44,288 nt of DNA from assembly GCA_946548715.1 (NCBI GenBank), contig CAMNPZ010000007.1:1-44288 (forward strand), read 5' to 3'. Below are positions 1 to 44,288 of this stretch, piece after piece. A program made the position numbers and the translations under genes. The stretch comes from an uncultured Candidatus Saccharibacteria bacterium. GTDB taxonomy: Bacteria; Patescibacteriota; Saccharimonadia; Saccharimonadales; Saccharimonadaceae. The notes below the pieces were generated by a model. That model did no database searches. It was not told where the DNA came from and was given only the letters and a program-made list of their open reading frames with translations. How positions within the stretch are numbered: the first letter of the stretch is position 1; every line of letters begins with the position of its first letter.

Positions 1-229
1 TTTCAATGGTGAGGACGCTTTAACTAGAAGGCAGGCTATGGTGTTATTATGGCGTATTTCTGGAAAGCCAGACGTTGAATTATATACGGGCTTTAATGAT
101 ATGCCAAGTGACGAAATTAGTAAGACGGCTGTAAGTTGGGCTGTAAATAATGGAATTACAGATAAAAACCAGTTTTTCAATGGTGAGGACGCTTTAACTA
201 GAAGGCAGGCTATGGTGTTATTATGGCGT
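1..229 (+). repeat. Direct 55-bp repeat in SLH units
   Basis: Bases 1-55 and 175-229 are identical, offset by 174 bp (58 codons). Both encode the same end of an SLH unit (F-N-G-E-D-A-L-T-R-R-Q-A-M-V-L-L-W-R). Identity at the DNA level points to recent duplication or gene conversion between units. The repeat probably continues upstream outside the window. Confidence 0.9.
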
Positions 230-259
230 CTATGGAGTTTACTTTTTGCAGCAGATTAA
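2..259 (+). CDS. SLH-domain surface protein, 3' end only
   Basis: The reading frame is open from the window edge to TAA, so only the C-terminal 85 residues are present. They show S-layer-homology repeats: a hydrophobic helix pattern A-V-S-W-A-V-N-N-G-I-T, then F-N-G-E-D-A-L-T-R-R-Q-A and M-V-L-L-W-R. The second half of one SLH unit and one whole unit are visible, with a 58-residue period typical of SLH domains. In known families SLH domains bind secondary cell-wall polymers non-covalently and hold proteins on the surface. A surface-polysaccharide locus starts immediately downstream, which could make the ligand, but that is inference. The stop overlaps the converging gene at 256-1446 by 4 bases. 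Confidence 0.75.
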   Translation, partial: FNGEDALTRRQAMVLLWRISGKPDVELYTGFNDMPSDEISKTAVSWAVNNGITDKNQFFNGEDALTRRQAMVLLWRLWSLLFAAD

Positions 260-1446
260 TGTATGAGGTCGGCAATTTTAGAGATGAGTTTGTATCTCTT
301 TGAGTTGACAATATTTTCATAATTCTTTTCGGTTTCCTCTAGTTTTTGTTTTAATAAATCATTTTTGTGTTGTGTAGAAAGAAGAAGATTCTCGGATGTT
401 ACTTTAGAGTTGACTAAGCCGAGGATGGCCGAAACGGTGTTAAATTGCTCGTCGGATATTTCGTACGATATTGGATGTGAATTAACTTGTTCTGGTAGGA
501 GTTTGATTAATTGATTATTGATTGAAAAAAAACTTCTGAAGCAATTAAGATTATTTTGTTGATAGATGATGGCGTTTTGGTAATTGTTTTTTAGATCATG
601 TATGATCTGTTCTGGTGTCTTTTTTCTAAAACCCCGCCCTGAAAAAGTACGATAACGTGTTTTAGCGAAGTTTTTATTGGATAGGAATCCTGGACCACCA
701 AAGTGGTCATAGATATAAACTGGGATATTGGCACCAAGACAGTATATGACTGTTTTACCGATTGTGACAACTAAATCATATTGCGCTAAAACTTCTACCG
801 TAATTAGCTTTTCTTGTGATGTTTGACCGAGATAATCAACTAAAAAGCCTTGTTGTCGTAGTATAGACGCTGCGATTTGTAGTTCTTTCGGAGGATGGTT
901 GGAAACAATTAGTATTTTTTTGAGAACAGTTGGTTTATGTGTATAATTGTAAAAGTCTTCTGGCAGAAGATTTTCGAGAACGCATGCTTTTTCCTTAAGT
1001 GATGGAAAAAGTCTAATGAGTGAATCCTTAGTACCTTCAGAACTGAAGAAACTTTTGCTGGCGATTTTGCTTTCCAAATTGCAAAGATATGGGTGTTCTA
1101 TTGGTAGAATATCAAGTGGCGACATATGGAAAAAATAGAAGGTTGGTTTGTCGGTTTTTTTTTGCAAATTATCCAATAGCCTTTTTGGTATTACTTGATG
1201 ATGAATCCATGCAATGTCGGTGTTGGTAAGTCTTATGTCGTTTTCATCCATGGTTACTTCTATTTGTTTTTTTTCAAATTCTTGTTTCATAGGATTATCA
1301 AGAAACCATGTAAATACTATAACTTTCGCTTTGCAGGCTTTGAAGAATGTAGCAAGTTCAAGAGTCGTTATTTCTGATCCTGCTAGAAAATGTAGAGCAC
1401 TTTGTGTAATTAAAATTTTCTTATTTTTTAGATTGGGTCGTTCCAT
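256..1446 (-). CDS. Putative GT-B-like glycosyltransferase
   Basis: The 396-residue soluble protein resembles GT-B glycosyltransferase-like proteins. It has an N-terminal Rossmann-like half beginning K-K-I-L-I-T-Q-S, a second Rossmann-like half near residue 178 (K-K-I-L-I-V-S-N-H-P-P), and a glycine-rich D-H-F-G-G-P-G-F segment near residues 247-255. The last ~60 residues look like coiled coil and end in an N-S-K-R-Y-K-L motif seen at the tail of many surface-polysaccharide glycosyltransferases. It is transcribed divergently from the GT gene at 1539 and sits at the edge of the polysaccharide locus, so a role in adding a sugar to a surface glycan is likely. The acceptor and donor cannot be read from the sequence. 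Confidence 0.6.
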   Translation of the reverse strand: MERPNLKNKKILITQSALHFLAGSEITTLELATFFKACKAKVIVFTWFLDNPMKQEFEKKQIEVTMDENDIRLTNTDIAWIHHQVIPKRLLDNLQKKTDKPTFYFFHMSPLDILPIEHPYLCNLESKIASKSFFSSEGTKDSLIRLFPSLKEKACVLENLLPEDFYNYTHKPTVLKKILIVSNHPPKELQIAASILRQQGFLVDYLGQTSQEKLITVEVLAQYDLVVTIGKTVIYCLGANIPVYIYDHFGGPGFLSNKNFAKTRYRTFSGRGFRKKTPEQIIHDLKNNYQNAIIYQQNNLNCFRSFFSINNQLIKLLPEQVNSHPISYEISDEQFNTVSAILGLVNSKVTSENLLLSTQHKNDLLKQKLEETEKNYENIVNSKRYKLISKIADLIH

Positions 1447-1456
1447 GTTTGATTTG

Positions 1457-1465
1457 ATTATATCA
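1457..1465 (-). promoter_or_regulatory. Extended -10 promoter of the 256-1446 gene
   Basis: On the reverse strand this reads TGATATAAT and ends 10 bases before the ATG at 1446. No Shine-Dalgarno sequence lies between, so the transcript would be leaderless or nearly so. It is divergent from the promoter at 1521. Confidence 0.55.
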
Positions 1466-1520
1466 TAATTGCCGTTGGTTTATTTGTTATAAGAGTATAT
1501 GATTGTATGGTTTTAGTATA

Positions 1521-1529
1521 TGATATAAT
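1521..1529 (+). promoter_or_regulatory. Extended -10 promoter of the forward glycan operon
   Basis: TGATATAAT ends 9 bases before the ATG at 1539, with no Shine-Dalgarno sequence between. A weak -35-like TTGTAT lies at 1503-1508. It probably drives the two glycosyltransferases and perhaps the rfb genes. Confidence 0.55.
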
Positions 1530-1538
1530 GATTGTAGT

Positions 1539-2969
1539 ATGAAAAAAGATATGGAAAAATATATAGAAGCTTTAGAAGATGAACTTTGTGCTTCTCTGGA
1601 ACGAGAAAAACAGTTGGCCGAGGTTGATTTGAGTTTGAGAATGTTTCTGATTGACAAGTTTAGGAAAACGAGAATTTATAACAATATAATTTCGGAACCT
1701 GATAGTAAAATTGGAAAGATTGCCAGAGCGCCAAGGTCATTTTATCGAGTGATAAGAAGCCCAGAAGTCAGAAGGAGTTTGATTCAAAAAAAAACGCTAA
1801 GTAGTTCCAATGATGCATTGACTGGCGATTCTTTTTTGGAACCTTGGAAGATTGATTTGGCAAAACGTGAAGCTTTAGCGTTAAATGCTTTGAACGAAGG
1901 TAAGAAAATTGCACTATACTATGTAGATAAACCAGATAGTTCAACGTTCCGATATCGTTGTTATAATACTCTTTCGGCAACTATTGATAGTAAAAAATGG
2001 CAAGCAGTTTTTTTTGACAAAAAGGAGTTGGCTAGCGTAGAACGTTTTTTGAGTAAGAGTGCTTTATTAATTTTGGGCAGACAGTCTGGACAAGAAAAAG
2101 CAATTGATAAGCTTGTAAAAGCATCACGTCAGAATGGCGTGGCGATTGGGCTGGATATTGATGACCTAGTATTTGATATTAAGTATTTAGATGTTTTGTT
2201 GGATACTATTGGCGAAAGAACCAATCGAAGCTATTGGTTGTCGTATTTTGCGGGCGTTCAAGCTATTGCTGAAAATGTAGACTTTTTTATTACGACTAAT
2301 AATTACTTATCAAAAAGAATTAAGGAGTCATTTAAGAAGCCATGTAGAGAGATTCGAAATTCGTTAAATAGTGAGCAGATTAGGGCCTCATTGGTTTATT
2401 CCGCATTGAAGAACAGGAAGAATACTGACAAATTTGTTATCGGTTATTTTTCGGGATCTCCAACACATAAGAAAGATTTAGAAGAGGCGTTACCCGGGGT
2501 GATAAAAATGCTTGAAAAGCATAATGATGTGGTACTGAATATTGTGGGTTATATGAAATTATCAAAGGAAATAGAAAAATATGTCGATAATAATCAGATT
2601 AGATTTTTGCCTTTTACTGATTTTCGGAAACTGCAAAGACTGATGGCGGAAGTGGACGTCAATATTGCTCCTTTGGTAATCAATGATTTTACGAATTGCA
2701 AGTCGGAGCTCAAGTTTTTTGAAGCGGCGGTAGTGGAAACGACGACGATTGCATCACCGAATTATTCATTCAAGAAAGCAATTACGGATGGTAAGAATGG
2801 GTTTTTGGCGAAGCCGGGAGAATGGTATCAAAAATTAGAATACTTATACAATCATCCGGAAGAGAATCGAAAGATTGCGCTTGAGGCGAAGAAATACGCA
2901 TTAAAGCACTATTATGGTGAAGAGTTTTTGAAGGAAGTAGAGGAAGCGTATGACTACTTTGCGAAATAA
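1539..2969 (+). CDS. Glycosyltransferase, GT1/GT4-like
   Basis: This 476-residue protein begins with a charged, coiled-coil-like region (about 1-90) and continues into a GT-B glycosyltransferase. The C-terminal nucleotide-sugar half starts near residue 298 (F-V-I-G-Y-F-S-G-S-P-T-H-K-K-D) and contains an L-K-F-F-E-A-A segment near residue 390, the E-containing donor-binding helix of GT4-type enzymes. It ends with a helix typical of the family (N-P... E-N-R-K-I-A-L-E-A). It overlaps the next gene by 20 bases, indicating translational coupling. Expected role: transfer of a sugar onto a lipid-linked or cell-wall glycan at the inner face of the membrane. The specific linkage is unknown. Confidence 0.7.
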   Translation: MKKDMEKYIEALEDELCASLEREKQLAEVDLSLRMFLIDKFRKTRIYNNIISEPDSKIGKIARAPRSFYRVIRSPEVRRSLIQKKTLSSSNDALTGDSFLEPWKIDLAKREALALNALNEGKKIALYYVDKPDSSTFRYRCYNTLSATIDSKKWQAVFFDKKELASVERFLSKSALLILGRQSGQEKAIDKLVKASRQNGVAIGLDIDDLVFDIKYLDVLLDTIGERTNRSYWLSYFAGVQAIAENVDFFITTNNYLSKRIKESFKKPCREIRNSLNSEQIRASLVYSALKNRKNTDKFVIGYFSGSPTHKKDLEEALPGVIKMLEKHNDVVLNIVGYMKLSKEIEKYVDNNQIRFLPFTDFRKLQRLMAEVDVNIAPLVINDFTNCKSELKFFEAAVVETTTIASPNYSFKKAITDGKNGFLAKPGEWYQKLEYLYNHPEENRKIALEAKKYALKHYYGEEFLKEVEEAYDYFAK

Positions 2970-3825
2970 GAAAGTATCGGTGATTGTGCCGAATTATAAT
3001 TATGGAAAATACTTACGAAAACGCCTTTTATCGATATTGAAGCAAACTTATCCGATTCATGAGTTGATAGTACTAGATGACGCATCGACGGATGGAAGCG
3101 CGGAAATGGCGAGAAGTATGGTGCTAGATCTTAATGCACAGAACCCGAATCTAAATGTGAGATTTGTGGGAAACAAGAAGAATTCGGGTAAGGCGATGTT
3201 GGCTTGGAGGCAGGGACTAGAGCTGGTGACTGGTGATTATGTGTGGATTGCGGAGGCGGATGATTTGTGCTCGAGGAGATTTTTGGAAGAGGTGATGAAG
3301 GGGTTTGAAGATCCGGAGGTAGTATTGTCATATAGTGAATCAATGATTATAAATGGTATGGGGGTGATGATGGCGCCGAATTTTCGTTGGTCACGAGATA
3401 AGGAAAAAAGTGGGCATTATAAGAAAAGTTATATTAAGAGTGGCCGTACGGAAATTGAGGAAATTATGGCGATTCGGTGTACGATTCCAAATGTGTCGGC
3501 GGTGGTATTTCGGAAGGATGCAGTTCGAGCTAAGGATTTAGAGAAGGCACTTGAGTTTAGCCAGGCGGGGGATTGGTATTTGTATGTAAAGGTATTAGAG
3601 AATGGAAAGATAAGCTATAATCGGAAGGCGTTGAATAAGTTTAGGATTCATGGGGGGAGTAAAACCGCGGAGTCTAAGAATAATTCGAAGCATTATGAAG
3701 AAGTACTGTGGATGCATGAGTATTTAAGAAAGAACTACGATTTAACTAAGACAGTGAAGCAGGCAATGGAACAGGAAGAGGCGCGGGTGAGGGCGAAACA
3801 TGGTATAATAGAATCAAGTAATTAG
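2950..3825 (+). CDS. Family 2 glycosyltransferase
   Basis: This 291-residue enzyme has a classic GT-A fold start, [14 protein letters not shown], followed by D-D-A-S-T-D-G-S (residues ~40-47) and E-A-D-D near residue 100, the acidic DXD-type metal and nucleotide-sugar site. It is about the usual size for a single-domain GT2 enzyme and has no membrane segment. Its ATG lies inside the end of the preceding glycosyltransferase, so the two are co-translated. It probably adds one sugar, perhaps rhamnose given the rfb genes just downstream, but the donor is not determined by sequence. Confidence 0.8.
3801..3809 (+). promoter_or_regulatory. Possible internal promoter for rfbA
   Basis: TGGTATAAT lies inside the end of the GT2 gene, 26 bases before the rfbA ATG. 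Unlike most promoters here it leaves room for a Shine-Dalgarno sequence (GGGAG at about 3824-3828). No good -35 is visible. Confidence 0.35.
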
Positions 3826-3835
3826 GGAGTTATTT

Positions 3836-4720
3836 ATGAAAGGAATTATACTAGCTGGAGGGTCTGGTACGAGGCTATATCCATTGACGCTTGGGACTTC
3901 AAAGCAGATGCTACCGGTGTATGATAAACCGATGATTTATTATCCGTTGACAACATTGATGCTTGCTGGGATTCGGGATATATTGATTATATCGACGCCA
4001 GATGACTTGCCAAATTTCGAGAGGCTGCTTGGCGACGGATTGAGTATGGGAGTGAGTTTATCGTATAAGGTGCAGCCGTCGCCGGATGGATTGGCGCAGG
4101 CATTTATACTAGGCGAAGAGTTTATCGGCGATGAGGCGTGCGCAATGGTACTGGGGGATAATATTTTCTATGGGTCAGGATTCTCAGCGATGTTAAACGA
4201 ATCGGTGCAGAAGGCGGAAGACGGAATAGCAACTGTATTTGGGTATTTTGTGAACGATCCGGAAAGATTTGGCGTGGTGGAGTTTGACGAGAATTGGCAT
4301 GCTTTATCGATTGAAGAAAAGCCAGAAGTACCGAAGAGTAATTACGCGGTGACGGGACTATATTTCTATCCGGCGGGGGTTGCCGAGATGGCAAAGCAAG
4401 TGCAGCCTTCGGCGCGTGGGGAACTTGAGATAACGACGTTGAATGAAATGTATCTTGATAAGGGAGTGCTGGATGTGCAACTGCTGTCGCGAGGATTCGC
4501 TTGGCTGGATACTGGTACGGTAGATTCGTTGGCGGATGCGTCGGATTTCGTGAGAGTGATTCAGAAGAGACAGGGAATTCAAATTGCGGCACCAGAAGAG
4601 GTGGCATTTAAGAATGGTTGGATTTCGAAAGAAGAGTTGCTTACGGTGGCGGAGAAATATAAAAAGACTGCTTATGGACAACATTTGATGAAGGCGGCGG
4701 AAGGGAAGATGAAAGATTAA
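3836..4720 (+). CDS. rfbA: Glucose-1-phosphate thymidylyltransferase
   Basis: It makes dTDP-glucose from dTTP and glucose-1-phosphate, the first step to dTDP-L-rhamnose. The 294-residue protein has the expected length and the signature [10 protein letters not shown] at residues 8-17, then [23 protein letters not shown] near residue 106 supplies the metal-binding aspartate, and W-L-D-T-G-T lies near residue 222. A GGGAG Shine-Dalgarno sequence precedes the ATG. Its TAA shares a base with the ATG of rfbC. It is the first of four pathway genes in the order A-C-B-D. Confidence 0.96.
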
Positions 4721-5274
4721 TGGGAAAGTTTGTATTTAACAAAACTGCAATTGAGGGGGTGTACGTGATTGAGCCGACGGTGTATGGTGATGAGCGGGGA
4801 TATTTCATGGAGACTTATTCGGAGGCGGATTTTAACGAGGCGGGGCTTGACTACAAGTTCGTGCAAGACAATCAGTCGTCGTCGCGACGAGGGGTTCTTC
4901 GAGGACTGCACTTCCAAAAGAAGCATCCGCAGGCTAAGCTGGTACGGGTGCTGTCAGGGGAAGTGTTTGACGTGGCGGTGGATTTGCGAGAAGGTAGTCC
5001 GACTTATGGACAGTGGGTGGGGGAGCTGTTGTCGGCGGAGAATCATAAACAGTTGATGATCCCGCGAGGGTTTGCACATGGATTCTTAGTCGTGAGCGAA
5101 ACGGCGGAATTTGCATATAAGTGCGATGAGTTCTACCATCCGGAAGATGAGGGTGGAGTGATGTATGATTCGTGCGGAATTGAATGGCCTGAGATTGATG
5201 GTGAGTTGGTGCTATCAGAAAAGGATTTGAGACATCCGAAACTGTCAGAGTTGGAATTTAAGTTTAAAATATAG
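4720..5274 (+). CDS. rfbC: dTDP-4-dehydrorhamnose 3,5-epimerase
   Basis: This cytosolic enzyme epimerises C3 and C5 of dTDP-4-keto-6-deoxyglucose, third in the rhamnose pathway. The 184-residue length is typical. G-V-L-R-G-L-H-F-Q at residues ~58-66 carries the catalytic histidine. I-P-R-G-F-A-H-G-F near residue 113 and the Y-K-C-D-E-F-Y motif that follows complete the cupin-fold active site. The start overlaps the rfbA stop by one base (TAATG), indicating translational coupling. The usual final domain is complete. Confidence 0.95.
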   Translation: MGKFVFNKTAIEGVYVIEPTVYGDERGYFMETYSEADFNEAGLDYKFVQDNQSSSRRGVLRGLHFQKKHPQAKLVRVLSGEVFDVAVDLREGSPTYGQWVGELLSAENHKQLMIPRGFAHGFLVVSETAEFAYKCDEFYHPEDEGGVMYDSCGIEWPEIDGELVLSEKDLRHPKLSELEFKFKI

Positions 5275-5281
5275 GAGGCAA

Positions 5282-5347
5282 ATGAAAGAACTGCGAGTAA
5301 AAGTGTTGCAAAAAATTATTAAATTTAGAGACGAGATGGGAGCGTAG
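5282..5347 (+). CDS. Possible 21-residue leader-type peptide
   Basis: A strong GGAGG sits directly before an ATG in the rfbC-rfbB gap and opens a 21-codon frame (M-K-E-L-R-V-K-V-L-Q-K-I-I-K-F-R-D-E-M-G-A) ending in TAG one base before the rfbB ATG. The Shine-Dalgarno sequence is better than most in the window. The peptide would be a short basic amphipathic helix. It may be a real microprotein or only a translation-coupling device that delivers ribosomes to rfbB. No homology can be claimed at this length. Confidence 0.35.
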   Translation: MKELRVKVLQKIIKFRDEMGA

Positions 5348-5348
5348 G

Positions 5349-6377
5349 ATGGAGGAAAAAACGATAATTGTAACAGGTGGGGCAGGATTTATTGGATCGA
5401 ATTTTGTATACTATATGCTGAAAAAATACCCGGCGTATAGGATTGTGTGTTTGGATGCGTTGACTTATGCGGGGAATCTGTCGACACTGAAAAAGGCAAT
5501 GGATAATCCGCAATTTCGGTTTGTGAAGGGGGATATTCGGGACGCTGAGTTGGTAGATAAGCTGTTTGAAGAAGAGAAACCGGATATGGTGGTGAATTTT
5601 GCGGCAGAATCGCATGTAGATAGATCGATTGCGGATCCTCAGGTATTCCTGGAAACGAATATCATGGGGCCAAAGGTGCTGATGGACGCATGCTTGAAGC
5701 ATGGTGTGAAGCGGTATCATCAAGTGTCAACGGATGAAGTGTATGGAGATTTACCATTGGATAGACCGGACTTGTTCTTTACGGAGAAGACGAATTTGCA
5801 TGCGTCGTCGCCATACTCGGCGTCGAAAGCATCGGCGGATTTGGTGACGCTCGCGTATCATCGAACTTATGGGCTGCCGGTGACGATTTCGAGGTGTTCG
5901 AATAATTATGGGCCGTATCATTTTCCGGAGAAGTTGATTCCGCTCATGATTATTAATGCATTGCACGATAAAAAACTGCCAGTGTATGGAGACGGTTTGA
6001 ATGTGAGGGATTGGCTGTATGTGGAAGACCATTGTAAGGCAATTGACATGATTCTCCATGCTGATTGTGTTGGTGAGGTGTATAATGTGGGCGGACATAA
6101 TGAGATGGCGAATATTGATATTGTAAAATTGATTTTGAAGGAATTAGGTAAGCCAGAATCGTTGATTGAATTTGTGGAAGATAGGAAGGGGCATGACAGA
6201 AGGTATGCGATTGATCCAACGAAGATTAAGACGCAACTGGGGTGGGAACCGGAAACGAAATTTGAAAATGGTATCGTGAAGACAATTAAGTGGTATCTTG
6301 ATCATAAAGATTGGTGGGAAGAAATTATTTCGGGCGACTATCAGAATTATTATGAACAAATGTACGGAGGTAAATAG
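5349..6377 (+). CDS. rfbB: dTDP-glucose 4,6-dehydratase
   Basis: This NAD-dependent short-chain dehydrogenase/reductase converts dTDP-glucose to dTDP-4-keto-6-deoxyglucose, the second pathway step. The 342-residue protein begins with the nucleotide-binding motif T-G-G-A-G-F-I-G-S-N. It shows A-A-E-S-H-V-D-R-S-I near residue 80, S-T-D-E-V-Y-G-D near 124-131 (the Asp-Glu pair characteristic of RmlB), and the catalytic Y-S-A-S-K near 157. All active-site elements are present. The stop codon directly abuts the ATG of rfbD. Its product may also feed other 6-deoxysugars, but the complete rfbACBD set makes rhamnose the clear assignment. Confidence 0.95.
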   Translation: MEEKTIIVTGGAGFIGSNFVYYMLKKYPAYRIVCLDALTYAGNLSTLKKAMDNPQFRFVKGDIRDAELVDKLFEEEKPDMVVNFAAESHVDRSIADPQVFLETNIMGPKVLMDACLKHGVKRYHQVSTDEVYGDLPLDRPDLFFTEKTNLHASSPYSASKASADLVTLAYHRTYGLPVTISRCSNNYGPYHFPEKLIPLMIINALHDKKLPVYGDGLNVRDWLYVEDHCKAIDMILHADCVGEVYNVGGHNEMANIDIVKLILKELGKPESLIEFVEDRKGHDRRYAIDPTKIKTQLGWEPETKFENGIVKTIKWYLDHKDWWEEIISGDYQNYYEQMYGGK

Positions 6378-7277
6378 ATGAAGGTGTTGGTGACGGGGAC
6401 GAGTGGTCAGCTTGGATTTGACGTAATGGAAGAACTCGCGAAACGCGGTTATGAAGGTATTGGTGCAGATAGGGCCGAGACGGAAGCGGAGTTTGAACAT
6501 GTAGTGTTAGATATTACGGATGCAGATAAAGTAATGAAAGTGGTTTCTGAAGTGCGGCCAGATGTGATTGTGCATTGTGCGGCGTGGACGAATGTGGATG
6601 GAGCGGAGGATCCGGCCAACCTAGCGGTAGTAAGGGCAGTAAACGTAGATGGAACGAGAAATCTGGCGCTGGCGGCGAAAGAAGTGGATGCGAAATTTGT
6701 GTATATTTCGACGGATTATGTGTTTGACGGCGCGGGTACCGAACCATGGAAGCCGGACGATAAGAATTACGCGCCAATTAATGTGTACGGGCAATCAAAG
6801 TTGGATGGGGAACTTGAGGTGTCTGGCATTCTTGAAAAGTATTTCATTGTGAGGATTGCGTGGGTGTTTGGACGGAATGGAAAGAACTTTATTAAGACGA
6901 TGATTGAAGTGGGGAAGAAGCATCCAGTTGTGAAGGTGGTGGATGATCAAATTGGGACGCCTACGTATACGGTAGATTTGGCAAGACTGCTAGTTGATAT
7001 GATTGAGACCGATAAATACGGATACTATCACGCAACGAATGAAGGCGGATATATATCATGGGCGGATTTCGCGGAAGAGATTTATAAGCAGGCGGGAATG
7101 GAAGTAAAAGTTGAGCGAGTGACGACGGCGCAGTACGAGGAGATAGCGGGAAAAACGGTAGCGAAGCGGCCGTTTAACTCGAGGCTGGACAAGTCGAAGT
7201 TGGTTGAGAATGGATTTGAGCCGTTGCCAGAGTGGCAGGATGCGGTAGAGCGGTTTATTGCTTCTTCTCGGAATTAG
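6378..7277 (+). CDS. rfbD: dTDP-4-dehydrorhamnose reductase
   Basis: This enzyme performs the final NAD(P)H-dependent reduction that gives dTDP-L-rhamnose. The 299-residue protein has G-T-S-G-Q-L-G-F-D at its N terminus, A-A-W-T-N-V-D near residue 69 (the family C-A-A-W-T pattern), Y-I-S-T-D-Y-V-F-D-G near 110-119 and catalytic Y-G-Q-S-K near 138. P-T-Y-T-V-D-L near residue 199 is also typical. The ATG follows the rfbB TAG with no gap. Its 3' end overlaps the converging DUF2304 gene by 23 bases, an unusually tight tail-to-tail junction. Confidence 0.95.
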   Translation: MKVLVTGTSGQLGFDVMEELAKRGYEGIGADRAETEAEFEHVVLDITDADKVMKVVSEVRPDVIVHCAAWTNVDGAEDPANLAVVRAVNVDGTRNLALAAKEVDAKFVYISTDYVFDGAGTEPWKPDDKNYAPINVYGQSKLDGELEVSGILEKYFIVRIAWVFGRNGKNFIKTMIEVGKKHPVVKVVDDQIGTPTYTVDLARLLVDMIETDKYGYYHATNEGGYISWADFAEEIYKQAGMEVKVERVTTAQYEEIAGKTVAKRPFNSRLDKSKLVENGFEPLPEWQDAVERFIASSRN

Positions 7278-7620
7278 ATTCTTTGTGTGACTTTTTTGCG
7301 GATTTGTTTTTAAGTATGCTTAATTCTTGACTAAGATCGATGACCTTCTGGTGAAGGTCTTCGATTTTTTTGGATTGAACAAAAATCATGATGAAAAGAA
7401 TTATGATAGCTATCGTGAGAAAAAGAGCCGGGGGATAGGTAATACCAAGAAGGGTAGCAAACCAATCTAGACAGGTAGGCCAAATAGACAGGATGAGGAA
7501 AATGATACAAAAGAGTATCCAGATGAAAGAATTTGCAACATCAAGTTTGTTTTTGCGAATTGAATAGAAGATGTAAATAATGATAATTAATGCAAGAATG
7601 ATAAAGAAAATATTATTCAT
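7255..7620 (-). CDS. DUF2304-type membrane protein
   Basis: The 121-residue protein has three hydrophobic stretches (about 4-20, 29-48 and 60-80), then a coiled-coil and lysine-rich cytoplasmic tail (S-K-K-I-E-D-L-H-Q-K-V). This architecture and the I-R-K-N-K-L-D and W-P...L-A-T-L-L-G-I pattern match DUF2304 proteins, which usually sit next to dolichol-phosphate-mannose-synthase-like GT2 genes. Here it overlaps such a gene by 8 bases. A role as membrane partner of that glycosyltransferase is inferred from context. Its exact function is not established. Confidence 0.65.
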   Translation of the reverse strand: MNNIFFIILALIIIIYIFYSIRKNKLDVANSFIWILFCIIFLILSIWPTCLDWFATLLGITYPPALFLTIAIIILFIMIFVQSKKIEDLHQKVIDLSQELSILKNKSAKKSHKESNSEKKQ

Positions 7621-8344
7621 GTTTTGCCTTTCTTTTGCCTACGTATTTTACAAAGATAACAATGCAAATAAAGAATTGAGTAACCATGTATTTGATTGGT
7701 TTCCAAAGACCTGAGTGCATAGAGGCGCCGCTTTCACGAAGTTTCATTTTGACTGGCGTTTCGGTAATAGTATATCCTTGCAAAAGCATTTCGATGATGA
7801 GATTAGCATCTGGGTATTCTGGATAATTGCCACAACTGGAGTAGTAGTCAATGGTTTTCTGGTCAATACATTGAAAGCCGGAAAGCGGGTCGGTGATTTT
7901 TTGTTTAGTAAATAGTCTGACTAGGTTGGCGAAAAACTTGGTGCCGATCTTGCGAAAGAACGGACAATGGTAGCCTAGGTTTTTGAGATAGCGGGAACCG
8001 ATGACGATATTTGATTTGGTTTTGAGCGCTGTTTGATAAAGCTTCTTGGCCTCGGAAGCGAGATGTTGGCCGTCCGCATCCATGAGAATTGCGTAGTTGT
8101 AATTTTGAGATTTGGCATATTTGAGACCAGTTTGAATTGCCCAGGCGTAACGAAGATTAAAGATATTGGTTATGCAGTTGATACCTGAAGCTTGGACGAT
8201 TTCTTTCGTGGTATCTGTAGAATGGTCATCTATAACTACCACGTCGAAATCTGGGGCGTGTTTCTTGATGTCGGCCAAAACTGCGCCAATGTTGTTCGCC
8301 TCATTGTATGCTGGAATAATGATGAGAACCTTCTGTCTATTCAT
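7613..8344 (-). CDS. Polyprenyl-phosphate GT2 (DPM1-like)
   Basis: This 243-residue GT-A enzyme begins V-L-I-I-I-P-A-Y-N-E-A-N-N-I and contains I-D-D-H-S-T-D-T-T and the D-A-D-G-Q-H motif (near residues 89-94) typical of dolichol/undecaprenyl-phosphate sugar synthases. D-P-L-S-G-F-Q-C near residue 153 is also characteristic of this subgroup. The C-terminal hydrophobic segment (T-Q-F-F-I-C-I-V-I-F-V) may associate with the membrane. Expected role: charging a polyprenyl phosphate with a sugar for use outside the membrane, consistent with the DUF2142-like and GtrA-like proteins nearby. The downstream DUF2304 gene overlaps it. Confidence 0.8.
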   Translation of the reverse strand: MNRQKVLIIIPAYNEANNIGAVLADIKKHAPDFDVVVIDDHSTDTTKEIVQASGINCITNIFNLRYAWAIQTGLKYAKSQNYNYAILMDADGQHLASEAKKLYQTALKTKSNIVIGSRYLKNLGYHCPFFRKIGTKFFANLVRLFTKQKITDPLSGFQCIDQKTIDYYSSCGNYPEYPDANLIIEMLLQGYTITETPVKMKLRESGASMHSGLWKPIKYMVTQFFICIVIFVKYVGKRKAKHE

Positions 8345-8351
8345 TGGTTAT

Positions 8352-8360
8352 ATTATATCA
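8352..8360 (-). promoter_or_regulatory. Extended -10 promoter for the DPM1-like gene
   Basis: The reverse strand reads TGATATAAT, ending 7 bases before the ATG at 8344, with no Shine-Dalgarno sequence. Predicted leaderless start. Confidence 0.6.
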
Positions 8361-8373
8361 CGAATAGGGAAGA

Positions 8374-9474
8374 TTAGTCGATAACGGTGTCGAGAGCCTT
8401 TTTGATGACATCGTCCATGTCGTAGTATTTATATTCGGCTAGCCTTCCACCGAAAATAACGTTAGATTCTTGACGTGCAAGTTTGCGGTAAGAATCGGCT
8501 AACTGGTTGTTTTTGTCGTCGTTGATGGTGTAGTACTTTTCGGCACCTTTTTGGTAGGCGGCGGGGTATTCATAAGTTATGATTGTATTCGGTTGTGTGC
8601 TGTATTCAAAATGCTTGTGTTCGATTACGCGTGTGTAGTTTGTGGTGTGATCGGTATAGTTGACAACTGCGCAGCCTTGGTGATTAGACTCTTCTAAGGT
8701 TTCGGTCTCAAATCTAAGTGAACGCCATTCAAGTTCGCCAAGTTGGTAGTTGAAGTATTCGTCGAGAGGACCAGTATAAACAAGGTGTTTGGCTAGAGAT
8801 TGGTATTTGACTTTGTCGTGGAAGAAATCGGTGTTGAGTTGAACTTCAATATTGGAAAGCATTTTTTCGACCATTTTGGTGTAACCGCCTATGGGGATGC
8901 CTTGGTATTTGTCGTTGAAATAATTATTGTCGTAAGTGAGGCGAACTGGTAAGCGATTAATGATAGAAGCGGGGAGTTCTGCGCAGGGACGACCCCATTG
9001 TTTTTCGGTGTAGTCTTTGATGAGAATTTCATAGATGGTTCGGCCAACGAGGCTAATGGCTTGCTCTTCTAGATTGCGGGGAGTGTGGGTGATTGCTTGA
9101 CGTTCGGCTTCGATGTGTCGCATGGCGTCGGCTGGAGTGATAACGTCGTGCCAGATTTTAGAAAAAGTATTCATGTTGAACGGCATGTTATATACTACGC
9201 CGTCATGTATGGCGATTGGAGAATTGATGTAATGGTTGAAAGTGGCGAATTGATTAACGTATTGCCAGACGTCTTCATAGTCGGTATGAAAAATATGGGC
9301 ACCATATTTATGAACGTTGATGCCGTGTTGGTTTTCGGTATAAACATTGCCGGCAATATGGTTGCGTTTGTCGATGACGAGGACGGACTTACCTGCTCGG
9401 TGGGCACGTTCAGCAATTGTGGCGCCGAATAGGCCGGCTCCGATGATTAGGTAATCGTAGGTTTTGGCTACCAT
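8374..9474 (-). CDS. glf: UDP-galactopyranose mutase
   Basis: This flavoenzyme interconverts UDP-galactopyranose and UDP-galactofuranose, giving the precursor of galactofuranose residues. The 366-residue length is typical. The N-terminal FAD motif is L-I-I-G-A-G-L-F-G-A-T-I-A-E (residues ~6-19), followed by D-K-R-N-H-I-A-G-N and K-Y-G-A-H-I-F-H-T near residue 56, all highly characteristic. Arginine-rich motifs near the C terminus (F-G-G-R-L-A-E-Y-K-Y-Y-D-M) complete it. It overlaps the upstream GT2 gene by 7 bases, so the pair is co-translated and that transferase could use UDP-Galf. galE in the same locus supplies UDP-galactose. Confidence 0.95.
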   Translation of the reverse strand: MVAKTYDYLIIGAGLFGATIAERAHRAGKSVLVIDKRNHIAGNVYTENQHGINVHKYGAHIFHTDYEDVWQYVNQFATFNHYINSPIAIHDGVVYNMPFNMNTFSKIWHDVITPADAMRHIEAERQAITHTPRNLEEQAISLVGRTIYEILIKDYTEKQWGRPCAELPASIINRLPVRLTYDNNYFNDKYQGIPIGGYTKMVEKMLSNIEVQLNTDFFHDKVKYQSLAKHLVYTGPLDEYFNYQLGELEWRSLRFETETLEESNHQGCAVVNYTDHTTNYTRVIEHKHFEYSTQPNTIITYEYPAAYQKGAEKYYTINDDKNNQLADSYRKLARQESNVIFGGRLAEYKYYDMDDVIKKALDTVID

Positions 9475-10517
9475 TTGATATCTACTCCGAATGTATTGAT
9501 CATTGCTTTATAGGTGGCTAGGAATGGTCTGAATAGATGTAAATCGTATATTTTTTTAACGAGGTAGAGTTTGGTGTTGGAACCGTTGTTTTGTTTGATG
9601 TACTTTAGTGTAATGTATTGATTATGACGCCAGCGAGGAAAGTTTTGATCGAGGAAAGCAGTATTGTCCTTGAGAAGCTTTTTGAAGTTGGCTTTTTTGT
9701 TGGTGGATAGTCTATACATAAGGGAAATACCTAGATGCAAGAAGGCATTTGCGTCAATGTAATCGAGATAGTTTTGATTTTTAGATTTTGCGTAGAGATC
9801 GCGGATTTCTTTCATGGCGGCATATGTGTCTGGGATGACTTTGGGCTCGACGGTGTTGATGATGGAATCTTTGCGGACCATGTAGCGGTTGAGGCTGTCA
9901 GGAATGAAGGTGATTTTGTTAGCGTTAATATAGATGAGTTGAAGGAACATCATATCATCGAGAACTGGTGGGATATGTTGAAGTTCGGCCATGTTTTTTA
10001 GGAGTTCTGCTTTGTAGATTTTGTTCCATGGTGCACCGTTAAGCTCTAATAATAGGCCAGGGTTGTTTTTGATGATGATGTTCTTGTGTTTAGGTTTGCA
10101 CATTTCACGCGAGTAGAGTTTGCCGGTGTCGAGGTCAATGCGGTCGAAGCCACAGACTGCAATGTCGGCGTGGTTTTTGATGGCGGCATTGTAGAGTTTT
10201 GCAGCGAAATCGGGAGTAACATAATCATCGCTATCGACAAAGCCGATGAATTCGCCTTTGGCTTTTTTGATGCCGTCTTTGCGACCGCGCCAGACGCCTT
10301 CGTTCTTCTTGTCGATGATGACGATTTTGTCGCCGTATTTTTTGCGATAATCCTTGAGGATTTTGAGACAATTATCGGGAGAGCCGTCGTTGATAAAGAT
10401 AGCTTCGATGTCGGGTAAGGTTTGATTCATAAGACTGTCGATACACTTGGGGAGATATTTTTCGACGTTATAACAGGGGATGATGAAGCTGATTTTGATG
10501 GGTTTCGAAGTATTCAT
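9468..10517 (-). CDS. Family 2 glycosyltransferase
   Basis: The 349-residue protein starts with I-S-F-I-I-P-C-Y-N-V-E-K-Y-L-P-K-C-I-D-S, followed by I-N-D-G-S-P-D-N (residues ~41-48), K-N-E-G-V-W and D-S-D-D-Y-V near 97, the standard GT2 nucleotide and DXD motifs. The C-terminal ~120 residues are helical and of unknown role, as in many capsule or teichoic-acid-type GT2 enzymes. Translational coupling to glf suggests galactofuranose transfer, but this is an inference from position only. Confidence 0.85.
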   Translation of the reverse strand: MNTSKPIKISFIIPCYNVEKYLPKCIDSLMNQTLPDIEAIFINDGSPDNCLKILKDYRKKYGDKIVIIDKKNEGVWRGRKDGIKKAKGEFIGFVDSDDYVTPDFAAKLYNAAIKNHADIAVCGFDRIDLDTGKLYSREMCKPKHKNIIIKNNPGLLLELNGAPWNKIYKAELLKNMAELQHIPPVLDDMMFLQLIYINANKITFIPDSLNRYMVRKDSIINTVEPKVIPDTYAAMKEIRDLYAKSKNQNYLDYIDANAFLHLGISLMYRLSTNKKANFKKLLKDNTAFLDQNFPRWRHNQYITLKYIKQNNGSNTKLYLVKKIYDLHLFRPFLATYKAMINTFGVDIKW

Positions 10518-10525
10518 TATGTATA

Positions 10526-10534
10526 ATTATATCA
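10526..10534 (-). promoter_or_regulatory. Extended -10 promoter for GT2-glf
   Basis: Reverse-strand TGATATAAT ends 8 bases before the ATG at 10517, with no Shine-Dalgarno sequence. It lies in the 56-base gap after the DUF2142-like gene and predicts a separate leaderless transcript. Confidence 0.6.
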
Positions 10535-10573
10535 TATTGTAGCGACTATATTGTACTGTCGGGTGTCTAATTA

Positions 10574-12433
10574 TTAATAAGCATAAATGGACAAAACTGA
10601 TGTTATTATCATAATTAGATTAATGATGGCTGGTATGGTGATAATGATGGCATTGTAGTATTTGGGTTTGATTGCGTTATGTATGCTCTTTGGTTGGAGG
10701 CATAGCAGAAGGGGGAAGAATAGTGGTAAGAAATACCTACTTTGAACGCCGTTAATAGTATTATTTCCTACTGGTGTAAAGGTGAGATACAATGCCGTCC
10801 AAATAAAAATGATTGTGGCGAGATTGGCTATAAGAATGGAGAGCCGTTGTTTTTTTGTGAGTGTATTGTTATTGTTGTCTGTTAAGAAGCTAAATAACAG
10901 TAGAATAGGTAGTATGTACAAAAGATTAGAACTGCTCATGGTGGCCTGATTAGTAATGTAAGCATAATTATTGAAATTTTCTAAGGTCTTGCTGCTTAAC
11001 TGTGCTATGGCTGTATTCCCTAGGAGTGTGGCGTAATCTAGCGGATTAGATAATACCGTGGATAATTGTCCACTAACTGACGTATTGCCACCGCGAGTGT
11101 CGCTCTCCATGGTGCCGCTGATGGTGGGAAGGATGAATGTTGCAGAAAGGAGAAAGGAAATTCCGATGATGCCACATTTGACAAGACGGGATTGCTTTTG
11201 ACTGGTAAACCTTTTTGGGGATACAAGCAATGCGAGTAATAGGAATGGGACGTAGATTGCCTTAACCAAACAAGCATATGAAATAGCTGCGAGCATAATG
11301 ATGGCAGTTTTAAAATCGAATCTGCTATTCTTGTCTAAATATAGATTAACGAGATGAGAAATGAAAACAGATATTCCTATGACGACGGCTGGGTCGTAAG
11401 AATATTGGCTAGCCAAGAAGATGTTGGTAGGTATGAGTGCTATGACGGAAAGGAGTCGTTTACCGATTTTGATGGTCTTAATTGCGTAGGCCATCATAAT
11501 AGCGTAGAATAGGAGATTAAAGATTTTTCCTATTTTGAAGCATATGGAGAATGGAAGGTGTAAAAGTTTTGCTAAGTTATAACCTATAGACATAGGGAGA
11601 TACCCAATTTTATTGTAGGTCGGAGCAAATCTAACATCTCTGGAGTAACTGCTTTCACCAGAATTAAAGAGTTCGTTTTGAGCTTGTTGCTCTTCGATTG
11701 AATTGATGGAGTTATGTCCGGCGCTATTAGGGACATTTGAGTCCATAGTGTGGTATTCGCCTACTGAGTAGTTAGTATGGCCTAGGTTGAACAGGTTTAC
11801 AGTGTCTTGGAAATGGATTTGGTCGTCAAAAGAATAAAAAGTAGCGGAAGGTTGTGAAACGATGATTATCGTGCCGAGTAGAGAGCAAATAATTGCGAAG
11901 TAAATGTGAATCTTGGAAGTTTTGAATCCATCACGGTAAAAACAAATAAGACTGAAGATTAGGACGAGTGAAAGAAACACAGAAATAGTGCGAACTAGAT
12001 TAAAATGAAAAGCGTTATCGAGCGTAATAGATTTAATCTCTAATTGAACCGACTTTGGTTTTTTATATGTTATGACAATATTTGATGGCTGACAATTCAG
12101 ATTTGTGACGGATTGGCTAAAAGAATCATCGAAAATATCTTTGAGCACGGTGGTTTTTTCGCCATTAAAAAGGTCGGAACTGGAGTATTCGAGGGAATAA
12201 TTAATATCTTTAGATGCTCTGTATTCAATGATTAATTTGTTTATGTATTGATTATCGATGTTTAGTTTTAGGCTAGTTTCGTCGTCGTCTTGTGATTCTG
12301 AAAATGTAATTTGTTGAACGGGCTCATTTTTATTGACAATTGCTTTAAAGTTAAATAATAGTGCTTCTGCTACAGTGCTTAGCAGTAAGCAGACAACGAT
12401 TCCTATTAAGTATTTATAGATTTTTTTAGACAT
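10574..12433 (-). CDS. DUF2142-like multi-pass membrane protein
   Basis: The 619-residue protein has a first membrane helix (~7-27), an extracytoplasmic beta-rich domain (~30-140), then about ten or more membrane helices. The first large outer loop (from ~195) carries F-Y-S-F-D-D-Q-I-H-F, and after it comes R-F-A-P-T-Y-N-K-I-G-Y-L-P, matching the D-E-x-x-H and Y-P-P-x-x-Y-L-P type motifs of DUF2142 and GT-C-like proteins. Such proteins are thought to be polyprenyl-sugar-dependent glycosyltransferases of surface polymers, though this is not proven here. It overlaps the upstream small membrane gene by 8 bases and ends the six-gene galE unit. Confidence 0.65.
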   Translation of the reverse strand: MSKKIYKYLIGIVVCLLLSTVAEALLFNFKAIVNKNEPVQQITFSESQDDDETSLKLNIDNQYINKLIIEYRASKDINYSLEYSSSDLFNGEKTTVLKDIFDDSFSQSVTNLNCQPSNIVITYKKPKSVQLEIKSITLDNAFHFNLVRTISVFLSLVLIFSLICFYRDGFKTSKIHIYFAIICSLLGTIIIVSQPSATFYSFDDQIHFQDTVNLFNLGHTNYSVGEYHTMDSNVPNSAGHNSINSIEEQQAQNELFNSGESSYSRDVRFAPTYNKIGYLPMSIGYNLAKLLHLPFSICFKIGKIFNLLFYAIMMAYAIKTIKIGKRLLSVIALIPTNIFLASQYSYDPAVVIGISVFISHLVNLYLDKNSRFDFKTAIIMLAAISYACLVKAIYVPFLLLALLVSPKRFTSQKQSRLVKCGIIGISFLLSATFILPTISGTMESDTRGGNTSVSGQLSTVLSNPLDYATLLGNTAIAQLSSKTLENFNNYAYITNQATMSSSNLLYILPILLLFSFLTDNNNNTLTKKQRLSILIANLATIIFIWTALYLTFTPVGNNTINGVQSRYFLPLFFPLLLCLQPKSIHNAIKPKYYNAIIITIPAIINLIMIITSVLSIYAY

Positions 12434-12995
12434 GTTTACTATTCCTTTTGGCTAGTGGTAACAGTGTGAACCCGATTGCGATTGGAAAAAGACCATACCA
12501 TAATAATCCATAATCTACTTTTCTAAGGCCAAATAGTGTTTTAATTGTCTGTGTGTTCTCTATATTATAGAACTCCATGTGCGCATCATTGCAGGTATTA
12601 TCGCAGTCGATACGGATTGTAATCGTACCATCTTGGGTCGGTGTGATAATAGAGGGATCCATTGGTATTCTAACAATATTTGAGATTTCATCATTGTAGG
12701 TATGATTAAAAAATGGTGTCGACTCATAGGAGGCCGTAATAGTGTATTGGTATTGATTGATTGAGTCGTCGCCGAATCGTAACTCTATGAACGAAAGATT
12801 ATCGTCTGGGCTTTTAACTGTTTGAGAAAAGGGAAATTCTATGTTTTTAAGTTTCGGCTGTTGATTGTACGTATGTGCTTCTTCTAAGACCATCCTTGAT
12901 GGTTTAATGATGAGAATGGCAGAAAACACAATGATTCCAAAAAGGATTATTCCGTATGAGATGATTAATTGGTAGTGTTTCTTAATTAATTCCAT
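12426..12995 (-). CDS. Two-helix membrane protein with outer beta domain
   Basis: I do not recognise a named family. The 189-residue protein has a membrane helix at ~12-32, a ~120-residue polar, beta-rich region predicted to lie outside the membrane, and a second helix near 162-180. The same helix, beta-domain, helix arrangement forms the N terminus of the DUF2142-like protein encoded next, so the two may be related or pair with each other. It overlaps the ABC ATPase gene upstream by 10 bases and the DUF2142-like gene downstream by 8, so it is clearly part of the export unit. Confidence 0.6.
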   Translation of the reverse strand: MELIKKHYQLIISYGIILFGIIVFSAILIIKPSRMVLEEAHTYNQQPKLKNIEFPFSQTVKSPDDNLSFIELRFGDDSINQYQYTITASYESTPFFNHTYNDEISNIVRIPMDPSIITPTQDGTITIRIDCDNTCNDAHMEFYNIENTQTIKTLFGLRKVDYGLLWYGLFPIAIGFTLLPLAKRNSKHV

Positions 12996-13771
12996 AGGTT
13001 ATTGTAAGCTTTGGCGATAGTTGATGGTTCGCCATCAAGTTCAACCTTTCCTTTCTCAATTAAGATTGCTCTGGTGCAATATTTACAGATATTGTTCATG
13101 TTATGCGTGACGAGAATGACGGTTTGTTTGCCTTTGATGGAGGCGAAATAGTCGGCGCATTTTTGCTGGAAGGCAGCATCGCCGACGGCGAGAACTTCGT
13201 CTAGCAATAGGATATCGCCTTTGGCGCGGATAGCGATGGAGAAGGCGAGGCGGACTTGCATGCCAGAAGAGTAATTCTTGAGTTTCTGATCCATGAAGTC
13301 ACGGAGTTCGGCGAAGTCGACAATCTCGTCGTACATGGCATCCATTTCTTTGTTGCTGAAGCCGAGGAGAGCGCCGTTTAGGTAGATATTTTCGCGACCG
13401 GAGAGCTCTGGATTGAAGCCGACGCCGAGTTCGATGAAGGGAACGAGAGTGCCGTTGATTTCGACGGAACCTTTCTCGGGGAAGTAGATTTTGGCGAGAG
13501 TCTTGAGCAGGGTAGATTTGCCGGAGCCGTTGCGGCCGACGATGCCGACGAATTCGTTCTGGTGAATGTCAAAACTAATGTCGTTTAAGACTTTGAGCTC
13601 TTTGTAGCCTTTGATGCCTTTGAGGCGATTGAAGATAGCTTGTTTTAGACCCCATGCGCGTTCGGTGGGAAGTTTGAAGCTTTTGTGAAGATGTTTGACG
13701 GAAATAACGACGGGGTTGTGACTGTAGTCTAGTGTGGGCTCGGATGTATTATTGGATTTTTGTTGCGTCAT
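12986..13771 (-). CDS. Polysaccharide ABC exporter, ATPase subunit
   Basis: The 261-residue protein is the ATP-binding subunit of a Wzt/TagH-type polysaccharide or teichoic-acid exporter. It has Walker A G-R-N-G-S-G-K-S-T (~79-87), the family-typical F-I-E-L-G-V-G-F-N-P-E-L-S-G-R-E-N segment, signature Y-S-S-G-M-Q-V-R-L-A, and Walker B L-L-L-D-E-V-L-A-V-G-D. The N-terminal V-K-H-L-H-K-S-F-K-L-P is also typical of the group. It lacks the long C-terminal carbohydrate-binding domain of substrate-specific Wzt proteins, so recognition may depend on the permease. Its start overlaps the permease stop by one base. Confidence 0.9.
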   Translation of the reverse strand: MTQQKSNNTSEPTLDYSHNPVVISVKHLHKSFKLPTERAWGLKQAIFNRLKGIKGYKELKVLNDISFDIHQNEFVGIVGRNGSGKSTLLKTLAKIYFPEKGSVEINGTLVPFIELGVGFNPELSGRENIYLNGALLGFSNKEMDAMYDEIVDFAELRDFMDQKLKNYSSGMQVRLAFSIAIRAKGDILLLDEVLAVGDAAFQQKCADYFASIKGKQTVILVTHNMNNICKYCTRAILIEKGKVELDGEPSTIAKAYNNLWN

Positions 13772-14589
13772 TAGATTTCCTCCGCGAAGCGTTTAGATTT
13801 TTTACGGAAGTACCAGGAGCCCCAAACAAGCATGATAAGGACAAGAACGAGGGGAATGAGTTTCCAGAAGAAATGTTCTTCGCCGACAGATGACCAAGTG
13901 GTGACAGCTTCCTTAGTGACAATGCAATAACGCAGATCTTGAATAACTTGAGCGATGGGGTTTAGGAGGATGATTTTGGCGGCGGTGACGGAACTTGCGG
14001 CGACCATGGTGATGGGATAAATGATGGGTACTGCATAGAAGAGGGCCTGAACACAAACATCCCAGATTGAAGTGATGTCGCGGTATTTGACATTGATGGC
14101 GCCAAGAAGAAATGAAATGCCTAGGGAGAAACAGTATAATTCGAGAAGTAGAATTGGAACAAGTAGCCAAGTCCAGGATGGGGTAACACCATCGATGAGG
14201 GCGAAAATAAAAATAACAACGAGGTTGATGAGGACGTTGATAACGGCGGTGAGGGTGGCGGAAACGACGACGATATATTTAGGGAAACAGACTTTACGGA
14301 TGAGGTCGCCACGATTGACGATGGCTTGGATGCCCTGATTGGTGCATTCGGTGAAGAAACTCCAGAAAGTGGTACCAACGAGGAGATAGACAGGGTAATG
14401 TGGGATGTCGCTGCCGAATTTAAGGAGTTTTGCAAAAACGATGTAAAGAATGGCAAACATCATGAGAGGACGTAGAAGGGCCCAGAGGTAACCGAGTGCT
14501 GACCCTTGATAGCGGAGTTTGAAATCCGTTTTGGTGAGCTCTTTTAAGAGGACACGATTGCCTTTATAGAGAAAATTCGGAATAGCCAT
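13771..14589 (-). CDS. Polysaccharide ABC exporter, permease subunit
   Basis: This 272-residue ABC-2 type permease corresponds to Wzm/TagG. It has about six membrane helices, with the conserved early region L-K-E-L-T-K-T-D-F-K-L-R-Y-Q-G-S-A-L-G-Y and L-W-A-L-L-R-P preceding the first helix. R-G-D-L-I-R-K-V-C-F-P-K (~95-106) is the family's cytoplasmic coupling helix. Paired with the following ATPase it would flip a completed lipid-linked glycan across the membrane. No Wzx flippase or Wzy polymerase is seen in the window, favouring an ABC-dependent pathway. Confidence 0.9.
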   Translation of the reverse strand: MAIPNFLYKGNRVLLKELTKTDFKLRYQGSALGYLWALLRPLMMFAILYIVFAKLLKFGSDIPHYPVYLLVGTTFWSFFTECTNQGIQAIVNRGDLIRKVCFPKYIVVVSATLTAVINVLINLVVIFIFALIDGVTPSWTWLLVPILLLELYCFSLGISFLLGAINVKYRDITSIWDVCVQALFYAVPIIYPITMVAASSVTAAKIILLNPIAQVIQDLRYCIVTKEAVTTWSSVGEEHFFWKLIPLVLVLIMLVWGSWYFRKKSKRFAEEI

Positions 14590-14595
14590 ATGTAT

Positions 14596-15132
14596 CTATT
14601 GTACCATAGTTTTGGGTTTTCCAAACACGAAACGATCGTAGAAGAGGAAGTTGAGAACTAAGACGACGGCGGAGGTGAGGACGAAGGCGCCGGTTGATAG
14701 GACGAAGTCGTAGGAGAAGGGTAGGTGAATGGCGCTAGTGATGTTGTAGGCAAATTTGTAAAGTGGAGTTAAGAGGCTGAATAATTGAGTGAGCCAGGGG
14801 CCGATGGCGACGGCGAGAAGAGCGTTCCAGATGAAAAAGCGGATAATGGAGTGTTTGGTGATATGGCGTTCCTTCCAGGTGATTTTGGAATGGGCGAGAT
14901 AGGCGACTATGGTGGTGGCAACGGTAGAAATGAAAGTGGAGAGCCAGAGGAGGTCGTTGTTTCTGATGATGAGGTTGGCGAGGATTGAATAGAAGGCGAA
15001 GTTGAAGACGCTGATGCCGATGCCGACAAAAAGATAGCGGGTGGCGTGTTTGCTGGTCTTGACGTCTTTAGCGGGTGAGGGATTAGCATCCTTTGGTTTG
15101 GTGGTTTCTTGGGGTTTGTTGTCGATGGTCAT
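14596..15132 (-). CDS. GtrA-like membrane protein
   Basis: The 178-residue protein has a polar, lysine-rich N-terminal ~30 residues and then four membrane helices in the GtrA pattern: R-Y-L-F-V-G-I-G near 32, F-N-F-A-F-Y, a Y-L-A-H-S-K-I-T-W segment near 88, and a final F-Y-D-R-F-V-F. GtrA-like proteins are proposed to move polyprenyl-linked sugars across the membrane or to assist GT2 enzymes. A single base separates it from the upstream galE stop, so they form one transcript. It fits with the DPM1-like and DUF2142-like proteins of the locus as a lipid-linked-sugar branch. Confidence 0.75.
   Translation of the reverse strand: MTIDNKPQETTKPKDANPSPAKDVKTSKHATRYLFVGIGISVFNFAFYSILANLIIRNNDLLWLSTFISTVATTIVAYLAHSKITWKERHITKHSIIRFFIWNALLAVAIGPWLTQLFSLLTPLYKFAYNITSAIHLPFSYDFVLSTGAFVLTSAVVLVLNFLFYDRFVFGKPKTMVQ
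14598..14606 (-). promoter_or_regulatory. Possible extended -10 for the ABC exporter genes
   Basis: Reverse-strand TGGTACAAT ends 8 bases before the permease ATG and lies within the end of the gtrA-like gene. It could provide extra leaderless transcription of the exporter in addition to read-through from galE. Confidence 0.4.
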
Positions 15133-15133
15133 A

Positions 15134-16144
15134 TTATTTATGGTTAATGAAAGTTAAAATATCGCGGATGGCGTCTTCGATGGTGAGTTCGGCGTGCCAG
15201 TTTAGGTCGCGTTCGGCTTTGCTGGGGTCGGCGTAGAGCTTAGGGAGGTCGCCGGGACGGCGAGGAGCGAAGGAGTGGGAAAGGGGTTGGCCGGAGACTT
15301 GTTCGAAGGCGGTGACCATTTCGAGGACAGAGGTGGGGCGACCGGTGCCGAGATTGTAGGCAGTGAAGCCGGGCTTTAGGCCGCGAATAGCGGCGAGGTG
15401 GCCGCGAGCGAGGTCGACAACGTGGATGTAGTCGCGGAGGCAGGTGCCGTCTGGTGTTTCGTAATCGTTGCCAAAAATATGAAGCTCAGGGAGTTCGCCG
15501 GCGGCGACTTTCATGATGTAGGGCATGAGGTTATTTGGGATACCATTGGGGTTCTCGCCGAGGAGACCGGAGACGTGGTTACCGACGGGATTGAAATAAC
15601 GAAGGGCGATGATATTGAACTCGGGGTCGGCTACGCAGAGGTCTTTCAAGATTTCTTCAATCATGTATTTGGTCTTGCCGTAGGGGTTGGTGAGCTTGAT
15701 GCCAGTGGGAAGGGTTTCGACGCATTGCTCGATACCCTGGTCGCCGTAAACGGTGGCGGAGGAGGAGAAAATAAGTTGCTTCACATCGTGGGACTGCATC
15801 GATTGGAGGAGGTTGAGGGCACCGGTGATGTTGTTGTCGTAGTATTTGAGCGGTTGTTCGATGGATTCGGCGACGGCTTTGAGGCCGGCGAAGTGGATGA
15901 CAAGATCAAAATGAGAATGGTCGAAAACCTGGTTGAGAGCTGAGCTGTCGAGGAGGTCGACTTCGTGGAAGACAGGTCGCTGGTTCGTGATTTGTTCGAT
16001 TTTGTCGAGAACTTCGATTTGGCTGTTGATGAGATTGTCGACGATTTCGACGGTGTGGCCTTGGTCTAAGAGTTCGACGACGACGTGGGAGCCGATGTAG
16101 CCAGTGCCGCCGGTAACGAGAATGTGTAGATTATCTTTGTTCAT
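15134..16144 (-). CDS. galE: UDP-glucose 4-epimerase
   Basis: This enzyme interconverts UDP-glucose and UDP-galactose through bound NAD. The 336-residue protein shows the dinucleotide motif T-G-G-T-G-Y-I-G-S-H (residues ~11-20), S-S-S-A-T-V-Y-G-D near 121-129, catalytic Y-G-K-T-K near 150, and R-Y-F-N-P-V-G, all as in GalE. It is first in the export unit and provides UDP-galactose for glf. The gene is divergent from uvrA across a 56-base gap that contains both promoters. Confidence 0.93.
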   Translation of the reverse strand: MNKDNLHILVTGGTGYIGSHVVVELLDQGHTVEIVDNLINSQIEVLDKIEQITNQRPVFHEVDLLDSSALNQVFDHSHFDLVIHFAGLKAVAESIEQPLKYYDNNITGALNLLQSMQSHDVKQLIFSSSATVYGDQGIEQCVETLPTGIKLTNPYGKTKYMIEEILKDLCVADPEFNIIALRYFNPVGNHVSGLLGENPNGIPNNLMPYIMKVAAGELPELHIFGNDYETPDGTCLRDYIHVVDLARGHLAAIRGLKPGFTAYNLGTGRPTSVLEMVTAFEQVSGQPLSHSFAPRRPGDLPKLYADPSKAERDLNWHAELTIEDAIRDILTFINHK

Positions 16145-16150
16145 AGGTTT

Positions 16151-16159
16151 ATTATATCA
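16151..16159 (-). promoter_or_regulatory. Extended -10 promoter of the galE unit
   Basis: Reverse-strand TGATATAAT ends 6 bases before the galE ATG at 16144, with no Shine-Dalgarno sequence. Predicted leaderless. It lies next to, and back-to-back with, the uvrA promoter. Confidence 0.6.
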
Positions 16160-16161
16160 TA

Positions 16162-16190
16162 TGGACAAAACGTGAGGTTTTTGGTATAAT
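16162..16190 (+). promoter_or_regulatory. uvrA promoter
   Basis: A -35 TGGACA at 16162-16167, a 17-base spacer and -10 TATAAT at 16185-16190 with an upstream TGG. The ATG follows 10 bases after the -10, too close for a Shine-Dalgarno sequence, so the message is probably leaderless or has a leader of only a few bases. No LexA-type box was recognised. Confidence 0.65.
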
Positions 16191-16200
16191 ATACGCGTTT

Positions 16201-19122
16201 ATGAGTGAGATTTTTGGCAATGAAAATGTGATACGGGTGCGCGGAGCGCGGCAGAATAATTTGAAGAACTTGGATGTGGATATTCCGAGAGATAAGCTCG
16301 TGATAATGACGGGGTTGTCGGGGTCGGGAAAGTCGTCGCTGGCGTTTGATACGATATATGCGGAAGGGCAGAGACGGTATGTGGAGTCGCTTAGCTCGTA
16401 TGCGCGGATGTTTCTCGGGATTATGGACAAGCCAGAGGTGGATTCGATTACGGGGCTATCGCCGGCGATATCAATAGATCAGAAGTCGACATCGCGGAAT
16501 CCACGTTCGACGGTGGCAACGGTGACGGAGGTTTATGATTATCTGAGGTTGCTTTTTGCACGAGTAGGGGTGCCGCATTGTCCGATTTGTCACAAGGAAG
16601 TAAGTCGGAGGTCGGTGGAAGACATCGTGAATGAAGTGATGAAATTGCCGCTGGGGTCGAAATGCATGCTGCTGGCGCCGATTGTGACGGCGAAGAAGGG
16701 GGAGTTTGCACACGTGCCAGAACAGTATACTGCGAAGGGGTATTCGAGGGTGCGGGTGGATGGAATTATCTATGCGTTGGATGAATTTCCGGAGCTTAAT
16801 AAAAACGAACGGCATGACATTGAAGTGGTGGTGGATAGGTTTGTGTTGTCGCCGGAACTGCATACGAGGATTGCGGGTTCGATAGAACAGGCACTTGAGA
16901 TGGGACAGGGGATAATGCAGCTGCTTAGAGTAACAGACAATGCGACGGCGGTGGGGGAGACGAGAATTGGGGCGGGGAATTCGGAAGTGCTGACCTATTC
17001 GCAACGATATGCGTGTCCGGACCATCCGGACGAATTGATACCGGAGCTGACGCCGAGGTTGTTTTCATTTAATGCACCGGAGGGGGCGTGTCCAGTGTGT
17101 ACGGGACTGGGGACGCGGATGGAAATTGATCCGGGGCTGGTGTTTAATAAGAATTTGACGATTGCAGAAGGGGGAATTAGGCCGTTTAACCGAGTAGGAC
17201 AGGAATCGTGGTGGCTGAAGCGGTTGATGGCAGTGGGGGTACGACATGGATTTAATGTGTATACGCCGATTGGAGAGCTGTCTGAGGAAGTACAGCATAT
17301 GATTTTGTACGGAACGGGTGACGAGAAGTATGAAATGAAAATTAGCGGGTCGGGACGGTTTGCGGATGGGACGGTGTACGAGACGACTTATGAAGGGGTG
17401 ATACCGATGCTCGAGAGGCGGTATCATGACCCGAAGGTTTCGGAGTTTACGAAGCATGATATTGAGAGATTTATGCGGGTGAGGCAGTGTCAGGAGTGTC
17501 ATGGGGCGAGGTTGAAGCCCGCAGTACTTGCGGTGACGGTGCATGACCTGAATATTGTGGATATGTGTAATCTAGATGTAGATGCAACGCTTGAGGTATT
17601 GTCGCAGGACCTTGGGTTCTCTGAGGCGGATATGCTGATTGCGGGGCCGATTTTGAAAGAGATTCGGGCGAGAGTGGGATTTATGAAAGACGTGGGGCTA
17701 GGATATCTGGAGCTGGGGCGCGCGGCAAATACTTTGTCGGGTGGTGAGGCGCAGCGAATACGGCTCGCGACGCAAATTGGGTCGGGACTACAGGGGGTGC
17801 TGTATGTGCTGGATGAGCCGTCGATTGGGTTGCATCAGAGAGATAACGATAAGCTGATTGCGACTTTGAAACATTTGAGGGATTTACGTAATACGGTGTT
17901 GGTGGTGGAGCATGATGAAGATACGATGTTAGCGTCGGATTACATTATTGATATTGGACCGGGGGCGGGGGCGCATGGGGGACAGTTGGTAGCGGCGGGA
18001 ACGCCGGAAGAAGTGATGGCGAACCCGAATTCGATTACAGGGAAGTATCTGTCGGGTGAGATGACGATACCGGTGCCGAAGAAACGACGCAAAGTGCGAG
18101 CGGGGCGTGAGTTGGTCGTGGTGGGGGCGCGCGAAAATAATTTGAAGAATATTGACGTGCATTTCCCGCTGGGAGTGATGACGGTGGTGTCGGGGGTGTC
18201 AGGGTCGGGTAAGTCTACTTTGGTGAATTCGATACTGGCAAATGAGTTGTTGGCGCGGCTGCATCATGCGCAGACGGTGTCGGGGACACATGAACGAATT
18301 GATGGGATTGAGAATCTGAATAAAGTGATTGTGATTGACCAGTCGCCGATTGGGCGGACGCCGCGGTCAAATCCGGCGACGTATACGGGGGTGTTTACGG
18401 CAATTCGGGAATTATTTGCGGCGCAACCGGAGGCGGAAATTCGTGGATATAAGGCAGGAAGATTTTCGTTTAACGTGAAGGGCGGGCGATGTGAGCACTG
18501 TCAGGGGGATGGCGTGAACAAAATCGAGATGCATTTCTTGCCGGATGTGTATGTGACGTGTCCAAAATGTCATGGACGACGATACAATGCCGAGGCGCTG
18601 GAAGTGAAATATAAGGGGAAGGATATTTCACAGGTGCTGGATATGACGATTGATGAGGCGGTGGAATTCTTTGGGTCGATTCCTGCGATTGCCTCGAAAC
18701 TCAAGACGATTCAAGAGGTGGGGCTGGGATATATTAGGTTAGGGCAGCCAGCGACGACTTTCTCGGGAGGGGAAGCACAGAGGATTAAGCTCGCAACGGA
18801 ACTTTCGCGGCGTTCGACGGGGAAGACTTTGTATATATTGGATGAGCCGACGACGGGGTTGCATTCGGATGATGTGAAGCGGTTGCTGGCGATTTTGAAT
18901 CGATTGGTGGATGGGGGGAATTCGATGATTATTATTGAGCATAATTTACATGTGATTAAGAGTGCGGACTGGGTGATTGATATGGGTCCGGAAGGGGGTC
19001 TGAAGGGCGGCCAAGTAGTGGCGGAGGGGACACCGGAGGAACTGGCGAAACGGGGTGATACGCCGACGGGAGAATACTTAGCTCAAACTCTTTTTGGAAA
19101 AAAGAGTTTGACAGAAAAATGA
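16201..19122 (+). CDS. uvrA: Excinuclease ABC subunit A
   Basis: This is the DNA-damage recognition ATPase of nucleotide excision repair. The 973-residue protein has two ABC modules: Walker [10 protein letters not shown] (~37-45) and G-V-S-G-S-G-K-S-T (~663-671), signatures [10 protein letters not shown] and [10 protein letters not shown], and Walker B motifs [10 protein letters not shown] and [10 protein letters not shown]. The C-terminal zinc module C-E-H-C ... C-P-K-C is intact. In the first zinc region the usual C-x-x-C is C-P-D-H before A-C-P-V-C, a substitution found in some lineages. The gene is strikingly G-rich on the coding strand. It ends in TGA, overlapping the next gene's ATG. 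Confidence 0.97.
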
Positions 19123-19793
19123 TGAAATTCGAATCAGAAGTGAATTCCGATTCGAATTTTGATTACAAAGGAAGGAATATTAGAGTTATGGTTTGGAAGA
19201 ATGATCAAGTGTCAGAAAAAGAGACTGAGAAGATATTGGCGCTCGCGAGGGAATGCTTGAGCGTGGAGGGAGATTATGTGGAATTCGGATGTTATAAAGG
19301 GGATACATCGTTAATGCTCGCAGAGTTACTTGTGGAAAACTCTGTGGATAAGCCTGTGGATAGGTTGGGGAAAGATGGTGGAAAACTTGCGAAAAAGTTG
19401 TGGATTTATGATTCATTTGAGGGATTACCAGAGAAGAGTGCTGCGGATGAGTCGGTGATGGGGGTGGATTTTCGGGCGGGGGAGTTGTTTGTAACGAAAC
19501 GGGAGGTGAAAGAGAGGTTCCTCCGGGCAGGACTACCGGTGCCGGTGATCAAGAAGGGGTGGTTCTCGGAGCTGAGGGAGGAAGACGTGCCGGAGCGGAT
19601 TGCGTTTGCGTTTCTTGATGGGGATTTTTATGAGTCGATAAGGGATTCGTTGAGGCTAGTGGGGCCGAGGATGAGCGAGGGTGGGGTGATTGTAGTGCAT
19701 GACTACACGAATCCGGCGCTACCTGGGGTGAGGAAGGCAGTAGAGGAGTGGAGCGAGGCGAAGAAAGAAAACATTCGTGTGGTGTTATTGTAA
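19119..19793 (+). CDS. TylF-like SAM-dependent methyltransferase
   Basis: The 224-residue protein resembles the TylF/macrocin O-methyltransferase family. The SAM-binding motif is Y-V-E-F-G-C-Y-K-G-D-T-S near residues 48-59, followed by W-I-Y-D-S-F-E-G-L-P near 97 and F-L-D-G-D-F-Y-E-S near 166 (metal-binding aspartates). It overlaps the uvrA stop by 4 bases (ATGA). A short insertion near residues 70-92 is encoded by a tandem 12-bp repeat (V-E-N-S, V-D-K-P, V-D-R-L). It could methylate a glycan sugar, since TylF-like enzymes are common in polysaccharide loci, but no direct evidence fixes the substrate. Confidence 0.7.
   Translation: MMKFESEVNSDSNFDYKGRNIRVMVWKNDQVSEKETEKILALARECLSVEGDYVEFGCYKGDTSLMLAELLVENSVDKPVDRLGKDGGKLAKKLWIYDSFEGLPEKSAADESVMGVDFRAGELFVTKREVKERFLRAGLPVPVIKKGWFSELREEDVPERIAFAFLDGDFYESIRDSLRLVGPRMSEGGVIVVHDYTNPALPGVRKAVEEWSEAKKENIRVVLL
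19331..19407 (+). repeat. Cluster of DnaA-box-like nonamers, 12-bp tandem
   Basis: Four TGTGGAWWW-type nonamers lie in the same orientation inside the methyltransferase gene: TGTGGAAAA at 19331, TGTGGATAA at 19343, TGTGGATAG at 19355 and TGTGGATTT at 19399. The second is the exact complement of the DnaA box TTATCCACA. The first three are spaced exactly 12 bp. They may be DnaA sites or just a coding tandem repeat. Confidence 0.45.
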
Positions 19794-19799
19794 TAGTAT

Positions 19800-19827
19800 T
19801 TGAGAATTGAAAAAATTTTGTTATAAT
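19800..19827 (+). promoter_or_regulatory. Promoter for DUF916-like gene and murI
   Basis: TTGAGA at 19800-19805, a 16-base spacer, then TGT before TATAAT (TATAAT at 19822-19827). It would give a ~55-base leader before the ATG at 19889 and an AGGAGG near 19873-19878. Confidence 0.5.
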
Positions 19828-19888
19828 AGGTGGTAAGATAATTAATAATGTGTCCTGAGTGTGGCGGGGCAGAGGAGGTAGAGTCCAG

Positions 19889-20752
19889 ATGGACGGAACG
19901 AATTTTTTTACCGTGACGCCGATGAGTCAGAGGTTGTCGCTAGAGGCGGGAAAGACTGCAGAGGGGACAATAACTATAATCAACCCAAATGATTCTGCGG
20001 AAGACTTGAATTATAAGGCGTATGTGGCACCTTATGGTGTGGTAGGTGAAGGCTATGAAGCGGATTTGACGACCGATTCTAAATATAACATGATTAAGGA
20101 TTGGATTACGATTGAGAATCCGACGGGTACAATTGAACCCAATAAGACGAGTGAAATCAAGTTTAAGGTGAAAGTACCAGGTAATGCACCGGCTGGTGGT
20201 CAGTATGCGGCAATTATTATTACGCGAAATGATGACACTAAGGCATCGGAGAATGGCGTGGCTGTGAAAGATATTTTTGAGATGGCCAGCTTGATTTATG
20301 CGGATGTGGCAGGAGAGACGGTGCGTAAAGGTGAAATACTAAGTAATGAGATTCCTGGATTTGTAGCTAATCCACCAATTGTGTTGAGTGCACAAATCAG
20401 CAATGAAGGTAATATTCATGAAAATGCAACTATCATTATAAAAGCAACGAATTTCTTTACTGGAGATGTGATAGTAGAAGGTGATACTGAAGAACATTAT
20501 TATTCTGAAATTATTATGCCGGAGACAACTCGATACATTACGAGAGAGATTAGCGAAGGGTTGCCTTTGCTTGGCGCGGTGAAGGTGGAACAGACGATTT
20601 ATTATCAAGGGAATTCTTCTACTAATGAGAAAACGGTGATTATTTGTCCGATATGGTTCTTGCTGCTCGTGGTGGCTTCGATTGCGGCGATTGTGGCGGC
20701 GATTGTGATGATTGTGAGGAAGCATAAGAAAAAAGCAAAGTGGGCGGAGTAG
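19889..20752 (+). CDS. DUF916/WxL-interacting-like membrane protein
   Basis: The 287-residue protein matches the DUF916-like pattern: F-F-T-V-T-P-M-S-Q-R-L-S-L-E-A-G-K-T at the very start, I-I-N-P-N, and P-A-G-G-Q-Y-A-A-I-I near residue 105, giving Ig-like beta-sandwich domains. A C-terminal membrane helix (~250-275) is followed by a lysine-rich tail (R-K-H-K-K-K-A-K), i.e. an outside-facing domain anchored at its C terminus. ATG 19889 was chosen because AGGAGG precedes it; GTG at 19859 is the only other option and has no such site. Neither start yields a signal peptide, which the fold requires, so the 5' end may be damaged. murI follows after 16 bases. Confidence 0.65.
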   Translation: MDGTNFFTVTPMSQRLSLEAGKTAEGTITIINPNDSAEDLNYKAYVAPYGVVGEGYEADLTTDSKYNMIKDWITIENPTGTIEPNKTSEIKFKVKVPGNAPAGGQYAAIIITRNDDTKASENGVAVKDIFEMASLIYADVAGETVRKGEILSNEIPGFVANPPIVLSAQISNEGNIHENATIIIKATNFFTGDVIVEGDTEEHYYSEIIMPETTRYITREISEGLPLLGAVKVEQTIYYQGNSSTNEKTVIICPIWFLLLVVASIAAIVAAIVMIVRKHKKKAKWAE

Positions 20753-20768
20753 GACGTTTTTAAATACG

Positions 20769-21419
20769 ATGAAAATCGGTGTGTTTGATTCGGGGATGGG
20801 CGGAACAACAATACTGGAGGCAGTGAAGAAACGCTTACCTGAAATGGAATACCGCTATATTGCGGATTCAGAGAACTGTCCTTATGGCGAGAAGCCAGTT
20901 GGCTTATTATACGAGATTGTGCGAGATAAGGTAGAAGCACTACGTGATTGGGGCGCGGAGCTCATAGTTGTTGCTTGCAATACGGCAACTGTGAGATGTA
21001 TTGATAAACTGAGAAGGGACTATCCAGATATACAGTTTGTGGGGACCGAGCCTGCGGTCAAGCTGGCATTATCAACTGGTGTGCGAAAAGTTTTGGTGCT
21101 AGCGACGCCGAATACGATTAATTCGGAACGAATGAAACTGTTGGCAGAAAAGAATCGGCAAATTGGTCAAGAGGTGGATTTGTTGGCTTGTCCGGGATTG
21201 GCGGAGACGATAGAGAAATATTATAAGACTGATTTGGGGAGAGTGAAGGCAAAATTAAACGAATTATTGTCACGAGATGATTCTTATGGCGCTGTGGTGT
21301 TGGGGTGTACACACTATCCGTTGGTAAAAGATCTGATTGCTGAGTATTATCCGAATGCTCAGTTAGTGGATAGTGCGAATGGGGTAGCAAAAAGGGTGGA
21401 GGAGTTGGTTAGGGGGTGA
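20769..21419 (+). CDS. murI: Glutamate racemase
   Basis: It interconverts L- and D-glutamate for peptidoglycan stem peptides. The 216-residue protein begins G-V-F-D-S-G-M-G-G (the first catalytic-acid region), has C-P-Y-G-E-K-P near 37-43, and both catalytic cysteines: V-A-C-N-T-A-T near 68 and L-G-C-T-H-Y-P-L near 178. It is shorter than the usual ~250-270 residues, with shortened loops, but has all the key motifs, so it is probably active. It indicates that the organism builds its own peptidoglycan. No clear Shine-Dalgarno sequence is visible, and the gene is likely co-transcribed with the DUF916-like gene. Confidence 0.92.
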   Translation: MKIGVFDSGMGGTTILEAVKKRLPEMEYRYIADSENCPYGEKPVGLLYEIVRDKVEALRDWGAELIVVACNTATVRCIDKLRRDYPDIQFVGTEPAVKLALSTGVRKVLVLATPNTINSERMKLLAEKNRQIGQEVDLLACPGLAETIEKYYKTDLGRVKAKLNELLSRDDSYGAVVLGCTHYPLVKDLIAEYYPNAQLVDSANGVAKRVEELVRG

Positions 21420-21455
21420 TGAGTGATTTAGCTATTGTTTTTTCGAATAATTGTG

Positions 21456-21461
21456 TATAAT
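21456..21461 (+). promoter_or_regulatory. -10 of the cell-wall hydrolase unit
   Basis: TATAAT here leaves a ~24-base leader before ATG 21486. An alternative upstream ATG at 21435 would lie before the promoter, which supports the internal start that also begins a good signal peptide. Confidence 0.5.
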
Positions 21462-21485
21462 AGTATAAAGGTTAAGGTTGTGTGT

Positions 21486-24400
21486 ATGAAAAGTTTGTTG
21501 AAAATTGGGCTATTGTTTTCGTTGATAGGTGTGTGTTCTTGGTTTTGTCTCTTTTTTTGTACTTCGGAAGTGATGGCGGAAGGTATCCCATATTCAACAT
21601 ATGGTGCTAATGGCATATATTTTTATAGTCCGTGTTGGATGAGCAATGGCGATGATGGCGCTTATGGTGATGGTACTAGTTATAAAATAAATCCTGATAC
21701 TCCTCCTGGTAGTGCAAATACCGAAGGTACTGGTGGTTTTTGGTATCTTGAGGGCAATTGGTCAAAATATCCTGAGACTGTGCTTAATTCAAGAAATGGA
21801 GGATTAGTGAAGCTAAATACTAGAATTGACAGTGACTTTTTTGATATGCCGTATATTCATGCTGAAAATTTCGATTTCAATTATAGTACTTGGCCAGTGA
21901 CAATAGTGCCAAATGGTAATCATAGTACACGAAAGTATTATTGGTTAGTGCTTCCGAATGAGGCGTATGCGGTGCACATGGGCGATATGTATGTTGCATA
22001 CTTTGAAAAGCGTAAGGAGCCAGTTTTCTTTATTCTGTATGATGTATGGTCGTGTGATGATCATTATCTAAGAGGGATGCATTATTGTGATTGGGCTAAG
22101 AAGGATCCAGACAACGTAAATGGTGGTTTGGCGAATAATTCTCTCGGCCACTTTTCGGAAAGGGGATCGACGGCGAATAATCAACTTGGGGATGCTTTGG
22201 GTAAGCTGACTTGCTTACATCGATTAACAACTGAAGGTGCAACTTTGGCTCGTGAATCTGCAAGCTGTAGTGGTTCAATTGATGTAGGTAATGAAGAAAG
22301 AGGAAGCAAAAAAGAGGAAAAGGATGCGGAGAAGAAGGATGAAGAGGAGACAGATACGGAAGAATCAAACGATAAGGAAGAGAGTTCGTCGAGTGATGCT
22401 GAAGACAATTTGAATAATGAAGGGACTAAAGCCGCATCATCTGATACGAAACTACATAAGCCAACGAATGAATGGTTAGATAAAGCTGGACTAGAGGGTT
22501 TTAAGATAGATAAAGCGCTTAATTCTCGAGCTGGCGGCAAACATATCGATACTAGCGCGATGACTATAGGGACAGATAATTATACTTCGTTTGCTAGTGC
22601 TGCTGGAGATGGAGCTGGATTGCCGGGGTTTATAGTCTTGCACTGGACGGCAGCAAATACTAGTGGCGTTTCTTGGACATATTTTTGTGGAGGAGATATG
22701 GATTACTATTGTCCACCGCATTTCGCAATAGATGTAGTGACAAAGGAGATACAGCAGTATTTTCCATTATCGAGTCCGTCTGCGGCAGTAGCTGGTAGTT
22801 CAGAAAACACGTGGGATCAATATGGAATACAAATTGAGGTGGTAGGGAGTCCTTACGATAAGGACGATTATGGGAATAATAGGCCAGAGTATAATATATA
22901 TAATTTTACCGATGATCAATATGAGTATTTGGCAAAACTATTGATTGCCATAAGTGATGAGACTGGTATTCCGCTGGAATCTAGCTTAAAATGGACTAAA
23001 GGGCAAGAGCAGGGAGAAGAGACAGCGCCGAAGCTTAGCCCTGCGGAGACGAAAAAGTATATAGGAGTATTGGGACACGAACATTTACCCGATCAGGCTG
23101 GTAAATGGGATCCGGGGAAAATGTGGGAGTATCTTGTTCCTGCACTGGAAAGATTGGGTTATAAGTATAATGCGAATGGTGGAAGCGGTGGCGGAAAACT
23201 TGTTTGCGCAGGTGACAAGAATACGAGTAGTTGTGGTGGGGCGAGGATTGCAGAGGTTGCCAGGGAGTTGGCTTGGCCAGATGATAATCATCATAATGAT
23301 ATAAAACCCGAATATGCGAAGGCGGCTACGGAAGTGGGTATAGCATCTGCTGCGACGAACTGGGATGGTTGGGCTGGTGGTGCGGCGGATTGTGGTCGTT
23401 TTGTGGCCGTAGTGGTGCGAAAGGCTGCTGACCCAGATTATCCTGCTTGTTGTACGGGACCTTTGCAACAATACATGTCTACCTCTTCGTCATGGGAGGA
23501 AATCCCAAACAATAATTCTGAGGATAATTTGGAACCGGGCGATGTGATGGTGGTCAATGCAGGAAGTGGCGAAGGTGCGAATGGGCATATTTATGTTTAT
23601 TTAGGCAATGGCGAGCAGGCGAGTGCATCTTTAAATGGATACACTGGTAAAATAAAACAGGGTGTTACGTTTGCGGATAGTCGTGGCAGTTATCATATTT
23701 TCCGTTATGTAGGCGCTGAAGACTGCGAGGGGGATGAGGGTGCTTCGATTGGCTCGTTCGATGAAGATTTAAAGGAGCTAGAAAAAGACGGGGGGAAGGT
23801 CGGTGTGGCTGTTTCTGCGCCTGGTAATAAGGACAAGGGTAAGGTTAAAATTGGTGGTTCTTGGAAGGGTGGTAGAGCATGGTCTACGATTAAGGTGCCG
23901 TTAGCGATTGCGGCTATTCAGGAAAATGTTAGTACTGGGGACGTGACTGAACCGTATGGGACTAGTTGCACTGGTTATTCTTTAAGTACCGCGGTGAATG
24001 CTGCGATTACACAATCTGATAACTGTGCAGCGTGGTGGTTGTGGGTGGCGTTGGGGGGTGATAATTCGTCTGCGGCTAGTAAAGTAACAGAGGTGATTAG
24101 GGCTGGAGGGGATTCGTCTACTGAGGTAAATGGCACTCGCAATGGTGATTATCTGACATCTGGTATGACTGATTGGTTGTTGGTTGAGCAAGCAATTTTT
24201 GCGGCGAATATGTCGTCTATATCTAAATCTGCGGATGTGCTTTCGGCGATGCGAACGCATAACGCTAGTGATGGGAGCCATGGTTTGGCAAGCAATTATA
24301 CCTCGATGATAAAGGGTGGTTGGGGCGATTCGGATGGTGCTGCAACTAGACAATTCGGTTTGATTAAGCTCAAAAATGGGAAATGTTCAGCGGTGGCGAT

Positions 24401-24506
24401 TGGGACCGACAAAGGTTCAAATTTTTCGATGCTTGATAAAATAGTTAAGGTGCTATTGAACCATGAGGACGATTTGCCGGTAGGTAGTTGTCCGGAGGGG
24501 CTTTAA
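21486..24506 (+). CDS. Secreted amidase, peptidase-like, beta-lactamase-like protein
   Basis: This 1006-residue protein has a signal peptide (M-K-S-L-L-K ... V-M-A-E-G, ~1-32). An N-terminal region of unknown function (~35-260) is followed by a Glu/Lys/Asp/Ser-rich linker (~265-313). Next is an N-acetylmuramoyl-L-alanine amidase-2/PGRP-like domain (~360-560) with zinc-ligand candidates H386 (V-L-H-W-T-A), H531 (G-H-E-H) and the Asp of K-W-D-P-G. Then comes a CHAP/NlpC-like Cys-His domain (~600-725) with C636 (A-D-C-G-R-F) and H701 (N-G-H-I-Y-V). The C-terminal domain (~740-1000) is class A beta-lactamase-like, with S800-T-I-K803, S844-D-N and K943-G-G. It probably cuts peptidoglycan outside the cell. 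Three membrane proteins follow directly. Confidence 0.8.
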   Translation: MKSLLKIGLLFSLIGVCSWFCLFFCTSEVMAEGIPYSTYGANGIYFYSPCWMSNGDDGAYGDGTSYKINPDTPPGSANTEGTGGFWYLEGNWSKYPETVLNSRNGGLVKLNTRIDSDFFDMPYIHAENFDFNYSTWPVTIVPNGNHSTRKYYWLVLPNEAYAVHMGDMYVAYFEKRKEPVFFILYDVWSCDDHYLRGMHYCDWAKKDPDNVNGGLANNSLGHFSERGSTANNQLGDALGKLTCLHRLTTEGATLARESASCSGSIDVGNEERGSKKEEKDAEKKDEEETDTEESNDKEESSSSDAEDNLNNEGTKAASSDTKLHKPTNEWLDKAGLEGFKIDKALNSRAGGKHIDTSAMTIGTDNYTSFASAAGDGAGLPGFIVLHWTAANTSGVSWTYFCGGDMDYYCPPHFAIDVVTKEIQQYFPLSSPSAAVAGSSENTWDQYGIQIEVVGSPYDKDDYGNNRPEYNIYNFTDDQYEYLAKLLIAISDETGIPLESSLKWTKGQEQGEETAPKLSPAETKKYIGVLGHEHLPDQAGKWDPGKMWEYLVPALERLGYKYNANGGSGGGKLVCAGDKNTSSCGGARIAEVARELAWPDDNHHNDIKPEYAKAATEVGIASAATNWDGWAGGAADCGRFVAVVVRKAADPDYPACCTGPLQQYMSTSSSWEEIPNNNSEDNLEPGDVMVVNAGSGEGANGHIYVYLGNGEQASASLNGYTGKIKQGVTFADSRGSYHIFRYVGAEDCEGDEGASIGSFDEDLKELEKDGGKVGVAVSAPGNKDKGKVKIGGSWKGGRAWSTIKVPLAIAAIQENVSTGDVTEPYGTSCTGYSLSTAVNAAITQSDNCAAWWLWVALGGDNSSAASKVTEVIRAGGDSSTEVNGTRNGDYLTSGMTDWLLVEQAIFAANMSSISKSADVLSAMRTHNASDGSHGLASNYTSMIKGGWGDSDGAATRQFGLIKLKNGKCSAVAIGTDKGSNFSMLDKIVKVLLNHEDDLPVGSCPEGL

Positions 24507-25172
24507 ATGGAAGATGATTTAGAAAAGAATACTTTTTGGGGCATTAGACCAGATCCTGCTAAGACTGTACCGATTGTTGTCGGGTGTGGTGTTCTGATAT
24601 TCTTGGTAATAATAGTTGTAGCAATCAAAACTTACATAGAAGCCAATCAGCCTCGAATTGATTTGCTGTATACTCCTGAATCTGCGATGATATCATTGGA
24701 CGGGGAGGCGGTAGTAAAATCGGGGGAGATAACACTATCAGCTGGTAAACACGAGATAAGGGCAGAGAAATATGGCTTTGAACCTGTCGAGATGACAATT
24801 GAGGTAGGATGGGGAGAAGCGACACCGGTTCATATTGTAATGACACCTAATACAGAAGAGGCCAAAGATTGGTATACGATTAATGAGAATGACGGGCGAA
24901 TTGCCGAGGGCGTGATGGGATATAGATATAATGCGGGTTCGGACGAGATGATTAGGCGATATCCTATTCTGGCCAAGTTGCCGATTTATGAGGAAGATTT
25001 TTATATTTATCAGCAAGGGTGTGAGGAATTTAAGGTATGTATTCTTATCGATACCAATGAGGATTACTTTGATGACGCGATTGAATATTTTCGTAAAGAA
25101 TTGGACGATGATCTAGGTAAATATCGTTTTATTTTCTATGATTATAGTAATCCATTCATGGGGGAGGGATAG
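24507..25172 (+). CDS. Single-pass membrane protein with PEGA-like domain
   Basis: The 221-residue protein starts immediately after the hydrolase stop. A short cytoplasmic N terminus precedes one membrane helix (~22-45). A PEGA-like beta domain follows (~50-112: P-E-S-A-M-I-S-L-D-G-E, then L-S-A-G-K-H-E-I-R-A-E-K-Y-G-F-E-P), the surface-layer-associated repeat domain. The C-terminal half (~115-221) is an unassigned acidic domain with two cysteines in the Y-Q-Q-G-C-E-E-F-K-V-C segment. It probably stands on the outer face of the membrane and helps position or regulate the hydrolase, by analogy only. Confidence 0.6.
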   Translation: MEDDLEKNTFWGIRPDPAKTVPIVVGCGVLIFLVIIVVAIKTYIEANQPRIDLLYTPESAMISLDGEAVVKSGEITLSAGKHEIRAEKYGFEPVEMTIEVGWGEATPVHIVMTPNTEEAKDWYTINENDGRIAEGVMGYRYNAGSDEMIRRYPILAKLPIYEEDFYIYQQGCEEFKVCILIDTNEDYFDDAIEYFRKELDDDLGKYRFIFYDYSNPFMGEG

Positions 25173-25174
25173 AG

Positions 25175-25621
25175 ATGGAATATGAGCATGAAAGAGGATT
25201 ATCGAAGACAAATAAAATAGCTATTATTGTTGGTACGGCGATAATTTGTCTTGTGGCGATAATAGGCGTGATTATTGCGATTAACGCTAATTCTTCTTTT
25301 AGAGCTTCAAATGATGATGCGGATTTGGCGACTCAAATAGAAAGCGAGAAGGTCAAAATTGCGGATGTTTTTAAGAGGAGGTTTCAATTCTTGAATGATA
25401 GATATAGAATCGAAAAAATTGTACTGACGAATGAAGGGGAATATGGGGTAGTTCTTTTGAAGCTGAACTCTGCGAGCTATAGATCGATTCTTAGAAAGGA
25501 GAACGATAAATGGACTGTGGTTGGTGTACCAGCGGTTGTGCTGTATTATGAGGATTTTCAAGAGATACCGAGGGATGTGGTGCGTGCAGCAAATGATTTA
25601 GGGAGTGGTAAAAATGAATAA
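25175..25621 (+). CDS. Single-pass membrane protein, unknown
   Basis: The 148-residue protein has a basic cytoplasmic N terminus, one membrane helix (~14-38: A-I-I-V-G-T-A-I-I-C-L-V-A-I-I-G) and a ~105-residue outer domain. I do not recognise the domain, although its start (Q-I-E-S-E-K-V-K-I-A-D-V-F) looks helical and its core (G-V-V-L-L-K-L-N) beta. GGAGGG just before the ATG gives a strong start. It lies between two PEGA-like proteins, with a 2-base gap upstream and an 8-base overlap downstream, so the four genes behave as one translated unit. Confidence 0.55.
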   Translation: MEYEHERGLSKTNKIAIIVGTAIICLVAIIGVIIAINANSSFRASNDDADLATQIESEKVKIADVFKRRFQFLNDRYRIEKIVLTNEGEYGVVLLKLNSASYRSILRKENDKWTVVGVPAVVLYYEDFQEIPRDVVRAANDLGSGKNE

Positions 25622-26273
25622 AATTAAGAATTTATTAAGTCAACATAAAATAGCAGCTGTTTTGTCGTGTGCGGCAATAATATTACTATTAGCGGTGGGT
25701 GCGATAGTTTTGAAGCCGCAGAATAATGCTAATTTATTGGTAAATGTGGCTCCTACAGATGCGAAAATTGTGATAGCGGGACAAACGTATGGTAATGGAA
25801 TGCTTAGGAATATGACTCCGGGGCATTACGTTGCAGATATTGTGAAAGATGGTTTTGAGAGTAAGACGATTGAATTTGACCTCAAAAATGATGAGGTTGT
25901 TTATGTAAACGAATATTTAATACAGTCAGATTTGGGATTTGATTATTATGAAACGGATAGTGGTAGTTTATTAGTGTTACGTGAATATGCGGAGGCGCAT
26001 GAGGATGATGCGGAATTAAAATCATTTTTAGAGAATTATGAAAAGAAAAGAACAATCGTGAATATTTTGCCACTTGAATACAAAGATGAAATAACAGGAG
26101 GGTTTTATAAGGTGGATTATATGGAAAAGAATCTTGCATGTAAAAAGAATTATTGCATAACTATTAGTACGAACGACGATATTTATACTGAAGCGGCGTT
26201 TGCGGCCATGAAAGCCCATGGATACGATTTGAACGATTATACTATAATTGACCTCTCTGATAGATGCGATTAG
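25614..26273 (+). CDS. Second PEGA-like membrane protein
   Basis: The 219-residue protein has the same layout as the 24507 product: a short basic N terminus, a membrane helix (~14-35), a PEGA-like domain (~38-100: V-A-P-T-D-A-K-I-V-I-A-G, then M-T-P-G-H-Y-V-A-D-I-V-K-D-G-F-E) and a C-terminal domain ending in an N-x-D-x-Y-x-E-A-A pattern. The two C-terminal domains share C-x...-N-x-D-D/E-x-Y-x-x-A spacing, suggesting duplication. ATG 25614 was preferred over GTG 25605 because GGGAG sits at proper distance; the overlap ATGAATAA couples it to the gene before. Confidence 0.6.
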   Translation: MNKIKNLLSQHKIAAVLSCAAIILLLAVGAIVLKPQNNANLLVNVAPTDAKIVIAGQTYGNGMLRNMTPGHYVADIVKDGFESKTIEFDLKNDEVVYVNEYLIQSDLGFDYYETDSGSLLVLREYAEAHEDDAELKSFLENYEKKRTIVNILPLEYKDEITGGFYKVDYMEKNLACKKNYCITISTNDDIYTEAAFAAMKAHGYDLNDYTIIDLSDRCD

Positions 26274-26292
26274 CAATTACCTTTGAGCAGTG

Positions 26293-26301
26293 TGGTATAA
26301 T
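26293..26301 (+). promoter_or_regulatory. ackA extended -10 promoter
   Basis: TGGTATAAT, followed by AAAGGAG at 26307-26313 and ATG at 26321. This is one of the promoters in the window that keeps a conventional Shine-Dalgarno leader. Confidence 0.6.
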
Positions 26302-26320
26302 TGAGTAAAGGAGTTATTTT

Positions 26321-27523
26321 ATGTCAACAAACAATAATAATACTAAAATTTTCTTAGTTTTGAATTCGGGATCGTCGAGTGAGAAGTTTTCACTGTATGA
26401 AGGTGAGGATGAAGTATGCTCGTTGTATTTCGAGGGGATTGAAAAGGGAGGTGAGAAGAAGTTTATTTGTACGATTACGAGAGCAGATGGAACTGATGAG
26501 GTGGTGGACAAGAACTGGGAAACCTTGGACGTGGCGTTTAAGGAAGCAAAGGCAATATTTGAGAAGGAAGGATTTATCAATGCGGCACATCCGCTTGATG
26601 GTATCTTGGTGCGAGTGGTGGCAGCGGGGAAATATTTCTCACAGAACCATATCGTAGACGAGCAGACATTCAAAGAGCTTGAGAAAGTGCGAGTGACGAA
26701 TCCGCTGCACGTGCCGGGGACGGAGCGGGGAATTAAGAATGCAACGGCGACATTTCCGGATGTGCCGGTGATGGTGATGAGCGATTCGGAGGCTTTGACA
26801 CGGGATTCACGACGGGATATGGCTTATGCGTTGCCGGCGGAAATTGTGGATGAGTTTGACTTGGGGCGTTGGGGTGCCCACGGGGCGTCTTATGGATATA
26901 TGATGGGCCGGATTCCGGAACTTGGGATTCTCGAAAAGAAGATGATTGTTTGTCATCTAGGTTCTGGCTGTTCGGTGACGGCATTAGTTGATGGACAACC
27001 AGCCTACACATCCATGGGTGAGACTCCGCTTGAGGGGTTGATGTCGTCGACTAGGACTGGTTCGATTGATCCGACGATTGGAGCACTGTTGGGCGAGAAG
27101 TTAGGCGCAGCGGAAGCGATTAAGCTGATGAATAAGCAATCTGGGTTGCTTGCGATGGCAGGCTCGAATGATATGCGCGAGATTATCGCAGGTGCTGAGG
27201 AAGACCGTGAAGATGCGGCGGCAGCGTTTGATTTGTTTATCGATGGCGTAGCGGGGAAGATTGGTGAATTTGCGGCGAAGATGGGCGGTGTGGATGCGAT
27301 TGTGTTTACGGCGACGATTGGTGAGCGGTCGATTCCGGTACGAAATGCGATTATGGCGAAACTGGAGTTTGCTGGATTCAAGGTACGTAGCGATGTAAAG
27401 CTTGACAAGTCGAAAGGATATGCGAATATTGCCGAGGAGGGGTCGAAGCCTGTATATATTATCCCTACCAATGAAGCGGCGTATATGATTAAGAAGGCGG
27501 CAGAGCTAATTGATAATCATTAG
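26321..27523 (+). CDS. ackA: Acetate kinase
   Basis: It transfers phosphate between acetyl phosphate and ADP, giving ATP and acetate in fermentation. The 400-residue protein has the ASKHA-fold start V-L-N-S-G-S-S-S-E-K-F-S-L-Y (residues ~8-21), H-L-G-S-G-C-S-V near 209 (the family pattern is H-L-G-N-G), S-T-R-T-G-S-I-D-P near 240, and F-T-A-T-I-G-E-R near 328. Length and motifs match the family, with several local substitutions. No phosphotransacetylase gene is in the window. The gene stands alone, with its own promoter upstream and a large palindrome that starts at its stop codon. Confidence 0.93.
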   Translation: MSTNNNNTKIFLVLNSGSSSEKFSLYEGEDEVCSLYFEGIEKGGEKKFICTITRADGTDEVVDKNWETLDVAFKEAKAIFEKEGFINAAHPLDGILVRVVAAGKYFSQNHIVDEQTFKELEKVRVTNPLHVPGTERGIKNATATFPDVPVMVMSDSEALTRDSRRDMAYALPAEIVDEFDLGRWGAHGASYGYMMGRIPELGILEKKMIVCHLGSGCSVTALVDGQPAYTSMGETPLEGLMSSTRTGSIDPTIGALLGEKLGAAEAIKLMNKQSGLLAMAGSNDMREIIAGAEEDREDAAAAFDLFIDGVAGKIGEFAAKMGGVDAIVFTATIGERSIPVRNAIMAKLEFAGFKVRSDVKLDKSKGYANIAEEGSKPVYIIPTNEAAYMIKKAAELIDNH

Positions 27524-27700
27524 AGTTTGAACTTGATTTTTATTCGCGCTTCACTCACGTCATGAATTTTTCGTCAATTTTCTTGACAGAAATTTGCTCG
27601 TCTCGCGGCTCTCTTCAGGGCTCGCGAGTCAAATTTCTTAAAAATTGACGAAAAATTCTTGGTTCGTTCAATGCTCATAAAAACCAAAGTTCAAACTCTA
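27521..27700 (+). repeat. Nested palindrome A after ackA
   Basis: A ~180-bp inverted repeat begins with the ackA stop codon. The outer stem pairs 27521-27543 with 27678-27700 with one mismatch. The middle stem pairs 27564-27581 with 27641-27658 perfectly over 18 bp. Inner stems pair 27590-27596 with 27630-27636 and 27602-27607 with 27623-27628. Between outer and middle stems lies an unpaired bubble: TCGCGCTTCACTCACGTCAT on the left and TTGGTTCGTTCAATGCTCA on the right. The layout and bubble sequences recur in palindrome B at 42330-42515. It may act as terminator, dispersed repeat or small RNA. Confidence 0.8.
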
Positions 27701-27711
27701 TTGATATCTTA

Positions 27712-27749
27712 TTAGCACTCTTGCATTATGAGTGCTAGTTTGGTATAAT
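27712..27749 (+). promoter_or_regulatory. CIRCE operator and groES promoter
   Basis: TTAGCACTC, nine bases, GAGTGCTAG (27712-27738) is a CIRCE element, the operator of heat-shock repressor HrcA. The spacer holds TTGCAT (27721-27726), which with a 17-base gap precedes TATAAT at 27744-27749 and is the likely -35, so HrcA binding would block RNA polymerase directly. TGG precedes the -10. Confidence 0.93.
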
Positions 27750-27773
27750 GGGGGTAGAAAAGGAGAAATAGAT

Positions 27774-28028
27774 ATGGCACTTAAACCATTAAAAGATCGT
27801 GTGGTGGCGGTGGTAGAGAAGCCACTTGAGAAGACTAAATCGGGAATATTGCTCGGCGAAGCAAAAGAAAAACCAGCTTACGCAGTAGTAGAGTCGGTTG
27901 GTCCAGAAGTGAAGTCGGTGAAGAAGGGGGAGAAGATTGTGTATAAGGAGTATTCGACAACTGAAGTCAAGGTTGACGAAAAAGACTACATTATTTTGAA
28001 AGAGGAAGATATTTTGGCAACTTTGTAG
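27774..28028 (+). CDS. groES: Co-chaperonin GroES
   Basis: The heptameric lid of the GroEL chaperonin. The 84-residue protein from ATG 27774 starts A-L-K-P-L-K-D-R-V-V-A-V and contains the shortened mobile-loop region E-K-T-K-S-G-I-L-L near 18-26 and K-G-E-K-I-V-Y-K-E-Y near 51. AAAAGGAG sets this start; an upstream in-frame ATG lies within the operator and is rejected. It is shorter than the usual ~95 residues. A CIRCE element controls it, and groEL follows after 71 bases. Confidence 0.95.
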   Translation: MALKPLKDRVVAVVEKPLEKTKSGILLGEAKEKPAYAVVESVGPEVKSVKKGEKIVYKEYSTTEVKVDEKDYIILKEEDILATL

Positions 28029-28030
28029 GT

Positions 28031-28050
28031 TGTGGAAAACTTGTGGAAAA
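28031..28050 (+). repeat. Paired DnaA-box-like nonamers before groEL
   Basis: TGTGGAAAA occurs at 28031-28039 and again at 28042-28050, 11 bp apart, in the groES-groEL gap. With the preceding T it shares TTGTGGAAAACT with the cluster at 19331. TTTTCCACA is a common DnaA-box variant, but function here is unproven. Confidence 0.35.
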
Positions 28051-28099
28051 GTATGTGATTTAGCAGGGGTGGAATAATAGTTGAAATAAGGAGAAAAAA

Positions 28100-29716
28100 A
28101 TGGCTAAAAAGATATTCTATGAAGCAGAGGCACGCGAAAAGGTGCTATCTGGAGCAAAGCAATTATATGACGCAGTGAAGGTAACATTTGGTCCGAAGGG
28201 GCAGAATGTGATTATCGAGAAGGAATACGGCGCGCCAGTGATTACGCATGATGGTGTGACCGTGGCAGAGGCGGTGGAGCTTCCTTCAAAAGATGAATCG
28301 CTTGGTGAAGCGGTAGGTGCGAAGCTCATCAAGACTGCTGCGCAGAAGCTAAACAAGGTTGCAGGTGATGGTACTACCACTGTAACAGTGTTGACTTACA
28401 ATATTTTGGCTGAGGCCAATAAGCTGATTGCGGCAGGGGTGAACCCGATGGAGCTTCGCCGTGGTATTGAGAAGGCTGGGGCTGAAATTGTGGCGGCGAT
28501 TGATAAGGCGGCCGAGAAGATTGAAGGTGATTCTGGTAAGGTAGCTGAGGTTGCAACGATTTCGGCGGGTGATGCTGAAATTGGCAAGCTGATTGCAGAG
28601 GTGATTTCGAAGATTGGTAAGGATGGTGTCGTGACAGTTGAAGCTGGTCAAGGTCTTGAAATGGAGCAAGAGATTGTAGAGGGCTTTTCGTATGATAAGG
28701 GTTATTCCTCACCATTCTTCGTGACAGATGTGAACCGTCAAGAAGCAGTGTTTGAGAAGCCTTTGGTATTAGTGACTGACCGGAAGATTTCGGCGGCATC
28801 GGATATTTTGCCTTTGCTTGAAAAAATAGCTCAGAGTGGCAAGAAAGACCTTGTGATTATTGCGGAAGAAGTAGAGGGTGAAGCTTTGTCGCTACTAGTG
28901 CTGAATAAGTTGAAGGGCGTGTTTAACTCTTTGGTACTCAAGGCGCCAGCATTTGGAGATAGACGCAAAGAGATAATGGAAGATATTGCGATTTTGACGG
29001 ATGCGACGGTGGTGTCGGCAGATAAGGGCTTGAAGCTCGAAGAAGTGGGGCTTGAGGTGCTTGGTTCGGCAGCGAAAGTAATCGCCACGAAGGACGAAAC
29101 GACGATTATTAAGGGTGCGGGTGATAAGAAGTTGGTAGACGCGCGGATTGCGTTGATTCGGACTTTGGCGGAAGCGGCGAAGTCGGATTATGAGCGCGAA
29201 GAGCTCGAGAAACGAGCCGCGGCTTTACTTGGCAAAGTTGCAGTGATTAAGGTGGGTGGCGCAACCGAAACCGAGATTGACGAGAAGAAGTATCGCGTAG
29301 ATGATGCGGTAGCGGCAACCAAGGCGGCACTGGCTGAAGGCATTGTAACTGGTGGTGGTGTGACTTTGGTGAATGCGGCGGCGAAACTATCTGATGAAGA
29401 TGCCGGAGCGCGTATCGTGAAAAATGCATTGAAGGCACCATTTGTACATATTATGGAGAACGCTGGACTGAATGCCCAGGCGTTGCTAGCTGAAGTTGAG
29501 GCGGCGAAACCTGGATTTGGCGTGAACGTAATGAAGCCAGCTGATGGGTTAGTGGACCTGAAGAAGTCTGGCGTGATTGATCCGGCTAAGGTAACGAAGG
29601 AAGCGGTTAAGAATGCAACTTCGATTGCGGCCACGGCAATTACGATGGGAGCTTTGATCTGTGAGATTCCAGAGGAGAAGCCAGCTGCACCAGATATGGG
29701 CGGAATGGGCTACTAA
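28100..29716 (+). CDS. groEL: Chaperonin GroEL
   Basis: The 60-kDa ATP-driven folding chamber. The 538-residue protein shows V-T-F-G-P-K-G-Q-N-V (near 28-37), the ATP-binding A-G-D-G-T-T-T-V-T-V-L near 87-97, A-G-Q-G-L-E-M-E near 181, and a C-terminal G-G-M-G-Y tail. AAGGAG precedes the ATG. It forms one operon with groES and is followed by a strong terminator. Length is normal and no key motif is missing. Confidence 0.97.
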   Translation: MAKKIFYEAEAREKVLSGAKQLYDAVKVTFGPKGQNVIIEKEYGAPVITHDGVTVAEAVELPSKDESLGEAVGAKLIKTAAQKLNKVAGDGTTTVTVLTYNILAEANKLIAAGVNPMELRRGIEKAGAEIVAAIDKAAEKIEGDSGKVAEVATISAGDAEIGKLIAEVISKIGKDGVVTVEAGQGLEMEQEIVEGFSYDKGYSSPFFVTDVNRQEAVFEKPLVLVTDRKISAASDILPLLEKIAQSGKKDLVIIAEEVEGEALSLLVLNKLKGVFNSLVLKAPAFGDRRKEIMEDIAILTDATVVSADKGLKLEEVGLEVLGSAAKVIATKDETTIIKGAGDKKLVDARIALIRTLAEAAKSDYEREELEKRAAALLGKVAVIKVGGATETEIDEKKYRVDDAVAATKAALAEGIVTGGGVTLVNAAAKLSDEDAGARIVKNALKAPFVHIMENAGLNAQALLAEVEAAKPGFGVNVMKPADGLVDLKKSGVIDPAKVTKEAVKNATSIAATAITMGALICEIPEEKPAAPDMGGMGY

Positions 29717-29720
29717 TAAA

Positions 29721-29752
29721 TATAGGGCTTCTTCTTCGGGAGAAGCCCTATA
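29721..29752 (+). terminator. groEL terminator hairpin
   Basis: A 12-bp perfect stem (29721-29732 with 29741-29752) closes around CTTCGGG, starting four bases after the groEL stop. Its GC-rich centre is GGGCTTCT/AGAAGCCC. The tract after it is A/T-rich rather than a clean run of T. Confidence 0.8.
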
Positions 29753-29775
29753 TATTAAAGATAGCGTTCGTAATA

Positions 29776-29800
29776 AATAACCCCCTTGGCGGGGGTTATT
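29776..29800 (-). terminator. Terminator of the 29822-30412 gene
   Basis: A 10-bp stem AATAACCCCC / GGGGGTTATT around a five-base loop. It lies 21 bases beyond the stop of the reverse gene, and would also stop forward transcripts coming from groEL. Confidence 0.7.
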
Positions 29801-29821
29801 TTGTGTGAGGTGGGTCTAGAT

Positions 29822-30412
29822 TTACATTTTGTCGATAGCTTCGACGAGATAGAGAAGCGCTTCGGCACGTTTGGTTTCATCAGGGATTTCGCGGGCGGCA
29901 TGATAGGCAGGGTCCAAAACGGTGTAATCCTTGAGGTCCTCAAAGATATTGCGATAGATGTCGAATTTCTGAGATGCGTCCATGTTGATCTTGTCTAAAA
30001 GTGGGATTAGGTCGCGAAGGGCGGCTTTCTTGATTTCAGTGGTATTGAGATTTTGAGGCTGCTCTGTTGGGATTGGAGCTTCGTGAGCTGGGACCGTGGG
30101 TGCGGGGGCAGGAGCAAGAACGGGCGCCGCAATGGGTTCTGCTGGTGCGGTTGGAGTTTCTGGCATAGCGAGATCTGGAATATTACTTGCCGCGTCAAGT
30201 GGAGCGATAGCTTCGGGTGCCGGTGCGATTACTTCAAGCTTGGGCTCTGGAAAAGGTCCAACTGGTTCGCCGAGTTCGCCAGTGTCACCTTCTGGCACGG
30301 AAGACGGTGCAGCGACCGGGTCAGAAAAAACCGGATCGATGTTGGTTGTATTAGTAATATCGTCAATTGCTTTTTGTAGATCGTTATCTACGCTTGGTTG
30401 ATTTTGGTCCAT
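29822..30412 (-). CDS. Pro/Ala-rich protein with helical C-terminal domain
   Basis: I do not recognise a family. The 196-residue protein has an acidic, polar N terminus, a long Pro/Ala/Glu-rich linker (~35-120, for example A-P-V-L-A-P-A-P-A-P-T-V-P) with no predicted structure, and a compact helical C-terminal domain (~125-196: A-A-L-R-D-L-I-P-L-L-D-K-I ... Y-H-A-A-R-E-I-P-D-E-T-K-R-A-E-A-L-L). No signal peptide or membrane helix is seen, so it is probably cytosolic. ATG 30412 follows AAAGG at suitable distance; a GTG nine bases upstream is an alternative. Confidence 0.6.
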   Translation of the reverse strand: MDQNQPSVDNDLQKAIDDITNTTNIDPVFSDPVAAPSSVPEGDTGELGEPVGPFPEPKLEVIAPAPEAIAPLDAASNIPDLAMPETPTAPAEPIAAPVLAPAPAPTVPAHEAPIPTEQPQNLNTTEIKKAALRDLIPLLDKINMDASQKFDIYRNIFEDLKDYTVLDPAYHAAREIPDETKRAEALLYLVEAIDKM

Positions 30413-30459
30413 TTTACCCACCTTTACTATTAATTATTATCTATATTATCATACTTATG

Positions 30460-30927
30460 CTATATTCGCAAGAAGTTTACTATTTTATCGAGAAAATCTA
30501 GTTTGACTTCTTGCATGGGGAGGTGTGCGCCGAGAGTATCGACGATGATTTCGCCGCTGGTTCTGGGAAAATAGACTTTGACGCTGAGACCGAGGCGTTT
30601 TTTGGGGATAAGGATGGCGGAGTAGTGAGTGCCTTCTTGTAGGATGCCGAAAGCTTTGAAATCTTCGTACTTATGGAGACGTTGACCTTCGTGAAGACCT
30701 TCGGTGGAAAGAGTGTAATTAATTTTGCGGGGTGGGCGGAAGGTAGAGGTGAGGATAGTGATGAAGCAGAGAATAATAAGAACTAGGAATGTCCACCACC
30801 CGAGGAACCATGCAAGAATACAAAGCGCAGTTGTAGTCACAGCAAGACCAACATACCACCACGTGTTGCGACCTGGAACTATGTATTCTTCGGCTTGCCA
30901 AGAGACTTCTTGCTGTTTTTTTGCCAT
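30460..30927 (-). CDS. Membrane protein with two helices and PH-like tail
   Basis: The 155-residue protein has a ~22-residue cytoplasmic start, two adjacent membrane helices (~24-44 and 46-64) and a soluble ~85-residue C-terminal domain with a beta-rich pattern (I-N-Y-T-L-S-T-E-G-L ... Y-E-D-F-K-A-F-G-I) suggestive of bacterial PH-like domains. Its function is unknown. ATG 30927 was chosen because an extended -10 ends 6 bases upstream; the longer in-frame start would lie upstream of that promoter and within the tRNA gene. Confidence 0.6.
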   Translation of the reverse strand: MAKKQQEVSWQAEEYIVPGRNTWWYVGLAVTTTALCILAWFLGWWTFLVLIILCFITILTSTFRPPRKINYTLSTEGLHEGQRLHKYEDFKAFGILQEGTHYSAILIPKKRLGLSVKVYFPRTSGEIIVDTLGAHLPMQEVKLDFLDKIVNFLRI

Positions 30928-30933
30928 AACTTC

Positions 30934-30942
30934 ATTATAACA
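30934..30942 (-). promoter_or_regulatory. Extended -10 promoter, leaderless
   Basis: Reverse-strand TGTTATAAT ends 6 bases before ATG 30927. It is divergent from the tRNA-Ser gene. Confidence 0.6.
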
Positions 30943-30997
30943 TATTATTGATTTTGAGTTACAAAAAAGTACGAAATATGATAGAATAATATGTAAT

Positions 30998-31090
30998 GGA
31001 GGGTTACCCAAGTGGCTGAAGGGGACGGTTTGCTAAATCGTTAGTCTGGAGTGATCTGGAGCGGGAGTTCGAATCTCCCACCCTCCGCCA
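30998..31090 (+). tRNA. tRNA-Ser (anticodon GCU)
   Basis: A 93-base class II tRNA. The acceptor stem GGAGGGT pairs with ACCCTCC (31080-31086), followed by discriminator G and an encoded CCA (31088-31090). The anticodon loop TTGCTAA carries GCT, reading AGC and AGU serine codons. A long variable arm follows (TAGTCTGGAGTGATCTGGA region), as expected for serine. The T arm GGGAGTTCGAATCTCCC is perfect. A long hairpin starts within the CCA. Confidence 0.97.
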
Positions 31091-31195
31091 TTCGAATTGA
31101 AAGGCGCCATTTTGGCGTTTTTTCGCGCTCGCTCGTCGGGAAGACGCACTTCGCGCGAAGAAAACACCAATCTGGCGCCTTTCATTTTCGAATGG
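31088..31195 (+). terminator. Long hairpin C after tRNA-Ser
   Basis: About 41 bases (31088-31128), starting in the tRNA CCA, pair imperfectly with 31153-31195 around a ~24-base loop. The left arm contains a small terminator of its own: CGCCA-TTT-TGGCG then TTTTTT (31105-31123). The right arm carries the mirror version on the reverse strand. The loop-side TTCGCGCTCGCTCGTC resembles the left bubble of palindrome A. Confidence 0.75.
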
Positions 31196-31269
31196 GAATT
31201 GTTATATGATATGCCGGCTTTTAAACTTGAATTTATTTTTGATAGGCAGAAGTTGGCAGATTGGCTTTT

Positions 31270-31298
31270 TTGTAGTTTTTTGGAGGATATGGTATAAT
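31270..31298 (+). promoter_or_regulatory. Promoter of the first VirB2-like gene
   Basis: TTGTAG at 31270-31275, a 17-base spacer and TGG before TATAAT (31293-31298). The ATG is 6 bases after the -10, so a leaderless mRNA is predicted. Confidence 0.6.
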
Positions 31299-31304
31299 TG
31301 AATT

Positions 31305-31739
31305 ATGAGAAGGATAATAAGAATTGTTTTACCAATTATAGCAATTACAATAGTAAGTCTTAGTCTTGTGGGGCTTGGGTCAGTGTCGGCGTTGACTTTG
31401 CAGGAGGGTGCGGAGGCTGCGCGGTGCGATGGTTGTCCTGCTGATCTTTTTGGACCAACTGGTGCTTTCCGGCAGATTACGAATACGATTCTGTATATCG
31501 TGGGCATTATTGCGGTAATTATGTTGATTATTGGTGGAATTAAATACGTGATATCTGGTGGTGATTCGAAGAAGGTTACTGATGCGAAAAATACGGTGCT
31601 TTATGCGATTATCGGGTTAGTGATTGCAGTGTTTGCGTATGCAATTGTGAATTTTGTGATTTCAGCTTTGCCAAATTCTGGGCAGCAGATTGAAACTCAA
31701 GATAATGTCTCTTTAGTCGAGACGACTGAGAGTCAGTAG
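31305..31739 (+). CDS. VirB2/TrbC-like pilin-type protein
   Basis: The 144-residue protein has an N-terminal signal-like helix (~5-30), a short outer segment with C-D-G-C, then two membrane helices (~60-82 and ~97-120) separated by the short loop S-G-G-D-S-K-K-V-T-D-A-K. This is the TrbC/VirB2 pilin layout, common in CPR genomes. The loop and following N-T-V-L-Y-A-I-I-G-L-V are shared with the other pilin-like proteins at 33095-34765. VirB2-type subunits form the pilus or channel of type IV secretion systems. The tail is polar and acidic. The 3' end overlaps the converging comF by 27 bases. Confidence 0.75.
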   Translation: MRRIIRIVLPIIAITIVSLSLVGLGSVSALTLQEGAEAARCDGCPADLFGPTGAFRQITNTILYIVGIIAVIMLIIGGIKYVISGGDSKKVTDAKNTVLYAIIGLVIAVFAYAIVNFVISALPNSGQQIETQDNVSLVETTESQ

Positions 31740-32408
31740 TGCGAGAATGATTTTAGATACTCCAGCTTGCTGGAGTATTTTAATGCAGGCGTGCATGGAA
31801 GCGCCGGTGGTCCAGACGTCATCTAACAGAATATAGGTGGCTTGTGGGTCGATGGTGGCATATGAGGCTATATTGTAGGCGTTGGTGGCTTGAAGGATGC
31901 GCGTGGCGCGGTCGGTGCCAACTTGGGTTGTATTATTAGTGCGAATAAGTAGTTGTCTGGAGGTACAATTCGGCGCTTTGAGCTTGGCGAGGTGTTTGGC
32001 GATGAGTTTGATATGGTCGAATCCACGAGAACGGACGTGTTTGTCGATAGTGGGAAGAGGGACAATGACAGCTGGAGTATCTTGTGGTGGAAGAAATTCG
32101 TGCATGAGTTCGGCAAGAGGACGAGCTAGGGCGCGGATGGACTTGTACTTGTAGTCGTGAACGATATTGCCGAGAAGACCAGAGCGTTCGCCAATGACAT
32201 AAATAGGCGGTAGAGCTGGACAATTGGAACATTTGCCAGATTCGGTGGGTGATTTACAGTGTGGACAAACGGCCTGGTGGTTGGTTTTGATGTAAAGTTT
32301 ACAACGTTCACATAAGACAGTACCAATTTGGCCGCAACCCCTACAGGAGTGAGGCATGAGTAGGTCAAAAAGGTTAGGAAATGTTGTATTTTTTACAATA
32401 TTTTGCAT
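31713..32408 (-). CDS. comF: ComF-family phosphoribosyltransferase-like protein
   Basis: The 231-residue protein has an N-terminal double zinc-ribbon-like region (C-R-G-C-G, C-E-R-C, C-P-H-C, C-S-N-C) and a type I phosphoribosyltransferase-like domain with the PRPP loop Y-I-L-L-D-D-V-W-T-T-G-A-S (~195-207). This is the ComF/GntX arrangement; in Bacillus and Haemophilus relatives ComF takes part in uptake of single-stranded DNA during transformation. ATG 32408 begins the domain; a longer in-frame extension would run antisense into hsp20 and is rejected. It is divergent from hsp20 across 64 bases. Confidence 0.85.
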   Translation of the reverse strand: MQNIVKNTTFPNLFDLLMPHSCRGCGQIGTVLCERCKLYIKTNHQAVCPHCKSPTESGKCSNCPALPPIYVIGERSGLLGNIVHDYKYKSIRALARPLAELMHEFLPPQDTPAVIVPLPTIDKHVRSRGFDHIKLIAKHLAKLKAPNCTSRQLLIRTNNTTQVGTDRATRILQATNAYNIASYATIDPQATYILLDDVWTTGASMHACIKILQQAGVSKIILALLTLSRLD

Positions 32409-32438
32409 GATTCTCTTGATTTTACTACGATGTTCGTA

Positions 32439-32444
32439 TATAAT
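32439..32444 (+). promoter_or_regulatory. -10 of the hsp20 gene
   Basis: TATAAT lies 28 bases before ATG 32473, with GTGGAGG at 32462-32468 as Shine-Dalgarno sequence. No CIRCE is visible here, unlike at groES and dnaJ. Confidence 0.5.
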
Positions 32445-32472
32445 AAAGCATAACAATATAAGTGGAGGAAAT

Positions 32473-33006
32473 ATGGCACGTACAAAAAGTGACGATTTGC
32501 TGATGGAGGACGAGCTGGCTGCGGCGTTCTTGGGTGGAGACGAAGAAATGATGTCTCCAATTGAGAATTCAGAGCCAGTAGTCGAAGATACTCCAATGGT
32601 AGAGGATGTACCCATGACCGAAGGGGAAGTCAGCGAACCAGTCGAAGATGAGTGGGCAAACGATACCGACGATTTTCCTGGACAGCTCGCTGTGGATGTC
32701 TATGAAACCGCCGATAAACTAGTAGTAAAAGCTCGTACAGCTGGGATATCAAAATCCGATCTCGATGTGAGTATTTCGGATAATATTCTGACGATATCTG
32801 GTGTGCTATCTGGGGGAGAAGATGAGAAGACGACTAGATGGCATATTCAAGAATGCTATTGGGGTGAGTTTTCTCGTACGATTGCATTGCCCGTACAGGT
32901 ACGCGAGGATGAGAATAGCGTGAAGGCTGAGCTGAAGGATGGAGTGCTCACGATTACCTTTGAGAAGGAAAAAACTGAGCAGCCGAAGAAGATTGCGATA
33001 CAATAG
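32473..33006 (+). CDS. Small heat-shock protein, Hsp20 family
   Basis: The 177-residue protein has a long acidic N-terminal extension (~1-65, rich in E, D, P and V) and then an alpha-crystallin domain (~70-165): L-A-V-D-V-Y-E-T-A-D-K-L-V-V-K-A, the G-I-S-K-S-D-L-D-V-S-I turn, and the closing D-G-V-L-T-I-T-F-E. It ends K-K-I-A-I-Q, a C-terminal I-x-I-type motif used in oligomer contacts. It holds unfolded proteins without ATP. The upstream in-frame ATG at 32356 lies before the promoter, so 32473 is used. A terminator follows. Confidence 0.88.
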   Translation: MARTKSDDLLMEDELAAAFLGGDEEMMSPIENSEPVVEDTPMVEDVPMTEGEVSEPVEDEWANDTDDFPGQLAVDVYETADKLVVKARTAGISKSDLDVSISDNILTISGVLSGGEDEKTTRWHIQECYWGEFSRTIALPVQVREDENSVKAELKDGVLTITFEKEKTEQPKKIAIQ

Positions 33007-33016
33007 TTTGAGTTAA

Positions 33017-33047
33017 AAAAAATATCCCCGTTTGGGGATATTTTTTT
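33017..33047 (+). terminator. hsp20 terminator
   Basis: AAATATCCCC and GGGGATATTT pair around GTTT, extended by flanking A and T runs. It starts 11 bases after the hsp20 stop and ends in a T run. The mirrored A run lets it also stop reverse transcripts from 33095-33394. Confidence 0.9.
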
Positions 33048-33094
33048 AACTATTTTGGTTGTTTCAATGCTTTCGTATTTCTGGTGAGAGACTA

Positions 33095-33394
33095 TTAGTT
33101 TTGTCCAATGATATTTTTGATGACGAAGTTGACTAACGCAAATGCTAGTACGCATATCACTAGTCCGATTAAACCATAAAGAATAGTATCCTTGCCTTTT
33201 TTAACTTTGCCAGCATCACCAGAAGATGTCATATAATTAACGCCTCCGATAATCATGACTACGACACAAACTATACCAAGTATTGCAATGATTGCATTGA
33301 TTATGTTTGTTATATTGGTTACTAAATCATCTCCGCCACCGTTAACTACATCGACTTTTGGCAATTCTGCGAGCTTTGTGATTATATCTTTCAT
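33095..33394 (-). CDS. VirB2-like small membrane protein, short form
   Basis: The 99-residue protein has an amphipathic start (K-L-A-E-L-P-K-V-D-V-V), then two membrane helices (~28-50 and ~72-92) joined by Y-M-T-S-S-G-D-A-G-K-V-K-K-G-K-D-T. It is the minimal version of the pilin-like module and lacks a long signal peptide. AAAGGATA-like bases precede the ATG. It is last in a three-gene reverse series of the same family, separated from the next by 59 bases. A pilus or channel subunit role follows from the VirB2 family and its location. Confidence 0.7.
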   Translation of the reverse strand: MKDIITKLAELPKVDVVNGGGDDLVTNITNIINAIIAILGIVCVVVMIIGGVNYMTSSGDAGKVKKGKDTILYGLIGLVICVLAFALVNFVIKNIIGQN

Positions 33395-33453
33395 TGTTTA
33401 TCCTTTGTTTAACTTGTTTTTATTGTATAACGATTATTCATAAAATGCAAGGA

Positions 33454-33936
33454 TTATTTCGTTTCCTGCTTGGGGGTGTTGGCGGAATTAGCTTTGGGCT
33501 GAGCGGCATTGTTGGCGTCTTCTTGTTGGCTATTGTTCGAGCTGCGTCCTGGAATAATATTTGTAATAACAAAATTAACGATAGTGAAGGATAGGGCGAC
33601 AATAGCGAGGCCGATAGCGGCATAGAGGATGGTTTTTTTGGCTTTTTCGAGTTTGCCAGAGTCGCCGGCTGATGTCATGTAATTAATGCCGCCGATGAGA
33701 ATGAAAATGACCGCGACAATGCCGCTGACGGCAATGATGGCGTTTAGTATGCCGGTAATGAGGCCAGGGAGGGCGTTACTATTACCGTAGCATCCAGCGG
33801 CTTTTTTGACTTCGCTGGGGGCGCTACTTGAACAAACGTCGTTCTGTGCGTAGGTTGGGAGCGTTGTGGTAAGGGTATTAAATCCTAGGGCGCTGATAGC
33901 GATTATGAAGATGGTTTTAAGGATTTTTGATTTCAT
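33454..33936 (-). CDS. VirB2-like pilin protein
   Basis: The 160-residue protein has a signal peptide (~1-30, ending T-T-L-P-T-Y-A), an outer segment with two cysteines (V-C-S-S... A-G-C-Y-G), two membrane helices (~62-84 and ~104-125) linked by Y-M-T-S-A-G-D-S-G-K-L-E-K-A-K-K, and a polar Asn/Gln/Ala-rich tail. This is full VirB2/TrbC-like architecture. AAAGGAG lies before the ATG and inside the end of the upstream two-module gene, which it overlaps by 20 bases. Confidence 0.75.
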   Translation of the reverse strand: MKSKILKTIFIIAISALGFNTLTTTLPTYAQNDVCSSSAPSEVKKAAGCYGNSNALPGLITGILNAIIAVSGIVAVIFILIGGINYMTSAGDSGKLEKAKKTILYAAIGLAIVALSFTIVNFVITNIIPGRSSNNSQQEDANNAAQPKANSANTPKQETK

Positions 33937-34765
33937 GTAACTCCTTTGAAATTATAGTTTGGTTAGTATAGCTAGCGGCATTATTGGCATCGCGAATCAT
34001 GCCGGAAACGAAGGCGGTGATGGCCTCGGCAAGAGCAACGATGGCGAGACCGATGAGGGCGTAGATGATGGATTGTTTGGCTTTTTGAAGTTTGGTGGGG
34101 TCACCGGAAGAAGTGATATATGAAATAGCTCCGTAGACTACGAAGATTAGTGCTACTACGCCAGCTATAGCAATGAACCATTGAATGGCGTGAGTGACGA
34201 CATCATTGGCATTGACACAGCCTGCGCCTGTTTCGCTCAGGAGGTCGCAGTTGAATTTGCCGCTGGCGCCGAGAAGGGCAAACCGGATAGTGCTAAGGAT
34301 AAGATAGGCGGACATGACGATGGCGAGGCCGATAAAAGCATTAGTGAGGGTTTTCTTGCCAGAGGCGGCTTTGTTGGGATCGCCGTAGGAAAACATATAG
34401 AGATAGCCACCGTAGATAACGAAACCGATTACTAAGTAGGCTGCAATGATAGTGATATCGGTGGCGACATTGGCGGCAATTTGTAAGATTCCGGCTTTGA
34501 GCGAGTCTTCGTCGGATATGTTGACGCCGCAATCCCATGAGGTGAGGCCGAGGAAGCCATAGCGGCAGGTGCCTTTAAAAGGAGCACTAGCTGTGGAACC
34601 GTTAGACTGTTTGGAGCTGTCATAGCTGCCGGGCGTGGCCATGCATTTTTGATAAGCATTCGTGTCTTGAATGCCTTTGCAATCGTTGGCAGCATAGGCT
34701 GGGGTTGCGATAAACGTCCAGGAGGTTAAGATTAGGAATAATGGTAAGATGATTTTCTTTAACAT
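33917..34765 (-). CDS. Double VirB2-like membrane protein
   Basis: The 282-residue protein has a signal peptide (~1-25, ending P-A-Y-A), a cysteine-containing outer region (~26-85), then two consecutive pilin-like modules. Module 1 (~95-165) carries S-Y-G-D-P-N-K-A-A-S-G-K-K, and module 2 (~190-260) carries S-S-G-D-P-T-K-L-Q-K-A-K-Q. Each has two membrane helices, so four in all. The second module is closer to the single-module proteins next to it, suggesting a fusion or internal duplication. A role as a minor or anchoring subunit of the pilus is only a guess. Confidence 0.7.
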   Translation of the reverse strand: MLKKIILPLFLILTSWTFIATPAYAANDCKGIQDTNAYQKCMATPGSYDSSKQSNGSTASAPFKGTCRYGFLGLTSWDCGVNISDEDSLKAGILQIAANVATDITIIAAYLVIGFVIYGGYLYMFSYGDPNKAASGKKTLTNAFIGLAIVMSAYLILSTIRFALLGASGKFNCDLLSETGAGCVNANDVVTHAIQWFIAIAGVVALIFVVYGAISYITSSGDPTKLQKAKQSIIYALIGLAIVALAEAITAFVSGMIRDANNAASYTNQTIISKELHEIKNP

Positions 34766-34771
34766 ATTGTT

Positions 34772-34780
34772 ATTATAACA
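34772..34780 (-). promoter_or_regulatory. Extended -10 promoter of the pilin series
   Basis: Reverse-strand TGTTATAAT ends 6 bases before ATG 34765; TTGGAC lies 18 bases upstream (34796-34801). Predicted leaderless. It is divergent from the VirB6-like gene promoter. Confidence 0.6.
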
Positions 34781-34866
34781 GTATTACGAAAAAAAGTCCA
34801 AAAAAATGACCGAGATTGTGGTTATGCCATTTTGTTGACTAATTGGGAAATAATAGGGGGTTATTA

Positions 34867-34895
34867 TTGACAAAAATGCTTATGTGTGCTATAAT
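34867..34895 (+). promoter_or_regulatory. Consensus promoter of the VirB6-like gene
   Basis: TTGACA at 34867-34872, exactly 17 bases, then TATAAT at 34890-34895 with TGC before it. It is the best match to the sigma-70 consensus in the window. The GGGAGG at 34912-34917 and GTG at 34924 follow. Confidence 0.85.
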
Positions 34896-34923
34896 TAGTT
34901 TACGCCTAATTGGGAGGCGACAC

Positions 34924-37900
34924 GTGATTATGAAAGTCAAGATAACTTCGAAATTGAGAAAAATAGGGGTTTGTTTTGCGGTTTTTTTGACTCTGATAAC
35001 TAGTGTTACAGGGGTGGATTTGATACGTGGAATTGAGGCATATGCAGAACCGGTCGAAACTACAACTTCGACGACTCTGGAAGAGGAGCCACAGGAGGTC
35101 GTACAGGAAAGCACGCAGAATACTGATGGTCAGGCAACAACATCGGAACCCAATACTATTACAACAGATGGTCAGAGTGAAAATAATAGTGAAACGAATG
35201 CTGAAAGCGATCAGAATACAGATGATGCAAATAATTCGAGCATTGTGTCTGATTCGGATACGAAAGCTGATGGTTGTAAAACTAGTATGGGGGCGATTGG
35301 TTGGATAGTATGTCCAGTGATGGAAAAGGTCTCTGAGGCAGTAGATTGGCTATATAAGAAAATAGAGGATATATTGCTGATTGATCCGATTCCGGCAGAG
35401 GATGGTACACCGATTTATGAGATTTGGAAATACTGTTTGAGCGTAACCAATGTGGTGTTTATTATTTTCTTATTGATAGTGATTTATTCACAGTTGACTG
35501 GGTTGGGAATTACGAATTATGGTATCAAGAAGACGTTGCCGAAGTTGATAGTGATGGCGATTTTGGTAAATTTGAGCTTTTTGATTTGTTCGCTAGCAGT
35601 GGATGTTTCGAATATCGTAGGCCATGGGCTAAGGAGTGTTTTTGCTGCGGTGGAAGAGACGGCGCTTGCGAATATGGGTAGTACGGCAAATTCTACTGCC
35701 GCAGCGGTATCAACAGCGGAGATGTATACTTCTTTGGCCGGCGGTACGGCGTTGGCGGTGGGTGGTGGCACGATTGCGTTTGAGCTTGGTGCGATATGGA
35801 TGTTAATCCCGACATTATTAGGTGCTATAGTGGCAGTAGCGACTGGGTTGATTACGATTGCTTTAAGACAAGCAGTAGTGATGCTGCTTGTGATGATTTC
35901 GCCGTTGGCGTTTGTAGCGAGTATTTTGCCAAATACGGAGGGGCTATATAAGAAGTGGAAACAGCTATTGACGAGAATGTTGGTGTTCTATCCGATGTTC
36001 TCGCTATTGTTTGGGGCGTCGTCGTTGGCTGGATTTGCGCTCATTATGAGTGCAAAGGATGGATTTGGGCTATTGCTTGGGGTGGCAGTGCAAGTATTCC
36101 CGCTATTCTTCTCTTGGAAGTTAATGCAAATGAGCGGAACCTTCTTGGGTGATATTAACGCACGGATGCGTGCGCTCACGGCAAAGCCAATGGCGGCAAA
36201 TCGAGCTTGGGCGGATTCGCATCGACAGCTATCGCATCAACGAAGATTGGCTATGGGAAGGACTCCTTCGGCTAGGTTGATGCAATTTATGTCGAATAGG
36301 AAGATGGCCAGGGAAGAAGAGGCGAGCGAAATGGCAGAAACAGCTAAACTACGAGGGCAAGCTTATGCAGCGAGACGAAACTATCGTCAGAATGGTCTAC
36401 CATCACGTGAGGGTGAAGAAGCATATGCGAGACAAGCGCAGAATATGCAATATACGCATGAAATTGAAAGACATAAGAATAACATGAATATGGGGTTGGG
36501 TCAATTGGCTGTGGTGCAAAGTGGTGCTAGCGTGGCACAGAAGGCTAGATTGGCGCGACTTGATTTGGCTAATGTAGAAGCGGCAGACAAGTTAAAGATC
36601 GAAAAAGCGCGAGGCGAAAAGATAGAATACGAGAATGCAAAGGGTTTCCACAAAAGAATGGAAGAAGCGATCAACGTGCATTTTGATGATGAGAATCGTG
36701 GTAAAAGTGAATATAAGGCACATGATATCAAAGACGTTGCGTTTGCTAGGGCAAAGTATGCCACGACGCATCAACTGATGGAGGGCGACGTGCAAGGTAT
36801 TCATTATGCAGCGGCAACGGCGGCGCAGGGCTATGATACGCAAAAGAAAATTGTGGAAACGAAGATGCAGAAATATTTTGATATGACACCGCCAACGAAG
36901 GACGTGGAATATAGATTGGGCGAGTTGACAAGGAATAGGGATGCAATTGATAATGTTGATTCAATTATATCTGGCTTAAGAGTGTTGAACCAGCGAGGAG
37001 ATACGCACCTGGCTAAAAAATATATGAATGAATTATTAAGCCACGGAGTGCAGCTTGGTACGCATGCTTCGCAAGCTTTGGCTAGTTTCTTGATGTTTGA
37101 AGTTAAGGATAGTGACCCTTATTTGAGACGATTTGGTAAATATATCAATCTAGAGACGGCACGCATATACAATAAAAACGATAGACAGGTGATGAATGTA
37201 ACGTATGATGAGTATCTTAGAGGGTATCATGATGGAGAACCGGATACTGGCAAATATCCTGGTGGTAGAATGTATGCAAAGAAGGGTGCAAAGCAGTTGC
37301 TTGAGGGTACTTCGCTAGATAATATTGAACGGACCGCATTGTCGAGTTTTGATGAGAGTTTGAAGGCGGCTTATGGATTTAAGAAAGATGATAAGGCGAA
37401 GGATTGGGACGTTAGCGGATATCTAAAGAGGCGCGAGGAGATTCAAACTGCCTTTGAGCCAGCGTTCTTATCGGCAAGCTTGAAATGGCTATCGGGAAGT
37501 GAACAGATTAATTCCGGTGTAAAATTCTGGACTGGCTATGAGCAAAAGCAGAAAACGAGGAAAGTGATGGTGGATGGTAAGGAAGTTGACCAGGTTGAAG
37601 TTGACGAAAATGGTAACCCGCTTTACGAATGGGTGCCTGTGTGGAAAGATAAAAAGAATGGATTTGAGGGTCGTGAAGAAGATGTTGAAAAATACTTCCG
37701 TCGTAAGACGAGAGATTATTTCAATGATCAGACAACTGGACAGATTTTGGGTATGCGAACGGATTATCGTGAGCCTGCGGTTGAACATTTACTGGGTATG
37801 TATTTTAACGACGAAAATGCTAGTAGAGAAGAGCTGGATGCACGAAAAGCCGAGTATGAAGCAACTAGAGCAGAAATTCAAACTCGCTATAGGGGCGAAG

Positions 37901-38454
37901 ATGCTGCTACGGCAGAGAAGAAACGAAAGGCAGATATGACAGCCCTCAAAAGAGAGTTTGCTGGTCGTCAGTTGAGAGGTATACTAGATAAGACTGGTAA
38001 GTTGGAACAAATATATGCTACCCGTCGTTCGGGTGCAGCGAATAATGCTAAAGACTGGTTACGTAAAATGCTTAATTTGGACAATAAAGATGAAATATAT
38101 AGATACTTGGACCAGAAAGATAAGCAACATAAGAAGGCCAAGGCTCAAACTAGTACGCAGATGGCTAGCGGCGATGATGCGGGTGGAACGGCGTCTTACG
38201 ATGATCCAGCATTTAGAACAGGTGTGGCAGCTAGACTATGGAAAGTGTTTGATGAGACTGGAGATGCTCCGGACCCTGATGATGATTTCTTTGCTAGGTC
38301 AGTTGAATTAATAACGAAGTCTTTTGGGGCGGATAGTATAATTGAAAAGAAATATCGAAAATTTAGGGAGGATACTCCACGAGCAAGTAGGGGTGAATTG
38401 TTTGATAAGATAGAAGAAATACTAAGTGAATTCTACGCGGAAAATGAGAGCTAG
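34924..38454 (+). CDS. VirB6/TrbL-like type IV secretion membrane protein
   Basis: The ~1176-residue protein has a signal peptide (~1-40), a Thr/Ser/Glu/Asn-rich outer segment (~45-115), and a membrane core (~175-420) with several hydrophobic helices, including Q-A-V-V-M-L-L-V-M-I-S-P-L-A-F-V-A-S-I-L-P, the R-Q-A and S-P-x-A-F pattern of VirB6/TrbL-like proteins. A very long, charged, helical cytoplasmic part (~430-1176) follows, with no recognised domain. GTG 34924 was chosen because GGGAGG lies 6 bases upstream (ATG 34930 is 12 away) and earlier in-frame starts fall in or before the promoter. It likely forms the inner-membrane channel. Confidence 0.7.
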   Translation: MIMKVKITSKLRKIGVCFAVFLTLITSVTGVDLIRGIEAYAEPVETTTSTTLEEEPQEVVQESTQNTDGQATTSEPNTITTDGQSENNSETNAESDQNTDDANNSSIVSDSDTKADGCKTSMGAIGWIVCPVMEKVSEAVDWLYKKIEDILLIDPIPAEDGTPIYEIWKYCLSVTNVVFIIFLLIVIYSQLTGLGITNYGIKKTLPKLIVMAILVNLSFLICSLAVDVSNIVGHGLRSVFAAVEETALANMGSTANSTAAAVSTAEMYTSLAGGTALAVGGGTIAFELGAIWMLIPTLLGAIVAVATGLITIALRQAVVMLLVMISPLAFVASILPNTEGLYKKWKQLLTRMLVFYPMFSLLFGASSLAGFALIMSAKDGFGLLLGVAVQVFPLFFSWKLMQMSGTFLGDINARMRALTAKPMAANRAWADSHRQLSHQRRLAMGRTPSARLMQFMSNRKMAREEEASEMAETAKLRGQAYAARRNYRQNGLPSREGEEAYARQAQNMQYTHEIERHKNNMNMGLGQLAVVQSGASVAQKARLARLDLANVEAADKLKIEKARGEKIEYENAKGFHKRMEEAINVHFDDENRGKSEYKAHDIKDVAFARAKYATTHQLMEGDVQGIHYAAATAAQGYDTQKKIVETKMQKYFDMTPPTKDVEYRLGELTRNRDAIDNVDSIISGLRVLNQRGDTHLAKKYMNELLSHGVQLGTHASQALASFLMFEVKDSDPYLRRFGKYINLETARIYNKNDRQVMNVTYDEYLRGYHDGEPDTGKYPGGRMYAKKGAKQLLEGTSLDNIERTALSSFDESLKAAYGFKKDDKAKDWDVSGYLKRREEIQTAFEPAFLSASLKWLSGSEQINSGVKFWTGYEQKQKTRKVMVDGKEVDQVEVDENGNPLYEWVPVWKDKKNGFEGREEDVEKYFRRKTRDYFNDQTTGQILGMRTDYREPAVEHLLGMYFNDENASREELDARKAEYEATRAEIQTRYRGEDAATAEKKRKADMTALKREFAGRQLRGILDKTGKLEQIYATRRSGAANNAKDWLRKMLNLDNKDEIYRYLDQKDKQHKKAKAQTSTQMASGDDAGGTASYDDPAFRTGVAARLWKVFDETGDAPDPDDDFFARSVELITKSFGADSIIEKKYRKFREDTPRASRGELFDKIEEILSEFYAENES

Positions 38455-38511
38455 GAAGATTGATTGGAATTAGTTGGTCCGATTTGTTGGTTATGTTTAT
38501 ATTGATTTTTA

Positions 38512-38520
38512 TGATATAAT
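38512..38520 (+). promoter_or_regulatory. Extended -10 promoter of prgI-virB4 genes
   Basis: TGATATAAT ends 6 bases before ATG 38527, with no Shine-Dalgarno sequence. Predicted leaderless start of the PrgI, TraC-like and VirB4 operon. Confidence 0.6.
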
Positions 38521-38526
38521 AGTATT

Positions 38527-39483
38527 ATGGCGCAGTATAAGGTGCCTCAGGATGTTGAGGCGGACGATAAATTACTCGGACCGTTTAGTTTTCGGCAGTT
38601 CGTGTATCTTTTGATTGCTGGTGGGTTGGTAGCGCTGGCGGTGGGGCTTTTTCAATTGTTTCCGTTGCTTGCGATAATTCCGGTGCCGTTTATACTGTTA
38701 CTCGCAGTGTTGGCGTTGCCTTTGAAAAAAGATCAGCCGATGGAGACATATCTTGCAGCGATTGTGTCATATTATCTGAAACCGCGTACGAGGCGGTGGA
38801 CGCCAGGGCAACGAGAATCTACTATTATGATAACGGCTCCCAAAAAACGTGACGATGACGAAGTGAGGACGCGCGACATAACGGGCGAAGAAGCAACGCA
38901 CAGATTGTCTTTTTTGGCAGATATTGTTGATACGGAAGGATATGCGATTAAAGGGGTTGGTCAACAAAAGGTAAATGATGAGCTAGTGGCTGAGGCGAAC
39001 ATGACGAATGATATTTTTGAGACGAATCATTTTGATAATCTGGAGTCCACGATTGCTAAGGACGAGAATGACCGCCACGCTAAGGTAATAAGGGAAATGC
39101 GTGAGGCGATAGAGGAATCCGAGAAGATTGATGGCGAGGTTAAAGTTGAGGAGCGGGATAATACGTTGTATGGCGGAAGTAATGAACCTGTAGACGGTGT
39201 AAGCTCGACTGAGAATGTGTCTAGAGATAATGCCGTGAGTGGGGCGCCGAATTTTGATTCGCCGGTGGTTGTAATGCCCGAGTCTAGGCCTGAAGAGCAG
39301 AGAAAGGAACCGGCGGATGCGGCACGCAGGAAAGAAGAATTTGAAAAAAGTAGACAAATTGCGGTAAAACCTAGTATAATAGAATTAGCAAACAATCCTG
39401 ATTTTTCAATCGCGACATTGTCAAAGGAAGCAAACAGAATAAAGGAAAGGGATGAGGGTGAGGTTTTTATCTCTCTGCATTAA
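38527..39483 (+). CDS. PrgI-family membrane protein
   Basis: The 318-residue protein starts M-A-Q-Y-K-V-P-Q-D-V and then L-G-P-F-S-F-R-Q-F-V-Y, the PrgI N-terminal pattern, followed by two membrane helices (~24-43 and 46-66) and P-M-E-T-Y-L. In Gram-positive-type type IV secretion systems PrgI corresponds to VirB3 and sits beside VirB4. Its C-terminal ~220 residues form a long acidic cytoplasmic extension not present in typical ~120-residue PrgI proteins, perhaps contacting VirB4. The following gene begins after 3 bases. Confidence 0.8.
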   Translation: MAQYKVPQDVEADDKLLGPFSFRQFVYLLIAGGLVALAVGLFQLFPLLAIIPVPFILLLAVLALPLKKDQPMETYLAAIVSYYLKPRTRRWTPGQRESTIMITAPKKRDDDEVRTRDITGEEATHRLSFLADIVDTEGYAIKGVGQQKVNDELVAEANMTNDIFETNHFDNLESTIAKDENDRHAKVIREMREAIEESEKIDGEVKVEERDNTLYGGSNEPVDGVSSTENVSRDNAVSGAPNFDSPVVVMPESRPEEQRKEPADAARRKEEFEKSRQIAVKPSIIELANNPDFSIATLSKEANRIKERDEGEVFISLH

Positions 39484-39486
39484 ACT

Positions 39487-40503
39487 ATGAATCCACAACA
39501 GAATGAACCGACTATTATGATGCCAGGACAAGTTCCTATGTCTGGGCAGATGCCAATGCCAGGGCAAATGCCGATGTCTGGACAGGTGCCAAATACGATG
39601 CCAGGACAAGTTCAAAATATAATGCCCGGGCAAGCACAAACTATGATGCCAGGACAGGCATTGGGTGCGATGCCGGGACAAGTGCAAGGTGGTGCGCAGG
39701 GGCCACAGGTGCTCATGCCGAATCAGGCTCCGAATGCGGCTAGCTTGGGTGCGGCGGCGATAGCGGCCAATCAGCAAGCACCGGTTTCGCCGAATCATGA
39801 CGTACCAACTTCGACGCAGTCGACTTTGTTGATTTCGGAGTTAAGGGATAATGTGGTGATTATGAAAGATGGGTCGTTCCGTGCGGTGGTGGCTTGCAAA
39901 TCGATTAACTTTGATCTTATGAGCGATATGGAGCGAGAAGGTGTAGAATACTCGTATCAGAATTTCTTAAATTCGCTAAAGTTTACGATTCAGATTCTGG
40001 TTAGGTCCCAAAAGGTAGATATTGGGCCGTATATTGAGAAATTATCCGAGATTCGCCGTAACAATGATAATATGTTGCTTGGGGTGTTGATGGATGACTA
40101 TATCAATTTTATTGATATTTTGTCGCAAGAGGCAAATATTATGGATAAGTCGTTCTTCATCGTGGTTCCGTATTATACTTCGGTAGATGCGGAGAAGGCT
40201 TTGGAACAGACGAAGAATTTCTTCAAATCGTTTTCTAAGGCGAAAGGCCCTGCGGTGACGAGAATAGATCGGGCTACATATGAGAAGGCTCTGACTGAGC
40301 TCACAAACCGAGTGGATTCAGTGATGTCGGGATTATTCCAGATTGGTATCCATTCGGTGAGATTAAATACTAGGGAATTAGCTGAACTTTATTATAACTT
40401 TAATAACCCTGATACGGCCGTAAGGGAGCCTTTGGTGGATTTCTCGAGGTTGGCTACGTTGTATGTGAAGAGGGCTGATGGAAAGGAGGCGCAGAATGGC
40501 TAG
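39487..40503 (+). CDS. TraC-like VirB4-associated protein
   Basis: The 338-residue protein has a repetitive N terminus (~12-67, Met/Pro/Gly/Gln-rich) and a TraC-like domain (~110-325): S-T-L-L-I-S-E-L-R-D-N-V-V, D-G-S-F-R-A-V-V-A-C, and S-F-F-I-V-V-P-Y-Y. This resembles the N-terminal part of VirB4/TraE ATPases but without Walker motifs. It ends by overlapping the VirB4 gene by 8 bases. It probably accompanies the ATPase at the cytoplasmic face of the channel. No Shine-Dalgarno sequence is seen within the 3-base gap, so it is likely coupled to prgI. Confidence 0.75.
   Translation: MNPQQNEPTIMMPGQVPMSGQMPMPGQMPMSGQVPNTMPGQVQNIMPGQAQTMMPGQALGAMPGQVQGGAQGPQVLMPNQAPNAASLGAAAIAANQQAPVSPNHDVPTSTQSTLLISELRDNVVIMKDGSFRAVVACKSINFDLMSDMEREGVEYSYQNFLNSLKFTIQILVRSQKVDIGPYIEKLSEIRRNNDNMLLGVLMDDYINFIDILSQEANIMDKSFFIVVPYYTSVDAEKALEQTKNFFKSFSKAKGPAVTRIDRATYEKALTELTNRVDSVMSGLFQIGIHSVRLNTRELAELYYNFNNPDTAVREPLVDFSRLATLYVKRADGKEAQNG
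39520..39687 (+). repeat. Eight MxGQ peptide repeats
   Basis: Eight copies of M-P/S-G-Q are encoded, first at 6-residue spacing (four copies) and then at 8-residue spacing (four copies). The DNA copies differ at several positions, so repeats are maintained at protein level rather than being a recent expansion. This segment is low-complexity and probably unstructured. Confidence 0.85.
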
Positions 40504-42322
40504 GAAGAAAAAACAATTGACGCCGGCGGAAATTGCGGCGCAACAGGAAGCGATGGAGGCTGCGGAGATACAGCGAGCTTTCGAGCAGGGCACGAATACT
40601 TTGCGAGATTTGATTTCGCCGTCGGCGATTGAAATTCATTCAGATTATTTTCGGTTGGGCAATAAATACGGTCGGACGATGTATATTTATGGTTATCCGC
40701 GGATGTTGTATACTGGGTGGTTGTCTTCTATCATTAATATAGACGAAGTGATTGATGTGTCGATGTATATTTATCCGGTAGAATCGGCGGTGGTGATGAA
40801 AAATTTGCGAACAAAAGTGACGCAGCTTGAGGCTTCGATGAATTTGAACATGGAAAAGGGTAAAGTGCGTGACCCTGAGCTTGAGGCGGCGATTACCGAT
40901 GCGGAAGAATTGCGTGACCAGTTGCAGGTGGGGGCGGAAAGGTTTTTCCGGTATGGGCTGTATATTACGATGTGGGCTGATTCACTGGATGAGATGAAAT
41001 TCGTACAACAGAAGATAGAGACAATTTTGGGACAACAGATGGTGTTTTCGAAAATAGCCAATTCGCAACAGGAACAGGGACTTAATTCGACGATGCCACA
41101 GTGTTCGGACCAATTGCAGATTCGACGCAATATGAATACTGGTGCAATATCGACATCTTTCCCGTTTACTTCGGCGGATTTGACGCAAGATAAGGGTATA
41201 TTGTATGGCGTAAACATGCACAATAATGGATTGGTGATTTTTGATAGGTTTTCACTAGAGAATGCAAATATGGTGGTGTTTGCGAAGTCTGGTGCTGGTA
41301 AGTCGTTTACGGTGAAGCTAGAAGCGCTTCGGTCGATGATGATAGGGGCGGAGATATTGATTATTGACCCAGAGAACGAGTATCAGAAATTGTGCGATGC
41401 AGTAGGTGGGTCGTATATTCGGTTGTCACTGAACTCCGATGTACGGATTAATCCGTTTGATTTACCAAAGGTGATAGATTCAGAGGATGCGAACGATGCT
41501 TTGCGGGCGAATTTGGTAACGTTACATGGGCTATTCCGGTTGATGCTAGGCGGGAATCAAGTAGTTGGAGGAAGCGTGGTGCCGGCGCTAACGGCGAATG
41601 AGGAGGCAGACCTAGATCAGGCGCTGATTGATACTTATGCGCGGGTTGGGATTACTTCGGATCCGTTGACGCATCAGTCGACGCCGCCCACGATTGCGAA
41701 TCTATACGATACGTTGGCACATATGGGCGGTTCGGGTCCTTCTTTGGCACAGAGATTGCGGAAATATACGACAGGGACGTTTGCGGGGATTTTCTCGCAG
41801 CAGTCCAACATTGATATTAATAATCAGATGGTGGTGTTTAATATCCGTGATCTTGAAGATGAGCTTAGGCCAGTGGCGATGTATATTGTGTTGTCACATA
41901 TTTGGAACATTGTGCGGGCGGAGCAGAAGAAACGGTTATTAATTGTAGATGAGGCTTGGCAGTTGATGCAACACGAAGATTCGGCGAATTTCTTGTTTTC
42001 TTTGGCTAAGCGGGCTCGTAAGTATTACTTGGGGCTGACGACGATTACGCAGGACGTGGAAGACTTTATGAGTACCAAGATGGGGCGGGCGATTGTGGGA
42101 AACTCATCGATGCAACTACTGCTGAAACAATCGGTGGCGGCGGTGGATGTGCTGTCGGATGTGTTTAAGTTGACTGAGGAAGAGAAGAGGCGGTTGTCGA
42201 ATTTCCCAGTGGGGCAAGGGTTGTTCTTTGCGGGGCAAAATCACGTACATATTCAGATTATTGCTTCTGAAACGGAAGAGGGGCTCATTACAACGAATCC
42301 AGGACAAAAGAAGCAAGCGTAG
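40496..42322 (+). CDS. virB4: VirB4-type type IV secretion ATPase
   Basis: The 608-residue ATPase has an N-terminal VirB4/CagE-like half (~40-240) and a RecA-like ATPase domain with Walker A A-K-S-G-A-G-K-S-F-T (~264-273), D-P-E-N-E-Y, Walker B L-L-I-V-D-E-A-W-Q-L-M (~477-487), and a T-Q-D-V-E-D segment characteristic of VirB4/TraE. It energises pilus assembly or substrate transfer. ATG 40496 was chosen because AAAGGAGG lies six bases upstream; ATG 40478 would place the Shine-Dalgarno sequence inside the gene. No VirD4, relaxase or integrase is present in the window. Confidence 0.92.
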   Translation: MARKKKQLTPAEIAAQQEAMEAAEIQRAFEQGTNTLRDLISPSAIEIHSDYFRLGNKYGRTMYIYGYPRMLYTGWLSSIINIDEVIDVSMYIYPVESAVVMKNLRTKVTQLEASMNLNMEKGKVRDPELEAAITDAEELRDQLQVGAERFFRYGLYITMWADSLDEMKFVQQKIETILGQQMVFSKIANSQQEQGLNSTMPQCSDQLQIRRNMNTGAISTSFPFTSADLTQDKGILYGVNMHNNGLVIFDRFSLENANMVVFAKSGAGKSFTVKLEALRSMMIGAEILIIDPENEYQKLCDAVGGSYIRLSLNSDVRINPFDLPKVIDSEDANDALRANLVTLHGLFRLMLGGNQVVGGSVVPALTANEEADLDQALIDTYARVGITSDPLTHQSTPPTIANLYDTLAHMGGSGPSLAQRLRKYTTGTFAGIFSQQSNIDINNQMVVFNIRDLEDELRPVAMYIVLSHIWNIVRAEQKKRLLIVDEAWQLMQHEDSANFLFSLAKRARKYYLGLTTITQDVEDFMSTKMGRAIVGNSSMQLLLKQSVAAVDVLSDVFKLTEEEKRRLSNFPVGQGLFFAGQNHVHIQIIASETEEGLITTNPGQKKQA

Positions 42323-42329
42323 ACTCTGT

Positions 42330-42515
42330 GAGCTAGCCTAATACGGCTATTTTTACTCGCGTTTCGTTCGCGGCATGTATTTTTGGGCAATTTTCTTAAC
42401 GAAAAATCGCGCGTCTTGCGCCGGATGGGGGCCACGCGCGTCGATTTTTCTAAAAATTACCCAAAAATACTTGGCTCACTCAATGCTCATAAAAATAACA
42501 GTATTAGTCTAGCTC
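42330..42515 (+). repeat. Nested palindrome B after virB4
   Basis: A ~186-bp inverted repeat lies between the virB4 stop and the end of dnaJ, overlapping the last codons of dnaJ. The outer stem pairs 42330-42355 with 42490-42515 (23 of 26). The middle stem pairs 42377-42394 with 42453-42470 (17 of 18). An inner GC-rich stem pairs 42401-42414 with 42434-42450, with a bulge. The bubble between outer and middle stems is CTCGCGTTTCGTTCGCGGCA on the left and TTGGCTCACTCAATGCTCA on the right, closely matching palindrome A. The function is unknown. Confidence 0.8.
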
Positions 42516-43441
42516 CAGAAGCCGCGCTTTTTGGTGTTTTTGAATTGTTCGAGGAGTTCTTTTTGTTTCTTGCTGAGGTTCTTCGGGGTTTCGACGATGA
42601 TGGTGACGATGTGGGGGCCGCGGTCGCCGTCGGCACGGAAGGGGACGCCGTGGCCGCTAAGCTTGAACGGAGTGCCGGATTGGGTGCCGGCGGGGACTTT
42701 CATGGTGATTTTGCCATCGACGGTTTCGACTTCGATTTCAGTGCCGAGAGCGGCGTCAACCATGCTAACGTGTTCTTCGGAAAGGATGATGGCGCCTTCA
42801 CGAGTGAGATGTTTGTGAGGTTTGACTTTGACACGGACGTAGAGGTCGCCAGGTTCAGTGGCGCCTTCTGGGGCGGGGCCGCCTTTGCCGCGGAGTCGGA
42901 TGGACATGCCGTCGTCGATGCCGGCGGGGATTTTGACTTTGAGGTCTTTGCCTTCGACGGTGACTGGCTTGGTGGTGCCAAAGATGGCTTCTTCGAAGGT
43001 CAATGTGACAGTGGTCTGGTAGTCGGCACCGCGACGAGGACGACGAGCGCCTTGGGTGCCAAATAGACTGCCGAGGATGTCATCAAAAACAGAGCCGCCG
43101 CCACCGCCAAAGTCGAAACTGAAGGTCTGGCCGCCGTAGTTGAAAGCGCCGCCACTGAAGGGATTGCCGTTTGCAAAGGGGTTGTCTCCGCCGCCAAATG
43201 GATTGCCGGCGCCGCCGACGCCAGCGTGGCCGAATTGGTCGTAGCGGGCGCGTTTCTGCTTGTCGCTTAAGACGTCGTGGGCTTCGTTGATTTCTTTGAA
43301 TTTGGCTTCGGCCTCTTTGTCACCGGGGTTCTTGTCGGGATGGTATTTGATGGCGAGCTTGCGGTAGGCCTTTTTGATTTCATCATCGGAGGCGTTCTTA
43401 GAGACGCCCAATACTTCATAATAATCACGTTTCGTACTCAT
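42509..43441 (-). CDS. dnaJ: DnaJ-type co-chaperone without zinc finger
   Basis: The 310-residue protein has a J domain with the H-P-D motif ([11 protein letters not shown], ~31-41), a Gly/Phe/Asn-rich linker (~70-130), and two C-terminal substrate-binding domains (~140-300: F-E-E-A-I-F-G, R-L-R-G-K-G, L-S-G-H-G). It contains no cysteine at all, so the CxxCxGxG zinc region of class A DnaJ is absent; it is a class B, CbpA-like protein. It stimulates DnaK ATPase. It has a CIRCE operator of its own and a predicted leaderless mRNA. dnaK and grpE are not in the window. Confidence 0.92.
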
Positions 43442-43448
43442 GTCGTCT

Positions 43449-43486
43449 ATTATATATCATTAGCACTCGAAATGCAAGAGTGCTAG
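43449..43486 (-). promoter_or_regulatory. CIRCE operator and dnaJ promoter
   Basis: CIRCE occupies 43460-43486 (TTAGCACTC, nine bases, GAGTGCTAG). On the coding strand its spacer contains TTGCAT (43472-43477), 17 bases from TATAAT (43449-43454), the same geometry as at groES. The -10 ends 7 bases before ATG 43441, leaving no leader. Confidence 0.92.
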
Positions 43487-43701
43487 ACTCTGACGCGAGT
43501 TTCGACTAGGCCGGTGGTGACGTTACGGACGACGAGATCGACGCCGTTCGCTGCACGTTCGATGCGGTGGGTGACCCAGCCGGATGAATTCCTGACGACG
43601 AGGGAATTCGAAAGCAAGCTCCCCTCGATGTAGGAACTACTGCCATCTGGCGCACGGTAGATGACGCCATTTCTAACTAACATTTCTTCTAAATAACCCA
43701 T
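43483..43701 (-). CDS. Small beta-repeat protein, unknown
   Basis: A 72-residue protein with a clear GGAGGT before its ATG. It contains two similar ~20-residue beta-hairpin-like units, N-S-L-V-V-R-N-S-S-G-W-V-T-H-R and V-D-L-V-V-R-N-V-T-T-G-L-V-E-T-R, sharing L-V-V-R-N-x-x-x-G-x-V-x-x-R. No signal peptide or membrane helix is seen. Its stop codon lies within the dnaJ CIRCE element, so HrcA bound there could also block transcripts reading through. I do not recognise a family. Confidence 0.55.
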   Translation of the reverse strand: MGYLEEMLVRNGVIYRAPDGSSSYIEGSLLSNSLVVRNSSGWVTHRIERAANGVDLVVRNVTTGLVETRVRV

Positions 43702-43849
43702 ATTACCTCCACTTGGTTTTTATTAAGTGTACGCTGGTTGGCGCGGAAAGGCAAGCATGGGCGAGATGGTAGGCTTTGGTTGGCGATGTGGTGAATGCAT
43801 GTTGTTGGCGAAAATGCTTATGTTGGTTTGTGATTTTGCTCGGAATGTG

Positions 43850-43858
43850 TGGTATAAT
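43850..43858 (+). promoter_or_regulatory. Extended -10 of the last gene
   Basis: TGGTATAAT, followed by a 32-base leader with AAAGGAA near 43874-43880 before ATG 43891. The remaining 43702-43849 region shows no gene or other signal. Confidence 0.5.
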
Positions 43859-43890
43859 GGGCTTAAGGTAATTAAAGGAAATTGAAAAAT

Positions 43891-44288
43891 ATGGTCATAC
43901 AGAATTATTATAAAACGATAACGTTAAGCCTAGGTATGTTGCTTGGGATTACTACTGTGCTTGGTATGGTATTGGCTGGTAGTCGGGTGATAGCTGAAGA
44001 CCCTTCCGTCGTAGACCAAATCAACATCACCGTCCCCGTCTCCTGTACTATGTCCGGTACTGGCATGCAGTCACATAATGCCAATATCAATAATGGACTA
44101 TATGACCATGATATAGGTTCTACAGTACTCCATGCCTTCTGTAATGATAATGAAGGATTTGCTATATATGCAGCAGGATATACAGGAAATGAAGTAGGAG
44201 GAACAAATAGTAATAAACTAGTAGGAACCACAGCTTCTGGTAATGCAACTATAGAATCAGGTATAGCAACAACTGCTGGTAATCCAGA
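43891..44288 (+). CDS. Secreted surface protein, 5' part
   Basis: The frame runs past the window end; 132 residues are visible. An N-terminal signal sequence (L-G-M-L-L-G-I-T-T-V-L-G-M-V-L-A-G) is followed by an Asp/Val-rich start and a beta-type domain: I-N-I-T-V-P-V-S-C-T-M-S-G-T, H-N-A-N-I-N-N-G-L-Y, and F-C-N-D-N-E-G-F-A-I-Y-A-A-G-Y-T-G-N-E. Two cysteines could pair. The mature part uses C- and A-ending codons (ACC, GTC, ATA, GGA), unlike the G-rich coding style of neighbours. It is probably a cell-surface or adhesin-like protein. Confidence 0.6.
   Translation, partial: MVIQNYYKTITLSLGMLLGITTVLGMVLAGSRVIAEDPSVVDQINITVPVSCTMSGTGMQSHNANINNGLYDHDIGSTVLHAFCNDNEGFAIYAAGYTGNEVGGTNSNKLVGTTASGNATIESGIATTAGNP

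What the first reader, a model, noticed from the sequence alone, without database searches (positions are those of the whole stretch)
21486..26273. Three-catalytic-domain cell-wall protein coupled to three membrane proteins
One secreted ~1006-residue protein appears to combine an amidase-2/PGRP domain (H386, H531), a CHAP/NlpC-like domain (C636, H701) and a class A beta-lactamase-like domain (S800-x-x-K, S844-D-N, K943-G-G). The four genes are separated by -8 to +2 bases, and all three small partners are single-pass membrane proteins with outer domains, two of them PEGA-like. Amidase, endopeptidase and serine-acyltransferase activities in one polypeptide would be a compact wall-cutting device. 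In an episymbiotic CPR organism it might act on the host wall rather than its own; that is speculation.
Basis: partly seen in the sequence, partly recalled or inferred. Interest (0 to 1): 0.72.

Follow-up and report, generated by a model that had tools for sequence, protein, structure and literature searches.

The report
Plug-in cell-wall cutter, secretion-system kin
A tiny parasitic bacterium carries one secreted protein with three different cell-wall-cutting enzymes, made together with three membrane partners; in close relatives the same gene set sits in the locus of the type IV secretion system, so it probably opens the cell wall for that machine, and its parts look interchangeable between species.

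Summary
P0001 (window 21486-24506, 1006 aa) has a complete zinc-amidase site (H386, E451, H531, D542), an NlpC/CHAP-like C636/H701 site and a class A beta-lactamase-fold domain (S800xxK, SDN, KGG) that lacks the deacylating glutamate. It forms a tight operon with two PEGA single-pass proteins and one with a predicted NTF2/cystatin-like domain. (1) In three relatives the same CHAP-BLA gene and its partners are kept together. In two of them (G022, G088) the set lies just downstream of virB4, and in the third (G008) it sits in the same position beside recF-dnaN. A wall hydrolase follows virB4 in 22 of 31 congeners and 14 of 15 genomes of other families. (2) These hydrolases swap catalytic domains freely but keep one short N-terminal motif (YxxNxIxFYxP, residues 39-50 here), nearly absent from other proteins. 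(3) The nearest plasmid and phage matches to the lactamase-like and amidase domains are actinobacterial, like the usual hosts. (4) The genome has a second such protein (lysozyme + GDSL + C39). Best reading: a VirB1-like wall-opening module of the epibiont's type IV secretion system, in a new modular form. Which wall it cuts is open; no activity is shown.

The parts
21486..24506 (+). P0001, secreted 1006-residue modular wall hydrolase (signal peptide - N-terminal motif - NTD - acidic linker - amidase - CHAP/NlpC - class A beta-lactamase-like)
21486..21578 (+). signal-peptide-like N-terminus of P0001 (about residues 1-31, hydrophobic)
   Evidence: sequence itself; no signal-peptide predictor was run
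21600..21644 (+). constant N-terminal motif YGANGIYFYSPCWMS (residues 39-53), shared with most other Saccharibacteria wall hydrolases of this kind whatever their catalytic domains
   Evidence: PWM: 68 of 83 hydrolases against 2 of 834 other ORFs and 0 of 830 shuffles; held-out tests, window left-out score 30.4; unseen second protein of the genome scores 26.6
21585..22271 (+). N-terminal domain of unknown fold (residues 34-262), found in six other hydrolases of the genus, each next to a PEGA gene
22275..22475 (+). acidic, low-complexity linker (about residues 264-330)
   Evidence: sequence itself
22482..23207 (+). Amidase_2 domain; H386, E451, H531, D542 invariant in 17 relatives
23214..23723 (+). 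CHAP/NlpC-like cysteine peptidase domain, C636 and H701
23751..24503 (+). class A beta-lactamase-fold serine domain; S800-T-I-K803, S844-D-N, K943-G-G; no conserved Glu166 equivalent
24507..25172 (+). gene 2: single-pass membrane protein, PEGA domain plus a small C-terminal domain with a near-conserved Cys pair
   Evidence: partner family found in most hydrolase loci
25175..25621 (+). gene 3: single-pass membrane protein with an outer helix + four-strand (NTF2/cystatin-like) domain
   Evidence: AlphaFold mean pLDDT 81.9, most of the outer domain above 90; fold matches weak, Z 7.5 or less
25614..26273 (+). gene 4: PEGA single-pass membrane protein, paralogue of gene 2
31305..34765 (.). four T4SS pilin genes (PF18895) on both strands, part of the T4SS locus
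34843..42322 (+). T4SS core: VirB6-like 1203-aa gene, PrgI (VirB3-like), third gene, VirB4 ATPase. In most relatives a hydrolase/PEGA set lies directly downstream of this block; in the window dnaJ follows instead
   Evidence: the VirB6-like label is by position and size only (no Pfam match)

Best explanation
This is the wall-opening module of the Saccharibacteria (CPR epibiont) type IV secretion system, in a form specialised in this lineage. P0001 is exported by Sec (inferred) and held at the cell surface through its constant N-terminal motif, probably by the PEGA and NTF2-like single-pass partners encoded with it (inferred). There the amidase cuts between MurNAc and the stem peptide, the NlpC/CHAP domain cuts within the peptide, and the lactamase-fold domain acts as a DD-peptidase-type serine enzyme on D-Ala-D-Ala ends or cross-links (activities inferred from folds and conserved residues). 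Together they would loosen peptidoglycan at the contact site so that the T4SS can cross the envelope, as VirB1/PrgK/TraG do in Gram-positive conjugation. The membrane partners would do the positioning that VirB8 does elsewhere. Shown by computation: domains, complete catalytic residues, the operon, conservation of the gene set, its T4SS-locus position in close relatives, and the motif. Not shown: any activity, membrane tethering, contact with the T4SS, or which cell's wall is the substrate.
For: (a) The CHAP-BLA enzyme with genes 2-3-4 is kept in order in G022, G008 and G088; in G022 and G088 it lies between virB4 and recF/dnaN, and in G008 beside recF/dnaN. (b) A recognisable wall hydrolase lies within 8.5 kb downstream of virB4 in 22 of 31 informative congeners and 14 of 15 informative genomes of other families, often with PEGA partners. 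(c) In G026 the order is virB4 - hydrolase - PEGA/gene-3 fusion - dnaJ; the window has virB4 directly before dnaJ and the set 8.6 kb before virB6, as if moved. (d) Gene 2 and gene 3 are fused in several relatives. (e) The N-terminal motif holds across different catalytic domains. (f) Literature: the T4SS is essential for epibiotic growth of Ca. S. epibionticum (PMC10633639), and peptidase and lysozyme genes just downstream of its virB4 are reported essential (PMC12102498); VirB8 homologues bind VirB1 homologues (PMC12857230).
Against: In this genome the set is not next to virB4, and many motif-bearing hydrolases of the genus lie far from T4SS genes, so the link may be partial. No lytic transglycosylase, a hallmark of most VirB1 proteins, is present in P0001. 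The NTF2/VirB8-like resemblance of gene 3 is weak (Z 7.5 or less, tied with unrelated and designed proteins). The lactamase-like site is lost in G008, so its catalysis is dispensable at least there.
Confidence: 0.55

Rival explanations
1. A host-directed lysin independent of the T4SS: the protein is released or surface-displayed and digests the actinobacterial host wall for adhesion, feeding or exit. The enzyme modules were captured from Actinobacteria or their phages.
For: The lactamase-like domain matches only actinobacterial plasmid proteins among 72,556 plasmids (Rhodococcus, Nocardia, Tsukamurella, Dietzia; 31-40% identity), sharing AWSTIKVPL, SDN, KGGWGxD and RQFG. The amidase matches only Brevibacterium phage endolysins among 50,697 phages (30%). 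Many family members are not near T4SS genes.
Against: It does not explain why hydrolase and partners so often follow virB4 or why membrane partners are kept. The plasmid and phage collections sample unevenly, so actinobacterial origin is inferred, not shown.
Confidence: 0.22
2. Ordinary housekeeping: the set remodels the epibiont's own wall during growth or division.
For: Saccharibacteria are monoderms with peptidoglycan, and the neighbours murI and ackA are housekeeping genes. Other CHAP proteins without the motif exist in the genome.
Against: Housekeeping hydrolases usually keep a steady domain make-up. This family swaps domains even within a genus, and CHAP-BLA is in only 5 species. The motif is absent from the plain CHAP proteins of the same genome.
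Confidence: 0.13
3. A wall-binding adhesin whose enzyme domains serve mainly for binding, as proposed for inactive VirB1 homologues in some Gram-positive systems (PMC12857230).
For: In G008 all three serine-enzyme motifs are changed (KTMS for STIK, DEN for SDN, AGG for KGG).
Against: The amidase and CHAP catalytic residues are invariant or nearly so across 17 and 48 relatives, and the serine motifs are intact, with one SDN-to-SNN change (G022), in the other four CHAP-BLA species.
Confidence: 0.06
4. The lactamase-like domain is a true beta-lactamase giving antibiotic resistance.
For: Pfam Beta-lactamase2 above cut-off and class A fold; CPR class A-like proteins with some beta-lactamase activity have been reported (PMC9145738).
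Against: No conserved glutamate at the Glu166 position, far below NCBIfam's class A cut-off (16.7 against 200 bits), and fusion to wall hydrolases.
Confidence: 0.03

Closest known systems
VirB1-like multidomain peptidoglycan hydrolases of Gram-positive T4SS (PrgK of pCF10, TraG of pIP501, Orf14 of Tn916)
   Same: Multi-enzyme extracellular wall hydrolase, with a CHAP domain, encoded with VirB3/VirB4/VirB6-type genes in relatives
   Different: Amidase and class A beta-lactamase-like domains instead of lytic transglycosylase/LytM; separate PEGA and NTF2-like single-pass partners; constant N-terminal motif with swapped catalytic domains; in this genome not adjacent to virB4
T4SS locus SEML1_0006-0019 of Ca. 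Southlakia epibionticum, with essential peptidase and lysozyme genes downstream of virB4 (PMC10633639, PMC12102498)
   Same: Same class of organism and same place relative to virB4 as in the relatives studied here
   Different: The lactamase-like domain, the N-terminal motif and the PEGA/gene-3 partners are not mentioned in the passages read
Cyanobacterial PBP-A (PMC11189452)
   Same: Class A beta-lactamase fold without the catalytic glutamate; PBP-A is a DD-carboxy/endopeptidase
   Different: PBP-A belongs to a cyanobacterial family of its own; here the domain is fused to an amidase and a CHAP domain
Secreted 'serine hydrolase/hypothetical' proteins of Rhodococcus, Nocardia, Tsukamurella and Dietzia plasmids
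   Same: Shared AWSTIKVPL, SDN, KGGWGxD, RQFG signature in those aligned, 31-40% identity
   Different: Those examined are stand-alone, about 300 aa or less, not fused to wall hydrolases; function unknown
Endolysins of Brevibacterium phages AGM1 and relatives
   Same: Amidase_2 domain, 30% identity
   Different: Phage lysis genes with wall-binding repeats, close to a holin gene

Membership tests
N-acetylmuramoyl-L-alanine amidase (Amidase_2/PGRP) | profile match over cut-off and zinc/catalytic residues | tested here: met
   33.2 bits against 26; H386, E451, H531, D542 invariant in 17
CHAP/NlpC-P60 cysteine peptidase | profile match over cut-off | tested here: not met
   NLPC_P60 16.8 bits against 23
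CHAP/NlpC-P60 cysteine peptidase | conserved catalytic Cys and His in the family | tested here: met
   C636 47 of 48, H701 48 of 48; solved cell-wall hydrolase matched, E 0.004
class A beta-lactamase (enzyme) | fold and SxxK, SDN, K(T/S/G)G motifs | tested here: met
class A beta-lactamase (enzyme) | deacylating Glu166 in the omega loop | tested here: not met
   no conserved Glu in the five sequences or across the wider alignment; judged by sequence only
VirB1-like T4SS hydrolase | secreted multidomain wall hydrolase | tested here: met
VirB1-like T4SS hydrolase | encoded in a T4SS gene cluster | tested here: inconclusive
   yes in G022, G088 and G102; in the window 8.6 kb upstream of virB6, separated by ackA, groES/groEL and other genes
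VirB1-like T4SS hydrolase | lytic transglycosylase (SLT) domain | tested here: not met
   no SLT match in P0001 at E 10 or less; another family's protein at the same place has SLT (L125)
VirB8-like (gene 3) | single-pass protein with outer NTF2-like fold | tested here: inconclusive
   confident helix + four-strand model; TcpC 3ub1 Z 5.7 and TraE 5wii Z 5.5 in a tied list topped by designed cystatin folds, Z 7.5
PEGA proteins (genes 2, 4) | PEGA profile over cut-off | tested here: met
   gene 2 23.8 bits; gene 4 21.5 in the genome scan, 19.3 in the protein scan; cut-off 20.8

The most novel reading that the evidence does not exclude
Saccharibacteria run a plug-in wall-lysin system that works like polymorphic toxins. 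A constant N-terminal docking motif accepts interchangeable catalytic cassettes, some captured from their actinobacterial hosts or the hosts' phages. PEGA/NTF2-like membrane partners stand in for VirB8 and couple it to the T4SS, so that the epibiont opens the wall of a particular host at the contact site and host range follows the cassette set.
Probability: 0.25. Interest if true: 0.85.

Novelty: new variant of a known kind. Interest (0 to 1): 0.6.

Why it matters
How CPR epibionts get through, or fuse with, the wall of their actinobacterial hosts is an open question. Their T4SS is essential but lacks recognised VirB8 and, in most classes, VirB4-linked VirB1 (PMC12102498). The work here names concrete candidates for both roles, shows that wall hydrolases do follow virB4 in most Saccharibacteria sampled (including ones that VirB1 profiles would miss), and gives a short N-terminal motif by which such proteins can be found in any genome. 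If cassettes track hosts, they could be read as markers of host range.

Tried and rejected
Viral origin of the whole protein: the lactamase-like and amidase profiles found no relative in IMG/VR viral contigs, and no phage record covers more than the amidase. True beta-lactamase: rejected for lack of Glu166 and very low NCBIfam score. Type IV pilus linkage of the T4SS-independent hydrolase loci: one locus (L024) has pilM nearby, but its other neighbours examined are an FtsJ-type methyltransferase, EF-P and SSB, and another locus (L067) has an amino-acid permease and a deiminase, so no pilus link is claimed. PDB searches with gene 3 and gene 2/4 family profiles, and a Pfam scan of the gene 3 family, gave nothing significant. 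A promoter scan of 21,000-26,500 found more sigma-70-like sites than shuffles on average but within 2 sd, so no operon promoter is claimed. The genome's other PEGA protein (C5, 474 aa) has no wall hydrolase of these profiles beside it. No structure was obtained for residues 1-574 or genes 2 and 4, because only two predictions were allowed.
Full report
OBSERVATION. The four genes are as described. P0001 runs from ATG 21486 to stop 24504-24506. Genes 2 (24507-25172), 3 (25175-25621) and 4 (25614-26273) follow with spacings 0, +2 and -8. Pfam places Amidase_2 at 381-545 and Beta-lactamase2 at 799-974, both over cut-off, and NLPC_P60 at 626-715 below cut-off. Family alignments add support: the amidase site H386/E451/H531/D542 is invariant in 17 relatives, C636 is kept in 47 of 48 and H701 in 48 of 48 CHAP relatives, and the lactamase-like motifs are intact in four of five relatives, with SNN for SDN in G022.

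THE LACTAMASE-LIKE DOMAIN. AlphaFold with the four homologues from ruminant-gut Saccharibacteria gives a class A beta-lactamase fold (mean pLDDT 74; Z 20.3, rmsd 2.9 over 224 residues). The omega-loop glutamate is not conserved: the only nearby Glu of the window sequence is replaced by T, S or another residue in the others. This resembles PBP-A, a class A-like DD-carboxy/endopeptidase without that glutamate (PMC11189452), and points to a DD-peptidase-type activity rather than resistance. The domain occurs in 5 species of the genus and in 4 of 393 genomes sampled from the order, all of this genus. In one of the five (G008) all three motifs are destroyed (KTMS, DEN, AGG). A protein of another family, G057, has a separately arranged Beta-lactamase2 (118-286) + CHAP (607-702) at the same place after virB4. 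Its domain does not match the genus profile above noise, so the combination seems to have arisen twice; that is inferred.

THE SECRETION-SYSTEM LINK. The window itself carries a T4SS locus at 31.3-42.3 kb: four PF18895 pilins, a VirB6-like gene (by size and place), PrgI, a third gene and VirB4. I took the DNA downstream of virB4 from the relatives G000-G059, a list drawn by kinship and not for having a hydrolase. In the genus part (G000-G035), 31 loci hold enough downstream sequence and 22 have a recognisable wall hydrolase within 8.5 kb; in other families of the order 14 of 15 do (Pfam for those missed by my profiles). The fifteenth has a same-sized secreted gene near a PEGA gene but no Pfam match. 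These counts are read from the tables. A formal null was not computed; with roughly half a dozen such hydrolase genes in a 780-kb genome, chance would give a few percent (inference). The usual order is virB4 - about 900-aa protein - hydrolase - PEGA protein - recF/dnaN, or virB4 - hydrolase - PEGA - dnaJ in another group. In G022 and G088 the very set of the window (CHAP-BLA, gene 2, gene 3, gene 4) lies in this interval; G008 has it next to recF/dnaN, with its contig starting just before. In G102 the enzyme is there without recognised gene 2-4 homologues. In G026 the order is virB4 - hydrolase - PEGA fusion - dnaJ, whereas in the window virB4 is followed directly by dnaJ and the set lies between murI and ackA. 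The homologue of the about 900-aa protein lies on another contig of this genome. So the set has probably moved away from virB4 in this lineage (inferred).

MODULAR ENZYMES WITH ONE CONSTANT MOTIF. Across the loci the hydrolases combine glucosaminidase, phage-tail-lysozyme, amidase, CHAP/C39, M23, SLT, GDSL and lactamase-like domains in many orders. Just after the signal peptide most carry a short motif, consensus FSQNNIYFYDP. A position matrix finds it in 68 of 83 hydrolases, against 2 of 834 other ORFs and 0 of 830 shuffled hydrolase N-termini. That matrix was trained on the same set, so I repeated it held out: trained on odd-numbered loci it finds 30 of 35 in even-numbered ones, with 9 of 700 shuffles and 5 of 845 other ORFs; it also carries over when proteins with a given domain type are left out, and the window protein left out scores 30.4. 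A protein not seen before, on contig C4 of the window's own genome, scores 26.6; it contains phage-lysozyme, GDSL and C39 domains and is followed by a single-pass gene with a weak gene-2-like match. The plain CHAP proteins of this genome lack the motif. In other families the motif is looser (for example SGVYYFDI...C, GTSYYNPS..C). Its function is unknown; docking to the membrane partners is my guess. Common descent of the N-terminus with replacement of the rest explains the pattern equally well and does not exclude docking.

THE MEMBRANE PARTNERS. Genes 2 and 4 are paralogues (shared matches), each a transmembrane helix, a PEGA domain and a small C-terminal domain with a near-conserved Cys pair. 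Members of this family lie beside hydrolases at T4SS loci and elsewhere. Gene 3 has a confident model, a long helix then a four-strand sheet and a short helix. Its closest solved folds are cystatin/NTF2-like with Z up to 7.5; the list includes the conjugation proteins TcpC (3ub1, Z 5.7) and TraE (5wii, Z 5.5), both of VirB8 type from my own knowledge, but at a level that can be a common arrangement. Genes 2 and 3 are fused in several relatives. Since no VirB8 was found in a structure-based analysis of S. epibionticum (PMC12102498) and VirB8 binds VirB1 elsewhere (PMC12857230), these partners are candidates for that role.

ORIGIN OF THE MODULES. Among 72,556 plasmids the only matches to P0001 are seven, all Mycobacteriales, to the lactamase-like domain (31-40%), with shared AWSTIKVPL, SDN, KGGWGxD and RQFG in those aligned. 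Among 50,697 phages the only matches are Brevibacterium phage endolysins to the amidase domain. Both point to Actinobacteria, the known hosts of cultivated Saccharibacteria (PMC10633639). Chromosomal Actinobacteria could not be searched here, so direction of transfer is open.

MECHANISM AND VERDICT. The best reading is a VirB1-like wall-opening module with an unusual enzyme set; confidence 0.55. Which wall is cut is not settled. Published genetics say the T4SS, and peptidase and lysozyme genes next to virB4, are essential in a cultured relative (PMC10633639, PMC12102498), which fits. It works like VirB1; strict membership fails on the transglycosylase domain and is inconclusive on position in this genome. 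I rate it a new variant of a known kind.

Noticed in passing
L141:5661-7781 (-), contig C4 of the window's genome: A second motif-bearing three-catalytic-domain protein (phage-tail lysozyme, GDSL esterase-like, C39 peptidase) with a single-pass partner downstream; with P0001 it would cover both glycan and peptide bonds.
   Followed up: partly
L128:10842-13094 (+): Independent Beta-lactamase2 + CHAP protein downstream of virB4 in a different family of the order, with the domains in reverse order.
   Followed up: partly
L105:192-3035 (+), same as L022: CHAP-BLA homologue in which all three serine-enzyme motifs are lost while the CHAP Cys/His remain.
   Followed up: yes
window 19859-20752 (+): Membrane-anchored protein with weak matches to the WxL-interacting-protein peptidoglycan-binding domain and fn3-like folds, two genes upstream of P0001; no homologue in the loci compared.
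   Followed up: no
L027:4847-7534, L026:3519-6152 and others; L134:8422-11349 in the window's genome: A roughly 900-aa protein of unknown family between virB4 and the hydrolase in many genomes; some contain M23+CHAP or VanY domains (L063, L102). In the window's genome its homologue lies on another contig.
   Followed up: partly
L147, L149, L150: Actinobacterial homologues of the lactamase-like domain are secreted proteins of unknown function on plasmids; two lie near a Ser/Thr kinase or VWA and PP2C phosphatase genes.
   Followed up: no
window 31305-34765: T4SS pilin genes of this locus lie on both strands (one +, three -) upstream of the VirB6-like gene.
   Followed up: no
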